NCBI GenBank assembly: GCA_031289095.1
Contig: JAITQD010000117.1
Span: 1 to 55,771, forward strand
Direction: 5' to 3'
Length of the DNA stretch: 55,771 nt
From: Azoarcus sp.
GTDB lineage: Bacteria; Pseudomonadota; Gammaproteobacteria; Burkholderiales; Rhodocyclaceae
Position 1 is the stretch's first letter. Every line of letters begins with the position of its first letter. The notes under the pieces are model-generated. The model was not told where the DNA came from. It worked only from the letters and a program-made list of their open reading frames with translations, and searched no databases. Shown piece after piece: positions 1-55,771 of this stretch. The position numbers were made by a program, and so were the translations under genes.

Positions 1-698
1 GCGCAGGCGATGCTGGCGTCCAGCCGGTCGAACACCGGCTCGCCCCACCCCACCGGCGCGCCGCTGGCGACGATATTCAGGCGAGCGCCAATCGAGTCGC
101 CCGCGCGGCGCAATTCGTCCAGGTAGGTTTCGAGCCTGGCCGGCACGGTGGCGTTGGCGACGAAGAAGGGATTGCGCCCGATTTCATCCCAGGACTCGAA
201 CGGCGCAAGCACTTCACCGATCTGGGCCACGTAACCGCGCACAACGACGCCGAATTTTTCAGCCAGCCATTTGCGCGCGATGGCCCCGGCCGCCACCCGT
301 ACAGCGGTTTCGCGCGCCGAGGCGCGCCCGCCACCGCGATAGTCGCGGACGCCGTATTTTTGCCACCAGGAATAGTCGGCATGACCGGGACGGAAGGTGT
401 CGGCGATGTCGCGGTAGTCGTGCGAGCGTTGATCGTGATTGCGGATCAGGAGGGCGATGGGTGTGCCGGTTGTGCGCTCCTCGAACACGCCTGAGAGGAT
501 TTCGACCGTGTCGGGTTCGCGCCGCTGCGTGACGTGGCGCGAGGTGCCCGGTTTGCGGCGGTCGAGAAAGGTCTGGATGTCTGCCGCCGTGAGCGCGAGT
601 CCCGGCGGACAGCCGTCGACGACACAGCCGATTGCCGGGCCATGGGATTCACCGAAGGATGTGACGCGAAAGAGCGTACCGAAAGTATTGCCAGACAT
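1..698 (-). CDS. aroC: Chorismate synthase (5' part; 3' end beyond window)
   Basis: Catalyses the last shikimate-pathway step, EPSP to chorismate, using reduced FMN in the cytoplasm. The frame is open from the window edge to an ATG at 698 and gives about 232 N-terminal residues of a protein usually near 360-390. The start reads [20 protein letters not shown], the first chorismate synthase signature. Further on come RPGHADYSW and [13 protein letters not shown], the second signature, with the His and Arg residues that contact substrate and FMN. The start is chosen because the family begins with exactly this sequence. The truncation is only the window boundary. Identification is secure; the C-terminal third cannot be judged. 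Confidence 0.95.
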
Positions 699-823
699 GG
701 AAAACGCCTCGTGCAAAAGCGGAACGGGTTGCGAGTCCGGCATTTTGCGCTGGACGCCGGTTCGACGCCAGCGCCGGGCGCGGTCGTTTCCGGGCCGAAA
801 ACCCGGAATCAATCAGCGTTTTC

Positions 824-1597
824 TCAGAGATCCACCCTCTGCCCGCCGCGCGCTTCCTGCTCTATTTTCTTTTTCCTGACGGCCAGTTGCCGACTTGCGT
901 CGCCGTGCAATGGATCGGCATAGAGCGCCGCAGCGTCGGCGATCGTCACTGAGAACGCGGCGACCCGCCGGGTTTCGGGATCGAAGCTGACGCTCGCCGC
1001 AATCGCCATGCCGCAGCGTTCGCCCGTCTGCCGCGGCACGATGATGTGGGTTCCCCAGGTCTGCGAATAGTTGTCGCCGGCAAACGCTTCAAAACAGGGG
1101 TTTTGCACCAGGTTGTAGTGCGCGCCCGCCGGAATCGGTTTGTATTGCGTATCGAACGACCACAGCATGCCGTACTTGATCCGCAGGTATTTGGGCGGCG
1201 GCTGCGCGGGGCCTGGCTCCGTCGGCGGGCCGTACTTGGCGAGCAGGGACTTTTGCAGGGTCGCATAGTCGGGCCGTTCCCCGAGTACAAAGTTCTGCGC
1301 CTGACCGACGAACCAGACCCGTCCGCCACTGCCGAGGCCAAGCACGATCTGCGTTTTGCCGAGACGCTTTTCCGGGTCGTCCGTGTCCGTGTATCGGAAG
1401 CCAAGCGGCTGACCCGCGTGATTGCGGACGGGTTCTTTCTGCGAGCCGGGACGCGCAGTGGCGATCAGGGCTTCCGCTTCTTCGAGCGTCATGCCGGTCT
1501 GGATGCCGAGAACGTCAAGCCCGCTTGCGTCGGCCAGGGCGGCAGAGGCCGGAATCAGGCACAGCAGTGCGGCGACACTGCGGAGTTTGTATTTCAT
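824..1597 (-). CDS. Exported protein of unknown function
   Basis: I do not recognise this 257-residue protein. It begins with a standard Sec signal peptide: a basic start (MKYKLR), a hydrophobic stretch to about residue 20, and a likely cleavage after ALA at residue 22. The mature part has two cysteines, C168 and C195, which could form a disulfide in the periplasm. It opens with a GMTLEEAEALI segment reminiscent of the short helix that starts BamE/SmpA-like and other small periplasmic domains. A Pro-rich stretch lies near residues 124-136 and the C-terminus is charged. It lies between aroC and an FAD oxidase on the same strand, but the gaps of about 85-125 bases do not suggest tight coupling. 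The start is set by the signal peptide. Confidence 0.75.
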   Translation of the reverse strand: MKYKLRSVAALLCLIPASAALADASGLDVLGIQTGMTLEEAEALIATARPGSQKEPVRNHAGQPLGFRYTDTDDPEKRLGKTQIVLGLGSGGRVWFVGQAQNFVLGERPDYATLQKSLLAKYGPPTEPGPAQPPPKYLRIKYGMLWSFDTQYKPIPAGAHYNLVQNPCFEAFAGDNYSQTWGTHIIVPRQTGERCGMAIAASVSFDPETRRVAAFSVTIADAAALYADPLHGDASRQLAVRKKKIEQEARGGQRVDL

Positions 1598-1616
1598 GTG
1601 TTGACTCCATACAACA

Positions 1617-1640
1617 AAACATCATTTTTCGTGATGTTTT
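1617..1640 (-). terminator. Weak AT-rich hairpin between FAD oxidase and exported protein
   Basis: AAACATCA and TGATGTTT form a stem around a 7-base loop, with T-rich flanks on both strands. It lies 40-60 bases past the stop of the minus-strand FAD oxidase. The stem is AT-rich, so the terminator call is tentative. Confidence 0.35.
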
Positions 1641-1682
1641 TCATTGTAAATGGATAAAGCCGTTGTAGTGCACGACTTTGGT

Positions 1683-3110
1683 TCAAAGCATCTTTCCGGG
1701 GTTCATCAGTCCCCGTGGATCGAAGGTGTGTTTGATCGCCGCCATCACTTCGAGTTCGACCGCAGCTTTGTAGCGCCGGATTTCATCGCGTTTGAGTTGC
1801 CCGAGGCCGTGTTCGGCGGAAATGGCGCCGCCCAGTTCGTCCGCCAGGTCGTACACGATGCGGTTGGCCTCACGGCTGCGCGCCGCGAAGGCGGCTGTGT
1901 CTTCGGCATCCGGCAGGAACAGGTTGTAGTGCAGGTTGCCGTCGCCAATGTGACCGAAGATGACGAAGCGTACATCGGGCCGCCATGCCCGCAAGGTGGC
2001 GTCGGCGCGGGCGATGAATTCGGCGATACGGCTCATTGGTACCGAGATGTCGTGCTTGATGCTGAGGCCTTCGCGTTTTTGAGCTTCGTTGGCGTTTTCG
2101 CGCAGGGCCCACAGGCTCTCGCTCTGGGCGAGCGTGGCGGCGATGACGGCATCGTTGACTTCCCCCGCTCCGTTCGCGGCGGTCAGCGTCTGTTCGAGCA
2201 GGGCGATGAGCGGCGCGTCCGCCACGCTGTCGCGCAGTTCCACCAGTACCGACCAGGCGGCGGGCGTGGGCAAGGGGTCGTGGCAGCGCGGTATGTGCTT
2301 GAGCACCAGGTCGAGCAACGACCGGCCAACGAGTTCAAACGCCGTCACCCGGTCGCCGCAGGCGGCGCGAAAACGCGCCAGCAATGCAACCGCCGCCGCC
2401 GGGGCGGGGATGGCGACCCAAGCGGTGGCCCGCGCCAGGGGAGCGGGAAAGAGTTTCAGCACGGCGGCGGTGATGATGCCCAGGGTGCCTTCCGCGCCAA
2501 TGAAGAGCTGTTTGAGATCGTAGCCGGTGTTGTCTTTGCGCAGGGCGCGCAGGCCATCCCACACCCGACCATCGGGCAGCACGACTTCGAGCCCGAGGGT
2601 GAGATCGCGCATGTTGCCGTAGCGCAGCACCTGCACGCCGCCAGCATTGGTCGACAGGTTGCCGCCGATTTCGCAACTGCCTTCTGCGGCCAGCGAGAGC
2701 GGAAACAGACGCCCGACGGCGGCGGCGGCTTCCCGCACCGCAGCCAGCGTGCAGCCGGCTTCTACGCAGAGTGTGTCGTTGGCGGCGTCCAGGGCGCGGA
2801 TGCGGGCAAGGCGGCTGAGGTTGATGACGAGCGAAGCGCCATCGGGCAGGGGTGTTGCGCCGCCGCACAGCCCGGTGTTGCCGCCCTGCGGCACCATGGC
2901 CACGCCGGCTTCGGCGCAGGCGCTGACCACGGCGGACACTTCAGCGGTTGTCGCCGGCTGCGCCACGGCGAGAGCGCGGCCATGGTAGCGGCCTCGGTGA
3001 TCGGTGAGGAATGGCGCGATGTCGGTCGCGCCGGTCAGGACGTGCTTTGCGCCGACGATGGCGGTCAGACGGGCGAGCAGGCCCGCCGCCGCATCGTCGG
3101 CATCAGACAT
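1683..3110 (-). CDS. FAD-binding oxidoreductase, GlcD / D-2-hydroxyacid dehydrogenase type
   Basis: A 475-residue flavoprotein of the vanillyl-alcohol-oxidase fold that oxidises D-2-hydroxyacids such as D-lactate, glycolate or D-2-hydroxyglutarate. The N-terminal FAD_binding_4 domain shows QPATTAEV and [10 protein letters not shown] (residues about 75-84), which bind the FAD pyrophosphate. The C-terminal FAD-oxidase domain has [11 protein letters not shown] near residue 387, containing the metal/substrate histidines of this family, and AEHGLG near 433. There is no iron-sulfur domain and no GlcE or GlcF partner nearby, so a single-subunit dehydrogenase is likelier than glycolate oxidase. Its start overlaps the end of rimO by 8 bases, suggesting translational coupling. 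The substrate is not decidable from sequence. Confidence 0.85.
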
Positions 3111-4437
3111 CGACGCGCTCGGCGTAAAGGTCGTGAACGTCGCAGTCGGTGATCCTGACCTGCACGAAGTCGCCGGGGGTCAGCCCTTCGCCATCGGGAA
3201 TGATCACCAGTCCGTCGATTTCGGGCGCGTCGCCCGGCGAACGGGCCAGCGCGCCTTCTTCGTCGTCCACTTCGTCGACCAGCACCGTCATTTCGCGTCC
3301 GATGCGGGCTTCGAGGCATTGGGTGGAGATGTCTTCCTGCAATGCCATCAGGCGGTCGCGGCGATCTTCTCGCAAGGCGTCGGGCACCGCGTCGGGCAGG
3401 GCGTTGGCCGCCGCGCCTTCGACCGGGGAGTAGGCGAAGACACCCACACGGTCAAGGCGCGCTTCTTCGAGGAAATGCGCCAGTTGTTCAAAGTCTTCTT
3501 CGGTCTCGCCGGGAAAGCCGGTGATGAAGGTCGAGCGGATCGTGATGTCGGGGCAGATGGCGCGCCAGCGGTGGATGCGTTCGAGCGCGTTTTCGGTGTT
3601 CGCCGGGCGTTGCATCGCTTGCAGAATGCGGGGGCTGGCGTGTTGGAGCGGGGCGTCTAGGTAAGGCAGGATGCGGCCTTCGGCCATCAGTTCGACGATG
3701 CCGTCGACGCTCGGGTACGGGTACAGGTAGTGCAGGCGTATCCAGACGCCCAGTTCGCCCAGCGCCCTGGCGAGTTCAAGCAGTCGCGTCTTCAGTGGCC
3801 GCCCGTCCCAGAAGCCGGTGCGATAGCCAAGGTCGACGCCGTAGGCGGAGGTGTCCTGAGACACGACGAGAATTTCGCGCACGCCCGCTTCGGCCAGCGT
3901 TTCGGCCTCGCGCATCACTTCGTGGATGGGACGGCTCACCAGGGGGCCGCGCAGCGCCGGGATGATGCAGAAGGCGCAGCTGTGGTTACAGCCTTCCGAG
4001 ATTTTCAGGTAGGCGTAGTGGCTGGGCGTCAGGCGCATGCCCTGCGGCGGCACGAGGTCGACAAAGGGGTCATGCGGCCGGGGCAGGTGGCGATGCACGG
4101 CGTCCAGCACTTCGCCGTCGGCGTGCGGCCCGGTCACGGCCAGCACCTGCGGATAGGCTTCCCGCACGAGTTCGGCGCGTACGCCAAGGCAGCCGGTGAC
4201 GATGACCTGGCCGTTTTCGGCCAGCGCCTCGCCGATGGCGTCGAGTGATTCTTCGATGGCGGCGTCGATGAAGCCGCAGGTATTGACGATAACGAGATCG
4301 GCATCGTCATAGGTGCTGGAAATTTCGTAGCCTTCGGTGGCCAGACGAGTGAGGATGTGCTCGGAATCGACGGTGGCCTTGGGGCAGCCGAGGCTGACGA
4401 AACCGATTCGGGGGAGCGTCGCGCTGGAAGTGCTCAT
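3103..4437 (-). CDS. rimO: Ribosomal protein S12 methylthiotransferase RimO
   Basis: Radical-SAM enzyme that adds a methylthio group to the conserved aspartate of ribosomal protein S12. At 444 residues it has family length. The UPF0004 domain carries three cluster-binding cysteines (C18 in SLGCPK, C54 in NTCGF, C83 in VTGCLG). The radical-SAM motif [11 protein letters not shown] supplies C150, C154 and C157. The C-terminal ~65 residues fit a TRAM RNA-binding domain. The sequence after the radical-SAM cysteines ([13 protein letters not shown]) is RimO-like rather than MiaB-like. It is the first gene of a pair with the FAD oxidase, whose start it overlaps. Confidence 0.95.
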
Positions 4438-4500
4438 CTGATGACTGCCGGAAGTCAGAACAGAAAACGAACCCGGTCGACCATGACCGGGTGTGCGATA

Positions 4501-4523
4501 AAAAGAAAAGCCCCACGAGGGGC
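4501..4523 (-). terminator. Terminator after phaR
   Basis: On the minus strand GCCCC-TCGT-GGGGC is followed by TTTTCTTTTT. It lies just past the phaR stop, a typical short intrinsic terminator. Confidence 0.7.
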
Positions 4524-4548
4524 GTTTGCCGAAAAACGGACGGCGTGC

Positions 4549-5169
4549 TTACTTGCCGCCGGGCTTGCCCGTCACCAAAAAGGGCGCGTTCTCGCTTTTA
4601 CCCGCGCCGTGGTGCGGCACGAACTGGGGCGGTACGAACTGGGGCGGGAACTGGAAGCCGGTGAACATGTTGCGCGTCTGGCTTTCGACCTGTTCCTGCA
4701 TCTGCTGGAACATTTTCTGCGACTGCTCAACATAGGCGCCCATCATGTTCTGCAACGCAGGGCCCTGAAAATTCATGAATTGCGCCCACAAGTCCTTGCT
4801 GATCGAGTTGTTGTCGCCATAGATGCCGCGTACCTGATCCTGCAACTTGTTCTGCATTTCGGAGAACGCCTTGATGTTGTGCTCCAGATATTTGCCCATC
4901 ATGCCCTGCATGGCGTGACCGTAGTAACGGATCATGTGGGACAGCAGATCGCGGGTGAACATTGGCATGCCGCCGCTTTCTTCTTCAAGAATGATCTGCA
5001 ACAGGATGCTGCGGGTAAGTTCTTCCCCGGTCTTGGCGTCGACAACCTGGAAATCCTCGTGCCCCAATACGAGTTCCTTGACGTCGTTGAGGGTGATGTA
5101 GGAACTGGTGTGCGTGTCATAGAGACGGCGGTTGGGGTACTTTTTGATCAGGCGTACTTGCTCGCCCAT
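4549..5169 (-). CDS. phaR: Polyhydroxyalkanoate synthesis repressor PhaR
   Basis: DNA-binding repressor that senses PHA granules and controls phasin and PHA genes. The 206-residue protein has the PHB_acc_N domain at residues about 8-70, with IKKYPNRRLYDTHTSSYITL, and repeated PHB_acc segments behind it. The C-terminal third is rich in Gln, Phe and Pro, as is usual for PhaR, and binds PHA or DNA in the family. It ends in a Lys/Gly-rich tail. It lies downstream of phaB and phaC on the same strand with its own terminator. In relatives it represses phaP and itself; no phasin gene is in this window. Confidence 0.93.
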   Translation of the reverse strand: MGEQVRLIKKYPNRRLYDTHTSSYITLNDVKELVLGHEDFQVVDAKTGEELTRSILLQIILEEESGGMPMFTRDLLSHMIRYYGHAMQGMMGKYLEHNIKAFSEMQNKLQDQVRGIYGDNNSISKDLWAQFMNFQGPALQNMMGAYVEQSQKMFQQMQEQVESQTRNMFTGFQFPPQFVPPQFVPHHGAGKSENAPFLVTGKPGGK

Positions 5170-5233
5170 GTAGGTTCTCCTCGACTGACGGGTTCGCCCG
5201 CACCTGCGGGCAATCGGTAATTATATCTCTCTC

Positions 5234-5270
5234 GAAAAAATATAAACCCCGTCATGCACGGGGTTTATAT
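5234..5270 (-). terminator. Terminator after phaB
   Basis: A perfect 13-bp stem (ATATAAACCCCGT with ACGGGGTTTATAT, 5-base loop) is followed on the minus strand by six T residues. It lies about 65 bases past the phaB stop and separates phaB from phaR transcription. Confidence 0.85.
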
Positions 5271-5335
5271 CCCACGCATGACGGGGTTCTCAGGTTTCCG
5301 GGCCGCGAAACGACCCACAAACCGGAGATGACGGC

Positions 5336-6079
5336 TTATTGGTAATTGAGGCCGCCGTTGATGTTGAGGGTAGCGCCCGTCGTGAAGCCGGAAAGTTCGT
5401 CGGCGAGGAAGACCACGGCAAAGCCGATTTCTTCCGGTTTGGCCAGACGCTTCATCGGCACGGAGTTCACGATGCCTTCGAGAATGTCGGCGCGGATCGC
5501 GGTCACCATTTTGGTGGCGACGTAGCCCGGGGCAATGGCGTTGACGGTCACGCCCTTGGTAGCCAGTTCCTGCGCCAGCGCCTTGGTAAAGCCGATCACG
5601 CCAGCTTTGGCTGCGGAGTAGTTGGTCTGCCCGGCCTGACCCTTGACGCCATTCACGGACGAGATATTGACGATGCGGCCAAAGCCGCGTTCCGCCATCT
5701 TGGCCGAAACCTGCTTGGTAACGTTGAACAGGCTGGACAGGTTGGTGTTGATGACCGCATCCCACTGTTCGCGTTCCATTTTGGCGAACATCTTGTCGCG
5801 GGTGATTCCGGCGTTGTTCACGAGGATGTCGATCGGGCCAGCCAGCTTTTCGGCTTCGGCCACCATGGCCTGCACAGAGGCCAGGTCGGCCACGTCACCA
5901 GCGACCGGAACAAAACTCTTGAAACCAGCGGCTTCCTGTTCCTTCAGCCATTCATCCTTGTTGTCAAACTGGGGGTGGTAAGCCGCAACCACCTTGTGGC
6001 CCGCCTTGGCCAAGGCTTGGCAGATGGCGGTACCGAGGCCACCCATGGCGCCGGTGACGAGAGCAACTCTTTGGGACAT
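5336..6079 (-). CDS. phaB: Acetoacetyl-CoA reductase PhaB
   Basis: Short-chain dehydrogenase that reduces acetoacetyl-CoA to (R)-3-hydroxybutyryl-CoA with NADPH, the monomer-supplying step of PHB synthesis. The 247-residue protein has the nucleotide-binding motif TGAMGGLGTAIC at 9-20, NNAG at 88-91, Ser140/141 in NISSVNG, and the catalytic Y154-x3-K158. The start is the ATG at 6079, because an AGAGGA ribosome site precedes it and the family starts MSQRVALVTG. The open frame extends 32 codons further upstream without a plausible start. Its pairing with phaC confirms the PHA role over the FabG reaction. Confidence 0.94.
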   Translation of the reverse strand: MSQRVALVTGAMGGLGTAICQALAKAGHKVVAAYHPQFDNKDEWLKEQEAAGFKSFVPVAGDVADLASVQAMVAEAEKLAGPIDILVNNAGITRDKMFAKMEREQWDAVINTNLSSLFNVTKQVSAKMAERGFGRIVNISSVNGVKGQAGQTNYSAAKAGVIGFTKALAQELATKGVTVNAIAPGYVATKMVTAIRADILEGIVNSVPMKRLAKPEEIGFAVVFLADELSGFTTGATLNINGGLNYQ

Positions 6080-6184
6080 TGATCTGATCCTCTTCAGAAA
6101 TAATCGTGCCCGGAGCCCCAGCGGGGTTCCGGCCCAGTCATGCGGCGAGCAACGATGTGTCATGGTGCGTCGCAAAACCCGCGC

Positions 6185-6190
6185 ATTATA
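6185..6190 (-). promoter_or_regulatory. Candidate -10 box for phaB
   Basis: A perfect TATAAT reads on the minus strand about 105 bases upstream of the phaB start and just downstream of the phaC terminator. No good -35 lies at the right distance (GTTTTT region). It would give phaB its own transcription start. Confidence 0.4.
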
Positions 6191-6205
6191 GGCGAAGCGC
6201 GCAGG

Positions 6206-6242
6206 AAAAAAACCAGCGGGGCGACACGGACATCGTCGCCCC
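6206..6242 (-). terminator. Terminator after phaC
   Basis: On the minus strand GGGGCGAC and GTCGCCCC pair around a 9-base loop. A run of seven T residues follows five bases later. The stop of phaC lies just upstream. Confidence 0.8.
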
Positions 6243-6262
6243 CGCCGATCGAAGGCCAGCGT

Positions 6263-8008
6263 TCAGGCCCGCGCTTTCACGTAGCGACCGGGCGCCGGTT
6301 CGCCCGGCTCGTACTTCGTGCTGCCGAGCCTGCCGCGCGCTGGCACCTGACGGCCATCGAACGCCTTCAGCCACTCCGTCCAGTGCGCCCACCAGCTTCC
6401 CGGGTGTTCTTCCGCCCCCGTCAGCCATTCGTCGGGCGAGGTGATCGTCTGCGCGCTTGTCCAGTAGCTGCGCCGGTTCTTCGCGACCGGGTTGATGGTG
6501 CCGGCAATGTGACCGCTGGCCCCGAGCACGAAAGTGGTATCGCCCCCCATCAAGGCGCGTCCGAGGTAGGACGTCTTCCACGGCACGATGTGGTCTTCAC
6601 GCGCCGCGAAGAAGTAAACCGGCACGTCGATCTTGCCGAGATCAACCTTCTGCCCGAGCACAGTCAACCGTCCTGGCAAGCGCAAATTGTTTTCGAGATA
6701 CATGTTGCGTAAATACCACGCCAGGAACGGCCCCGGCAGGTTGGTCGCGTCCGAATTCCAGTACAGCAGGTCGAACGCCTTCGGGGTGCCGCCCTTGAGA
6801 TAGTTGCTGACCACGTATTGCCAGACGAGATCGTTGGCGCGCAGAAAGGAGAACACGCTGGCGAGTTCCTGCCCGCGCATCAGTCCGCCCTTGCCCATGG
6901 CGGCCTCGCGCGCGCTCACGCTGGCCTCGTCGACCAGACAGCCGATTTCACCGGTATCGGAAAAGTCCAGCAGCGTGGTCAGGAAGGTCACGCTGGCGAC
7001 GGGGTCTTCGCCGCGCGCTTTCGCCACCGCGAGCGCAGTGGCGAGGATGGTGCCGCCGACGCAGAAACCGAGCACGTTGGGCTTCTTGACCTTGGTGATG
7101 CTGCGCACCACTTCCAGCGCCGTGAGCGGCCCTTCCTGCACGTAGTCGTCCCAGGTCTTGGTGGATTCCGAGGGCCCCGCGTTCTTCCAGGACACCAGGA
7201 ACACGGTGTGGCCCTGGCTGATGGCGTAGCGCACAAAGGAATTTTCCGGTTGCAGATCCAGGATGTAGTACTTGTTGATGCTCGGCGGCACGATCAGGAG
7301 CGGCGTCTGCACCACTGTCTCGGTGAGCGGCGAGTACTGGATCAACTGGATCAGGTCGTTTTCGTAGACCACCGCGCCCGGCGTGATGGCGAGATTGCGC
7401 CCGACCTCGAACACGCTCTCGTCGGTCATCGACACCCGCCCTTTTTCGAGGTCGGAAAGCAGGTTCTGGATGCCGCGCGTGATGCTTTCACCCTTGGTTT
7501 CGAGCGCGGTGTGGATGAATTCCGGATTGGTGGCGGCAAAATTGCTCGGCGCCAGCGCATCAATGTACTGCCGGGTCAGGAATTGCAGGCGCGCCTTGGC
7601 CCGCCCGTCGTTGAGCGGCACGCTGTCGGCGGCTTCGCGCAGAAAGCTGGAATTGATCAGGTACGCTTGGCGCAGATAGTCGAACATCGGGTTCGACGCC
7701 CATTCCGGCGACGCGAACCGCTTGTCGCCAGCCTCGGGCGAAACGACTGGCGTGACCGTCTCGCCGGGTTTGCGCGCGGCCATCGACGACCACAAAGCCA
7801 TGTGATTGGTGGCGAATTCCTGCTGGAGCCGCAACAGGGTTTCGGGGTCAGGCAGGGACAGACCCGGCGCCGCCGCGCCCGTCGCGTCCTGCATGGCGAC
7901 CTGCTGTTTGGTCAGAGTTTCAAAAAAGCCGCGCGCAATCGTCTGCCCGGCCTGCATCATGGCTTGTATGGCCGCCGCCTGTTGCTTGCTTGTGTCGTCG
8001 TCAGACAT
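6263..8008 (-). CDS. phaC: Class I poly(R)-hydroxyalkanoate synthase PhaC
   Basis: Polymerises (R)-3-hydroxyacyl-CoA into PHA at the granule surface. The 581-residue length suits class I. The PhaC N-terminal domain covers roughly 90-270. The alpha/beta-hydrolase core has the lipase-like box GFCVGGT with nucleophile C316, close to Cys319 of the Cupriavidus enzyme. The catalytic Asp lies in AAREDHIVPW and the general-base His in GASGHIAG. PSINKYYILDL and YLRNMYLENN are class I features. The start is the ATG at 8008, preceded by a strong GGGAGGAG ribosome site; the longer open frame upstream lacks one. It lies upstream of phaB but is separated from it by a terminator. Confidence 0.95.
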   Translation of the reverse strand: MSDDDTSKQQAAAIQAMMQAGQTIARGFFETLTKQQVAMQDATGAAAPGLSLPDPETLLRLQQEFATNHMALWSSMAARKPGETVTPVVSPEAGDKRFASPEWASNPMFDYLRQAYLINSSFLREAADSVPLNDGRAKARLQFLTRQYIDALAPSNFAATNPEFIHTALETKGESITRGIQNLLSDLEKGRVSMTDESVFEVGRNLAITPGAVVYENDLIQLIQYSPLTETVVQTPLLIVPPSINKYYILDLQPENSFVRYAISQGHTVFLVSWKNAGPSESTKTWDDYVQEGPLTALEVVRSITKVKKPNVLGFCVGGTILATALAVAKARGEDPVASVTFLTTLLDFSDTGEIGCLVDEASVSAREAAMGKGGLMRGQELASVFSFLRANDLVWQYVVSNYLKGGTPKAFDLLYWNSDATNLPGPFLAWYLRNMYLENNLRLPGRLTVLGQKVDLGKIDVPVYFFAAREDHIVPWKTSYLGRALMGGDTTFVLGASGHIAGTINPVAKNRRSYWTSAQTITSPDEWLTGAEEHPGSWWAHWTEWLKAFDGRQVPARGRLGSTKYEPGEPAPGRYVKARA

Positions 8009-8103
8009 CTTTCTCCTCCCGTCGGCCCGGACGAGCGAGTTTGCCGTCCGTGGCGTGCTTTCGTGGTTGTTGCTTTCGTAGTCACTTGCCTCGCGCACCG
8101 AGC

Positions 8104-8132
8104 ACGATAGAGCCGATTCCGGCGTCGATCAA
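8104..8132 (-). promoter_or_regulatory. Candidate promoter of phaC
   Basis: On the minus strand TTGATC and TATCGT are separated by exactly 17 bases, each matching the sigma-70 consensus at four of six positions. They sit about 96-125 bases upstream of the phaC ATG, leaving a long leader. Confidence 0.4.
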
Positions 8133-8144
8133 TAGCGCAAACCC

Positions 8145-8918
8145 TTAGCGCAAGTTGCTTGCTGCACCCTTCCCACCATCCAGCCAGACCAGCGATGCAA
8201 AACGGCCCGTCGTCCCTTCGTGCCGGTAGGAATAAAAACGTTCGATCCCGGTGAAGGTGCATGTCCCGCCACCGTAGACCCGGCTTACCCCGGCCCGCGC
8301 CAGGCGACGGCGGGCAAGCGTGAACAGGTTGGCGAGCCATTTCCCCGGCGTATCCCGCTCCGCGAAGGCCGCATGCGCGCCGGGGTCACCCGCCAGGAAC
8401 GCATCCCGCACCTCCGCGCCAACCTCGAACGCTGTCGAACCGATCGCCGGCCCCAACCAGGCCATGATTCGCTCTGGCGGCGTCGCCATGGCGGCGAGCG
8501 CCGCTTCCAGCACACCGGCCACCAGGCCGCGCCAGCCCGCGTGCGCGGCCGCAACCACCGTGCCGCCGTCGTCGCAGAACAGTACCGGCAGGCAATCGGC
8601 AGTCATCACGACACACACTGCACCCGCCGTCCGCGCCACGGCGGCATCGGCGCGGATCGCCGTCCCCTGCCCGCCGTCCTCTGCCCGCGCAACCTCGACG
8701 CCATGTACCTGTTCCAGCCAGCAGGGATCGGCGGGCAGATGCCGCCGCAACAGGGCGCGGTTGGCGGCCACCGCCGCCGGGTCGTCGCCGACGTGCAAGC
8801 CGAGGTTGAAGCTGTCGTAAGGCGCTTTGCTGTTTCCGCCGCGCCGGGTAGTAACCAAAGCCCGCACCGCACGCGGTGCGGGCCAAGCGGGCGCGAAAAA
8901 GGCATTCGTTTCAGTCAT
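8145..8918 (-). CDS. pgeF: Peptidoglycan editing factor / multicopper-type polyphenol oxidase (YfiH/PgeF)
   Basis: Member of the YfiH (DUF152) family. In E. coli it is linked to removing wrongly incorporated L-serine from peptidoglycan precursors, and other members show laccase or purine-nucleoside activity. The 257-residue protein has the HGVEV segment, the conserved cysteine in VMTADCLPVLF, and HAGWRGLVAG, which together carry the His-Cys-His metal site. The start at 8918 follows a GGGAGCGGA ribosome site. It overlaps the 3' end of rluD by 8 bases, a pairing common in proteobacteria, so the two are probably translated together. Which family activity applies is not shown by sequence. Confidence 0.9.
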   Translation of the reverse strand: MTETNAFFAPAWPAPRAVRALVTTRRGGNSKAPYDSFNLGLHVGDDPAAVAANRALLRRHLPADPCWLEQVHGVEVARAEDGGQGTAIRADAAVARTAGAVCVVMTADCLPVLFCDDGGTVVAAAHAGWRGLVAGVLEAALAAMATPPERIMAWLGPAIGSTAFEVGAEVRDAFLAGDPGAHAAFAERDTPGKWLANLFTLARRRLARAGVSRVYGGGTCTFTGIERFYSYRHEGTTGRFASLVWLDGGKGAASNLR

Positions 8919-9915
8919 CGTCCGCTCCCGGAGTAGCGGCGCGGCTGCCAAGCACGGTCAGCAAAGCGGAAAAATCAGTCGGCAGCGGCGAACGCCACGT
9001 CATCTTTTCTTCGCGCCCAGGGTGGATCAGGCCCAGGCAAAACGCATGCAGGGCCTGCCGTCCGAAGCCGGAGAGCAGCGGATCAGACACCCGCCGCAGG
9101 CCATACACCGGATCGCCAACGAGCGGGTGACCCAAGTGCGCCATATGTACCCGTATCTGGTGCGTGCGGCCCGTCGCCAAGCGGCATTCGAGCAAGGTCG
9201 TCGTCGCCAGCCGTTCGCGCACCCGGTAGCGGGTAAGCGCCACCCGTCCGCCTTCGATCACAGCCATTTTCGTGCGCTGCGTCGGATGGCGGGCGATCGG
9301 CGCGTCGATTTCGCCGTCGCGGACGAGCGCGCCATGTGCGAGCGCCAGGTAGCGGCGCTCGACCGTGCGCGCCTGCAACTGCCGAACCAGATGGGTCTGC
9401 GCCGCCAGCGTTTTCGCCACCACCAGCAGGCCACTGGTGTCCTTGTCGAGCCGGTGCACGATGCCGGCGCGCGGCACGCCAGCCAGCGCCGGCGCATGAT
9501 GGAGCAGCGCGTTCATCAGGGTGCCGCTCCAGTTGCCGCTACCCGGATGCACGACCAGCCCGGCGGGCTTGTCGAGCACCAGCAGGCATTCGTCCTCGAA
9601 TACGACGGCGAGCGCAACATCCTCGGCCTGCGCAGACAGATCCATGGGCGTCGCTGGCGCGGTCTCCATTTCCAGGCGCTCGCCGCCCCAAACCCTGGCG
9701 CGGACTTCGGGAACACGGCCATCAACGCAAATAAGCCCCTCGCGCAGCCAGTTTTGCAGGCGGCTGCGCGAATATTTAGGGAACATGCGGGCGAGCGCCT
9801 GATCCAGGCGCAATCCGGCGCAATCGGGCGGAATTTCGATACGCACGGGAAACGCGCTTTCATCAGAAATGATTTCCTCAACCGGGCTGCGGCTATAATT
9901 CGCCGGTTCATTCAA
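8911..9915 (-). CDS. rluD: 23S rRNA pseudouridine(1911/1915/1917) synthase RluD
   Basis: Makes pseudouridines in helix 69 of 23S rRNA. An S4-like RNA-binding domain (LRLDQALARMFPKYSRSRL) is followed by the catalytic domain with HRLDKDTSGLLVVAK, whose Asp is the nucleophile, and by RTHQIRVHMAHLGHPLVGDP. No ATG lies in frame near the expected N-terminus. I place the start at a TTG at 9915, which gives 334 residues and about 30 residues before the S4 motif, as in relatives; a GTG at 9846 is the alternative. The reading frame stays open to 10038. It is divergent from bamD, so the two 5' ends nearly abut. Confidence 0.88.
   Translation of the reverse strand: MNEPANYSRSPVEEIISDESAFPVRIEIPPDCAGLRLDQALARMFPKYSRSRLQNWLREGLICVDGRVPEVRARVWGGERLEMETAPATPMDLSAQAEDVALAVVFEDECLLVLDKPAGLVVHPGSGNWSGTLMNALLHHAPALAGVPRAGIVHRLDKDTSGLLVVAKTLAAQTHLVRQLQARTVERRYLALAHGALVRDGEIDAPIARHPTQRTKMAVIEGGRVALTRYRVRERLATTTLLECRLATGRTHQIRVHMAHLGHPLVGDPVYGLRRVSDPLLSGFGRQALHAFCLGLIHPGREEKMTWRSPLPTDFSALLTVLGSRAATPGADDD
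9894..9899 (+). promoter_or_regulatory. Candidate -10 box for bamD
   Basis: A perfect TATAAT lies 30 bases upstream of the bamD ATG. The -35 region (GATTTC at 17-bp spacing) is poor. The box falls inside the 5' end of the divergent rluD gene. Confidence 0.45.
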
Positions 9916-9928
9916 GCGAGTGTTTTCG

Positions 9929-10738
9929 ATGATCAGTTTCACCTTTGGAAGTGTAGCGGGAAAAATAGCCCGGAACGCCCTGCTGGCCGCCGCACTGGTA
10001 TTGGCCGGATGCAGCAGCGTACCCGATGATGAGACCATGGGATGGGAGGCCCAGAAGCTCTATTCCGAAGCCAAGACCCTGATGAACGAAGGCGCCTACG
10101 ACCAGGCGATCAAGCTGTTCGAGAAGCTCGAATCGCGCTACCCCTACGGTCGTTACGCCCAGCAGGCGCAGCTCGACACCGCCTATGCCTACTACAAATC
10201 GGAAGAACCGGATCTGGCGATCCTCTCGACCGACCGCTTCATCAAGTTGCATCCCAATCACCGCGACGTCGACTATGCCTATTACCTGAAAGGGCTGGTC
10301 AATTTCAACGAAGACCTCGGCATCCTGGGCGACATGGGAAAGGATCTCTCCCAGCGCGATCCAAGGGCGTCGCGCGAGGCCTTCGACGCCTTCCGCGAAC
10401 TCGTCGAGCGCTTCCCCGCCAGCAAATATGCCGAAGACGCCCGCCTGCGCATGCAATATCTGGTGAATTCGCTCGCATCCTACGAAGTGCACGTCGCCCG
10501 CTACTACTACCGGCGCAGCGCCTACATCGCCGCCATCAACCGCGCCCAGGCGGCAATCACCCAGTACCCGAACGCGCCCGCACACGAAGAAGCCCTGTTC
10601 CTGCTGGTCAAGAGCTACGACAAACTCGGACTCGGCGACCTGCGCGACGACACCGACCGCGTGCTGCGGCGGAATTTCCCCGACAGCAAGTATCTTGCGG
10701 GCGAACGCAAGGACGGCCAGCCTTGGTGGCAGGAATGA
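9929..10738 (+). CDS. bamD: Outer membrane assembly lipoprotein BamD
   Basis: Essential lipoprotein of the BAM complex that inserts beta-barrel proteins into the outer membrane. The 269-residue protein has a lipoprotein signal with lipobox LAGC (Cys28) and then TPR-like helices. These include YSEAKTLMNEGAYDQAIKL, RYPYGRYAQQAQLDTAYAYY and DRFIKLHPNHRDVDYAYYLK. That composition and length match the ComL/YfiO family. The ATG at 9929 gives a normal signal peptide; a GTG at 9920 is possible. It is divergent from rluD, a neighbourhood widespread in beta- and gammaproteobacteria. Confidence 0.95.
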   Translation: MISFTFGSVAGKIARNALLAAALVLAGCSSVPDDETMGWEAQKLYSEAKTLMNEGAYDQAIKLFEKLESRYPYGRYAQQAQLDTAYAYYKSEEPDLAILSTDRFIKLHPNHRDVDYAYYLKGLVNFNEDLGILGDMGKDLSQRDPRASREAFDAFRELVERFPASKYAEDARLRMQYLVNSLASYEVHVARYYYRRSAYIAAINRAQAAITQYPNAPAHEEALFLLVKSYDKLGLGDLRDDTDRVLRRNFPDSKYLAGERKDGQPWWQE

Positions 10739-10766
10739 GCGTCGGGCGCGGGCCGGGATCTGGTCC

Positions 10767-11549
10767 TCAGCCCTTGGCCGCAACGAACCCGGCAATGGCG
10801 AGCGCGACGTTGTCGCCGCCGCCATTGGCGCGCTGACGGGCGAGATCAAGCAGGCGCTGCGCCGCCTCGTTGGCGGTAAAACCGGCCAGTATGACGGCCA
10901 GATCGTCATCGTCGAAGTGACGCCACACCCCGTCCGAACAGAGCAGGAAGCGATCCCCGAGCGCCACATCCCCACAACTGCCGTGTTCGACCCGCGGCGA
11001 GCGGTCGCCGCCCAGGCAGGCGATCAGCACGTTGCGCTGCGGATGGTGCAGAGCTTCCTCTTCGGATAATTTGCCGCGCCGTTGCAGTTCGCCCACCAGC
11101 GAATGATCGCCCGTGCGCGCCAGCATCTGGCGATTGCGAAAATGATAGAGACGGGAATCGCCGCAATGCGCCCAGTACGCCTTGCCGCGATAGAGCATGA
11201 ACGCCACGACGGTACTGTGGGGATCCTGTTCGCTGGAAACCCGGCTCATGCGGATCGAGGCATGCGCGTCGCGGATCACCGCGTCCAGCGCCTGCGCGGG
11301 CTGGTCGGTGGCTGGCGTAAAGGCTTCAAAGCCCCGGTGCGCCGCCAGCATGACCTGCTCGGCAGCCATCGCGCCACCGCTGTGCCCGCCCATACCGTCG
11401 GCCAAGACGATGAGCAGCGCCCCAGGATGAGAAGGATGGGTCAGAACGACGACACGATCCTGCTGCTCTTTGCGATCACCAACATGGCGGGCAACACAGG
11501 TTTCAACAGATACGCGCATGGAGAGGACGAGTGACGTGAATCCGCTCAT
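10767..11549 (-). CDS. PP2C-type serine/threonine protein phosphatase
   Basis: Metal-dependent phosphatase of the PPM/PP2C family, probably cytoplasmic, about 260 residues. The motifs appear in order: an early Asp in QQDRVVV, the metal-binding LADGMGGHSGG, HCGDSRLYHFR, GDHSLV, LLCSDGVWRHF, and the late GGGDNVALAI Asp. The catalytic site is therefore complete. No partner kinase or FHA protein is adjacent; the FHA protein at 39.8 kb is far away. The start is uncertain: ATGs at 11549 and 11519 are both possible and neither has a good ribosome site. It converges on bamD with only 28 bases between stops. The substrate is unknown. Confidence 0.88.
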   Translation of the reverse strand: MSGFTSLVLSMRVSVETCVARHVGDRKEQQDRVVVLTHPSHPGALLIVLADGMGGHSGGAMAAEQVMLAAHRGFEAFTPATDQPAQALDAVIRDAHASIRMSRVSSEQDPHSTVVAFMLYRGKAYWAHCGDSRLYHFRNRQMLARTGDHSLVGELQRRGKLSEEEALHHPQRNVLIACLGGDRSPRVEHGSCGDVALGDRFLLCSDGVWRHFDDDDLAVILAGFTANEAAQRLLDLARQRANGGGDNVALAIAGFVAAKG

Positions 11550-11713
11550 GATAACAATGAAGGCCGCATTGGCATAGCGTACTATCGCCCCATACAGGAC
11601 AATCTCACGAAACATGTGTGACACATTGATTCTGAAGACAGCTCACTCTTCCGCAACAGAAAACTTTCGTAATCAACATGTTCCGCCACATCGTTCCTGC
11701 GCGCCTGCATCCC

Positions 11714-11731
11714 GCCGGGCAGATGCCCGGC
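11714..11731. other. Perfect GC hairpin upstream of rplU promoter
   Basis: GCCGGGC-AGAT-GCCCGGC forms a 7-bp stem with a 4-base loop in the 266-base gap between the PP2C gene and rplU. No T-run follows, so it is not an obvious terminator. Its role is unknown. Confidence 0.35.
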
Positions 11732-11748
11732 ACAAAGGCGCGCAGTGC

Positions 11749-11777
11749 TTGACTTTTTGCTGCTTTGGCAATAGGGT
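11749..11777 (+). promoter_or_regulatory. Candidate promoter of rplU-rpmA
   Basis: TTGACT (five of six to the -35 consensus) is spaced 17 bases from TAGGGT (-10, three of six). It ends 39 bases before the rplU ATG and is the only good -35 in the gap. Confidence 0.5.
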
Positions 11778-11815
11778 ACGCGGTTCTTCAAACGGATCAT
11801 CAATGGAGCAACACC

Positions 11816-12127
11816 ATGTACGCGGTGATAAAAACCGGCGGCAAGCAGTATCGCGTCGCAGCCGGCGAAAAGATCAAGGTAGAACAGATACCGGCCGACG
11901 TGGATTCCCAAATCACTCTCGACCAGGTTCTGCTGGTCGGCGAAGGCGAGTCGGTCAAAATCGGCACGCCCGTGGTTGCCGGGGCCACCGTCACAGCGAC
12001 CGTGCTCGCGCACGGTCGTCACGACAAGGTAAAGATTTTCAAGATGCGTCGGCGCAAGCACTACCAGAAACACCAGGGGCATCGCCAGAACTACACTGAA
12101 ATCCGCATCGACGGAATTTCGGCCTGA
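11816..12127 (+). CDS. rplU: 50S ribosomal protein L21
   Basis: Primary 23S-binding large-subunit protein of 103 residues. It starts [14 protein letters not shown], the L21 signature opening, and contains the basic [19 protein letters not shown] rRNA-binding segment. The ATG at 11816 follows a GGAG ribosome site; an upstream in-frame start is not supported by the family. It is first in the conserved rplU-rpmA pair, with 18 bases to rpmA. Confidence 0.97.
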
Positions 12128-12145
12128 GACCGGAGGTCATTCGAC

Positions 12146-12418
12146 ATGGCACATAAAAAAGCAGGCGGCAGTTCGCGCAACGGCCGCGACTCGGAATCGA
12201 AACGCCTCGGCGTAAAGCGCTACGGCGGTCAGATCGTCGCAGCCGGCAACATCCTCGTGCGCCAGCGCGGCACCCAGTACCATCCCGGTGAAAACGTCGG
12301 CATCGGCAAGGATCACACCCTGTTCGCCCTCGTCAATGGCGCCGTGCAGTTCCTCGTCAAGGGGCCGAAAAACCGGCGCACGGTGAAAATCGTTCCGGAG
12401 ACGATCGCCGCCGCCTGA
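12146..12418 (+). CDS. rpmA: 50S ribosomal protein L27
   Basis: Large-subunit protein of 90 residues whose flexible N-terminal arm ([19 protein letters not shown]) reaches the peptidyl-transferase centre. GVKRYGGQ and the glycine- and valine-rich barrel follow as in all L27. There is no N-terminal cleavable extension of the Firmicutes type. It is co-transcribed with rplU and followed by an intrinsic terminator before obg. Confidence 0.97.
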
Positions 12419-12450
12419 AGCGTCGCGAATTCGTCAGGCGACACGTCACA

Positions 12451-12482
12451 AAGCCCTGCCCTTCGTGTCAGGGCTTTTTTGT
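12451..12482 (+). terminator. Terminator after rplU-rpmA
   Basis: AAGCCCTG and CAGGGCTT pair around a 10-base loop and run into TTTTTT. It lies about 30 bases after the rpmA stop and would leave obg to readthrough or its own start. Confidence 0.85.
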
Positions 12483-12486
12483 TTGA

Positions 12487-13671
<1,185 letters not shown>

Positions 13672-13682
13672 AACATCGCTGA

Positions 13683-14813
13683 ATGAACATGAGAACGCGC
13701 ATCCGTGAAGCCCGCCGCCTGGTGGTCAAAGTCGGCTCGGCGCTTGTCACCCGCAACGGCGCGGGACTGGATCACGCCGCCATCGACGACTGGGCTCGCC
13801 AGATAGCTGCCCTGCGCCGGGGTGGCCGCGAAATCGCCCTGGTTTCCTCCGGCGCCATCGCCGCCGGCATGCAGAAACTGGGCTGGAAAAAGCGGCCCCG
13901 CGAGATGCACCTTCTCCAGGCCGCCGCCGCAGTCGGGCAGATGGGACTGGTGGAAGCCTACGAAAACATCTTCGCGCGCCACGGTCTCGCCACCGCGCAA
14001 ATCCTGCTCACCCACGAAGACCTCGCCGACCGCAACCGCTATCTCAACGCACGCACCACCCTCGCCGCCCTGCTCGAACTGGGCGTCGTGCCGATCATCA
14101 ACGAAAACGACACCGTCGTCACCGATGAAATCAAGTTCGGCGACAACGACACCCTCGGAGCCCTGGTCGCCAACCTGATCGAAGCCGACGCCCTCATCAT
14201 CCTCACCGACCAGAAAGGCCTGTACACCGCCGACCCGCGACACGACGCGACCGCCACCCTGGTCGAAGAAGGCGAAGCCGGGGATCGCCGCCATGAAGCC
14301 ATGGCGGGCGGCGCAGGCAGCGGCATCAGCAAGGGCGGCATGCTGACCAAGGTACTCGCCGCACGCCGAGCCGCGCGCAGCGGCGCACACACCTGCATCG
14401 CCAGCGGCCACGAGCCGGACGTCCTGTTGCGCCTGATTGCGGGCGAGGCAGTCGGCACCCTGCTGCACGCCAGCAACACGCCGATGGCTGCGCGCAAGCA
14501 ATGGCTCGCCGACCACCTGCAACTGGCAGGCGCGCTCGTCATCGACGCCGGCGCGGTCAAAGCGCTCCACGGCGGCAAAAGCCTGCTGCCCGTCGGAACC
14601 ATCGACGTACGCGGCGACTTTCGGCGCGGTGAAGCCGTCGCCTGCCTGGACGAAACGGGCGAGGAAATCGCTCGCGGCCTGGTCAACTACGCCGCGAGCG
14701 AATGCCGCCGCATCCTGAAGAAACCGAGCGCCAAAATAGAAGCCATCCTTGGCTACGTCGACGCACCGGAAATGATCCACCGCAACAACCTGGTGGTGCG
14801 CAAGACGCGCTGA
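13683..14813 (+). CDS. proB: Glutamate 5-kinase
   Basis: First enzyme of proline synthesis, phosphorylating L-glutamate to glutamyl-5-phosphate. The 376-residue protein has an amino-acid-kinase domain: [40 protein letters not shown] and GGMLTKV. A C-terminal PUA domain occupies about residues 275-365, the two-domain form that proline regulates in E. coli. It starts 12 bases after obg, so they probably share a transcript. The family usually begins at M1 or M3; the difference is trivial. Confidence 0.95.
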
Positions 14814-14914
14814 GAAACGGCGCAGAGCCGAACGCCAGACAATGATCGCGCAAGGCTCCGAACCGCGCGCCCGTCAGTTCCGTCGCGGCGTGATCACCCC
14901 CGCAACGCCCAAGC

Positions 14915-16060
14915 TTACCTTCGGCTGTAATCCTCCAGCTCGCCAAGCGGTATCCCGAAATGCAGCCGTTCTTCGAGCAACTCGAACAACGGCATGACAG
15001 CGGCAATAACATCCGGCAGACGATCCATGACATCTTCGGTGGCGCCAACCCGCAACTGCAACAGGGCCTGGTCGATGCTGACCTCGTGCGCCATGTAGTT
15101 CTCAACCGTCTTTTCGTCAACCTCGCCCTCGTCGCTGACGATGCGGTTGCCCCCGGCAGCGAGACCGCGCCGTGCCCGTTCCTGCGCGGTCTCGATGAGT
15201 GTCTCGACACTTTGTGCGTCATCGTTCTCCGAGCCCGAAATGCCGATGGTGACAGTGATGCGGATGCGCTCGTCGTGGTAGGTCATCACCAGCTTTTCCA
15301 TCGCCTTCTGCAAACGCAAGGCAAAGGCGCAACAACCGGAAAGCGGGGTACTGGGCGAGAGCACCGCGAAACGCGCCCCCGACATCTGGGTGATGGTGTC
15401 TTCTTTTCGTACCTTGGTGCCGAGAATCTTGGCGAGCTTCTGGGTAATCAGTTCCGCGACATGGTTGCCGTGCCATTCGATCAACTGGTCATAATGGTCG
15501 ATCTCGACCACCATCACCGAGATCGCCAACATGTGCCGGCGCGCCTGCGCCAGATGCTGCTCGCCGTTGTGGTTGAGATACGCCTGCGTCGCCAGCCCGG
15601 AAACCGGGTCGACCGGGCTTTGTTGCGCCAGCGCGTTGCGGGTCAGGGCGAGATCCCGCTTGGTGTCGGTCAACGTCAACAACGATTCGAGGCGCGCCGT
15701 CATCTCGGCACAACCCGCACCCTTGGAAACGAAATCACTCGCGCCGAGCTTCAGGGCGCGATCGCGGGCAACATCGTCTTCATCGCCGGAAATGATTACC
15801 ACGGGTACTTCCTGGATGCGCTGCACCTTGGCGCTGCGAATGCGCTCCAACAACCCAAAACCATCAAGCCTGGGCATGCCAAGGTCGGTGAGCACGAGCT
15901 GAATCTCGGGATCGACCAGCAAGGCTTCCCAGCCTGCCTCGCCGTCGGACTCCTCCCTAATCCGGAAACGGTGACGGATCTGCTTGGAAAGACTGGCGCG
16001 AACCATGCGCGAGTCGTCGACGATCAGTATCTTCGGCAGGACTTCAGTTTCTTCTGTCAT
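14915..16060 (-). CDS. Response regulator with degenerate GGDEF domain
   Basis: 381 residues. The receiver domain (about 8-128) is complete: acidic pair D14-D15 in LIVDDSRMV, phospho-acceptor D59 in LVLTDLGMPRLDG, T/S at SGDED, and K113 in VSKG. The GGDEF-fold domain follows at about 150-305. Where an active diguanylate cyclase has GGDEF or GGEEF this one reads MSGARFAVLSP, so catalysis is very unlikely and it may instead bind nucleotide or a partner. A further ~65 residues (HEVSIDQALLQL... and LFELLEERL) form an unrecognised helical tail. It is divergent from an HDOD gene across 391 bases. Confidence 0.85.
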   Translation of the reverse strand: MTEETEVLPKILIVDDSRMVRASLSKQIRHRFRIREESDGEAGWEALLVDPEIQLVLTDLGMPRLDGFGLLERIRSAKVQRIQEVPVVIISGDEDDVARDRALKLGASDFVSKGAGCAEMTARLESLLTLTDTKRDLALTRNALAQQSPVDPVSGLATQAYLNHNGEQHLAQARRHMLAISVMVVEIDHYDQLIEWHGNHVAELITQKLAKILGTKVRKEDTITQMSGARFAVLSPSTPLSGCCAFALRLQKAMEKLVMTYHDERIRITVTIGISGSENDDAQSVETLIETAQERARRGLAAGGNRIVSDEGEVDEKTVENYMAHEVSIDQALLQLRVGATEDVMDRLPDVIAAVMPLFELLEERLHFGIPLGELEDYSRR

Positions 16061-16451
16061 GATATTTACCCGACGCGGCTCTACTACTCAGGATGCGGAC
16101 GATGGTGCGCCCTCGACAATTCATTGAATCCGACCACCGCGCGGAATCGTGCAACTGGCACAGCCCTCTTTGGCGAAAAGCCATACTCGCACAGTCGACA
16201 TCGGCGCCCAAGAGACTTACACCACGCAAAACGAACGGAACAACGTAGCCAAAAGCCTGAAACCGGCAGCGTTACCCCGGCGCTGGCGACAGCCCCCCGG
16301 GCGCGGCTGGCAGAGGCGTGATTATAGCCTGCTCCAACGTAAGCTACGGATTTCCAAAAGATGAAAATGACATACTGTGATTACGTTCCTTTAATTCGTG
16401 CGCAAAAGCCGCCGATAATTGAAACAATGTAATCACCCGCCGGGGGTTTTC
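16061..16451. other. Divergent intergenic region with 8-bp inverted repeat
   Basis: This gap separates the degenerate-GGDEF regulator from the HDOD gene. No gene is seen. GTGATTAC at 16377-16384 and its exact inverse GTAATCAC at 16429-16436 are 44 bases apart, the second ending 15 bases before the HDOD ATG. The DNA between them is AT-richer than the surroundings. A GGGGG tract at 16442-16446 may serve as the HDOD ribosome site. Confidence 0.4.
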
Positions 16452-17336
16452 ATGGCCGTGCTCACGCACGCCCTGTCTTCAGTCGATGCCTACGTCGAAT
16501 TCTTCTCGCGCCAGCCCATCCCGGCGCTGCGTCGCACAGTCGGCGAATTCCAGCGCCTGAACCAGGATATCGACAAAGTCACCCGCCAGGACATTGCCAG
16601 GGCGGTGCTCGGCGACCCGCTGATGACGATGCGCCTGCTGTCGCACATCGAAAGCCACCGCAAAGCCACCCAGAATCACGACATCGTTACCATCGGCAGC
16701 GCTCTGGTAATGATGGGCATCGTCCCGTTCTTCAAGGCCTTCGGCGATCTGCCCACCGCAGAGGATGCGCTGGCGTCCCGGCCCCGCGCCCTGCTGGGCC
16801 TGCTCAAGGTCGTGGGCCGGGCCTGCCGAGCGGCTCATTACGCCCGCGACTGGGCGGTCGTCCGGCGCGATCTCGACGTCAACGAAATCACCATCGCCGC
16901 CCTGCTGCACGAAGCCGCCGAAATGATGTGCTGGATCGACGCGCCCGATCTCACCCAGCGCGTCTACGACATGCAGCGCGCAGACCGCGGCCTGCGCAGC
17001 GTCGTGGCGCAACGCGAAGTCTTTGGCGTCACGGCCCGCGATATCCAGTCCGCTCTGATCCGCGCCTGGTGTCTGCCTGAATTGCTGCTGAACCTGCTCG
17101 ACGAATCCCAGGCCAACGATCCGCGGGTGCGCACGATCACCCTCGCCGCCGACTTTGCCAGGCACGTATCGCTCGGCTGGGACAATGCCGCCCTGCCCGA
17201 CGACGTTGCCTGCCTGAGCGCCCTGCTGCACATCCCGCCCGAAACCCTGCTGCGCCGCATCGACGCCCCGGAAGAAAGCTGGCCCAAACTGCTGCCGGCA
17301 GCCTATGCCGGGGCTTTTCCGGCGGCACAGCGATAA
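16452..17336 (+). CDS. HDOD-domain signalling protein
   Basis: A 294-residue protein with an HDOD domain over about residues 15-210: PIPALRRTVGEFQRLN at the start, DIARAVLGDPLMTMRLL, and an HD-like LLHEAAEMMCW. HDOD proteins are relatives of HD hydrolases that have lost catalysis and act in signalling, often with c-di-GMP networks. The remaining ~80 residues are helical with no known domain. The start is the ATG at 16452. An in-frame start 11 codons upstream would add a non-conserved peptide. Its divergent partner is a receiver/degenerate-GGDEF protein, suggesting a shared pathway. Function beyond that is unknown. Confidence 0.8.
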   Translation: MAVLTHALSSVDAYVEFFSRQPIPALRRTVGEFQRLNQDIDKVTRQDIARAVLGDPLMTMRLLSHIESHRKATQNHDIVTIGSALVMMGIVPFFKAFGDLPTAEDALASRPRALLGLLKVVGRACRAAHYARDWAVVRRDLDVNEITIAALLHEAAEMMCWIDAPDLTQRVYDMQRADRGLRSVVAQREVFGVTARDIQSALIRAWCLPELLLNLLDESQANDPRVRTITLAADFARHVSLGWDNAALPDDVACLSALLHIPPETLLRRIDAPEESWPKLLPAAYAGAFPAAQR

Positions 17337-17509
17337 CGGTTGCGGCGCTATCGTGAAACAATGGGCATCCCGGCCAGGCTCGTGGTCGTCGGCATGACGT
17401 CCACCGGTTTTTCGATTGCCGACCTGACGACGCTGGCATGCTCGACATTGCTGGCTTCGATACGGCGGCGCCGAACGTCATCGCGGACTTTGCCCGCTGA
17501 CGGGCGGCA

Positions 17510-19429
17510 TCACCCGTCGGCGCGGCTTTCCAGTTCTTCCCAACGCGCGAGGGCGGCATTGAGTTCGCGCCCGATTTCATCCAGGCGCTCGCCGAGCCGG
17601 GCCACTTCCTGTGGCGCATCGCGGTATAGCGCCGGATCGGCCAGACGCGCCTGAAGCGCAGCCTCCTCACTTTCGAGCACGCCGATGCGACCGGGCAAGG
17701 CTTCGAGTTCACGCTTTTCATTGAAACCGAGCCTGTCGCCGCGTCCGGAAACCGGAACGGCCTTGCCCGGCGTCGCAGCGCGCCCGGCATTGTCTCCTCC
17801 GGCGCGGCGGGCGGATTCGCGCGCCGCTTCACGCTCGTCGCGCACGCGCCGCCATTCTTCGTAGCCGCCGGCATATTCTTCCCAATAGCCATCGCCCTCT
17901 GCGGCGATCACCTGGGTCACAACGTTGTCAAGAAAAGCACGGTCGTGGCTGACGAGGAACAGGGCGCCGTCGTAGCCGGAAAGCAGTTCTTCGAGCAGAT
18001 CAAGGGTTTCGATGTCGAGGTCGTTAGTTGGCTCATCAAGCACCAGTACATTGGCGGGACGGGCGAACAGGCGCGCCAGCAACAGGCGGTTGCGTTCGCC
18101 GCCCGAGAGCGAACGCACCGGCGAGCGCGCGCGTTGTGGCGCGAACAGAAAGTCGCCCAGATAGCCGATGACGTGTTTTCTGTCGCCGCCGATTTCAATG
18201 TAATCCGAGCCGGGGCTGATGACTTCGGTGAGCGGCAGGTCGGGATCGAGCTGGGCGCGCATCTGGTCGAAATAGGCGACCGACAGGCGTGCGCCGCGCC
18301 GGATGTTGCCCGCATCGGGAAGCAATTCCCCCAGGATCAGCTTGAGCAACGTGGTCTTGCCCGCGCCGTTCGGCCCCATGATGCCCACCCGGTCGCCGCG
18401 CAGGATGCGGGTGGAAAAGTCGCGCACGACCGTTTTGTCACTATAGCTTTTGCAGACGTGCGTCAGTTCGGCCACCATCTGACCGCTTTTTTCGCCACGG
18501 TCGAGCGCCAGTCGCGCCTGTCCGAGCCGGTCGCGGCGCGCAATTCGTTCCCGGCGCAAGGCTTCAAGCCGCCGCACCCGGCCTTCGTTGCGGGTGCGGC
18601 GCGCTTCCACGCCTTTGCGAATCCACACTTCTTCCTGCGCGAGCAGTTTGTCGAAACGGGCGTTCGCCTTGGCCTCAGCGTCCAGTTCCGCAGCCTTGCG
18701 GCGCTGGTAGTCGGAAAAACTTCCCGGATGACTTGTCAGCCGTCCCCGGTCGAGTTCGACGATGCGGGTGGCGACGCGATCCATGAATACCCGGTCGTGG
18801 GTGATGACGACCACGGCCCCGGCGAACGACAGGATCAGCCCTTCGAGCCACAAGATGCCGTCGAGATCGAGATGGTTTGTCGGCTCGTCGAGCAGCAGCA
18901 GACGCGGTTCGGCCACCAGCGCCCGCGCCAGCGCTACCCGCTTGACGCCGCCCCCCGAAAGGCTGGCGACCGGCGCATCCGCCGATAGCCCGAGCGTGAC
19001 GAGCGCCTGTTCGACGCGCTGGTTCAACCGCCAGCCGTTGGCGGCCTCAACCGCTTGTTGCAAAACCGTCAGCCGTTCCAGCGCAGCCGGATCGCCGCCT
19101 TCAGCCACCGCAGCCATCGCCGCATGCCAGTCAACGAGCAGGCGGGCAACGTCGCCCAGGCCGTCGGCCACGGTGGCGAACACGTCACGGTCGAGCGGAA
19201 AATCCGCTTCCTGCGGCACGCAGGCAACGGTGAGGCCCGGCTGCCGCCAAATTGCGCCGTCATCAAGCGTGGCCTGCCCGGCCAGGGCACGCAACAGGCT
19301 GGACTTTCCCGCGCCGTTGCGCCCGATCAGCGCAACCCGCTCGCCAGCATCGAGTTGGAAAGAGGTGTGATCGAGAAGGTCAACGTGGCCGTAGGCAAGG
19401 CAGGCGTCGTCGACGGTCAGAAGCGGCAT
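17510..19429 (-). CDS. uup: ABC-F family ATPase Uup
   Basis: Cytosolic tandem ATPase of the ABC-F group, with no membrane domain, acting on ribosomes or branched DNA intermediates. The 639 residues hold two ABC domains. The first has GRNGAGKSS, signature LSGGGVKRV, and Walker B LLLLDEPTNHLD. The second has GPNGAGKTT, LSGGERNRL and VLVLDEPTNDLD. An Arg/Lys-rich linker (ARRTRNEGRVRRLEALRRER) lies between them. A C-terminal coiled coil at about 560-635 is the Uup-specific part. It lies downstream of a TolC-family gene on the same strand, 159 bases away. Uup is preferred over EttA or YheS because of the coiled-coil tail. Confidence 0.9.
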   Translation of the reverse strand: MPLLTVDDACLAYGHVDLLDHTSFQLDAGERVALIGRNGAGKSSLLRALAGQATLDDGAIWRQPGLTVACVPQEADFPLDRDVFATVADGLGDVARLLVDWHAAMAAVAEGGDPAALERLTVLQQAVEAANGWRLNQRVEQALVTLGLSADAPVASLSGGGVKRVALARALVAEPRLLLLDEPTNHLDLDGILWLEGLILSFAGAVVVITHDRVFMDRVATRIVELDRGRLTSHPGSFSDYQRRKAAELDAEAKANARFDKLLAQEEVWIRKGVEARRTRNEGRVRRLEALRRERIARRDRLGQARLALDRGEKSGQMVAELTHVCKSYSDKTVVRDFSTRILRGDRVGIMGPNGAGKTTLLKLILGELLPDAGNIRRGARLSVAYFDQMRAQLDPDLPLTEVISPGSDYIEIGGDRKHVIGYLGDFLFAPQRARSPVRSLSGGERNRLLLARLFARPANVLVLDEPTNDLDIETLDLLEELLSGYDGALFLVSHDRAFLDNVVTQVIAAEGDGYWEEYAGGYEEWRRVRDEREAARESARRAGGDNAGRAATPGKAVPVSGRGDRLGFNEKRELEALPGRIGVLESEEAALQARLADPALYRDAPQEVARLGERLDEIGRELNAALARWEELESRADG

Positions 19430-19588
19430 GGCGATTCCCGGAACCGTGAAGGCGGCATTCTAACGGCGGGCACGCCGGAATCGGCGAAACATCTCCTGTG
19501 GAGGCGATCCGCCCTGGTTCGGTCATCCCCGGCGCGGCCCCTCGGGCTGACGGAAACGACATCGCCCCATATCGACACAGGGCCGCTA

Positions 19589-20938
19589 TTATTCGACGCT
19601 TGCCAATAACCAGCCGTTGAAACGGGCAATTTCTTCTTCGTTCAGTTTGCCCACCAGCGCCAGCAGCCTCAGGCGCGACAGCACGTATTGGTAACGCCCG
19701 CGGTTGAGGTCGCGCCGGACGGTGGCGAGATTCTGCTCGGCGGTCAGAATGTCCAACGTCGTGCGCTTGCCAGCCTGAAAGCCTTTTCTCGTCGAAGCCA
19801 GCGCCTGCTCGGCGGATTTCGCCGCCATCTCATAGGCCGTCACCCAGTGCACGCCCTGGGTCACGCCATCGAATTCCTTCCTGATCTGCAAACCGACTTC
19901 ACGCCGCGTCGCTTCCAGTTGCTGACGCGCCTTGTCCAGTTCGGCCCGAGCCTGACGCACCACGGAAACCGTATCACCGCCGGAAAAAATCGGCACGTTG
20001 AACTGCACGCCCACCAGGTTTCCGTCGGTCTTGGTGTCAATGGTGTTGCTACTGTCGCTCTTGTTCTTGAAGCGTTGCGCGATCAGGTCGGCAGTGGGCA
20101 AATGGCCGGAGAGCGCCTTGTTGACCTGTTTGTCGGCCGCCACAGCAGCAGCGTTCAGCGCAATGAGTTGCGGGTTGACCTCCTCGGCCATCCGAATCCA
20201 GTCTTCGAGTCGGGCCGGATCGGGCGGCGTGAGCGGCATGCGTCCGGGATCGAGACGGGCCAGTTGCGTCAGGGGACGGTTGATGATGGCCTTGAGGGCA
20301 TCGTAAGCGTAATTGAGGCGGTATTGCTGCTCGATGGCCTGCGCTGCGGCCAGATCGAGGCTCGAACGGGCTTCGTCGATGTCGGTGCGCGTGCCCGCGC
20401 CGGACTGGAACGCTTTCTGGGCATAGTCGAGCTGCGCCAGATAAGCATCACGCTGCCCCTTGATGACGTTCAGTTCCGTTTCCTCGAGCAGGACGTCGAA
20501 ATACGCCGTGCCGATGCGGGCGCCAACATCCTGTTCCGCCCACTTCAGGCTGGCCTCGGCTCCCGCAACCTGTGCCTGCGCCTGCCGCCAGCCAGCATAA
20601 CTGCCAGGCCGGAACAGGGGCTGACGCAAGCCCAGGGTATAGTTGTAGCTGCGGTAATCTGAGTCGTCCTTGGAGGTGCCTCCCGCGTATTTGGTCTCTC
20701 TATCGGTCGAATTGCGGGCATTGGAGCCGTTAAACGACACGTTGGGCAGCAATTGCGCCAGCGCCTGCGGCTCCGCCTCGCGCCGGGCGCGAGTATCGGC
20801 CTGCGCGGCCAGGAAAGTAGCGTCGGCCTGTACCGCCTCGCGGTACAGGCTCAACAGATCGTCGGCCCGAACCGGCGAGGCCACCAGCACCGCGCCGCCC
20901 AACAGGGCGACGGTCAGGCGAAAAACACATGCTTTCAT
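19589..20938 (-). CDS. TolC-family outer membrane channel protein (copy 1)
   Basis: 449 residues with a signal peptide (MKACVFRLTVALLGGAVLVA, cleaved near VRA-D) and two repeated OEP halves. This suits a trimeric channel used by type I secretion or efflux pumps. Features are LSLYREAVQADATFLAAQAD at the mature start, YNYTLGLRQPLFRPGSYAGW, VGVQFNVPIFSGGDTVSVVR, and GFQAGKRTTLDILTAEQNL, the helix-turn typical of TolC. A GAGAGG ribosome site precedes the ATG at 20938. It is divergent from the ABC transporter and upstream of uup. No inner-membrane or adaptor partner is adjacent, so its pump is encoded elsewhere. Confidence 0.9.
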   Translation of the reverse strand: MKACVFRLTVALLGGAVLVASPVRADDLLSLYREAVQADATFLAAQADTRARREAEPQALAQLLPNVSFNGSNARNSTDRETKYAGGTSKDDSDYRSYNYTLGLRQPLFRPGSYAGWRQAQAQVAGAEASLKWAEQDVGARIGTAYFDVLLEETELNVIKGQRDAYLAQLDYAQKAFQSGAGTRTDIDEARSSLDLAAAQAIEQQYRLNYAYDALKAIINRPLTQLARLDPGRMPLTPPDPARLEDWIRMAEEVNPQLIALNAAAVAADKQVNKALSGHLPTADLIAQRFKNKSDSSNTIDTKTDGNLVGVQFNVPIFSGGDTVSVVRQARAELDKARQQLEATRREVGLQIRKEFDGVTQGVHWVTAYEMAAKSAEQALASTRKGFQAGKRTTLDILTAEQNLATVRRDLNRGRYQYVLSRLRLLALVGKLNEEEIARFNGWLLASVE

Positions 20939-21158
20939 TGAATGAATCCCTCTCGTTCTTTATTTCATTATTTTCGTCCCGGCGATATAACACCACCCAT
21001 GGCCCACGCCGTCAAGCCTTCATCATCCGCAACGCCATCCCGCTGGCGCGATTGGATGATCACCATCCTCCACGCACGGTGGTGCTCATACTGTCTCCTG
21101 ACTGTTTGCCATCCATGATGGCAGTAATATCCGACGTAATTTGTGTTTTCTCCCCAGG

Positions 21159-21180
21159 TTATATTGTTCCGCTCATATAA
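21159..21180 (+). promoter_or_regulatory. Candidate operator upstream of ABC transporter
   Basis: TTATAT and ATATAA form an inverted repeat with a 10-base spacer, a spacing that suits a dimeric activator or repressor. It ends 15 bases before the candidate -35. Sulfur-transporter operons are commonly CysB/Cbl controlled, but I cannot assign the binder. Confidence 0.3.
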
Positions 21181-21195
21181 AAACAACTTTTTATT

Positions 21196-21225
21196 CTGAC
21201 TTTTACTAAAGCAGACCGCTAGACT
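21196..21225 (+). promoter_or_regulatory. Candidate promoter of ABC transporter operon
   Basis: CTGACT and TAGACT are separated by 18 bases, each with four of six consensus matches. The -10 ends 33 bases before the ATG of the binding-protein gene, which has an AAGGA ribosome site. Confidence 0.35.
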
Positions 21226-21258
21226 GGCTGTCTTCCGTTATCTCCGAAGGAAACCGCC

Positions 21259-22290
21259 ATGCCGTCTGGTAAACACGATCCGTCTTCGCCCAGCCCAAAA
21301 CGGCGCGCGCTGTTGGCCGCCGCTTCCGCCGCGCTGGCCATGCCCCTGATCGGCCTCGGCGGTCGCGCCTGGGCGCAGACCGCGCCGAAAAAGCTCACGC
21401 CGCTGTCGTTCGCCTGGAACCAGACTTCCTTCTGCCTGACGCCGATCGCCGTCGCCAAGGAAACCGGCATTTTCGAGAAGAACGGCCTGGATGTCACCTT
21501 GGTCAATTACTCGGGTTCCACCGATCAACTGCTGGAATCCATCGCCACCGGCAAGTCGGACGCGGCGGTAGGCATGATTTTCCGCTGGCTGAAGCCACTC
21601 GAAGCCGGTTTCGACGTCAAGATAGTTGCGGGCCTGCACGGCGGCTGCGTGCGTCTGATCGGTTACAAGCCGGGGGGCGTCACCAGACTCGCCGACCTGC
21701 GCGGCAAGACTATCGGCGTGCCCGACCTCGGCGCGCCCGCGACGCACTTTTTCAGCGTCTACTTGAAAAAGAACGGCATCGACCCGGAAAAGGAAGTTTC
21801 TTGGCGGGTTTATCAGCGCGACCTGCTCGGCCTCGCGGCGGAAAAGGGCGAAATCCACGCCGTCGCCGACAGCGACCCCATGGCGTTCAAGATCGAACGC
21901 GATTCCAAGGGCGCTTTCGTGGAACTGGCGACCAACAATCAGGGTGAGTACCACGACAAGGCATGCTGCGTGATCGGCATCAACGGCAACCTCGTGCGCA
22001 CCAACAAGCCGGTCGCGGCGGCGCTGGTGCATTCGCTGGTCGACGCTTACGACTGGACAGCGCACCACATCGAGGAGAGCGCGCAAATCTTCCTCAAGTA
22101 CACCACGAACATGACGCTCGGCGAGCTGAAGGAACTTTACGGGACGCTTAACCTGCACCATCACCCGGTTGGCACCGATCTGCGCGATGAAATCGCCGCT
22201 TACGCGCAAGACTTCAAGAAACTGGGCGTGCTCAAGGCCAGCACCGATCCGGCGAAATACGCCGAGCACGTGTTCGTGAAGGTGCTCTGA
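21259..22290 (+). CDS. ABC transporter substrate-binding protein, SsuA/TauA/NMT1 family
   Basis: Periplasmic receptor of a nitrate/sulfonate/taurine-type importer, 343 residues. The signal (PKRRALLAAASAALAMPL... GRAWAQ) has paired arginines and could use Tat or Sec. The mature protein shows the family pattern: PIAVAKETGIFEKNGLDVTLVNYSG, GKSDAAVGMI and DLRGKTIGVPDLGAPATHFF. It resembles aliphatic-sulfonate and thiamine-precursor binders, but the ligand cannot be read from sequence. It is first in a three-gene importer operon (27 bases to the permease). The metY/methyltransferase/cupin group downstream makes an organosulfur ligand plausible. Confidence 0.88.
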   Translation: MPSGKHDPSSPSPKRRALLAAASAALAMPLIGLGGRAWAQTAPKKLTPLSFAWNQTSFCLTPIAVAKETGIFEKNGLDVTLVNYSGSTDQLLESIATGKSDAAVGMIFRWLKPLEAGFDVKIVAGLHGGCVRLIGYKPGGVTRLADLRGKTIGVPDLGAPATHFFSVYLKKNGIDPEKEVSWRVYQRDLLGLAAEKGEIHAVADSDPMAFKIERDSKGAFVELATNNQGEYHDKACCVIGINGNLVRTNKPVAAALVHSLVDAYDWTAHHIEESAQIFLKYTTNMTLGELKELYGTLNLHHHPVGTDLRDEIAAYAQDFKKLGVLKASTDPAKYAEHVFVKVL

Positions 22291-22316
22291 GCGCCCGCCG
22301 GAGAAAGGAAATTGCC

Positions 22317-23423
22317 ATGAGTTCGAGCGCGATTGCCACCGCTGCCGCGCCCGGTTTCGAGCGCAAGCTGCCGCCCCCTGCCAGCAGGGCGGCGAGCACC
22401 GTGGAAGTTTTCCCAGCGGCGAATGTTGCATCGCTCGAAACCCGGGCGGCGTTCCACCCGCACTGGCAGGGACTCGCCGCCGCCTTGGCCTGGGGCTTCA
22501 TGGCGGCGGTTACACTGGCGTGGCCCAACCAGCCCGCCGGATTCGTCGAGGACTGGCCCTACACCACGGAGTTCGGCATCGCCACAGGCGTCGTCGCGGC
22601 AATCTGCGCTTTCCTCGCTTTTGCTGCGAGTGCGCACGTCCGCCTGCTGCATCGCGCTTGCGCCGTGTTCCGCCACGGCGCGCCATGGATCATCGTCTCC
22701 GCCCTTCTCCTGGCGCTGTGGGAAATTTTGACCGCCAAGACGGGCGTTTTGCCGCCGCCGTTCTTTGCGCCGCCGTCAAGCCTCATCGACGCTTACGCGA
22801 ACGACTACGCACGCTTGGCCGACAGCACCTGGAATTCGGTGAAGCTGCTGCTTGAAGGGGTGGCCTGGGGCGCAGCAATCGGTTTTACGGTCGGGGTTGC
22901 CATCGGCTGGTCGCGTGCGGTCAATTACTGGGTGCACCCGATCCTGCGCTTTCTCGGCCCCCTGCCGCCCACGGCGCTGCTGCCGATCGCCTTTTTCTTT
23001 TTCCCGTCGAGCCACGCGGCTTCCGTCTTTTTGATCGCGCTGGCGACCGGGTTCCCGGTGGCGATTCTGTCGTGGTCGGGCGTAGCGGGCGTCAACAAGG
23101 CGTACTACGACGTGGCGCGCACGATGGGCGCTTCCGAGTGGTTCCTGATTTTCCGCGTCGCCATTCCCGCCGCCTTGCCACAGGTATTCGTCGGTCTGTT
23201 CATGGGTTTCGGTTCGTCGTTCGTGGTGCTGATCGTGGCCGAGATGATGGGCGTCAAGTCGGGGCTGGGCTGGTATCTCACCTGGGCGCAGGGCTACGCA
23301 TCCTATGTGAACATGTATGCGGCGCTGATTGTGATGACCGTCATTTTCTCCAGCCTCATTTCGCTGCTTTTCGCCGTGCGCGACCGCGTGCTCGTCTGGC
23401 AGAAGGGAATCGTCAAATGGTAG
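22317..23423 (+). CDS. ABC transporter permease, SsuC/TauC type with extra N-terminal helices
   Basis: Inner-membrane channel subunit of the importer. It has 368 residues against about 250-280 for usual SsuC or TauC. The C-terminal ~260 residues are the normal domain, with the cytoplasmic EAA loop ARTMGASEWFLIFRVAIP near residues 261-280 that docks the ATPase. The extra ~110 N-terminal residues carry two further hydrophobic segments (LAAALAWGFMAAVTLAW and VVAAICAFLAFAAS) and a soluble Pro/Ala-rich start. Its last codons overlap the ATPase start (ATGGTAG). Confidence 0.88.
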   Translation: MSSSAIATAAAPGFERKLPPPASRAASTVEVFPAANVASLETRAAFHPHWQGLAAALAWGFMAAVTLAWPNQPAGFVEDWPYTTEFGIATGVVAAICAFLAFAASAHVRLLHRACAVFRHGAPWIIVSALLLALWEILTAKTGVLPPPFFAPPSSLIDAYANDYARLADSTWNSVKLLLEGVAWGAAIGFTVGVAIGWSRAVNYWVHPILRFLGPLPPTALLPIAFFFFPSSHAASVFLIALATGFPVAILSWSGVAGVNKAYYDVARTMGASEWFLIFRVAIPAALPQVFVGLFMGFGSSFVVLIVAEMMGVKSGLGWYLTWAQGYASYVNMYAALIVMTVIFSSLISLLFAVRDRVLVWQKGIVKW

Positions 23424-24238
23424 TGGCCGCCACGGCAGAAAAACCGCGCCCGGAAGACATCGCGCCGCCCGCAGCGGCGCATGGCGCTTCAAGGATTCGC
23501 GTCGAGCGCGTGAGCCATGGGTTCGACGCACCTTCCGGTCGGCTGGAGGTGCTGGAAGACGTCGATCTCGACGTTGCGCCCGGCGAATTCGTCGCCCTGC
23601 TCGGCCCCAGTGGCTGCGGCAAGTCGACGCTTCTGCGCCTCGTGGCCGGGCTGGAACCCGCCAGCGCGGGCGCGATTTTCCAGGACGATGGCCCGATCAC
23701 CCGCCCCGATCCCTCGCGCATTGTGGTGTTCCAAGATCCGACGCTCTTTCCCTGGCGCACGGTGTGGGACAACGTGGCGCTGGGCTTGCAGGCGCAGGGC
23801 ATTCTGAAGCAGGAAAAAACCCGGGTGAACGCGGCCCTGCGCAAGGTGGGACTGGAGGGGTTCGCCACGTCCTATCCGCACCAGTTGTCCGGCGGCATGG
23901 CGCAGCGCGTCGCCTTGGCGCGGGCGCTGGTCAATAACCCTAAACTGCTGATTCTCGACGAACCGCTGGGCAAGCTCGATTCGCTCACCCGCCTGGAAAT
24001 GCAGGGCGAACTCGTGTCGCTGTGGCAGAAAAACGGCTTTTCGGTGCTGCTCGTCACCCACGATGTCGAGGAGGCGCTGTTCCTGGCGCAGCGGGTGGTG
24101 ATCTTCAGCCCGCGTCCGGCGAAAATCATTACCGAAATCACCATCGACCGCCCTTACCCGCGCCACCGCGACGATCCGGTACTCACCGGCCTGCGGCACG
24201 AAGTGCTGAACCAGTTGGGGTTGGGGAAAAGCTGGTAG
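23417..24238 (+). CDS. ABC transporter ATP-binding protein, SsuB/TauB type
   Basis: 273-residue ATPase that powers the importer. It shows Walker A GPSGCGKST, Q-loop FQDPTLFPWRTVWDNV, signature LSGGMAQRVALARAL, Walker B LLILDEPLGKLD and switch His in LVTHDVEEAL. This is the nitrate/sulfonate/taurine subclass (TC 3.A.1.16/17 type). The start is the ATG at 23417 overlapping the permease stop. The frame is open upstream but that part only shadows the permease. An unusual 40-residue N-terminal leader rich in Ala, Pro and Glu precedes the ABC domain. Confidence 0.92.
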   Translation: MVVAATAEKPRPEDIAPPAAAHGASRIRVERVSHGFDAPSGRLEVLEDVDLDVAPGEFVALLGPSGCGKSTLLRLVAGLEPASAGAIFQDDGPITRPDPSRIVVFQDPTLFPWRTVWDNVALGLQAQGILKQEKTRVNAALRKVGLEGFATSYPHQLSGGMAQRVALARALVNNPKLLILDEPLGKLDSLTRLEMQGELVSLWQKNGFSVLLVTHDVEEALFLAQRVVIFSPRPAKIITEITIDRPYPRHRDDPVLTGLRHEVLNQLGLGKSW

Positions 24239-24337
24239 CCTGCCCGCTTCTGCGCGTGCCGAGCATCCGGCGCGATCCGGCGCGCGCATTCTATCGTTCT
24301 ATACTCTTGTGTTTTCCATTTTCAGCCGTACTTCGCC

Positions 24338-25702
24338 ATGTCCAAAACCGCCGCATCCCGAAAATCCCCGAAAAAAGAATCCGCCCAAAAAGTCCGACCT
24401 GGCCAGCCCGCCGCGTCCGAAACCGCCGCACCACCCCTGTCTTTTGACACCCTCTGTATCCAGGGCGGCTACGATCCCAAGGTGAGCGAGCCGCGCATTC
24501 TGCCCATCGTCCAGAGTACGACCTACAAGTACGATGACATCGACCACGTCAACCGGATCATGACGTTGCAGGCGTTCGGCCACAAATACAGCCGAACCAG
24601 CAACCCCACCGTGGCCGGGTTCGAGGCGCGGATGAACTTGCTCGAAGGCGGCACGGCGACGGTGGCGACGGCCTCGGGGCAGGCCGCGAACCTGTTGGCG
24701 ATCATCACCATTGTGCGGCCCGGCGACCATATCCTGGCGGCGAGCCAGCTCTACGGCGGCACTTTTACTCTGCTCAATTCCACCCTGAAGAAGTTCGGGA
24801 TCGAGACGACCTTTTTCGATCCCAACGCCTCGCGCGCCGACGTTGAAAAGCTCGTCCGCCCCGAAACCCGGCTCATTTTCGGCGAGACCCTCGGCAACCC
24901 CGGCCTCGCCATTCTCGATTTCGACAAGCTCGCCCACATCGCCAAAAAGCACGGCATTCCCTTCATCGTCGACAACTCGCTGGCGACTGCCTGGCTGTGC
25001 CAGCCGTTCAAACACGGCGCGAATATCGTCACTTATTCCGCGACCAAATACGTCGACGGCCACGCCACCAGCATCGGCGGTGCGGTCATCGACGGCGGCA
25101 ACTTCGACTGGGCAAACGGCAAATTCCCCGATTTCACGACGCCCGATCCCACCTACAACGGCGTGATCTACACGCAGAACTTTCCGCAGACGGCGTTTCT
25201 CGTCAAGGCGCGCGCCCAATTCCTGCGCGACTTCGGCGGTTGCCTGAGTCCGCTCAACGCCTTTTTGTTCAACCTCGGGCTTGAAACCCTGCACCTGCGC
25301 ATGCCGCGCCATGGCGAAAATGCGCTCGCGCTCGCCCGCTTCCTTGCCAAACACTCCAAGGTGGCGTGGGTCAATTACCCCGGTCTTGATGCCACCGGCA
25401 AAAAGCGCATCGAAAAGTATTTTCGCCACAAAAATGGTAGTGGCATTCTCACCTTTGGCATCAAGGGCGACTTGGATTCGGTGCGCCGCTTTGTGAAGCG
25501 GTTGCGGGTGGCCGCGCTCGTGGTGCATGTCGCCGACGCCCGCACCGGCGTACTGCATCCGGCCTCGTCCACCCACGCGCAGATGAACGAAAAGCAACTG
25601 CTCGCCGCCGGCATCACCCCGGATATGATCCGGGTCTCCGTCGGCACCGAGGACGTCGCCGACCTGATCGCCGATTTCGACCAGGCACTGGCCGCCGCCT
25701 GA
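24338..25702 (+). CDS. metY: O-acetylhomoserine sulfhydrylase-type PLP enzyme
   Basis: Cys/Met-metabolism PLP enzyme, 454 residues. The Schiff-base lysine is K237 in YSATKYVDGH. PLP contacts include SGQAANLLAI near 113, the ring-stacking Tyr in QLYGGTF, and D212 in IVDNSLATAWL. The closest functional type is O-acetylhomoserine (thiol)-lyase, which makes homocysteine from sulfide or methionine from methanethiol. Methionine gamma-lyase uses the same fold and cannot be excluded. A Lys/Ala/Ser-rich extension of about 30 residues precedes the domain. It lies 99 bases after the ABC transporter and 32 before the methyltransferase, suggesting one sulfur operon. Confidence 0.85.
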   Translation: MSKTAASRKSPKKESAQKVRPGQPAASETAAPPLSFDTLCIQGGYDPKVSEPRILPIVQSTTYKYDDIDHVNRIMTLQAFGHKYSRTSNPTVAGFEARMNLLEGGTATVATASGQAANLLAIITIVRPGDHILAASQLYGGTFTLLNSTLKKFGIETTFFDPNASRADVEKLVRPETRLIFGETLGNPGLAILDFDKLAHIAKKHGIPFIVDNSLATAWLCQPFKHGANIVTYSATKYVDGHATSIGGAVIDGGNFDWANGKFPDFTTPDPTYNGVIYTQNFPQTAFLVKARAQFLRDFGGCLSPLNAFLFNLGLETLHLRMPRHGENALALARFLAKHSKVAWVNYPGLDATGKKRIEKYFRHKNGSGILTFGIKGDLDSVRRFVKRLRVAALVVHVADARTGVLHPASSTHAQMNEKQLLAAGITPDMIRVSVGTEDVADLIADFDQALAAA

Positions 25703-25734
25703 CCCCATCCTGTTTTCTACTCCGCCGCAATCCC

Positions 25735-26697
25735 ATGCAGATCGACACCGCCCGTTACCTGAAACTCGACGCCGCCCCCGTCCGCCTGAAGGACACCTTG
25801 GACATTCTCGTCACCGAGCACGCCTTTCTGCCCAGCGTCGATGAAATGCTCTCCGACTGGGTGGCCACCATCGCCACGCCGGCCTTCAAGTTGCTGCGCC
25901 AGCAAAAAGGCGTGCAGGCCGGCTTTTGCAGCATCGGCACCGGCACGGGGCTGGACGCCCTCGCCGCCATCGAGACGCTGGGCGCAGCACGAGTCGGCAT
26001 CACCGACGTGCACGCAGACGTGGTCGACGCCGCTGCGGGCAACATCCGCAAAAACCTGAAGAATCCAGATGACATCGTACTGGACGCCGGTTTCGGCGAC
26101 CTGCTGGAGCCCTTGCGCCACAGCGACAGCGACGCGCAGCCGCATTACGACCTGATCTACGAAAACCTGCCCAACATTCCCATCGACGACGCCGGAAAAG
26201 CCGCCGCCGCGCGCAAAAGCTCCGGCCACATTCCGCCCCGCACGGAAGCCGTCCCCGAACGCCTGCGCCGGAACCTGCTGGCGCTGCATTACGTCGCGCT
26301 CCTGAAGGCGAAGCCGTTTCTGACCCCCGACGGCGCAGTGCTGTCGCTCGTCGGCGGGCGCATTCCGCTCGACGTTTTCCAGGAAATGGGCCGGCTCGCC
26401 GGTTATCGTTCCGAAATTTTCACCTACGGCTGGAAAATCCAGACCGATCCGGAAGAAATCATCGGCGGCCACCTCCGTCAACAGGAAGAAGGCTTCGGCC
26501 CTTACCACTTCTACCGCGCAGACCGCCTTGCCACAGCCTTCTCAGGCGTGAGCCTGGAGACTTCGGGCCGCGACGCCCACGCCATTGAGCGCCTTCTCGC
26601 GCCCGACGAACTGTCCCCGGAGGAAGCTCTCTCCACCTGGAAGAAGGGCGAAGTCATCGGGCATACCGTTGTAGCCTTGCGCTCGACCCCCGTGTGA
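25735..26697 (+). CDS. SAM-dependent methyltransferase resembling methionine S-methyltransferase domain
   Basis: 320-residue class I methyltransferase. SAM motif I is CSIGTGTGLDALAA at 65-78, with an acidic residue in ITDVHADVV (D91). After strand 4, where N-methyltransferases have NPPY, it reads YENLPNIP at 142-149. Then come HYVALLKAKPFLTPDGAVLS and VGGRIPLDVFQEMGRLAGY. The order (P-rich post-strand-4 loop, long helix, GGRP-like motif) recalls, from memory, the methyl-transfer domain of plant MMT and bacterial MmtN, which make S-methylmethionine. That is inference. The stop overlaps the cupin start by 4 bases (GTGA), so the two are co-translated. Confidence 0.75.
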   Translation: MQIDTARYLKLDAAPVRLKDTLDILVTEHAFLPSVDEMLSDWVATIATPAFKLLRQQKGVQAGFCSIGTGTGLDALAAIETLGAARVGITDVHADVVDAAAGNIRKNLKNPDDIVLDAGFGDLLEPLRHSDSDAQPHYDLIYENLPNIPIDDAGKAAAARKSSGHIPPRTEAVPERLRRNLLALHYVALLKAKPFLTPDGAVLSLVGGRIPLDVFQEMGRLAGYRSEIFTYGWKIQTDPEEIIGGHLRQQEEGFGPYHFYRADRLATAFSGVSLETSGRDAHAIERLLAPDELSPEEALSTWKKGEVIGHTVVALRSTPV

Positions 26698-27332
26698 ATA
26701 CCCTGTCCCCTGCCGCCGCGCTCGCGGCCATTGGCGCAGTGCGCCAGCATTTCACAGCCCGCCTCGTTGCGGGCCGCGAAGCGCCCGCCATCGCGGCGGA
26801 ACTCGAAAACGTGCTGGCCCTGCTCGACACCGTGGACTTTTCCCATGCCGACGAAAAGCACCTGCGGGCCAGCGGTCACCCGGTCATCCGCCAGTTGCAG
26901 CAGGCCCACGTGCGGGGCGGCGGCGCTTCGACAGAAGCAGTGTTCGGCGCCTTTCTGCCCCACCTCGACGCCCTGCCTTGGCGCTACAGCTACGAACCCC
27001 GGCCCGATGCGCCCGACATCGGCGCGCGCATGGCCTGGGCGGAACTCGTCGGCCCCATCGCGCCATTCCACAGCAGCAAAGTCTGTCTTGGGTTGACCGC
27101 CATCGGCCCTCGCCTGCTCTATCCGCAGCACTATCACCCGGCGGTGGAAACTTATCTTGTCGTTTCCGGCACGGCATCTTGGACGGCTGACGGCAGCACC
27201 CGGCGACATCCGCCGGGCGCGCTGATCCTGCACCCCTCGAACATCGTGCACGCAATGGAAGCCGGCGACGAACCACTGCTTGCCGCCTATGCGTGGACGG
27301 GCGACGTGGAAACGCTATCGGCTTATATTTGA
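26694..27332 (+). CDS. DMSP-lyase-like cupin (DddQ/DddK/DddL family)
   Basis: 212-residue protein whose C-terminal half is a cupin. Motif 1 is YPQHYHPAVETYLVVSG with H146, H148, E152 and Y154; motif 2 contains H186 in SNIVHAM. In DddQ and DddK DMSP lyases the metal is held by His, His, Glu and His, with a Tyr as the base that abstracts the alpha proton; the spacing 0, 2, 6, 8, 40 is reproduced exactly here. The N-terminal ~120 residues are helical, as in DddQ/DddL. The GTG start at 26694 overlaps the methyltransferase stop. It probably cleaves DMSP or a related sulfonium, but substrate is unproven. A strong terminator follows. Confidence 0.78.
   Translation: MNTLSPAAALAAIGAVRQHFTARLVAGREAPAIAAELENVLALLDTVDFSHADEKHLRASGHPVIRQLQQAHVRGGGASTEAVFGAFLPHLDALPWRYSYEPRPDAPDIGARMAWAELVGPIAPFHSSKVCLGLTAIGPRLLYPQHYHPAVETYLVVSGTASWTADGSTRRHPPGALILHPSNIVHAMEAGDEPLLAAYAWTGDVETLSAYI
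27297..27326 (+). repeat. 30-bp segment duplicated at 49830-49859 (copy 1, inside cupin gene)
   Basis: The 30 bases encoding the end of the cupin (TGDVETLSAY) recur without mismatch 22.5 kb away, next to a transposase remnant. This copy is in the intact gene. Confidence 0.85.
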
Positions 27333-27353
27333 ATGTCTGAGTGCAGAAAATAC

Positions 27354-27385
27354 AAATGGCGCAACTTTTACGTTGCGCCATTTTT
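27354..27385. terminator. Bidirectional terminator between cupin and tolC copy 2
   Basis: AAATGGCGCAAC and GTTGCGCCATTT form a perfect 12-bp stem with a 6-base loop. T residues follow on the plus strand and a T-rich tract on the minus strand. It sits between two convergent genes and can serve both. Confidence 0.92.
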
Positions 27386-27420
27386 CATGCAAAGCCGCGC
27401 GCTGCGCGGGGTTCTGCCCG

Positions 27421-28893
27421 TTATCTGTACGACGGCTCAGAGGTGAGCAAGGCGCTCTTGTTGACTTCGAGCGGCGCAGGCGCATCAGCCGGGCACATGT
27501 CGGCAGGATCGACGGTGTCACGATTCTGTCCGGCGTCTTTCGCCGCAGGCAAATCTTCACGCACGACGCCGAGCGCATGCAGAAGCTGGCCCGTACCAGC
27601 CAGGGTGCGGGCCTGTGCAACCAGCAGATCGTAGCGCGCATTGGTATAGGCACGGCGCGCATCGAAATACTCGTTTTCGCTGTCAAGCAGGTCGAGCAGG
27701 GTGCGCTGACCAATATCGAACTGACGGCGGTAGGCTTCGCGGGTCTTGGCGGCCGCTGCCTGGTATGTTTCGAGATAACCCAGCTTCTCGGCCAGACTGT
27801 GGGTGTCCTGGTAGGCGATGGTCAGGGTCTGGCGCAGATCGCGGCAGGCTTTCTCACGCAAATCCCTGGCCTGATCCACTTCTTTCCCAGCCTGATGGAC
27901 ACGGGCCTGGTCGGAACCACCACGGAAAATATTGAAGGAGAACAACAGTTCAACAAGACTTTCGCGCCGGTTGCCCTTGAGACCGCTGTCGCTGTCGTCG
28001 TTGTTGATGTTGTGGTTGACACCCGTACTCGCATGCAGGCTGAGTTTGGGATGGTAGGCGGAACGGGCCACATCGCGTTGCGCCAAGTTGGCGCGCACGT
28101 TTTCAATGGCGGCATTGAAGGCGGGGTTGCTCACGTAGGCCGTGCTCAAGGCAGCAACGACGTTCGCTGGCAACTGCACGTCGGCGAGGCTGTCCGCCAA
28201 CGGCGGCAACTGGTCGACCGGCAGTTCGCCCACGAGGCGCTGGTAACGGGAACTGACGTCATGCAGGTTCGAGATTTCGGTCAGCAGGTTGGATTCGGAC
28301 AAGGCCAGCCGTCCCTGCGCCTGATCGCGGTCGACAGCCCGGCTCACCCCCGCCGTGGTGCGGTTGCTGATCTGGTCGTAGATTTGCTTGTGAGCGACGT
28401 AATTCGCCTTGGCGTGCTCGACCAGTTGCCGTTGACGCTCGACGTCACCATAGGCGCGTATCACTTCGAGACCGGTGTTTTCCGAGGCGTCCAGCAACTC
28501 GTAATAGCGCACGAGCCGGGTATAGCCCATGCGACTGACCTCGCCGCTCGTGGCGAAGCCGTCGTAGATCATTTGGTTGAGTTCCAGCGCGGCGCCGGAG
28601 TAATTCCAGTCGTCCTTTTCCTCGTGAGGATCCTTGCGCCACCTGTGCCCAGCCGAGGCGTTCAGGTCGACCCGCGGAAGATAACCGCCACGCGCGACAT
28701 CCTGCGCCGAGGTCGCGGCCTGGTATCCATGCCAACGCGCCTGTACGTCGGGGTTGCTGGACACAGCCTTGCGCACAGCATCCAGCACTGCTCCCCTGGA
28801 GGGATCAGCAGGCGCCTGCGCACTCGAGACCCCCGGCAAGGCCTGTAGGGTCGAAGCCACCGCTAAACAGATTAGCGTCTTCATCCTGCTCAT
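27421..28893 (-). CDS. TolC-family outer membrane protein, LapE-like (copy 2)
   Basis: 490-residue outer-membrane channel with a signal peptide (MSRMKTLICLAVASTLQALP, cut near SSAQA). The two OEP repeats include VRKAVSSNPDVQARW, GYLPRVDLNASAGHRW, FNIFRGGSDQARVHQA and RRQFDIGQRTLLDLLDSENE. It resembles the LapE/AggA subgroup that works with large-adhesin type I secretion. It is divergent from lapG-lapD, which supports a LapE role, but LapB, LapC and the adhesin LapA are absent from this window. The last ~50 residues are a Pro/Asp/Ala-rich tail. Confidence 0.86.
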   Translation of the reverse strand: MSRMKTLICLAVASTLQALPGVSSAQAPADPSRGAVLDAVRKAVSSNPDVQARWHGYQAATSAQDVARGGYLPRVDLNASAGHRWRKDPHEEKDDWNYSGAALELNQMIYDGFATSGEVSRMGYTRLVRYYELLDASENTGLEVIRAYGDVERQRQLVEHAKANYVAHKQIYDQISNRTTAGVSRAVDRDQAQGRLALSESNLLTEISNLHDVSSRYQRLVGELPVDQLPPLADSLADVQLPANVVAALSTAYVSNPAFNAAIENVRANLAQRDVARSAYHPKLSLHASTGVNHNINNDDSDSGLKGNRRESLVELLFSFNIFRGGSDQARVHQAGKEVDQARDLREKACRDLRQTLTIAYQDTHSLAEKLGYLETYQAAAAKTREAYRRQFDIGQRTLLDLLDSENEYFDARRAYTNARYDLLVAQARTLAGTGQLLHALGVVREDLPAAKDAGQNRDTVDPADMCPADAPAPLEVNKSALLTSEPSYR

Positions 28894-29318
28894 GGTGCTA
28901 CCTCCAAGTGTTCAAAAGCTTCTCCGTACGCAAAAAACGAACGGAACTCAATGTCGATCATATTATAGTATTTTGTGAGTCTACGGCTAGCCCGGAAACA
29001 GCACCGCCCGTCACTCGAAGCCCCCGTCGCCTACGGTTCAATGCACGCATTGAACACGCATTGAACCTCACGACTTTCGGAAAATACCACATTTCCATAC
29101 TTCTCACCGGACTGCACCGCAAGTACGTCTGTTTTTTGTGACGACGCAACACATCCCCAATCGCCCTCGTACGTTGCCAGAGCAGGTCTGGTAACCGCGC
29201 ATCGCAAAGATGCGGCAGCGCATGTGTCGTATTTACGCAAATACCGTGAAATATTTCATGCTCACTCGCTCCGAAGCGGAAGAATATCTCGGTATCAGTC
29301 ACCGCTGTCATTTTCAAA
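28894..29318. other. Divergent intergenic region between tolC copy 2 and lapG
   Basis: No gene is seen in these 425 bases; the short open frames lack ribosome sites and family features. AT-rich stretches at about 28960-28980 and 29240-29260 are possible promoter DNA. A direct and inverted repeat block lies at 29035-29067. Confidence 0.5.
29035..29067. repeat. Tandem 11-bp direct repeat with inverted arm upstream of lapG
   Basis: ACGCATTGAAC occurs twice in tandem (29045-29055 and 29056-29066). GGTTCAATGC at 29035-29044 is the inverse of GCATTGAACC at 29058-29067. Thus three half-sites of one motif lie within 33 bases, as expected of an operator. The binder is unknown. Confidence 0.5.
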
Positions 29319-30272
29319 ATGTCCGCATCGGCGCCCTCCCTGCAACGGGTTCGATATGCTCCCGCCTGCTCCCCGCACCCCCCGCCCCCTCCATGGGCAA
29401 CGTGGCTGCGGCGGTTTGCGGTTGCCGCCTGCGTTTGTGCGACGGGCTGGGCGCAGGCGGCAACCGACTTCGACCGCATGGAGCAACTGACCGAGGCGCA
29501 ATACGGCAAGATCGCCGCTGCCACGGTCAGATCCTGGCGCGGCATGATCGAGAGCTCCCGCGCGCTCCCTGAACGTACGAAACTCGAACGTAGCAACGAT
29601 TTCATCAACAGGAGCGTGTTCTACGAAAGCGATATCGTGGTCTGGGGGCAAGTGGATTACTGGGCCACTCCGCTGGAGCTTTTCGGCAAACAGGCCGGCG
29701 ACTGCGAAGACTTCGCCATCGCCAAGTACGTGACCCTGCGCCTACTGGACATTCCCGTGCGCAAGCTGCGCCTCGTTTATGTGCGGGCGCGGCTCGGCGA
29801 CAGCAAGAAGCTCCAGGCTCATATGGTGTTGAGCTACTTTGAAACACCGACGTCCGACCCGCTGGTGCTGGACAACCTTACCACCCAGATTCATCCGGCG
29901 ACTCAGCGCTCCGACCTGTTCCCGGTATTCAGTTTCAATCACGAAGGGCTATGGATGGAGGGAGAGAAAACATCCTCCACAAACCCCACGGCGCGGCTGT
30001 CGCGCTGGCGCGATGTGCTCCAGCGCATGCGCAAGGAAGGGTGGGATCCCTCGCTGGCGTCGCTCAGCGCCGAATCGATACTGTCGTGGAGATCGGCGAA
30101 ATTCCGGCCTTCGTTCCGGTCACAGAAGATGGCCAAGTCCAAGTACCGGCATCTGGTACGCAAAGTGATCCGCTCGCGCCTGTCTTCCAAGAAAGTGGCC
30201 AAATCAAGACCGGCATGGAAGACGAAAGTGGCAAAATCCCGTTTCACGTTGCAGAAGGCGCGCAGACGATGA
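29319..30272 (+). CDS. lapG: LapG-type periplasmic cysteine protease with basic C-terminal tail
   Basis: Transglutaminase-like protease that clips the N-terminus of large LapA-type adhesins to release biofilm cells; LapD sequesters it when c-di-GMP is high. 317 residues. A signal-like segment ends near WAQA (46). The triad is C129 in AGDCEDFAIAKY, H168 in QAHMVL and D185 in VLDNLT. The family normally ends near RWRDVLQRMRKEGW. Here about 60 more residues follow, very rich in Lys, Arg and Ser, with repeats of the type AKSK/VAKSR. No clear ribosome site precedes the ATG at 29319. lapD follows after 61 bases. Confidence 0.88.
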   Translation: MSASAPSLQRVRYAPACSPHPPPPPWATWLRRFAVAACVCATGWAQAATDFDRMEQLTEAQYGKIAAATVRSWRGMIESSRALPERTKLERSNDFINRSVFYESDIVVWGQVDYWATPLELFGKQAGDCEDFAIAKYVTLRLLDIPVRKLRLVYVRARLGDSKKLQAHMVLSYFETPTSDPLVLDNLTTQIHPATQRSDLFPVFSFNHEGLWMEGEKTSSTNPTARLSRWRDVLQRMRKEGWDPSLASLSAESILSWRSAKFRPSFRSQKMAKSKYRHLVRKVIRSRLSSKKVAKSRPAWKTKVAKSRFTLQKARRR

Positions 30273-30333
30273 CAAGCCACCTGTCTCGGTTCTCCCTTTC
30301 ACCCGCTCTCGGCATTTTCCGGAAGATTTGGCT

Positions 30334-32229
30334 ATGTCCCTGATTAAACAGCTCTGGATCGCCATCGCGGCTGTCACGCTGCTCGCCCTTGGCGGCAGTC
30401 TGGTCGTGAGTACGCTAACCGCACGCCAGTATCTCGAACAGCAACTCAACATCAAGAATTCCGACAACGCCCGTGTCTTGGCGCTGTCGCTGTCATCGCA
30501 ACGCGACAAGGATTCCGTCACCATCGAGTTGCAGCTCGCCTCGCAGTTCGATACCGGCTATTACCGCTCGATCCGCCTCACCGACCCCGACGGCGAAGTG
30601 ATCGCCGAGTTTCATGGCGATTCCAACCTTGATGGCGTGCCCAACTGGTTCGTGAAGCTGGCAGCGATCGAGGAACAACCAGGCGTGGCCTACGTGCAGG
30701 ACGGCTGGCGTCAGTTCGGCACCCTCACCCTGGAGAGTCACACCAGCTATGTATACGCGGCGTTGTGGAACAACACTGGCCGCTTGCTGTTGTGGTTCCT
30801 CGTCACCGCATGTTTCGCCGGTTTTCTCGGCAGCCTCCTGCTTGGCCGGATCATCGCGCCCTTGCGCACGCTCGTCGGCCACGCCCAGGCGATTGGCGAA
30901 CGCCGCTTCATCACCACGCCAGAACCCCGGACCACCGAACTCAAAGTGGTGGTTCGGGCGATGAATGCACTCTCCGAACGTGTTCGGCAGATGCTCGCCG
31001 ACGAGGCGCAACGGCTCGAAAACCTGCGCCGACAGGTTCAGGAGGATGCGGTCACGGGGCTGCTCGAACGACGCCAGTTTCTCAACACCTTCTCTGCCCG
31101 GCTGGCCAATCCGGATACTCCCGCGCAAGGCGCGCTCCTCATCCTGCGCGTTTGCCGACTCAACGAACTCAACCGCGACCTCGGTCGGGTCAGCACCGAC
31201 AAACTGCTGCGCACGCTGGCCGAGGCGCTCGGTAGCGACGCCAACAGCGCAGGCGGTCGCCTCAACGGCAGCGACCTTGTCCTGCTTGCCCCTGCTGCGG
31301 TCGAACTCGCGCCGTGGGCCACGGTCATCGCCGAGCGCGTCCATGCCGTCGCCGACAGCCATGCGAGCGCCGCCATCCTTGCCCTACCCATGGCCGCCGT
31401 GCCGTATTCCCGCACCGACACCATAGCCGCCATTCTGGCCCGCCTCGACACGGCGCTGGCCGGGGCCGAATTGAAAGGCGACCGCGCCCTGACGATTGAG
31501 GAACGCGCCGACGGCGCTCCACCCGCGCGCACCCAGGAACAATGGCGCGAAATACTGACGACGGCGCTGGCCGAAAAAAACATCTGTCTCGGGACTTGTC
31601 CAGTGCGTTCGCTCGGCGGCGAACTGATCCACGACGAAGCTCCGACTGATCTGACCATGTCCGGCGCGGTCATCAAGTCTGGCGATTTCCTGCCGTGGGC
31701 TACTCGCCTCGGACTGATCGGACGCCTGGATCACACCGTGATCGGCGCGGCGCTCGAACGCATCCGGAGCGGCGAAGAACAGGTGGCGGTCACTGTCTCG
31801 GCGCAGTCGCTCCAAGACGGACGCTTCGTCACCGGACTCATCGCCCTGCTGCGCGACGCGCCCGACCTGGTTCACCGTCTATGGATGGAAATTCCCGAAG
31901 AAAGCGCGGCACGCAATCCCGATGCCTTTCACGCCTTTTGCCTGACGGTCAAGCCATTCGATTGCAAATTCGGCATCAAGCATGCGGGCCCGCGCTTCTC
32001 CGCCCTGGGCGACCTGCACGACCTCGGACTCGACTACCTCAAGGTCGATACTTCATTACTACGCGACATCGACGACAACCAGGGCAATCAGACTTTCGTG
32101 CGCAGCCTCGTCATGCTCGCCCACACCCTCGGCCTCATCGTCATCGCCGAAGGCATCGAGCGCCCCGAACAGCAAGCGATTCTTGCCGACCTCGGCTTCG
32201 ATGGCCTCGCCGGCCCCGCCGTAACCTGA
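30334..32229 (+). CDS. lapD: LapD-type c-di-GMP receptor (degenerate GGDEF and EAL)
   Basis: Inner-membrane receptor of 631 residues that binds c-di-GMP inside and holds LapG outside. TM1 lies at about 5-28. The periplasmic LapD/MoxY domain contains GVAYVQDGWRQFGTLTLESH, with the Trp that contacts LapG in Pseudomonas. Then come TM2 (LLWFLVTACFAGFLGSLLLG) and a HAMP segment starting IIAPLRTLVGHAQAIGERRF. The GGDEF site reads LNGSDLVLL and the EAL site reads GELIHDEAP, so both enzymes are dead, as is typical of LapD. The end is GLAGPAVT. The ATG at 30334 has a GGAAGA ribosome site. It forms an operon with lapG. Confidence 0.92.
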   Translation: MSLIKQLWIAIAAVTLLALGGSLVVSTLTARQYLEQQLNIKNSDNARVLALSLSSQRDKDSVTIELQLASQFDTGYYRSIRLTDPDGEVIAEFHGDSNLDGVPNWFVKLAAIEEQPGVAYVQDGWRQFGTLTLESHTSYVYAALWNNTGRLLLWFLVTACFAGFLGSLLLGRIIAPLRTLVGHAQAIGERRFITTPEPRTTELKVVVRAMNALSERVRQMLADEAQRLENLRRQVQEDAVTGLLERRQFLNTFSARLANPDTPAQGALLILRVCRLNELNRDLGRVSTDKLLRTLAEALGSDANSAGGRLNGSDLVLLAPAAVELAPWATVIAERVHAVADSHASAAILALPMAAVPYSRTDTIAAILARLDTALAGAELKGDRALTIEERADGAPPARTQEQWREILTTALAEKNICLGTCPVRSLGGELIHDEAPTDLTMSGAVIKSGDFLPWATRLGLIGRLDHTVIGAALERIRSGEEQVAVTVSAQSLQDGRFVTGLIALLRDAPDLVHRLWMEIPEESAARNPDAFHAFCLTVKPFDCKFGIKHAGPRFSALGDLHDLGLDYLKVDTSLLRDIDDNQGNQTFVRSLVMLAHTLGLIVIAEGIERPEQQAILADLGFDGLAGPAVT

Positions 32230-32314
32230 TCGGCGCGCGGTGGAAGCTGTGTTTTCGTGATAATGTATTGGCATTCATCCGCCGTCGTGATGGTTTCTGC
32301 CGTTGGAGGAAGCA

Positions 32315-32968
32315 ATGGATTTCGAGCACGCGCGTTTCAACATGGTCGAGCAACAAATTCGCCCGTGGGATGTGGCGAATCCGGATGTATGCCGCTTGCT
32401 GATGGCGGCGCGGCGCGAACGTTACGTGCCCCTCTCCATGCGCGCCCTGGCCTTTGCCGACATCGAAGTGCCCCTGCCTTGCGGACAAACGATGCTCAAG
32501 CCGATCATCGAAGGGCGCATCTTGCAGGCGATCGGAACGAAACGCGGCAGGACGACGCTGGAAATCGGCACAGGCAGCGGTTATTTCGCATCCTTGCTGG
32601 CATCGTTCTCTGAAAGGGTATACACGGTCGAAATCGAGCCAGAACTGGCTCAACTGGCGCGCAACAATTTCGCCTGCAACGAGATAGCCAACGTGACCGT
32701 GGAAGAAGGCGACGGCGCGCAGGGCTGGTTCGCGCAAGCGCCATACGACCTGATCGTGGTTTCCGGCGGTCTGCCCGAACTGCCGGGGGCATTGCTGGCG
32801 CAACTCAGTCCCGGCGGACGGCTGTTCGCCTTCGTCGGCGAAGCGCCAGCGATGAAAGCCTGCTTCGTCGTGCGAAAAAACGAAAAGCAGCTCCAGAACC
32901 ACGAGTTGTTTGAAACGCTGGCCCCGATGTTGCGCCATACGCCTTATATGTGCGAATTTCCTCTTTGA
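32315..32968 (+). CDS. pcm: Protein-L-isoaspartate O-methyltransferase family protein
   Basis: 217-residue SAM methyltransferase of the PCMT family, which methylates isoaspartyl residues to start repair. It shows MVEQQIRPW at the start, MAARRERYVP, PCGQTMLKP (the substrate-binding QTxxxP), SAM motif LEIGTGSGYFASLLA and VYTVEIEPELA. In betaproteobacteria this shorter form stands next to a TolC gene, as it does here (13 bases). The start is the ATG at 32315, after GGAGGA; a TTG four codons upstream is unlikely. The family member could act on another substrate, since some residues of classical Pcm differ. Confidence 0.85.
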   Translation: MDFEHARFNMVEQQIRPWDVANPDVCRLLMAARRERYVPLSMRALAFADIEVPLPCGQTMLKPIIEGRILQAIGTKRGRTTLEIGTGSGYFASLLASFSERVYTVEIEPELAQLARNNFACNEIANVTVEEGDGAQGWFAQAPYDLIVVSGGLPELPGALLAQLSPGGRLFAFVGEAPAMKACFVVRKNEKQLQNHELFETLAPMLRHTPYMCEFPL

Positions 32969-32981
32969 GTTGATAACTGCG

Positions 32982-34349
32982 ATGCCCACTCCCATTCTGC
33001 CCCATTTGCGTCGTTTTCTCGGTCGCGCCGGATTGACTGTCATGGTCATGTCGGCACCAAGCGTAGCGAGCGCAGTCGACCTGCTCCAGATTTATTTCGA
33101 CGCCCTCGCCAACGACGCCCGTTACGCTGCGGCGCGGGCGCAATACGACGCCGATCAGGAAAAAGTCGTGCAGGGCCGCAGTCTTCTGCTGCCGACCGTG
33201 GCGGCGAGTGCTGGCGCGAGCCGCAATGACGACGATATTCGCAACACGGGCGGCACCAAGGCCGACAGACGCTACAGCAGCAGCAATTACGCGCTGCAAC
33301 TCAGTGCGCCGCTTTTCCGGCCCCAGAACTGGCGTCAATATCAGGAAAACGCCCTGCGCACGGAACTGGGCAAAAGCATTTTCATACAGGAAACCCAAGC
33401 GCTGATCCTGCGCACGGCACAGGCATATTTCGACGTGCTCAATGCCCGCGACGCCCTGAGCGCCATCGCGCAACTGCGTACCGCCGCAGGCGAACAACTC
33501 GAACTGGCGCGCACCAGCTTCCAGGTGGGCACGGTGACGATCACCGACGTACACGAGGCGCAGTCGCGTTTCGACCTGGCATCGGCCCAGGAAATCGCCG
33601 CCCGCAACACACTCGACGTCGCGCACGAGACGCTCGCCCGCATCATTGGCCACACGCCCGAGGAACTGGCCGGACTCAAGCCAGGAGTCGCACTTTCCCG
33701 CCCTGAACCGGGCGACATCGCTGCCTGGGTCGATGCCGCCGAAAAAGGCGATCTCGGCGTACAAGCGCAAACATTGCTCCGCGAAATCGCGGTGCGCACT
33801 CTTGAACGCGAACGCGCCGGGCATCTGCCCACACTGGATCTGCTCGCCAGCCATGGCCGCAGCCGCAACCCCTCGATGTCGGTCGAGCGCAGCGACAACA
33901 ACACCGTGGGTTTGCAACTCGACATACCGCTTTACCAAGGCGGCGCCGTTTCGTCGCGCACGCGCGAGGCTGCGGCGCTCAGGATCAAGGCCGACGCCGA
34001 CCTCGAAGAAGCCCGCCGCGCTGCGGCGCTGGCAGCACGCGAGGCTTATCTCGGCGTCACCAGTGGCATGGCCCAGGTGCGCGCACTGGAAGCGGCGCAG
34101 GTGTCGTCGGCTTCGTCGCTCGAAGCCAACCGTCTGGGCTACAAGGTGGGAGTACGGATCAACATTGATGTGCTCAACGCCCAGAGCCAGCTCGCCGACA
34201 CCATGCAGCAGCTCGCACGCGCCCGCTATGACACGATGCTGGCCCAGTTGCGTCTGAAGGCCGCCGTCGGCACCCTGGGCGAAGACGATGTACGCGCTAT
34301 CAACGCCCTGATCGGCACGAAACCACCGCAGGTTTCCACAACGCCGTAG
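32982..34349 (+). CDS. TolC-family outer membrane protein (copy 3)
   Basis: 455-residue outer-membrane channel of the type I secretion/efflux class. The signal peptide is residues 1-31 (cleavage after VASA). Mature features are DLLQIYFDALANDARYAAAR, YALQLSAPLFRPQNW, TAQAYFDVLNARDAL, FQVGTVTITDVHEAQSRFDL (the TolC helix-turn), and the repeat VGLQLDIPLYQGGAVSSRTR and YKVGVRINIDVLNAQSQL. It matches canonical TolC more closely than the other two copies, and the pcm-tolC order is the usual betaproteobacterial one. A terminator follows. Confidence 0.9.
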   Translation: MPTPILPHLRRFLGRAGLTVMVMSAPSVASAVDLLQIYFDALANDARYAAARAQYDADQEKVVQGRSLLLPTVAASAGASRNDDDIRNTGGTKADRRYSSSNYALQLSAPLFRPQNWRQYQENALRTELGKSIFIQETQALILRTAQAYFDVLNARDALSAIAQLRTAAGEQLELARTSFQVGTVTITDVHEAQSRFDLASAQEIAARNTLDVAHETLARIIGHTPEELAGLKPGVALSRPEPGDIAAWVDAAEKGDLGVQAQTLLREIAVRTLERERAGHLPTLDLLASHGRSRNPSMSVERSDNNTVGLQLDIPLYQGGAVSSRTREAAALRIKADADLEEARRAAALAAREAYLGVTSGMAQVRALEAAQVSSASSLEANRLGYKVGVRINIDVLNAQSQLADTMQQLARARYDTMLAQLRLKAAVGTLGEDDVRAINALIGTKPPQVSTTP

Positions 34350-34731
34350 CGAACGCCGCACGCATACCGCACACCGCACGACACACAAGGGCAAGGCGTC
34401 CGCGCGCTTGCCCTTTTTTCATGCCCCGGCTTCCCGCATGCGCGACACGCGGAACATCCCATGCGAATCGTCCGTGTTGTGCGAAATCTGGCATCAGAGC
34501 CAGCATCTCATCGCTCACAGAGAGGCCGACGTGGCATAGATCACAACAGCACTGCCCGTCATTGGTAAAAATGACAGCGTGAGGACGTAATTTCACCAAT
34601 TGACATACATATTTAATTGTGGTTCAGAAACACATCAGCCCGAAAGGACGTCCTCGCCAGCTTGACCGTTCCGATCCATCCCGCATGGCATGGAAGATCA
34701 TGCTTTACGCCCCAGCGCTGCTGGAGCAACC
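34350..34731. other. Intergenic region upstream of kinase operon
   Basis: 382 bases with no convincing gene. The first part holds the tolC copy 3 terminator. A perfect TTGACA stands at 34600-34605 in an AT-rich patch, but no good -10 lies 16-18 bases on. It is the likely control region of the kinase/HD-GYP operon. Confidence 0.45.
34387..34418 (+). terminator. Terminator after pcm-tolC
   Basis: AAGGGCAAG and CTTGCCCTT form a 9-bp stem that runs into TTTTTT. It lies about 40 bases after the TolC stop. Confidence 0.88.
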
Positions 34732-37632
34732 ATGAGGTTCGCCATTTTGAAAGTCAGGATCAAGGCACTGCTCACCATCATCGTCATCACCGTGTCGATC
34801 ACGGTATTGAGCTTGGGTACGGGGCTTCTCTCCATCCAGAAAGGCATAGAGAAGGTCGTCAACGACGACATGACGATGCTCAGCAACATCGCCAGCAAAC
34901 TCGCCTCGGAACGGTTGGAACTGTTGAAAAGCGAAACAAGGTTCGCCGCCGATCGCCTGCACGATATCACGACGCAAAAAATCGTCGCCCCGGAGAAAGC
35001 GGCCAAGCTACTGGAAGAAGAAGTGCAGCACTACCAGTACATTTCGATGGCGCTCTACGACCACGAACACAACCTCGTCGCGGCGTACGGCGATCTCCTG
35101 CCAGCCGCCGGCGATGCCAACGGCGAACTCGCCCAGCGCGCCTATCATGGGGAAGTCGCCATCTCATCCACGGAAATCGCCGAGGATGGCGGCTTGATCA
35201 TCCGGGTCTACGCGCCGATGGACGGACACATCCTGATTTCCACCCTGCCAGGGCTCATCATCAGCGACCTGGTGACCGAATTCAGGATTCTCGACAGCGG
35301 TAACGTCTTCATTCTCGACAAGACGGGAATTATTGTCGCCAACTCACGCCCCGCCTCAGTACGGGAACGTTACAACCTCGTCGAAATGGCGCAGGACGCC
35401 CGCCTGTATGACGACAAGGATGGCCTTTTCCGTCACATGACCCAAGGCGGAACCGGCATCGGGTTTTACAGCTATATCGGCGAGAAACTCATCTGCTCCT
35501 ACAAGCCCATCGCAGGCTCGGACGGCTGGTCCGTAGGCGTCGCCGCGCCGGTATCGGCGACATCTGTCGGCCAGACCACAAGGGTGCTGCTGATTTCGGG
35601 AAGTATCATCCTCCTCATCGGCAGTGTCGTGGCGTTTTTCGCGGCAGGGATCATCGCCAAGCCCTTCGAGTCCCTGCGCGAAATGACGCAGATCGCCGAA
35701 AACGCCTCGATGGCGAAAAGCACCTTCCTCGCCAATACCAGCCACGAGATGCGCACCCCGCTCAACGCCATCATTGGCCTAAGCGAATTGACTCTGGATG
35801 CCGGTAACCTGCCGGGCGAAGTGGCGGAAAACCTGGAAAAAGTCTACAACTCCGGGGTAACGCTGCTGGGCATCGTCAACGACCTGCTCGACATCGCCAA
35901 GATCGAATCCGGAAAATTCGAACTCATCCCGGTGAATTACGACGTCCCGAGCACGATCAACGATACACGCAGCCTGAACGTGCTGCGGATCGCGGAAAAG
36001 CCTATCACTTTCACGCTGACAGCCGACGAGACGCTGCCGAGCAGGCTTATCGGTGACGAACTGCGGGTCAAGCAGATCTTCAACAACCTGTTGAGCAATG
36101 CCTGCAAATACACGCGCGAAGGGAACATAGACTGGACGATCGGCTGGGAGCGGAACGGCAACGATATTTGGCTGACCAGCTGCATCAGGGACACCGGCAT
36201 CGGCATCCGCCCGGAGGACATCGGCAAGCTGTTCGCCGACTATCATCAAGTCGACACCCGGAGCAATCGCGCCATTGAAGGCACAGGGCTGGGACTTGCC
36301 ATCACCCGCCGTCTGGTGGAGGCGATGGACGGCTCGATTTCGGTTGAAAGTATCTACGGCAAAGGGAGCACCTTCAGGGTGCGCATCCGGCAGAAACACG
36401 TCACCGATACGCCGATTGGCCCAACGGTCGCCGAAGCCCTGAGCGGTTTCCGCTATTCCACGAACAAGCGCATGCACGGCAAGAGCCTAGTGCGGGTGCA
36501 AATGCCTTACGCCAGGGTGCTCGTGGTGGATGATGTGCAAACCAATCTCGACGTCAGCAAGGGCATCATGAAGCCTTACGGCATGACGGTAGATTGCGTC
36601 ACCAGCGGTTTTGAGGCGATCAAGCTCGTACGTGCGGCCGACGTCAAGTACGACGCCATTTTCATGGATCACATGATGCCTGAAATGGACGGCATGGAGG
36701 CCACACGCATCATCCGCGAGGAAATCGGTAGCGATTACGCCAAGACCGTTCCCATTATCGCCCTGACCGCCAATGCCATCATCGGTAACGAGGAATTATT
36801 CCTGAAACACGGTTTCCAGGCATTCCTGACCAAGCCGGTGGATGTGATGAGGATGGACGCCATCCTCCGCCAGTGGGTGCGCCACAAGGAATTCGAACAC
36901 GACACGGAAACGCAGGGCGAAGCCGCCACTGCGGAAGCAGCCGTAACGCAGGCCGAAACGGAACACGTCCATGTGAACACCCCGTCAATCGAAGGGATCG
37001 ACTGGGCAACGGGGCTGGAACGCTTTGGCGGAGATGAAAGCATCTATCTCTCTGTCCTCAAATCGTACGCAACGAACACGATACATCTCCTCGACCGCAT
37101 CCGCGAGGTGAACGAGCAGACGCTTGCCGACTATGCAATCACCATCCACGGCATCAAAGGCAGCAGTTATGGCATCGAAGCCCGCGTCGTCGGCAAGCAG
37201 GCTGAAGAACTGGAGCACGCATCCAAAGCTGGCAACCTTGAATTCGTGCTCCAGAACAATCCGTCTTTCATCGAAGCCGCAGAAGCCCTGCTGGCTCGCC
37301 TTGACGCCTTGCAGGGCGGCGACGCCGCGACGGACAACGGCGACAGACCGGCTCGCCAGACCCCTGATGACGATTTGTTGACCAGAATGAAAGAAGCCGC
37401 TGCGGACTTCAGGATCGACGTCATGGAAGAAACCATGACTGCGCTCGAAAGCTTCAGGTACGAAACACAGGCGGAACTGATCGCCTGGCTACGCGAACAA
37501 GTCGACAAGATGGAATTCGCGGCAATACAAGAGCGTCTCGCAACGCGAACGCAAGAAACGCATCAAGCCTCAACAGGGGATAAAAATGGACGCGAAAACG
37601 CAATTACGCCACACAGTGGCGATAGTCGATGA
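34732..37632 (+). CDS. Hybrid sensor histidine kinase with receiver and Hpt domains
   Basis: 966-residue membrane sensor. TM1 is about 11-34, a Cache-type periplasmic sensor about 35-284 (NVFILDKTGIIVANSRP is typical), and TM2 about 285-306. The kinase core has H338 in NTSHEMRTPLNAI, N-box NNLLSNACKYT, DTGIGI and GTGLGLAITRRLVE. A receiver follows with D646 in IFMDHMMPEMDG and K701. After a Glu/Ala-rich linker, an Hpt domain carries H806 in TIHGIKGSSYGIEA. The phosphorelay H338-D646-H806 is complete. The ATG at 34732 follows GGAG. Its end overlaps the HD-GYP gene by 47 bases, so that protein is the likely final acceptor. Confidence 0.92.
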   Translation: MRFAILKVRIKALLTIIVITVSITVLSLGTGLLSIQKGIEKVVNDDMTMLSNIASKLASERLELLKSETRFAADRLHDITTQKIVAPEKAAKLLEEEVQHYQYISMALYDHEHNLVAAYGDLLPAAGDANGELAQRAYHGEVAISSTEIAEDGGLIIRVYAPMDGHILISTLPGLIISDLVTEFRILDSGNVFILDKTGIIVANSRPASVRERYNLVEMAQDARLYDDKDGLFRHMTQGGTGIGFYSYIGEKLICSYKPIAGSDGWSVGVAAPVSATSVGQTTRVLLISGSIILLIGSVVAFFAAGIIAKPFESLREMTQIAENASMAKSTFLANTSHEMRTPLNAIIGLSELTLDAGNLPGEVAENLEKVYNSGVTLLGIVNDLLDIAKIESGKFELIPVNYDVPSTINDTRSLNVLRIAEKPITFTLTADETLPSRLIGDELRVKQIFNNLLSNACKYTREGNIDWTIGWERNGNDIWLTSCIRDTGIGIRPEDIGKLFADYHQVDTRSNRAIEGTGLGLAITRRLVEAMDGSISVESIYGKGSTFRVRIRQKHVTDTPIGPTVAEALSGFRYSTNKRMHGKSLVRVQMPYARVLVVDDVQTNLDVSKGIMKPYGMTVDCVTSGFEAIKLVRAADVKYDAIFMDHMMPEMDGMEATRIIREEIGSDYAKTVPIIALTANAIIGNEELFLKHGFQAFLTKPVDVMRMDAILRQWVRHKEFEHDTETQGEAATAEAAVTQAETEHVHVNTPSIEGIDWATGLERFGGDESIYLSVLKSYATNTIHLLDRIREVNEQTLADYAITIHGIKGSSYGIEARVVGKQAEELEHASKAGNLEFVLQNNPSFIEAAEALLARLDALQGGDAATDNGDRPARQTPDDDLLTRMKEAAADFRIDVMEETMTALESFRYETQAELIAWLREQVDKMEFAAIQERLATRTQETHQASTGDKNGRENAITPHSGDSR

Positions 37633-38707
37633 CAATGTAACCAATCTGAAGATCGCTCGCGCCATGCTCTCAGAGCATTACAACACTTACGCCCTGCCTT
37701 CGGCGCAAGTGATGTTCGATCTTCTGCAAAAGGTTACTCCTGATCTCATTCTGCTCGATATAGAAATGCCGGAGATCAATGGTTATGAAGCCATCAGCAA
37801 ACTGAAAACCGATGCGCGCCTGTGCCGAATACCGGTTATTTTCCTGACTTCGCGCAATGACGAGGGCAGCGAACTGGAAGGACTTTCCCTGGGCGCGATC
37901 GACTACGTCACCAAGCCGTTTTCCGCCGCGTTGCTGCTGAAACGGATCAAAAACCATCTCCTGATCGTCGCACAGGAAAAAGAACTGGAGGATTACAACA
38001 AGAACCTCACAGCCATGGTCGACCAGAAAACCAAAAAAATCGCCGACTTGCAATTCGGTATCCTGAACGTCATCGCCGAACTGGTCGAATTCCGCGACAA
38101 AAAAACCGGCGGCCACATCGAACGCACGCAACTCTACCTGAATCTTCTGGTCGAGCAGATGTTGGCGGACGGCATCTACCACGACGAAGTTTCGTCCTGG
38201 GATCTGACCTTCCTGATTCCTTCGGCACAGCTTCACGACGTGGGCAAAATCGCCATCAGCGACGCGATTCTGAACAAGCCAGGCAAGCTGACGAATGAAG
38301 AATTTACGATCATGAAAACACATGTCGACCGTGGCGTGGAAGCGATCGAAAGAATCGAGAAAGAAACGCAGGAGCACAGCTTCCTGGGCCATGCCAAGTG
38401 TTTCGCGGGCTATCACCACGAAAAATGGGACGGCTCGGGCTATCCGCACGGCCTCGCTGGCAAGGACATCCCGCTACAAGGCCGGCTGATGGCGGTTTCC
38501 GACGTCTACGATGCGCTGATTTCCGCGCGTCCCTACAAGGATCCCATGCCGCTGGATATGGCGAAGTCCATCATCCTGGAGGGAGAAGGCAAGCACTTCG
38601 ATCCGGCGGTCATTGACGTCTTCCGCCGCGTCGCCGATGGCTTCGAGAAAATCGCAATGGATCATCGCAGCCAGAACGATCCCTTCAAATGGAGGGAACA
38701 ACCGTGA
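37586..38707 (+). CDS. HD-GYP response regulator (RpfG-type c-di-GMP phosphodiesterase)
   Basis: 373 residues. The receiver at 10-125 has DD at 15-16, D58 in LILLDIEMPEINGYE and K110 in YVTKPF. A coiled linker joins it to an HD-GYP domain with H217-D218 in QLHDVGKIAI, HH in GYHHEKWDGSGYP (GYP 285-287) and AVSDVYDAL. All metal ligands are present, so it should hydrolyse c-di-GMP. It starts inside the kinase gene with an AGGGGAT ribosome site, and its stop overlaps the binding-protein start (GTGA). The kinase Hpt domain probably phosphorylates D58. Confidence 0.93.
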   Translation: MDAKTQLRHTVAIVDDNVTNLKIARAMLSEHYNTYALPSAQVMFDLLQKVTPDLILLDIEMPEINGYEAISKLKTDARLCRIPVIFLTSRNDEGSELEGLSLGAIDYVTKPFSAALLLKRIKNHLLIVAQEKELEDYNKNLTAMVDQKTKKIADLQFGILNVIAELVEFRDKKTGGHIERTQLYLNLLVEQMLADGIYHDEVSSWDLTFLIPSAQLHDVGKIAISDAILNKPGKLTNEEFTIMKTHVDRGVEAIERIEKETQEHSFLGHAKCFAGYHHEKWDGSGYPHGLAGKDIPLQGRLMAVSDVYDALISARPYKDPMPLDMAKSIILEGEGKHFDPAVIDVFRRVADGFEKIAMDHRSQNDPFKWREQP

Positions 38708-39669
38708 ATACACCGAAAAAAGCGCTCCTGTCCGTTATCTGTGCGACCCTCGGCTTTCTGTCGCCCTCGCTGGCCAGCGCGCAAAACGAAAACGAGCCCA
38801 TCCCTGCCACAGCGAGCGTGCACAGCGACACCCTGGAAAAAGCGCGCCAGAGCGGCGCCATCGCCGTTGGATACCGCAACGCCAACGTACCGTTTTCTTA
38901 TCAGGATTCCTCGCACCAACCCACGGGCTACACCAAGGAGTTGTGCGACCAGATCGTCGATGCAATCAAGTTGGAATACGGCATGCCCCACCTGAAGATC
39001 GTCTATCGGCTCGTCACGGCGCAGGAGCGCATTCCCATGCTGCAAAACGGCACGATCGACATGGAATGCAGCTCATCGAGCATCACCCCGGAGCGCCAGA
39101 ATCAGGTCGATTTTTCCATCGCCTATTACCTTTTCAACATCCGTCTGCTCACCCGCAAGGCCTATCACATCCAGAACCTGAGCGACTTGGCGAACAAGAC
39201 CATCGTCTTCACAACCGGCACGACCACCGAGGAGATGATCCGGGAAAAGCTGGACGTAGAGCGCAATCACATCATGATTTTGCGAGGCAAGTCACACGCG
39301 GAATCTTTCATGATGGTCAGAACCGGGCGCGCTGCGGCCTACCTCGTGGGCGACGTCCTGCTCGCGGGGCTGATCACCAGTGCGCGCGACCCCAACGCAT
39401 ATGAAATCGTCGGCCCGTCCCTTAGCACCGGACGTTACGCGATCATGGTGCGCAAGGGAGATACCCGCCTGAAAGCAGCCGTGAACAGGGCGCTCACGGA
39501 CATCATTGTTTCCGGAAAAATCAAGGAAATGTACGATCGCTGGTTTACGCAGCCTATTCCGCCATACGGCGCCAACATGAACATGCCGATGAGCGAAGAA
39601 CTGGCGCAGTTCTTCGCCCGGCAGACTCGCGCCGCAGTCTCACAGAAAACCGAAACGAATAACCCGTAA
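38704..39669 (+). CDS. Orphan periplasmic amino-acid-type binding protein (SBP_bac_3)
   Basis: 321 residues with a signal peptide (MNTPKKALLSVICATLGFLS, cut near ASA-Q) and an SBP_bac_3 fold like glutamate/aspartate receptors. It shows IAVGYRNANVPFSYQD, PTGYTKELCDQIVDAI, NGTIDMECSSSSITPERQ and GKSHAESFMMVRTGRAAAYL. The start is the GTG at 38704, preceded by GGAGGGAAC and overlapping the HD-GYP stop; an ATG at 38689 lacks a ribosome site. No ABC permease or ATPase is near. Its place at the end of a kinase/HD-GYP operon suggests it presents a ligand to the kinase sensor. The ligand is unknown. Confidence 0.87.
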   Translation: MNTPKKALLSVICATLGFLSPSLASAQNENEPIPATASVHSDTLEKARQSGAIAVGYRNANVPFSYQDSSHQPTGYTKELCDQIVDAIKLEYGMPHLKIVYRLVTAQERIPMLQNGTIDMECSSSSITPERQNQVDFSIAYYLFNIRLLTRKAYHIQNLSDLANKTIVFTTGTTTEEMIREKLDVERNHIMILRGKSHAESFMMVRTGRAAAYLVGDVLLAGLITSARDPNAYEIVGPSLSTGRYAIMVRKGDTRLKAAVNRALTDIIVSGKIKEMYDRWFTQPIPPYGANMNMPMSEELAQFFARQTRAAVSQKTETNNP

Positions 39670-39760
39670 TTTGAAACAGAACAATCAAATCTTGATACGT
39701 GCCCCCGGCCTTGCTACGCACCTACCACGGCCTACTGGCACCCGCCGCCTGGTCGATGCT

Positions 39761-40723
39761 TCAGTCCTCTTCGCTGAGGATCTGAAAGCTGAAAGTCACG
39801 GTGGTGAAATCCTCGGGAGCCGATCCCAGGCCGATAGTGCCCTGCCCGTGCAGCACACAATTGTCGCGCTTGAGGATCACCGGCTCTGGCTCGCGCCCGA
39901 ACTTCACCCAGGTACCGTTGCTGCTGAAATCGGTCAGGGTGCACTGACCGCCGACCCACTCGATGCGGGCATGGCGGCGCGAAACCCGCCGGTCGTCAAT
40001 GACGAGGCCGCAGTTTTCGGCACGTCCAATGACGAGCGCGCCTTCGGAAGGCAACAGTTGCAGGTGACGACCGCTCAGGTCGATGTCGGCCCTTTGCATC
40101 AGCGCCATGTTGACGCGCCCACTCAACAGGTCAAGCGGCGAGGTGATCGTGGTTTCAGCGGTGTGCCGCCAGTCGTAGCGCCATACCCTGAGCAAACCGG
40201 TCTTACCCTTGATGGCGATACGGTCGATGCTCGTACATAGGATGCGCTTCATCTCGGGCAGGCATTCGTAAAGGGCTTCGCCGAGCAGAATCTCGTTGGA
40301 TTCGGCGCGATCGCCCAGCCGGGCGGCGACGTTGACGGCGTCGCCGTAGCAGTCGCCATGCTGCTCAATGACCGGGCCATATTCCACGCCCACCTTGAGG
40401 CCCAGCAGCGTCTGCATGCTGTCGATCTGTTCAAGGTTGAAGTCGTACAGCACGTCACGGGTGCGGGCAGCGGCATCGACGGCCATCTCGCTCATGTCGA
40501 ACAGCACCAGCAAACCATCGCCAAGGTACTTGACAACACGCCCGCCCGCCAAGGTGAAATGCTTGCCCAACATCTGGGTGCAACGGGTAACCACCTGGGT
40601 CGCCACGGTGTTGCCCTGCGACTCAAACAGTTTGGTGCTGCCAGACAAGTCGGCGAACACCACCGCCTTGTCTGCCTGCCCAGCAGCCTTACCCACATGA
40701 TTCGTATTGTTATCCAGCACCAT
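39761..40723 (-). CDS. Class III adenylate/guanylate cyclase with FHA domain
   Basis: 320 residues. The N-terminal class III cyclase domain (about 18-185) has both metal aspartates, D25 in VVFADLSGSTKL and D69 in KYLGDGLLVLFD, and YGDAVNVAARL with the transition-state Asn/Arg pair. A C-terminal FHA domain (about 225-310) shows LVIGRAENCGLVIDDRRVS, RRHARIEW and SSNGTWV, the phosphothreonine-binding loops. No membrane segment is present. It should make cAMP or cGMP under control of a phosphoprotein. It is convergent with the binding-protein gene and 45 bases downstream of the flavin oxidoreductase on the same strand. Confidence 0.88.
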   Translation of the reverse strand: MVLDNNTNHVGKAAGQADKAVVFADLSGSTKLFESQGNTVATQVVTRCTQMLGKHFTLAGGRVVKYLGDGLLVLFDMSEMAVDAAARTRDVLYDFNLEQIDSMQTLLGLKVGVEYGPVIEQHGDCYGDAVNVAARLGDRAESNEILLGEALYECLPEMKRILCTSIDRIAIKGKTGLLRVWRYDWRHTAETTITSPLDLLSGRVNMALMQRADIDLSGRHLQLLPSEGALVIGRAENCGLVIDDRRVSRRHARIEWVGGQCTLTDFSSNGTWVKFGREPEPVILKRDNCVLHGQGTIGLGSAPEDFTTVTFSFQILSEED

Positions 40724-40768
40724 GTCCGTAAAACCATTGGTAGACGGAGTTGTAATCGTAACACCTGT

Positions 40769-42037
40769 TTATACTTTCCCGCCGGATGAGCCCTGTGCCG
40801 GTAGTTCGATCCTGCCGTCCGCACTGTACCGATAATCGTTGAACACATGTTCGGCACTGAGTAGACGATAACTGCCATCTGGCTCTTGCAGGCTAGTTTC
40901 CTTGAGCCGCCATGTGAAGTGTCCACAAGTCCAACAATCGAAATTCCGCATATGTGTACACAGGCAGGTCTTGTCCCACACCTTGACTTTTTGCCCCTCC
41001 GTTATGTTCGCGTGCTCGCGCTCCCAGGCTTCGGCATACTGGCAGTGACCGGTGCTATCGAGCAGGTAGCCGAACGCTTCGCAGTTTGGCCGCACGCCAC
41101 TGCCGACCGCCGGGCAACGTTTGAGCATGCGCATCGGATAGCCGGTCGGCGAGACGTTGTTGACCTCGATCTGGTCTTCGGTCGCCTGGAAATACGCCTG
41201 TTTCACGTCGTCGGGCAAACCGCACTCGTGGGTGACGGTAAAGCGCGTCGCCACCTGTACCGCAGCGGCTCCCTGTTCGAGGAAGTTCACTGCGTCGCCC
41301 CCGGTGAAAATCCCCCCGGCGGGAATCAGCGGAATATCGAGCTGCCCGGCGCGCAGCCAAGCGCGAATTTCCGCCAGGATGGCGACGAGATCGTATGCCG
41401 CCCAGTTGGCGCCGAAGCCGAGATGCCCGCCAGCCAGAGGCCCTTCAACCACGATGTAGTCGGGCATCCGCCCGCTGCGCGCATTTTTCTTCAGGAAAAG
41501 CTGAAGCGCACGCAACGACGAAACGATGATGCCGAGCCTCACGTCGCGGAAACGCGGATGATCCTGGATCAGCGCGAACGACCCCAGGTGCAGGCCAGCG
41601 GCCAGGGTGATACCGTCGATGCCCGCGTCCATCGCCGTGCGCAATCGCACCCGCAGGGTTTCGCGCGGGCTGTTCATGGTCAGCTTTTCCATGCAGTTCA
41701 CGAAGATCAGGCCGGGGCCGTGCTTGGCCTCCATGGTCTTGCCGACGTGCAGATGGGTTGCCTCGGCGAGCAGGCCAAGATCGAACTGCGCCACCGATTT
41801 GTCGAGATTGCCGACGTTGAATTTGTATTGCTTGAGACGATCCTTGACGTAATGTGTGTGATAGCGCCGATCGGTGACGGTATGCACCATCGCATCGGAA
41901 ATATGGCCGATGCCGCCCAGGCGTGCTGCTTCAAGGGCCAACCCGGAGGTCGAAATATCAACCCCCATGCCGCCCACCACAATCGGGATCAATTCGTGGG
42001 AGCCTAGCAACAGGCGGTAATCGTCAACACGCTTCAT
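40769..42037 (-). CDS. Nitronate monooxygenase-like FMN oxidoreductase with Cys-rich tail
   Basis: 422-residue TIM-barrel flavoprotein of the NPD/IMP-dehydrogenase fold. VVGGMGVDISTSGLALEAAR is the opening, VEGPLAGGHLGF and IPAGGIFTGGDAV are the phosphate-binding loops, and AVQVATRF closes the barrel near residue 285. Beyond the barrel is a ~110-residue extension with at least seven cysteines, among them RPNCEAF, GHCQY, CLCTH and FDCWTCGH. These could hold zinc or an iron-sulfur cluster. The classical catalytic His of nitronate monooxygenase is not obvious to me, so the reaction is open; enoyl reductase relatives share the fold. Confidence 0.72.
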   Translation of the reverse strand: MKRVDDYRLLLGSHELIPIVVGGMGVDISTSGLALEAARLGGIGHISDAMVHTVTDRRYHTHYVKDRLKQYKFNVGNLDKSVAQFDLGLLAEATHLHVGKTMEAKHGPGLIFVNCMEKLTMNSPRETLRVRLRTAMDAGIDGITLAAGLHLGSFALIQDHPRFRDVRLGIIVSSLRALQLFLKKNARSGRMPDYIVVEGPLAGGHLGFGANWAAYDLVAILAEIRAWLRAGQLDIPLIPAGGIFTGGDAVNFLEQGAAAVQVATRFTVTHECGLPDDVKQAYFQATEDQIEVNNVSPTGYPMRMLKRCPAVGSGVRPNCEAFGYLLDSTGHCQYAEAWEREHANITEGQKVKVWDKTCLCTHMRNFDCWTCGHFTWRLKETSLQEPDGSYRLLSAEHVFNDYRYSADGRIELPAQGSSGGKV

Positions 42038-42119
42038 TAGCCATTTCCGTTCCGACGCGGGCCGCCATTATCGCTTACCGCTGTCGTCTACGCACTCCAG
42101 CTCGGACGTTCAATACAAA

Positions 42120-43964
<1,845 letters not shown>

Positions 43965-43997
43965 GTCGATTTCTCCAGGGACGATGAACGAGCCGGG

Positions 43998-45356
43998 TCA
44001 GTTCTTTTTTTCTGGCCGTTTCCAGCCCGCATAACTCTGCTGCCGGGCGCGGGACACGGTGAGCTGGTCGGGCGGCGCATCGCGAGTCAGGGTCGTGCCC
44101 GCGCCAAGGGTCGCACCGCGCCCGACCCTCACCGGCGCCACCAGTTGCGCGTCGGAACCAATGAAGGCGTCATCGCCGATCTCTGTACGGTATTTGTTGA
44201 CGCCATCGTAATTGCAGGTGATAACGCCCGCGCCGATGTTGACCCGCGTCCCGACGTCGGCATCGCCCACGTAAGCCAGATGGTTGGCCTTGGACTGGTC
44301 GGAGATCCGGCTGTTTTTGATTTCGACGAAATTGCCGACATGAACCCCATTGCCAAGCGCCGTCCCGGGCCGGAGGCGGGCATAAGGGCCGACCACACAT
44401 GCCTCGCCCATGACAGCGCCATTGAGATGCGAGAACGGCGCCACGCGCGAACCCGCGCCGATCCGGACGTCGCACAGCACACAGTGAGCCCCGACCACAA
44501 CCCCGTCGCCCAGTTCGACCCGGCCCTCGAACACGCAATTGACGTCGATTTCGACGTCGCGCCCACACACGAGTTCGCCGCGCACGTCAAAACGCGCCGG
44601 GTCGATGAGCGTCACCCCATCGTCCATGAGCCTGCGGGCGATGGACGCCTGATACACCCGTTCGAGCGCGGCGAGTTGCGTCTTGCTGTTTACCCCCAGG
44701 GTTTCGGCCACGGTTTCGGGCGACACCGTGGCGATTTCGACCCCCGCCTCCACCGCGAGGCCCACAATATCGGTCAGGTAATACTCGCCCTGAGCGTTAT
44801 CGTTGCCGATGCGGGCGAGCCAGTCGCGCAGCCTGGCGGTTGGCGCGACGAGAATGCCGGTATTGACCTCGCGCACGCGGCGCTCTTGCCCGGTCGCGTC
44901 CTTTTCCTCGACGATGCGCACCACGCGGCCCTCGGCATCGCGCAGGATGCGCCCATAACCGGACGGCTCGTCCAGTTCGACCGTGAGGAGCGCCAGGCGA
45001 TCCCGCCCCGCCGCCTCGACCAGCCGCGCCAGCGTGGACGCGCCGATCAGGGGCACATCGCCGTAGAGCACCAACGTCCGCCCGGCGTCGGACAGATGCG
45101 GCAGGGCCTGTTGCACCGCGTGACCGGTGCCGAGCTGAGGATTTTGCTCCACCCAGACGAGATCGGGCGCATCGAGCCGGGTTCGCACTGCTTCGCCGCC
45201 ATGGCCATACACGACACAAATCCGCCGCGCCGCGAGCGCACGAGCACTCGCCAAAACGTGCGCGAGGAGCGGACGTCCGGCGAGCGGCTGCAAAACCTTG
45301 GGCAAAACCGAACGCATGCGCTTGCCTTGACCGGCAGCGAGAATCACGACTTCCAT
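43998..45356 (-). CDS. glmU: Bifunctional GlcN-1-P acetyltransferase / GlcNAc-1-P uridylyltransferase
   Basis: Makes UDP-GlcNAc. 452 residues. The uridylyltransferase domain starts [16 protein letters not shown] and has YGDVPLI and EVNTGI. A linker leads to the left-handed beta-helix acetyltransferase with hexapeptide repeats, KSRISDQSK-like [19 protein letters not shown] and [14 protein letters not shown]. The ATG at 45356 matches the family; the open frame upstream is not conserved. It lies upstream of glmS on the same strand and is divergent from the MaoC-Ptb gene. Confidence 0.96.
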
Positions 45357-45563
45357 GGGGCATTCCAGCAATAAACCCGCAAAGTCTACCATGTGGAAGA
45401 CATCGCCCCAGCGCGATTTCGTCGCTGTTTCCACCGTCACAACTCGCATATTCCGGAATTCTGCCGCACCGCAGCATTCCCGCCAGCGGGCAGAGCGACG
45501 CGAATACTGCTAGGATGTCCGGTCTCGAACTTGCTTGCCGCTTTCAAAACCCCCGAGGACTGC

Positions 45564-46979
45564 ATGAACCATTCCGGCAATTCGTTCATCCAGAATCGTA
45601 CTTTCGACGAAATCGAGGTCGGTGATTCGGCGCAACTCATCCGCCCCCTGCGCACTGCGGACATCCAACTCTTTGCCGCCATCTCGGGCGATATCAACCC
45701 GACTCACCTTGATCCCGAATTCGCGCAATCTGGGCAATTCCGCGACATCGTAGGCCACAGCCTCTGGGGCGGCACCCTGGTTTCGGCCATTCTCGGCACC
45801 GAATTCCCCGGCCCCGGCACGGTTTACGTCTCGCAAAGTTTCAACTTCTGGCGACCGGTGACGGTCGGCGACACCCTCACCATCAGCGTGACCTGTCGAG
45901 AAAAACACGAACACAACCACCACCTCGTCTTCGAGTGCAGGGCGGTCAACCAGAGCGGCGTCAAGGTCATGGACGGTTACGCCGAAGTGGCGGCCCCGAC
46001 CCAGCGTATCCGCCGCCCGAAAGTGCTGCCGCCCGAAGTCAAAATCGCCGACCGGGAAGAGCGTTTCCGCCGCATGCTCTCCCTCACCGACGGTCTGCCC
46101 CCAATCCAGATCGCGGTGGCCAGCCCGTGCGACGCCGACTCGCTGCGCGGCCCGCTCCAGGCCGCCGTGACCGGTCTCGTCACCCCCATTCTGGTCGGCC
46201 CTGATCGCAAAATTCGAGCCCTGGCCGAAGAACAAATGCTCGATCTCAAGGGTATCCGCATCATCAACGTCCAGGACGACAACGCCGCCGCCGATGTGGC
46301 CGTCGCCCTGTGCCGCGATGAAGGGGTCAGCGCCCTGATGAAAGGATCGCTGAGCACCCGCGACCTCATGCGCGCCGCGTTATCGAAAACCACCGGGCTG
46401 CGCGGTGCGCGTCGCATCAGCCACGTCGCTGTCGCCAGCGTCCCGGCTTATCCGAAGCTGCTTCTCGTCACCGACGCGGCGATCAACATCGCGCCCACGC
46501 TGGAAGAAAAAGCCGACATCATCCAAAACGCCATCGACCTCGCCCACATGATGGGCCTCTCCGAACCCAGAGTCGCCATCCTCGCCGCGACCGACGTGGT
46601 CGACCCCAAGATGCCCGCGACACTGGATGCCGCCGCCCTTTGCGAAATGGCGGAACGTGGCCGCATCCAGGGCGGTCTGCTCGCCGGGCCGCTCGCCTTC
46701 GACAAAGCCGTGTCCCCCCGGGCCGCCGGCATCAAAGGCATCCGCTCGCCCGTGGCGGGAGAAGCCGATATCCTCGTGGTGCCCAGCATCGAAGCCGGCA
46801 ACATCGTCGCCAGGCAACTCGAATATCTCGCCGATGCGCTGATGGGCGGCATCGTGCTCGGCGCCAAGGTGCCAATTGTTCTTACCACCCGCGCGGACAC
46901 CGCGCAAACACGCACCGTATCGTGCGCCATCGCCCAATTGATTCACCACCATAAAACCAGGGAGGCAAACAACCCATGA
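45564..46979 (+). CDS. MaoC dehydratase-phosphate acyltransferase fusion
   Basis: 471-residue two-domain enzyme. Residues 1-150 are a MaoC-type (R)-enoyl-CoA hydratase hotdog with the DINPTHLDPEFA motif, whose Asp and His are catalytic. Residues about 165-471 are a phosphotransacetylase/phosphotransbutyrylase domain with LMKGSLSTRDLMRA, TDAAINIAPTLEEK and LAGPLAFDKAVSP. It can hydrate or dehydrate 3-hydroxyacyl-CoA and convert acyl-CoA to acyl-phosphate. The ATG at 45564 has a GAGGA ribosome site. The stop overlaps ackA by 4 bases (ATGA), so acyl-phosphate is probably handed to the kinase. The MaoC domain might also link to PHA monomers. Confidence 0.9.
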   Translation: MNHSGNSFIQNRTFDEIEVGDSAQLIRPLRTADIQLFAAISGDINPTHLDPEFAQSGQFRDIVGHSLWGGTLVSAILGTEFPGPGTVYVSQSFNFWRPVTVGDTLTISVTCREKHEHNHHLVFECRAVNQSGVKVMDGYAEVAAPTQRIRRPKVLPPEVKIADREERFRRMLSLTDGLPPIQIAVASPCDADSLRGPLQAAVTGLVTPILVGPDRKIRALAEEQMLDLKGIRIINVQDDNAAADVAVALCRDEGVSALMKGSLSTRDLMRAALSKTTGLRGARRISHVAVASVPAYPKLLLVTDAAINIAPTLEEKADIIQNAIDLAHMMGLSEPRVAILAATDVVDPKMPATLDAAALCEMAERGRIQGGLLAGPLAFDKAVSPRAAGIKGIRSPVAGEADILVVPSIEAGNIVARQLEYLADALMGGIVLGAKVPIVLTTRADTAQTRTVSCAIAQLIHHHKTREANNP

Positions 46980-48160
46980 AGTCCATTCTCGTTCTCAATG
47001 CCGGCTCATCGAGCCTCAAGTTCGCCCTGTTCCCCCTCGAACCGACGCTGGCCGAACACCCGGCACTATCGGGCCAGATCGAAGGGATCGGCGCCACGCC
47101 CAAGCTCTCCGCCAAAAAAACAACCGGTGCCCGCTACCAAGAAGACATCGCCGTCTCCGGCGACCAGACCGAACAGCACCGCCAGTCGCTGGCCTACCTG
47201 TTCCGCTGGCTCGCCGCGAATGCGCCGGAGCTGAAAATCGCCGCCGCCGGCCACCGCGTCGTCCATGGCGGCGAACGCTACAGCGCCCCGGTCAAACTCG
47301 ACGCTGCGGCACTCTCCACACTCGAAACCCTCATCCCGCTCGCACCCCTGCACCAACCGCACAACCTGCGCCCGGTGGATGAGATTTTCAAACTGCTGCC
47401 GGACGTACCGCAGGTCGCCTGTTTCGACACCGCCTTCCACCGCAGCAACCCCGAAGTCGCGCAAATCTACGGCCTGCCGCGCGCGCTCACGGAAGGGGGC
47501 ATCAAGAGCTACGGCTTCCACGGTCTGTCCTACGACTACATCGTCCGCGCCCTGCCGAAAGTCATCGGCGACAAGGCCCAGGGCGCGATAGTGATCGCCC
47601 ACCTTGGCAACGGCGCCTCGATGGCCGCAGTGCGCGGCGGCAAGGGCGTGGCGACGACGATGGGCTTCTCCACCATCAACGGTCTCATCATGGGCACCCG
47701 CTCGGGCTCGATCGACCCCGGCGTCCTGCTTTACCTGATCGACCAGAAAGGCATGGACTACAAGGCGCTCACCCAACTGCTGTACAAAGAATCGGGCCTG
47801 CTCGGCGTATCGGGCCTGAGCCAGGACATGCGCGTTCTGCTCGCCTCCGACACCCCTGCGGCCAAGCAGGCGGTCGACCTTTTCTGCTACCGGATCGCGC
47901 GCGAACTCGGTTCGCTGGCGGCAGCGGCGGGCGGACTCGACGCACTCGTGTTCACCGGCGGCATCGGCGAGCACTCCGCCGTCATCCGCGAGCGCGTCTG
48001 CGCCCTGTCGGCCTGGCTCGGCATCGACATCGACCCAGCCGCCAACGGCGAGGACAAACTGCGCATCGACAGCCCCAAGAGCCGCGTGACCGTCGCCGTC
48101 GTGCCCACCAACGAAGAAGGCATGATCGCCCGCTACACGGCTGAAGTCCTGGCACTGTAA
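46976..48160 (+). CDS. ackA: Acetate (short-chain acyl) kinase
   Basis: Transfers phosphate between acyl-phosphate and ADP, giving ATP. 394 residues. ASKHA-fold motifs: LVLNAGSSSLKF, HRVVHGGERY, PVKLDAAAL, FDTAFH, HGLSYDYIV, HLGNGASMAAV, TRSGSIDPG and VFTGGIGEHSA. The active residues of AckA are present; butyrate and propionate kinases share them, so substrate width is open. It is translationally coupled to the phosphotransacylase fusion and followed by pduL, making a complete acyl-CoA-to-acid ATP-yielding route. Confidence 0.95.
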   Translation: MKSILVLNAGSSSLKFALFPLEPTLAEHPALSGQIEGIGATPKLSAKKTTGARYQEDIAVSGDQTEQHRQSLAYLFRWLAANAPELKIAAAGHRVVHGGERYSAPVKLDAAALSTLETLIPLAPLHQPHNLRPVDEIFKLLPDVPQVACFDTAFHRSNPEVAQIYGLPRALTEGGIKSYGFHGLSYDYIVRALPKVIGDKAQGAIVIAHLGNGASMAAVRGGKGVATTMGFSTINGLIMGTRSGSIDPGVLLYLIDQKGMDYKALTQLLYKESGLLGVSGLSQDMRVLLASDTPAAKQAVDLFCYRIARELGSLAAAAGGLDALVFTGGIGEHSAVIRERVCALSAWLGIDIDPAANGEDKLRIDSPKSRVTVAVVPTNEEGMIARYTAEVLAL

Positions 48161-48180
48161 AACCTGCACATCCGCCCCCT

Positions 48181-48220
48181 GCCCCGCCGGCCCGCCCCTT
48201 TTGGCGGGCCGGATTGGGGC
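48181..48220 (+). other. Strong GC hairpin between ackA and pduL
   Basis: CCGGCCCGCC and GGCGGGCCGG form a perfect 10-bp stem with a 6-base loop. An outer GCCCC/GGGGC pair extends it. No T-run follows; the pduL ribosome site is 10 bases on. It may stabilise the upstream mRNA or modulate pduL translation. Confidence 0.55.
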
Positions 48221-48240
48221 CGCGTTTCAAGGAGAAAACA

Positions 48241-48819
48241 ATGGGTTACAAAGTCCCCGTCGGCATCTCGAACAAACACCTTCACCTGTCCGAACAGGAT
48301 CTCGCCACGCTGTTCGGCCCCGGACACAAGCTCACGCCGTATAAAGAACTCGTGCAACCGGGCCAGTACGCCGCGCATGAACAAATCGACCTCGTTGGCC
48401 CCAAAGGATCGTTCAAGAACATCCGCATCATTGGCCCCACCCGTCCGCAGACGCAGGTCGAAATTTCCAAGACCGACGCGCGCGCGCTCGGCATTGACCC
48501 GCCGGTGCGCGAATCCGGCAAGCTGGAAGGCTCCTCCGGCATCAAGCTTGTCGGCCCAAAGGGCGAAGTCGACCTGAAAGCCGGCGCCATCGTCGCATTG
48601 CGTCACATCCACCTCTCCCCCACGCAAGCCAAGGACGCAGGCGTGGCGGACAAAGATCTTGTAGACGTGAAGACCTACGGCACGCGCCCGGTCGTTTTCG
48701 AGGATGTGCTCATCCGCTCGGGCGACGGGCATTTCCGCGAATTTCACCTCGACACCGACGAAGCCAACGCGGCGGGGCTGGTAAACAGCGACGAAGTGGA
48801 AATCGTCAGGAAAAAGTAA
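48241..48819 (+). CDS. pduL: Phosphate propanoyltransferase PduL
   Basis: 192-residue phosphotransacylase unrelated to Pta/Ptb; it converts acyl-CoA plus phosphate to acyl-phosphate. It has the two PduL half-domains with zinc-binding histidines in SNKHLHLSEQDL and LRHIHLSPTQAKDAG, and the signature RTV-like TRPQTQVEISKTDARALG. It lacks the N-terminal microcompartment-targeting helix, so it should be cytosolic. The start is the ATG at 48241 with an AAGGAG site. It follows ackA by 80 bases, giving this locus two unrelated phosphotransacylases around one kinase. Confidence 0.92.
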   Translation: MGYKVPVGISNKHLHLSEQDLATLFGPGHKLTPYKELVQPGQYAAHEQIDLVGPKGSFKNIRIIGPTRPQTQVEISKTDARALGIDPPVRESGKLEGSSGIKLVGPKGEVDLKAGAIVALRHIHLSPTQAKDAGVADKDLVDVKTYGTRPVVFEDVLIRSGDGHFREFHLDTDEANAAGLVNSDEVEIVRKK

Positions 48820-48913
48820 AAACGCAAGCGGGGACGGGACATGAAACACCGTCCCCCCTTGACACGGCATCTCCTGAAGCGGGCCGCATAACAGCTATCG
48901 CAGAGACCCCAGC

Positions 48914-49816
48914 ATGGCCGGAGCCAGTCTGCTTGCTCTGATCGACGATATCGCCACCCTTCTCGACGACGTGGCCTTGATGACCAAAGTCGCCGCAAAG
49001 AAAACCGCTGGCGTCCTGGGCGACGATCTTGCCCTCAACGCGCAACAGATCGCCGGGGTGCGTGCAGATCGGGAATTGCCCGTCGTGTGGGCCGTCGCCA
49101 AGGGTTCGCTCGTCAACAAGGCGATTCTCGTGCCCATGGCGCTTCTCATCAGCGCTTTCCTGCCTTGGGCCATCGTACCGCTCCTGATGGTGGGCGGTCT
49201 CTACCTTTGTTTCGAGGGTGCGGAAAAGCTGGCCCACAGGTTTTTGCACAAAGCGACAGAAGACAAAGACGCGGCCCACCAGCAAAACGAACTGCAAAAA
49301 CTTACCGATCCAAATATCGACCTTGCCGCGCTGGAAAAAGAAAAGATCACCGGCGCGATTCGCACCGATTTCGTACTCTCCACCGAAATCATCGTCATCG
49401 CACTGGGCACCGTGGCGGGCAAAGCCATGAGCACGCAAATAGCCGTCTTGATCGGCATCGCGCTACTCATTACCGCCGGCGTCTATGGCCTCGTGGCCGC
49501 CATCGTCAAACTGGACGATTTAGGGCTTTACCTGCACCGCCAGGGAAGCGCCATGGCGCAAGTCACGGGCAAAGCGTTGCTGCGCGCCGCCCCCCTGCTC
49601 ATGAAATTTCTCACCATTGCCGGCACCGTCGCCATGTTCATGGTGGGCGGCGGCATCCTCGGCCATGGCCTTCCTGTCGTACATCACCTGGCCGAATCGT
49701 TTGCGGGCGCAGCGGGGTTCCTGTTCTCCTCGCTGCTGGATATTGTCGTGGGCCTCGTGGCGGGGGCACTGGCACTGGCAGGAATGCAGGTGGCGCAGCG
49801 CCTGCGGGGTCATTGA
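48914..49816 (+). CDS. DUF808 (YedI-like) inner membrane protein
   Basis: 300 residues. It starts MAGASLLALIDDIATLLDDV and continues VAAKKTAGVLGDDLALNAQQ, the strongly conserved opening of the DUF808/YedI family, whose function is unknown. At least four hydrophobic segments: ILVPMALLISAFLPWAIVPL, a pair around 170-205, LTIAGTVAMFMVGGGILGHG, and LLDIVVGLVAGALALAG near the end. A His-rich patch is absent. It follows pduL by 94 bases and ends just before a recombination scar. Confidence 0.87.
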   Translation: MAGASLLALIDDIATLLDDVALMTKVAAKKTAGVLGDDLALNAQQIAGVRADRELPVVWAVAKGSLVNKAILVPMALLISAFLPWAIVPLLMVGGLYLCFEGAEKLAHRFLHKATEDKDAAHQQNELQKLTDPNIDLAALEKEKITGAIRTDFVLSTEIIVIALGTVAGKAMSTQIAVLIGIALLITAGVYGLVAAIVKLDDLGLYLHRQGSAMAQVTGKALLRAAPLLMKFLTIAGTVAMFMVGGGILGHGLPVVHHLAESFAGAAGFLFSSLLDIVVGLVAGALALAGMQVAQRLRGH

Positions 49817-49947
49817 CGCGCCGCCGTGTACGGGCGACGTGGAAACGCTATCGGCTTATTTACTTTGATGACAACGTCGCAACGTTCGTCCCGAGCGGTG
49901 ATTCGTCGAATGCAAAAAGGGCAGTCTACTGCGCCAAGTTCGCCAAA
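49817..49947. other. Scar region with cupin fragment
   Basis: No gene of its own. It starts with a stretch whose plus-strand translation (CTGDVETLSAYLL) copies the cupin C-terminus and then loses similarity. It runs into the stop of the Rpn remnant. Confidence 0.55.
49830..49859 (+). repeat. 30-bp segment duplicated from 27297-27326 (copy 2)
   Basis: It is identical over 30 bases to the 3' end of the cupin gene. Preceding bases are partly similar (GCGTGGACGGG versus GCCGTGTACGGG), following ones are not. No cupin gene accompanies it. Confidence 0.85.
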
Positions 49948-50223
49948 TCAGTGCATCAACGACTGGATTGCTTCCACTCGAAGCCCGGTTGCTTCCACGA
50001 TTTCCTCGATCGGCCTACCAAGCTTCAGCATGTTGCGGGCCACCACCATCAAGGCTTCTTCCCGGCCCTCTTCCCGACCTTTTTCCATGCCCTCTTCCCG
50101 GCCCTTTTCGCGCCCCTGCAAAAAGCCCTTCTCAATGGCATCGTCGAACCAGGTTTCCTTGTGTTGGGTCAGCATGTCGAGCTCCTCGAAAACGTCTTTG
50201 ATCGTCTTGATGTCTTCGATCAT
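49948..50223 (-). pseudogene. C-terminal remnant of Rpn/PD-(D/E)XK-type transposase
   Basis: 91 codons from an ATG at 50223 encode only the last third of a recombination-promoting-nuclease type protein. There is a helix like IKDVFEELDMLTQ, the charged repeat GREKGREEGMEKGREEGREE, and the ending LGRPIEEIVEATGLRVEAI. Full-length relatives are near 300 residues with an N-terminal PD-(D/E)XK nuclease, which is missing. The frame stays open upstream but turns into the rpsQ terminator sequence. No ribosome site precedes the ATG. I read it as a broken mobile gene, though a small surviving protein is possible. Confidence 0.75.
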
Positions 50224-50243
50224 AGAAGGCGCTCTGGCACGAC

Positions 50244-50281
50244 AAAAAGCGGCGACGGGCTTTCGCCTCGTCGCCGCTTTT
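50244..50281 (-). terminator. Terminator of the S10 operon after rpsQ
   Basis: On the minus strand AAAAGCGGCGACG and CGTCGCCGCTTTTT form a 13-bp stem with a T-run. It lies 34 bases past the rpsQ stop and ends the ribosomal transcript here. Confidence 0.9.
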
Positions 50282-50314
50282 CGTCGCAACCTTTCAGCGT
50301 GACGGCAAACGCAC

Positions 50315-50590
50315 TCAGATTTCGCGCGCTTTTTCCAGCACCTGCGTGACCCGCCAAGCCTTGGTACGGGAAATAGGCCGGCTTTCCTCGATTTCCACAA
50401 GGTCGCCCTCCCCCGCCACGCCGTTTTCGACGTGAGCGTGGTACTTGGCCGACTTGGTCACAATCTTGCTGTAGAGCGGGTGCTTTACACGACGCTCGAC
50501 CAGCACAGTGACAGTCTTGTCCATTTTGTCGCTCACGACACGCCCGACCAGCGTGCGGCGAACCTTTTGCACTTGCTCTTGTTCGCTCAT
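50315..50590 (-). CDS. rpsQ: 30S ribosomal protein S17
   Basis: 91-residue primary 16S-binding protein with the S17 OB-fold signature: [28 protein letters not shown] and [18 protein letters not shown]. Its start overlaps the rpmC stop by 4 bases (ATGA). It is the last gene of this transcript; rplN, its usual neighbour downstream, is absent. Confidence 0.97.
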
Positions 50591-50790
50591 TGCGCACCCG
50601 CCTTCTTACCGTTTTCACGAATGAGCGTGCGCACCCGCGCGATGTCGCGGCGCACCTTGCCCAATTGACTCGTGTTGTTCAATTGCTGGGTGGCATGCTG
50701 CATGCGCAGGGAAAAATGCGCTTTCAACAGATCCAGCAATTCCTGGTTCAGTCCTTCTGCGCCCTTGGCGCGGAGTTCACTCGCTTTCAT
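50587..50790 (-). CDS. rpmC: 50S ribosomal protein L29
   Basis: 67 residues, an antiparallel helical hairpin at the peptide exit. [20 protein letters not shown] opens it and [14 protein letters not shown] is the signature. It is placed between rplP and rpsQ as in all S10 operons. Confidence 0.97.
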
Positions 50791-50793
50791 GCT

Positions 50794-51207
50794 TTATCCT
50801 ACCTGGCGCGTGACGAACACGGTTTCGATCGGCAGCTTGGCGGCGGCAAGCCGGAAAGCTTCGCGCGCGAGCGCTTCGTCAACGCCATCCATTTCGTAGA
50901 GCACCTTGCCCGGCTGAATTTCGGCAACCCAGTATTCGGGGTTGCCCTTGCCGTTCCCCATCCGCACTTCGGCGGGCTTTCTGGAGATCGGTTTGTCCGG
51001 GAAGATACGAATCCAGATACGGCCACCACGCTTGATGTGACGGGTCATCGCCCGCCGCGCCGCTTCGATCTGGCGCGCGGTCAAACGACCACGCCCAATC
51101 GCCTTGAGCCCGTATTCGCCGAAGCTGACCTTTGCGCCACGCGTGGCCAGACCCGTGTTACGGCCTTTTTGCTCCTTGCGGTATTTCCTTCTCGTCGGCT
51201 GTAGCAT
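50794..51207 (-). CDS. rplP: 50S ribosomal protein L16
   Basis: 137 residues. It starts [16 protein letters not shown]; signature [20 protein letters not shown] and [13 protein letters not shown]. It contacts the A-site tRNA region. Its start overlaps the rpsC stop by one base. Confidence 0.98.
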
Positions 51208-51977
51208 TATTCACTCCTGCTTTCTTCTTGCCGGCGAGCGGGACGACGACCAGGACGGCCTTCGCCGTCACCGCGTTCGCCACGAGGCGCGCCGCGACGA
51301 CCGCGACGGTTCTCGGCTTCTGGTTCGGCGGCAGCCGGCGGTTCGTTGCGGCCCGGCGCGTCACCCTTGTACACCCAGACCTTGATCCCGATGATGCCGT
51401 AGGTCGTCTGCGCTTCGGAAATACCGTAATCAATGTTCGCGCGCAGGGTGTGCAGCGGCACGCGGCCTTCGCGGTACCACTCGGTACGGGCGATTTCGGC
51501 GCCGTTCAGGCGACCGGCACTCATAATTTTGATGCCCTGCGCGCCGAGACGCATGGCGTTCTGCATCGCACGCTTCATGGCGCGGCGGAACATGATGCGC
51601 TTTTCGAGCTGCTGCGCGATGGAGTCGGCAATCAGCTTGGCGTCGATTTCGGGCTTGCGCACTTCTTCGATGTTCACATGCACCGGCACACCGATGATCT
51701 TTTGCAAATCCTGCTTGAGCGCCTCGATGTCCTCGCCCTTCCTGCCGATCACCACGCCCGGACGCGCCGAGAACAGGGTGATGCGGGCATTCTTGGCCGG
51801 ACGCTCGATGATGACGCGCGATACCGACGCATGCGCCAGACGCTTCTTGAGATAGTCCCGAACCTTGAGATCCTCGCCGAGTTTCTTCGAGAAATCCTGA
51901 CTCGACGCATACCAGCGCGAACCCCAGTCACGTGTGACGGCGAGCCGGAATCCAGTGGGATGAATTTTCTGACCCAT
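51207..51977 (-). CDS. rpsC: 30S ribosomal protein S3
   Basis: 256 residues. N-terminal KH domain with [32 protein letters not shown], and the C-terminal S3 domain with [17 protein letters not shown] and [15 protein letters not shown] tail of about 50 residues rich in Arg, Gly, Glu and Pro follows, longer than in E. coli (233 residues); such tails occur in betaproteobacterial S3. Confidence 0.97.
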
Positions 51978-51986
51978 GTGTGCCCC

Positions 51987-52319
51987 TTACTCGCCAACAG
52001 TCACGTAGACGTGACTGGTCGGTTTGGAAATGCGATTACCTCGACCCTTGGCCCGCGCGGTAAAGCGCTTGAGGGTCAACCCTTCCTCAACGTGGATGGT
52101 CTTGACCTTCAGGAGGTCAATATCGGCACCATCGTTGTGTTCGGCATTGGCAATGGCCGATTCGACCACCTTGCGGATGATCTTCGCGCCCTTCTTCGGC
52201 GAAAAGCCGAGGATGTTGAGCGCCTGCTCGACCGGCTTGCCGCGCACCAGGTCGGCCACGAGACGGCCTTTCTGTGCCGAAAGACGAACACCGCGCAAAC
52301 TTGCTTTGGTTTCCATCAT
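51987..52319 (-). CDS. rplV: 50S ribosomal protein L22
   Basis: 110 residues. Signature [20 protein letters not shown] and the exit-tunnel hairpin around [20 protein letters not shown], the site of macrolide contact in the family. It lies between rpsS and rpsC. Confidence 0.97.
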
Positions 52320-52325
52320 CTTTCC

Positions 52326-52604
52326 TTATTTCTTGACGACCTTTTTCGAGGCGGCGTGCCCCTTGAAGGTTCGCGTCAGCGCGAATTCGCCGAGCTTGTG
52401 GCCGACCATGTTCTCGGAGACATAGACCGGAATGTGCTGGCGTCCGTTGTGGACAGCGATCGTCAGGCCGACGAAGTCGGGCAGGACGGTGGAACGACGC
52501 GACCAGGTCTTGATCGGACGCTTGTCGTTGTTCGACCGCGCGGTATCGACCTTCTTCAGAAGGTGAGCGTCGACGAACGGGCCTTTCTTGATAGAACGTG
52601 CCAT
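52326..52604 (-). CDS. rpsS: 30S ribosomal protein S19
   Basis: 92 residues. [19 protein letters not shown] start, [13 protein letters not shown], and [20 protein letters not shown] signature. It contacts S13 and the decoding-head RNA. Standard operon position. Confidence 0.98.
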
Positions 52605-52621
52605 CTGTTAACCTCTTACCC

Positions 52622-53449
52622 TTAACGCTTGTGACGACGCTGCACGATCATCGTATCGGTGCGCTTGTTGTTGCGCGTCCGATACCCCTTGGTCGGCGTG
52701 CCCCACGGGCTGACCGGTACGCGGCCTTCGCCGGTGCGGCCTTCGCCGCCGCCGTGCGGGTGGTCGACCGGGTTCATGACCACGCCACGCACCGTCGGAC
52801 GAATGCCGCGCCAGCGGTTGGCGCCAGCCTTGCCGATTTTGCGCAGACCGTGTTCTTCGTTGCCGACTTCGCCGATGGTGGCGCGGCACTCGACGTGCAC
52901 GCGACGGATTTCGCCGGAGCGCAGCCGCAGTTGCGCATAAGCGCCTTCACGGGCAAGCAGTTGCACGGAAGTGCCCGCCGCACGCGCGATCTGTGCGCCC
53001 TTGCCGGGCAGCAGTTCGATGCAGTGGATCGTCGAGCCGACCGGGATGTTGCGAATCGGCAGGGCGTTGCCGGGCTTGATCGGCGCTTCGGCGCCGCTCA
53101 CCAGCGTTTGCCCGGCTTCAACGCCGCGCGGCGCGATGATGTAACGGCGCTCGCCGTCAGCGTAGAGCAGCAGGGCAATGTTTGCGGAGCGGTTCGGGTC
53201 GTACTCAATGCGTTCGACCTTGGCGGAGACGCCATCTTTGTTGCGGCGGAAGTCGATCACCCGGTAGTGGGCCTTGTGACCGCCGCCTTGGTGGCGAACG
53301 GTGATGCGCCCACCGTTGTTGCGCCCAGCCTTGCTGATCTTCTTTTCGAGCAGGGCATCGACCGGACGCCCCTTGTGCAGATCAGGATTGACCACCTTGA
53401 CCATCGCGCGACGGCCAGCGGAAGTGGGCTTGAGTTTTACCAATGCCAT
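52622..53449 (-). CDS. rplB: 50S ribosomal protein L2
   Basis: 275 residues. The C-terminal signature [19 protein letters not shown] contains the conserved His near the peptidyl-transferase centre, and the end [14 protein letters not shown] is typical. Standard position between rplW and rpsS. Confidence 0.98.
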
Positions 53450-53455
53450 GATTGC

Positions 53456-53761
53456 TTACTCCCCGCCCACAAAGTTGATTTCCTGACCGGACTTGAGGCT
53501 GACAAACGCCTTTTTCCAACCCTTGCGCCGACCCGTGATGTGGCCCTTGCGCTTTTCCTTGCCCTTGACGTTCAGGACTTGCACCGACTCGACATCGACC
53601 TTGAACAAGGTTTCGACCGCGGCTTTCACTTCTGCCTTAGTGGCATCGGATACCACCTTGAAAATGACCTGGTCGTTTTTGTCGGCAACGTAGGTTGCCT
53701 TTTCCGAAATCTGCGGGGCGAGCAGCACCTGCAACAGACGTTCCTGGTTTACGGAGATCAT
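53456..53761 (-). CDS. rplW: 50S ribosomal protein L23
   Basis: 101 residues at the tunnel exit, the docking point for trigger factor and SRP. It starts [20 protein letters not shown] and contains [15 protein letters not shown]. The ATG at 53761 overlaps the rplD stop (ATGA); the in-frame start two codons upstream is not preferred. Confidence 0.96.
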
Positions 53762-54375
53762 TGCCACGCTTCCTCCATCTTGGCGAGCGCGCCCCGGGTG
53801 ACCAGCACCTTGGGGAAACGCACCAGCGAAACCGGGTCGGCTTTATCGACGTCCAGCACCAGCACGTCGTACAGGTTACGCGAGGAGAGATACAGGTTCT
53901 CGTCCAGGCTGTCGGTGATCACGAGCACTGAATCGAGTCCCAGGCTCTTGAGCTTCTGCACGAGCAGGCGGGTTTTCGGCGCTTCGACGCTGAAGTTCTC
54001 GACCACGGCGAGGCGATCTTCGCGTGCAAGCTGCGACAGGATGGAAGCCACCCCGGCGCGATACATTTTGCGGTTGAGCTTCTGCGAGAAGTTCTCGTCC
54101 GGCCTGTTCGGAAAAATCCGGCCACCACCTCGCCACAACGGACTGGACGACATACCGGCGCGAGCGTTGCCCGTGCCTTTCTGGCGGAAGGGTTTCTTCG
54201 TCGAGTGCGATACCTCGGCGCGCGTCTTCTGGGCGCGATTGCCGGAGCGGGCATTCGCCAGATAGGCAGTCACGACTTGGTGGATCAGCGCCTCGTTGTA
54301 ATCGCGGCCAAAAAGCGCGTCGGACGCTTGCAGCGTCGCCGCCTGGCCTTCAGCGTTCAAAAGTTTCAGTTCCAT
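53758..54375 (-). CDS. rplD: 50S ribosomal protein L4
   Basis: 205 residues. [20 protein letters not shown] and [18 protein letters not shown] form the long loop that lines the exit tunnel. In E. coli L4 also represses the S10 operon through its leader; whether that holds here is unknown because rpsJ and rplC are separated. Confidence 0.97.
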
Positions 54376-54385
54376 GTCGTCCCCC

Positions 54386-55024
54386 TTATGCCTTCACCGC
54401 GGGACGAATAACCACGTCGCCACCTTTGGAACCCGGCACCGCGCCCTTGACCAGCAGCAACTGCCGCTCGACATCGACGCGCACTACTTCCAACCCCTGC
54501 GTCGTGCGTTGCACGTTGCCGAGATGGCCAGACATGCGCGTACCGGGGAAGACACGACCAGGATCCTGCGCCATGCCGATGGAGCCTGGCGCGTTATGGG
54601 ACACCGAGTTACCGTGGGTCGCGCGCTGCGAACCAAAGTGGTGACGTTTCTGCACGCCGGCATAACCCTTGCCGATGGAGGTGCCAGTAACGTCGACCTT
54701 TTGCCCGACGGCAAAAACATCGGCGCCAATGGCGTCGCCCGCTTTCAGCGAGGCGAGCTTGCCAGCTTCGACACGGAATTCGCGCAGCAGACGGCAGGGT
54801 TCGACCCCCGCCTTGGCGAGATGACCTGCCAGCGCCTTGCCGATGCGGCTGGCGCGGCGTTTGCCGACCGCGACCTGCACAGCGGCGTAGCCGTCGGCGT
54901 CATCCGTCTTGATCTGGGACACACGGTTGTCGGACACGTCAAGCACCGTCACCGGAATGGATGCGCCATCCTCGGCAAAGATGCGAGTCATGCCGACCTT
55001 GCGTCCAACAAGGCCTAGACTCAT
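54386..55024 (-). CDS. rplC: 50S ribosomal protein L3
   Basis: 212 residues. It starts [20 protein letters not shown]; signature [20 protein letters not shown], with the Gln that PrmB methylates in relatives within [11 protein letters not shown]. The start is the ATG at 55024 with a GAGGAGAA ribosome site; the open frame upstream is leader. It is preceded by its own candidate promoter, 249 bases from rpsJ. Confidence 0.97.
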
Positions 55025-55111
55025 GTTGTTCTCCTCATCGCCAGCTACGATTGGCTGACGGTGGATTTGAATCGGACAGCCCAAAAGGCGAGCTATCCCC
55101 GAAAGGCGCGG

Positions 55112-55141
55112 AGTATAACCATAGAGATGGGGAAATTGCAA
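55112..55141 (-). promoter_or_regulatory. Candidate promoter of rplC and downstream S10 genes
   Basis: On the minus strand TTGCAA and TATACT, each five of six to consensus, are 18 bases apart. It starts about 88 bases upstream of rplC, past the hairpin that follows rpsJ. Confidence 0.6.
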
Positions 55142-55216
55142 GGGGGTCGTTGAACACGGGTCGTCCGCGGGGCTGTTCCGTGATCGTTTGAAACATCGAC
55201 GCACAACATACACGAA

Positions 55217-55250
55217 AGCACAGGGGCCAACATTTGCTGGCCCCTGTGCT
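55217..55250 (-). terminator. Hairpin after rpsJ (attenuator or terminator)
   Basis: AGCACAGGGGCCA and TGGCCCCTGTGCT form a perfect 13-bp stem with an 8-base loop, 24 bases past the rpsJ stop. Only a short T-tract follows on the minus strand, so termination may be partial. Confidence 0.6.
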
Positions 55251-55273
55251 GTGAACGGTCGAACGAGCCGCGA

Positions 55274-55585
55274 TTATTGCAGCTTGATCTCCACATCCAC
55301 GCCAGCCGGAAGATCCAGCTTCATCAGCGCATCGACGGTCTTGTCGGTGGGGTCGACGATGTCCATCAGCCGCAGGTGGGTGCGGATTTCCATCTGGTCG
55401 CGCGAGGTCTTGTTGACGTGCGGCGAACGCAGCAGATTGAAGCGTTCGATGCGGGTCGGCAGCGGCACGGGGCCACACACCACGGCGCCGGTGCGCTTGG
55501 CGGTGTCGACAATTTCGAGCGCGGACTGGTCGATCAGCCGGTAGTCGAAGGCTTTCAGGCGGATGCGGATTTTCTGGCTTTGCAT
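55274..55585 (-). CDS. rpsJ: 30S ribosomal protein S10
   Basis: 103 residues. [19 protein letters not shown] start and [20 protein letters not shown] signature with the loop that reaches the 30S head; it also serves as NusE in antitermination. The start is the ATG at 55585. It lies 65 bases after tuf. Confidence 0.98.
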
Positions 55586-55650
55586 GTTGATTCCCAAAGA
55601 GCAAGGCGCGCGGGAACGACATCCCGCGCGCGCGGTGGTGTTGCGAAGTG

Positions 55651-55771
<121 letters not shown>

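Follow-up and report, generated by a model that had tools for sequence, protein, structure and literature searches.

Enzymes of DMSP synthesis and cleavage have been described chiefly in marine settings, mostly as the products of separate genes. For the methyltransferase MmtN, one report (PMC9135737) gives an identity of ~30% between the known groups, methionine-binding residues Glu127, Arg132 and Glu250, and an ion pocket with Pro169 and Arg183. For the cupin DddQ, the catalytic residues listed in another report (PMC4437653) are Tyr120, His123, His125, Glu129, Tyr131 and His163. Here we describe a locus of an Azoarcus sp. in which a methyltransferase and a cupin with folds closest to these two enzymes are encoded next to a MetY-type enzyme, in a cassette suggestive of a so far undescribed pathway that would act on an organosulfur compound. 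The window is the whole stretch of 55,771 nucleotides that was analysed; the features of interest are the following.

21259..22290, + strand: ABC transporter substrate-binding protein, SsuA/NMT1 type (PF09084, 59.8 bits)
22317..23423, + strand: ABC permease, SaoP/ntrB/SsuC/TauC type (PF00528, 64.5 bits)
23417..24238, + strand: ABC ATPase, 273 aa (PF00005, 120.8 bits)
24338..25702, + strand: MetY-clade PLP enzyme of the OAH/OAS sulfhydrylase family, 454 aa (TIGR01326)
25735..26697, + strand: MmtN-fold class I SAM methyltransferase (MT), 320 aa (AF2 model, Foldseek PDB matches)
26694..27332, + strand: DddQ-like cupin of the DMSP_lyase family, 212 aa, GTG start (PF16867)
27354..27383, no strand assigned: terminator-like hairpin separating the cupin gene from a converging outer-membrane-efflux gene

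Organization of the locus

A previous sequence-only reading had described three genes on one strand with gaps of 32 and -4 bases, closed by a strong terminator. The ORF coordinates (24338-27332, + strand) agree with the former statement. The latter corresponds to the terminator-like hairpin at 27354-27383, which has 12 pairs and a folding energy of -18.8 kcal/mol (z -4.6; none of 200 shuffled sequences reached this stability) and which the pattern scan for terminators listed on the - strand only. The ABC transporter genes, on which that reading was silent, occupy 21259-24238 and end 99 bases before the metY-type gene, with no terminator-like site listed on the + strand of this gap. A search for riboswitches in 19000-30000 of the window gave no Rfam hit of any kind with an E value of 1 or less, and an Rfam search of 13 loci returned a glycine riboswitch and tRNA, nothing else.

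Conservation of the cassette across genomes

One scan of public genomes yielded 36 loci with a relative of the MT, and at 20 of them the MT, cupin and MetY-type genes occur together. The conserved neighbourhood in relatives for which the sequence-only reading had suggested looking is present: the order MetY-MT-cupin recurs at 16 of the 36 loci (Zoogloeaceae, Rhodomicrobium), with a rearranged cassette at four more (Rhodoblastus). Neither cupin nor MetY accompanies the MT at 11 loci. Cassette-bearing loci span the Beta- and Alphaproteobacteria, and one further cassette genome consists of a single contig (G559, locus L129). The same order at 16 loci in two bacterial classes indicates that the arrangement is more than chance. 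It is carried by Azoarcus-like metagenome bacteria and by Pseudothauera, Rhodomicrobium and Rhodoblastus; some gut, soil and purple bacteria are among the carriers. The MT itself is infrequent, occurring in 1 of 398 drawn Pseudomonadota genomes (the window's own) and in 13 of 297 genomes of the window's family.

The three proteins diverge in parallel, with r of 0.82-0.92 over 21 loci and none of 2000 permutations as high. Since the MetY of the four Rhodoblastus loci falls outside the cassette clade, the distance test was also run without them, giving r of 0.82-0.91 over 17 loci, again with 0 of 2000 permutations as high. MetY-MT-cupin is a conserved operon-like cassette. In a literature search judged on titles and abstract openings, with subscription papers outside its scope, no description of this gene combination was found, and a search for DUF1847 together with sulfur gave no paper with the word DUF1847.

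Among plasmids, the window's MT had no match, and the Photorhabdus MT found a single one, a PrmC. The cupin matched 35 plasmid records; in the five that were inspected, neither MetY nor the cassette MT lay beside the cupin gene. One of these five records carries another SAM methyltransferase 2.6 kb from the cupin.

Methyltransferase

The AF2 model of the MT (pLDDT 92) is a full-length class I methyltransferase. When the model was compared with the PDB by Foldseek, MmtN chains took each of the first nine places (E 1.3e-12 to 2.2e-10), with TM of 0.52-0.58 by query, 298-318 alignment columns and 18-20% identity. The "MMT-like" label of the sequence-only reading thus stands as far as MmtN is the closest solved fold. 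The sequence profile placed MmtN at rank 13 of 20, with E 0.25 at best, and the other MT profile searches, including that of the C-terminal MT profile against the PDB, gave no match to MmtN. The identity of 18-20% is below the ~30% that separates the known MmtN groups. Sequence alone does not assign the MT to MmtN, the enzyme whose solved fold is closest to its model. Whether it belongs among N- or O-methyltransferases, as the same reading had proposed checking, received a divided answer: the best profile matches were the N-methyltransferases PrmC and PrmA, weak and far below every cut-off shown, whereas the structure search put MmtN first.

The motif YENLPN is present in all 32 aligned MT relatives and GxGxG in 30 of the 32 rows, the fragments L091 and L092 not covering this region. 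R209, K234, H185 and S162 of the MT are conserved too. Azetidine-2-carboxylate synthase (AzeJ/VioH) was considered as the identity of the MT and rejected. Its signatures are described as PFNxxGN, RxxYYxxC, FY and a GxxxG that replaces GxGxG (PMC11794875); the first two occur in 0 of 32 rows each, and GxGxG is kept as above. The third motif, FY, was counted regardless of place and occurs in 31 of 32 rows.

Cupin

The cupin matches PF16867 (DMSP_lyase) with 83.6 bits against a cut-off of 27. Its AF2 model (pLDDT 94.5) has DddQ as all six of its best PDB structure matches (E 6.7e-17 to 5.7e-16, TM 0.76-0.85 by target), at 22-27% identity. The six DddQ catalytic residues align to Y143, H146, H148, E152, Y154 and H180 of the cupin and do not vary among the 25 cupins at these loci, so the description of a DMSP-lyase-like cupin with a full active site holds. 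Four lyase-family proteins of unproven function, taken from other contexts on plasmids, keep the same six residues without exception, while in an acuI-linked DddL of that alignment the position of His163 is occupied by Asn; these residues therefore do not set a DMSP lyase apart from other proteins.

Two cupin motifs, GX5HXHX3,4EX6G and GX5PXGX2HX3N in the literature, were compared by eye. HXHX3EX6G is kept, while the preceding spacing and motif 2 depart; the PG-x4-H spacing of the cupin is, also by eye, seen in DddQ 5cu1. In a quick tree with long branches, the 25 cupin rows fall on their own side of a branch (SH-aLRT 86) and group neither with the two DddQ segments included nor with the one DddL.

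MetY-type enzyme

The first gene product matches PF01053 with 375 bits and, over its full length, the OAH/OAS sulfhydrylase model TIGR01326 with 542 bits against a cut-off of 495, which confirms the O-acetylhomoserine sulfhydrylase-type assignment at the level of family membership. The cassette MetY forms its own clade (SH-aLRT 100) on a stem of 1.03 changes per column. Of its 24 clade-specific positions, several surround the lysine in SATKY; the substitutions include N to H, G to D and D to N, and two of these three lie near that lysine. The L002 genome encodes a second, housekeeping-type MetY. The cassette protein is probably a dedicated paralogue in a separate clade, with a predicted sulfhydrylase activity.

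Genes around the cassette

The binding protein reaches 85 bits with TIGR01728 (SsuA_fam), below the 163.5 cut-off, and the permease is below the cut-off of every named model. Orthologues of the binding protein adjoin the cassette in L062 (68%) and in the Rhodomicrobium locus L079 (45%), as do those of the ATPase (89% and 63%, respectively). A search of 44 loci, in which some places were counted twice, found the transporter genes at just 2. At E 1e-50 the permease had matches in 10 of 30 relatives, exactly those holding cassette genes; co-occurrence inside the genus may reflect the inheritance of one clade.

Other neighbours occur as well. In place of the transporter, L066 has a sulfate-permease-family gene 189 bases upstream of metY. 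In Rhodoblastus (L081 or L088), extra MetY-like, CBS-type and cystathionine-gamma-synthase-type genes surround the cassette, and in Pseudothauera (L134) an SsuD/SfnG-like monooxygenase gene lies two genes upstream.

Discussion

Two independent structure searches reached the sulfonium enzymes MmtN and DddQ, which would point to sulfonium chemistry. Our preferred explanation, held tentatively and at somewhat less than even chances, is a dedicated organosulfur module in which the MT S-methylates a substrate and the cupin cleaves the product, coupled to MetY. For substrate, direction and each reaction, we infer the following scheme. The sulfonate-type ABC transporter would import a small organosulfur acid or amino acid. 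The MT, judged from its fold and neighbours, would transfer the SAM methyl to the substrate sulfur, which we propose would thereby become a good leaving group. The fold and conserved residues of the cupin suggest that its metal-bound tyrosine could remove the proton alpha to the carboxylate, so that dimethyl sulfide, a methyl thioether or methanethiol would carry the methylated sulfur away and an acrylate- or dehydroalanine-type acid would be left. The MetY paralogue would attach the thiol thus set free to an O-acetylated amino acid. The order could also be reversed, with MetY making a thioether that the MT and cupin would process. The cassette's recurrence in two classes, the parallel divergence, the kept cupin residues and the neighbouring genes described above also speak for this module. 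An amino-acid-like substrate would suit the MT relatives that lack the cupin, whose neighbours are a cysteine-synthase-like PALP gene with EamA, or LysE; EamA and LysE export amino acids. Against such a module count the modest likeness of the MT to MmtN (TM 0.52-0.58, 18-20% identity) and its poor profile matches to it, the occurrence of the six cupin residues in other lyase-family proteins, the presence of the transporter genes at just two searched loci, the 11 of 36 MT loci that have neither cupin nor MetY, and the fact that dimethyl sulfide, if it were the product, would not itself feed MetY.

A possible but rather unlikely reading is a pathway of sulfur salvage in terrestrial and gut bacteria: the MT would turn the sulfur of an imported beta-thio acid or amino acid into a methylsulfonium purely to provide a leaving group, the cupin would eliminate it, and MetY would rebuild a sulfur amino acid. 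If true, this would be a previously undescribed non-marine, non-DMSP use of sulfonium lyase chemistry.

It is also conceivable, though we think it unlikely, that the cassette builds a modified non-protein amino acid: the PLP enzyme would make a substituted amino acid that is methylated at S, N or O, with the cupin acting as an isomerase, cyclase or lyase and not as a sulfonium lyase. In Pelagibius-like genomes and in gammaproteobacteria, PALP, EamA or LysE genes accompany MT relatives. The Photorhabdus relative adjoins a polyketide synthase, the weak profile matches of the MT are N5-glutamine methyltransferases, and the cassette MetY has a long stem and 24 clade-specific substitutions. However, neither a biosynthetic megaenzyme nor an amino-acid exporter was seen by eye beside the cassette in 16 stretches, some of them the same place twice, and the structure searches were headed by MmtN and DddQ rather than by other folds.

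The top fold matches of the MT and cupin would also suit a route in which MetY converts methanethiol to methionine, the MT forms S-methylmethionine (SMM), and DMSP made from SMM is the substrate of the cupin. We regard this as improbable. DddQ chemistry depends on a sulfonium in the beta position relative to the carboxylate, and that of SMM is at the gamma carbon. As SMM is thus no beta-sulfonio acid, the methionine/SMM step is a poor fit for the cupin. The MT shares only 18-20% identity with MmtN, and no SMM-to-DMSP enzyme set was recognised by eye among the listed neighbours. An SMM cycle was rejected as well: in the genome to which the window belongs, which is 98% complete, PF02574 (S-methyl_trans) matches a single frame, MetH-like and 1192 aa long, so no stand-alone homocysteine S-methyltransferase was found to close it. 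Of the sulfonium operon proposed by the sequence-only reading, the conserved operon-like cassette and the family likenesses hold, the sulfonium product and the recycling of a methyl-sulfur pool stay putative, and this methionine step does not sit well with the cupin.

Least probable is a scheme in which the cupin yields dimethyl sulfide, a nitrogenase-like methylthio-alkane reductase (MAR) turns it into methanethiol, and MetY forms methionine. A low-scoring Oxidored_nitro pair occurs in 8 of 12 genus genomes with cassette genes (G005 being counted by a cupin fragment) and in 0 of 9 without, and the G001 copy best matches 9d9u/9fmg, of which 9FMG is a MarDK structure. The pair is absent from the window's genome, G003, G006 and G013, all cassette-bearing, and at E 1e-25 the G001 protein went unmatched in 18 of 22 chosen MT-bearing genomes, in a list without L090 and five genus members that have the pair; the four matching genomes were two of the genus and two Rhodoblastus. 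MAR is ruled out as a necessary partner by its absence from the window's genome, and it may work with the cassette in some relatives.

The organosulfur module remains our preferred reading. A conserved MmtN-fold MT, a DddQ-fold cupin and their own MetY form a small set of enzymes with which a putative organosulfur pathway can be tested, in named carriers such as Pseudothauera rhizosphaerae, Rhodomicrobium udaipurense and Rhodoblastus acidophilus, and bear on the role of lyase-like cupins where DMSP is not an obvious substrate.

Compared with known systems, the MT shares with MmtN (7VVV, 7VVW, 7VVX) its nearest solved fold over nearly the full length, GxGxG and class I SAM methyltransferase membership, but differs in its low identity, the YENLPN motif and its MetY and cupin neighbours. 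The cupin has in common with DddQ (4LA2, 4LA3, 4B29, 5CU1, 5JSP) the whole fold, including the helical N-terminal part, and the six catalytic residues, and is set apart by 22-27% identity, its own clade and its MetY and MT gene neighbours. The MetY protein belongs to the OAH (OAS) sulfhydrylase family but differs from it in its separate long-stem clade and substitutions. The transporter has the binding-protein, permease and ATPase families of the sulfonate transporters SsuABC and TauABC, whereas its binding protein and permease score too low to pass the cut-off of any named model shown. The acuR-acuI-dddL operon, as in L148, likewise ends in a lyase-family cupin, with a TetR regulator and an oxidoreductase where the cassette has MetY and the MT.

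Composition and conservation of the cassette

The sequence-only reading had placed three same-strand genes here with gaps of 32 and -4 bases, and re-reading of the window's open reading frames (ORFs) reproduced this arrangement exactly:

24338-25702, plus strand: metY, sulfhydrylase-family PLP enzyme
25735-26697, plus strand: class I SAM methyltransferase (MT)
26694-27332, plus strand: DddQ-like cupin

The first gene encodes a MetY-family PLP enzyme (PF01053, 375 bits; TIGR01326, 542 bits, cut-off 495), whose best PDB sequence match is the OAH sulfhydrylase 7kb0 (E 1.9e-130). The third matches PF16867 (DMSP_lyase, 83.6 bits), with DddQ at the top of its PDB sequence matches, and is followed 3' by a 12-pair hairpin. 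No curated family matched the MT (PrmC 28 bits, cut-off 199; PrmA 17 bits, cut-off 22). The three ABC transporter genes 5' of metY (SsuA-type binding protein, permease, ATPase) stop 99 bases short of it. PF02321 outer membrane efflux genes stand on both sides of the ABC and cassette block (19589-20938 and 27421-28893, both minus strand). The assembly comprises 2.52 Mb in 126 contigs (the window is contig C67); in the genome collection, the named genomes nearest to it are those of Azoarcus sp. and Zoogloeaceae assembled from metagenomes, which, going by isolate names, we take to be of termite-gut origin.

Among 60 relatives drawn (21 of the window's genus, its own genome included, and 39 others), the MT was present in 11 of the 21 and in none of the 39, and the cupin in the same 11 genus genomes and further, as a contig-end fragment, in G005. 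A close metY (at least 80% identity) was found in 10 of 40 genomes drawn; in the eleventh MT-bearing genome, G002, the contig starts within metY (L059). The nine genus members lacking the cassette have, at the cut used, only MetY copies of 42-46% identity. Elsewhere the MT is rare (1/398 Pseudomonadota genomes; 13/297 genomes of the window's family), and G559, a single-contig family member, carries all three genes in order. At four loci an extra ORF lies within the cassette with gene order still kept, as in:

L025 (G013), 682-1320: YiiX-family amidase-like gene separating the MT from the cupin
L014 (G006), 890-1453: methyladenine glycosylase gene separating metY from the MT

A single scan of named genomes gave 36 loci with an MT relative. 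The order metY-MT-cupin occurred in 16 of them, MT-cupin followed by two MetY-like genes in four (Rhodoblastus), MT-cupin only in three and metY-MT only in two; the remaining 11 had neither cupin nor MetY. Partial cassettes L071, L073 and L074 lie near contig ends, and L065, L069 and L072 away from them.

In a 45-row MetY tree with long branches elsewhere, the 19 cassette MetYs formed one clade (SH-aLRT 100, stem 1.03) that excluded both the housekeeping MetYs and the copies of Rhodoblastus. Twenty-four positions split these 19 from 13 housekeeping MetYs, including N229, D240 and A243 near the SATKY lysine, presumably the cofactor-binding one, and H397 in the NxGDA segment. Distances among MetY, MT and cupin correlated across 21 loci (r 0.915, 0.822 and 0.875) and across the 17 without Rhodoblastus (r 0.823, 0.911 and 0.850); in neither set did any of 2000 permutations reach values as high. 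These results show that the three genes were inherited or transferred together; they say nothing on their function.

Predicted structures and proposed reaction

The strongest pointer to sulfonium chemistry came from structure searches. The nine best PDB matches of the MT model (32 sequences, pLDDT 92) were all chains of the methionine S-methyltransferase MmtN (E 1.3e-12 to 2.2e-10), followed by the carbamoyl N-methyltransferase Asc-Orf2 (E 1.7e-9). The six best matches of the cupin model (24 sequences, pLDDT 94.5) were all DddQ (E 6.7e-17 to 5.7e-16), with DddK next (2.5e-8). For two adjacent genes, independent searches ended at a methionine S-methyltransferase for the one and at a DMSP lyase for the other. 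Against this pointer, MT sequence profiles did not convincingly recover MmtN. We tentatively propose that the MT would S-methylate its substrate and that the cupin would cleave the S-methylated product, coupled to the dedicated MetY. DddQ-type cupin chemistry requires a beta-sulfonio acid, and we therefore do not favour methionine or S-methylmethionine as the substrate.

An amino-acid pathway without a sulfonium intermediate is a rather unlikely alternative, to be weighed against the MmtN and DddQ matches. Next to cupin-less MT relatives we found PALP and EamA genes (L086, L090, L091; EamA at L085) or LysE (L083, L087, L089), which suggests an amino-acid-like, exported product for these relatives. 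The two arrangements are further architectures within the MT family and give a lead toward a second product, an exported one:

L086 1261-4301, L091 3448-7687, L090 5911-9340: MT with PALP and EamA, gammaproteobacteria
L083, L087, L089, about 5100-6969: LysE-MT, Pelagibius-like genomes

The Thiocapsa MT (L091, 4295-6639) is split: about 1.3 kb holding another ORF separates its two parts, perhaps through a mobile-element insertion.

It is very improbable that the cassette feeds a nitrogenase-like methylthio-alkane reductase, with dimethyl sulfide from the cupin reduced to methanethiol for MetY: some relatives probably have a system of this kind, but a search of the window's genome gave none. In the PDB, 9d9u/9fmg was the best match to the L115 subunit tested (E 1.6e-52), 9FMG being MarDK. 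The nitrogenase-like DK pair occurs at L115, L116, L117 and L118 (relatives G001, G007, G014 and G018). Nearby lie a NifH-like gene (L116, by eye, then confirmed; L117, by eye), SsuA-type ABC genes (L115, binding protein confirmed; L117, by eye) and, by eye, a protein resembling L115's variant radical SAM protein.

Genes neighbouring the cassette

Orthologues of the ABC genes lie 5' of metY in L062. Rhodomicrobium L079 has them too, rearranged and 3' of the cupin, at 45% (binding protein), 64% (permease) and 63% (ATPase); they were absent from the remaining loci searched (found in 2 of 44, some places counted twice). The permease, searched at E 1e-50 in 30 relatives, occurred in 10, namely the nine MT-bearing genomes drawn and G005, and in none of eight other genus members or 12 genomes outside the genus. 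Since cassette-bearing and cassette-free genus members separate in the MetY tree (five genus rows), this co-occurrence may reflect the inheritance of one clade. Other loci have two sulfate-permease-family transporters and one of the citrate/sodium-sulfate-symporter family, only that of L066 being directly upstream on the same strand:

L066, 2732-4423, cassette strand, directly upstream of metY: sulfate-permease-family gene
L064, 9735-11510, opposite strand, within a few kb: anion-transporter-family gene
L077, 2741-3958, opposite strand, within a few kb: anion-transporter-family gene

Rhodomicrobium neighbours include a second SsuA-type transporter, a 2-hydroxyacid dehydrogenase, a DUF1847 gene and the final part of a gene for GD_AH_C, of the altronate/galactarate dehydratase type; Rhodoblastus has cystathionine-type enzymes and Pseudothauera an SsuD/SfnG-like monooxygenase. 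Taken together, we read the neighbours as organosulfur acquisition. Because of the transporters and sulfur-assimilation neighbours, scavenging is favoured over synthesis as the role of the cassette. DUF1847 (PF08901) lies by the cassette in both alphaproteobacterial genera (L088 5287-5952, L081 5336-5896, L079 11410-12111); at L081 and L088, both Rhodoblastus, it is the gene immediately 5' of the MT.

Active sites and comparison with known enzymes

In the MT, YENLPN is invariant (32/32) and R209, K234, H185 and S162 are conserved (31/31 each); these are candidate substrate contacts. The MmtN matches of the structure search have 18-20% identity and moderate TM-scores. All 25 cupins compared from the loci described here have the six catalytic residues given for DddQ (PMC4437653). 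These cupins occupy their own side of the tree, and Cys131 is invariant among them (24/24 aligned). The six residues are no proof of DMSP lyase activity, as lyase-family proteins of Gemmobacter, Sulfitobacter, Sinorhizobium and Phyllobacterium keep them too. At the His163 column of this cupin alignment, a DddL linked to acuI shows Asn.
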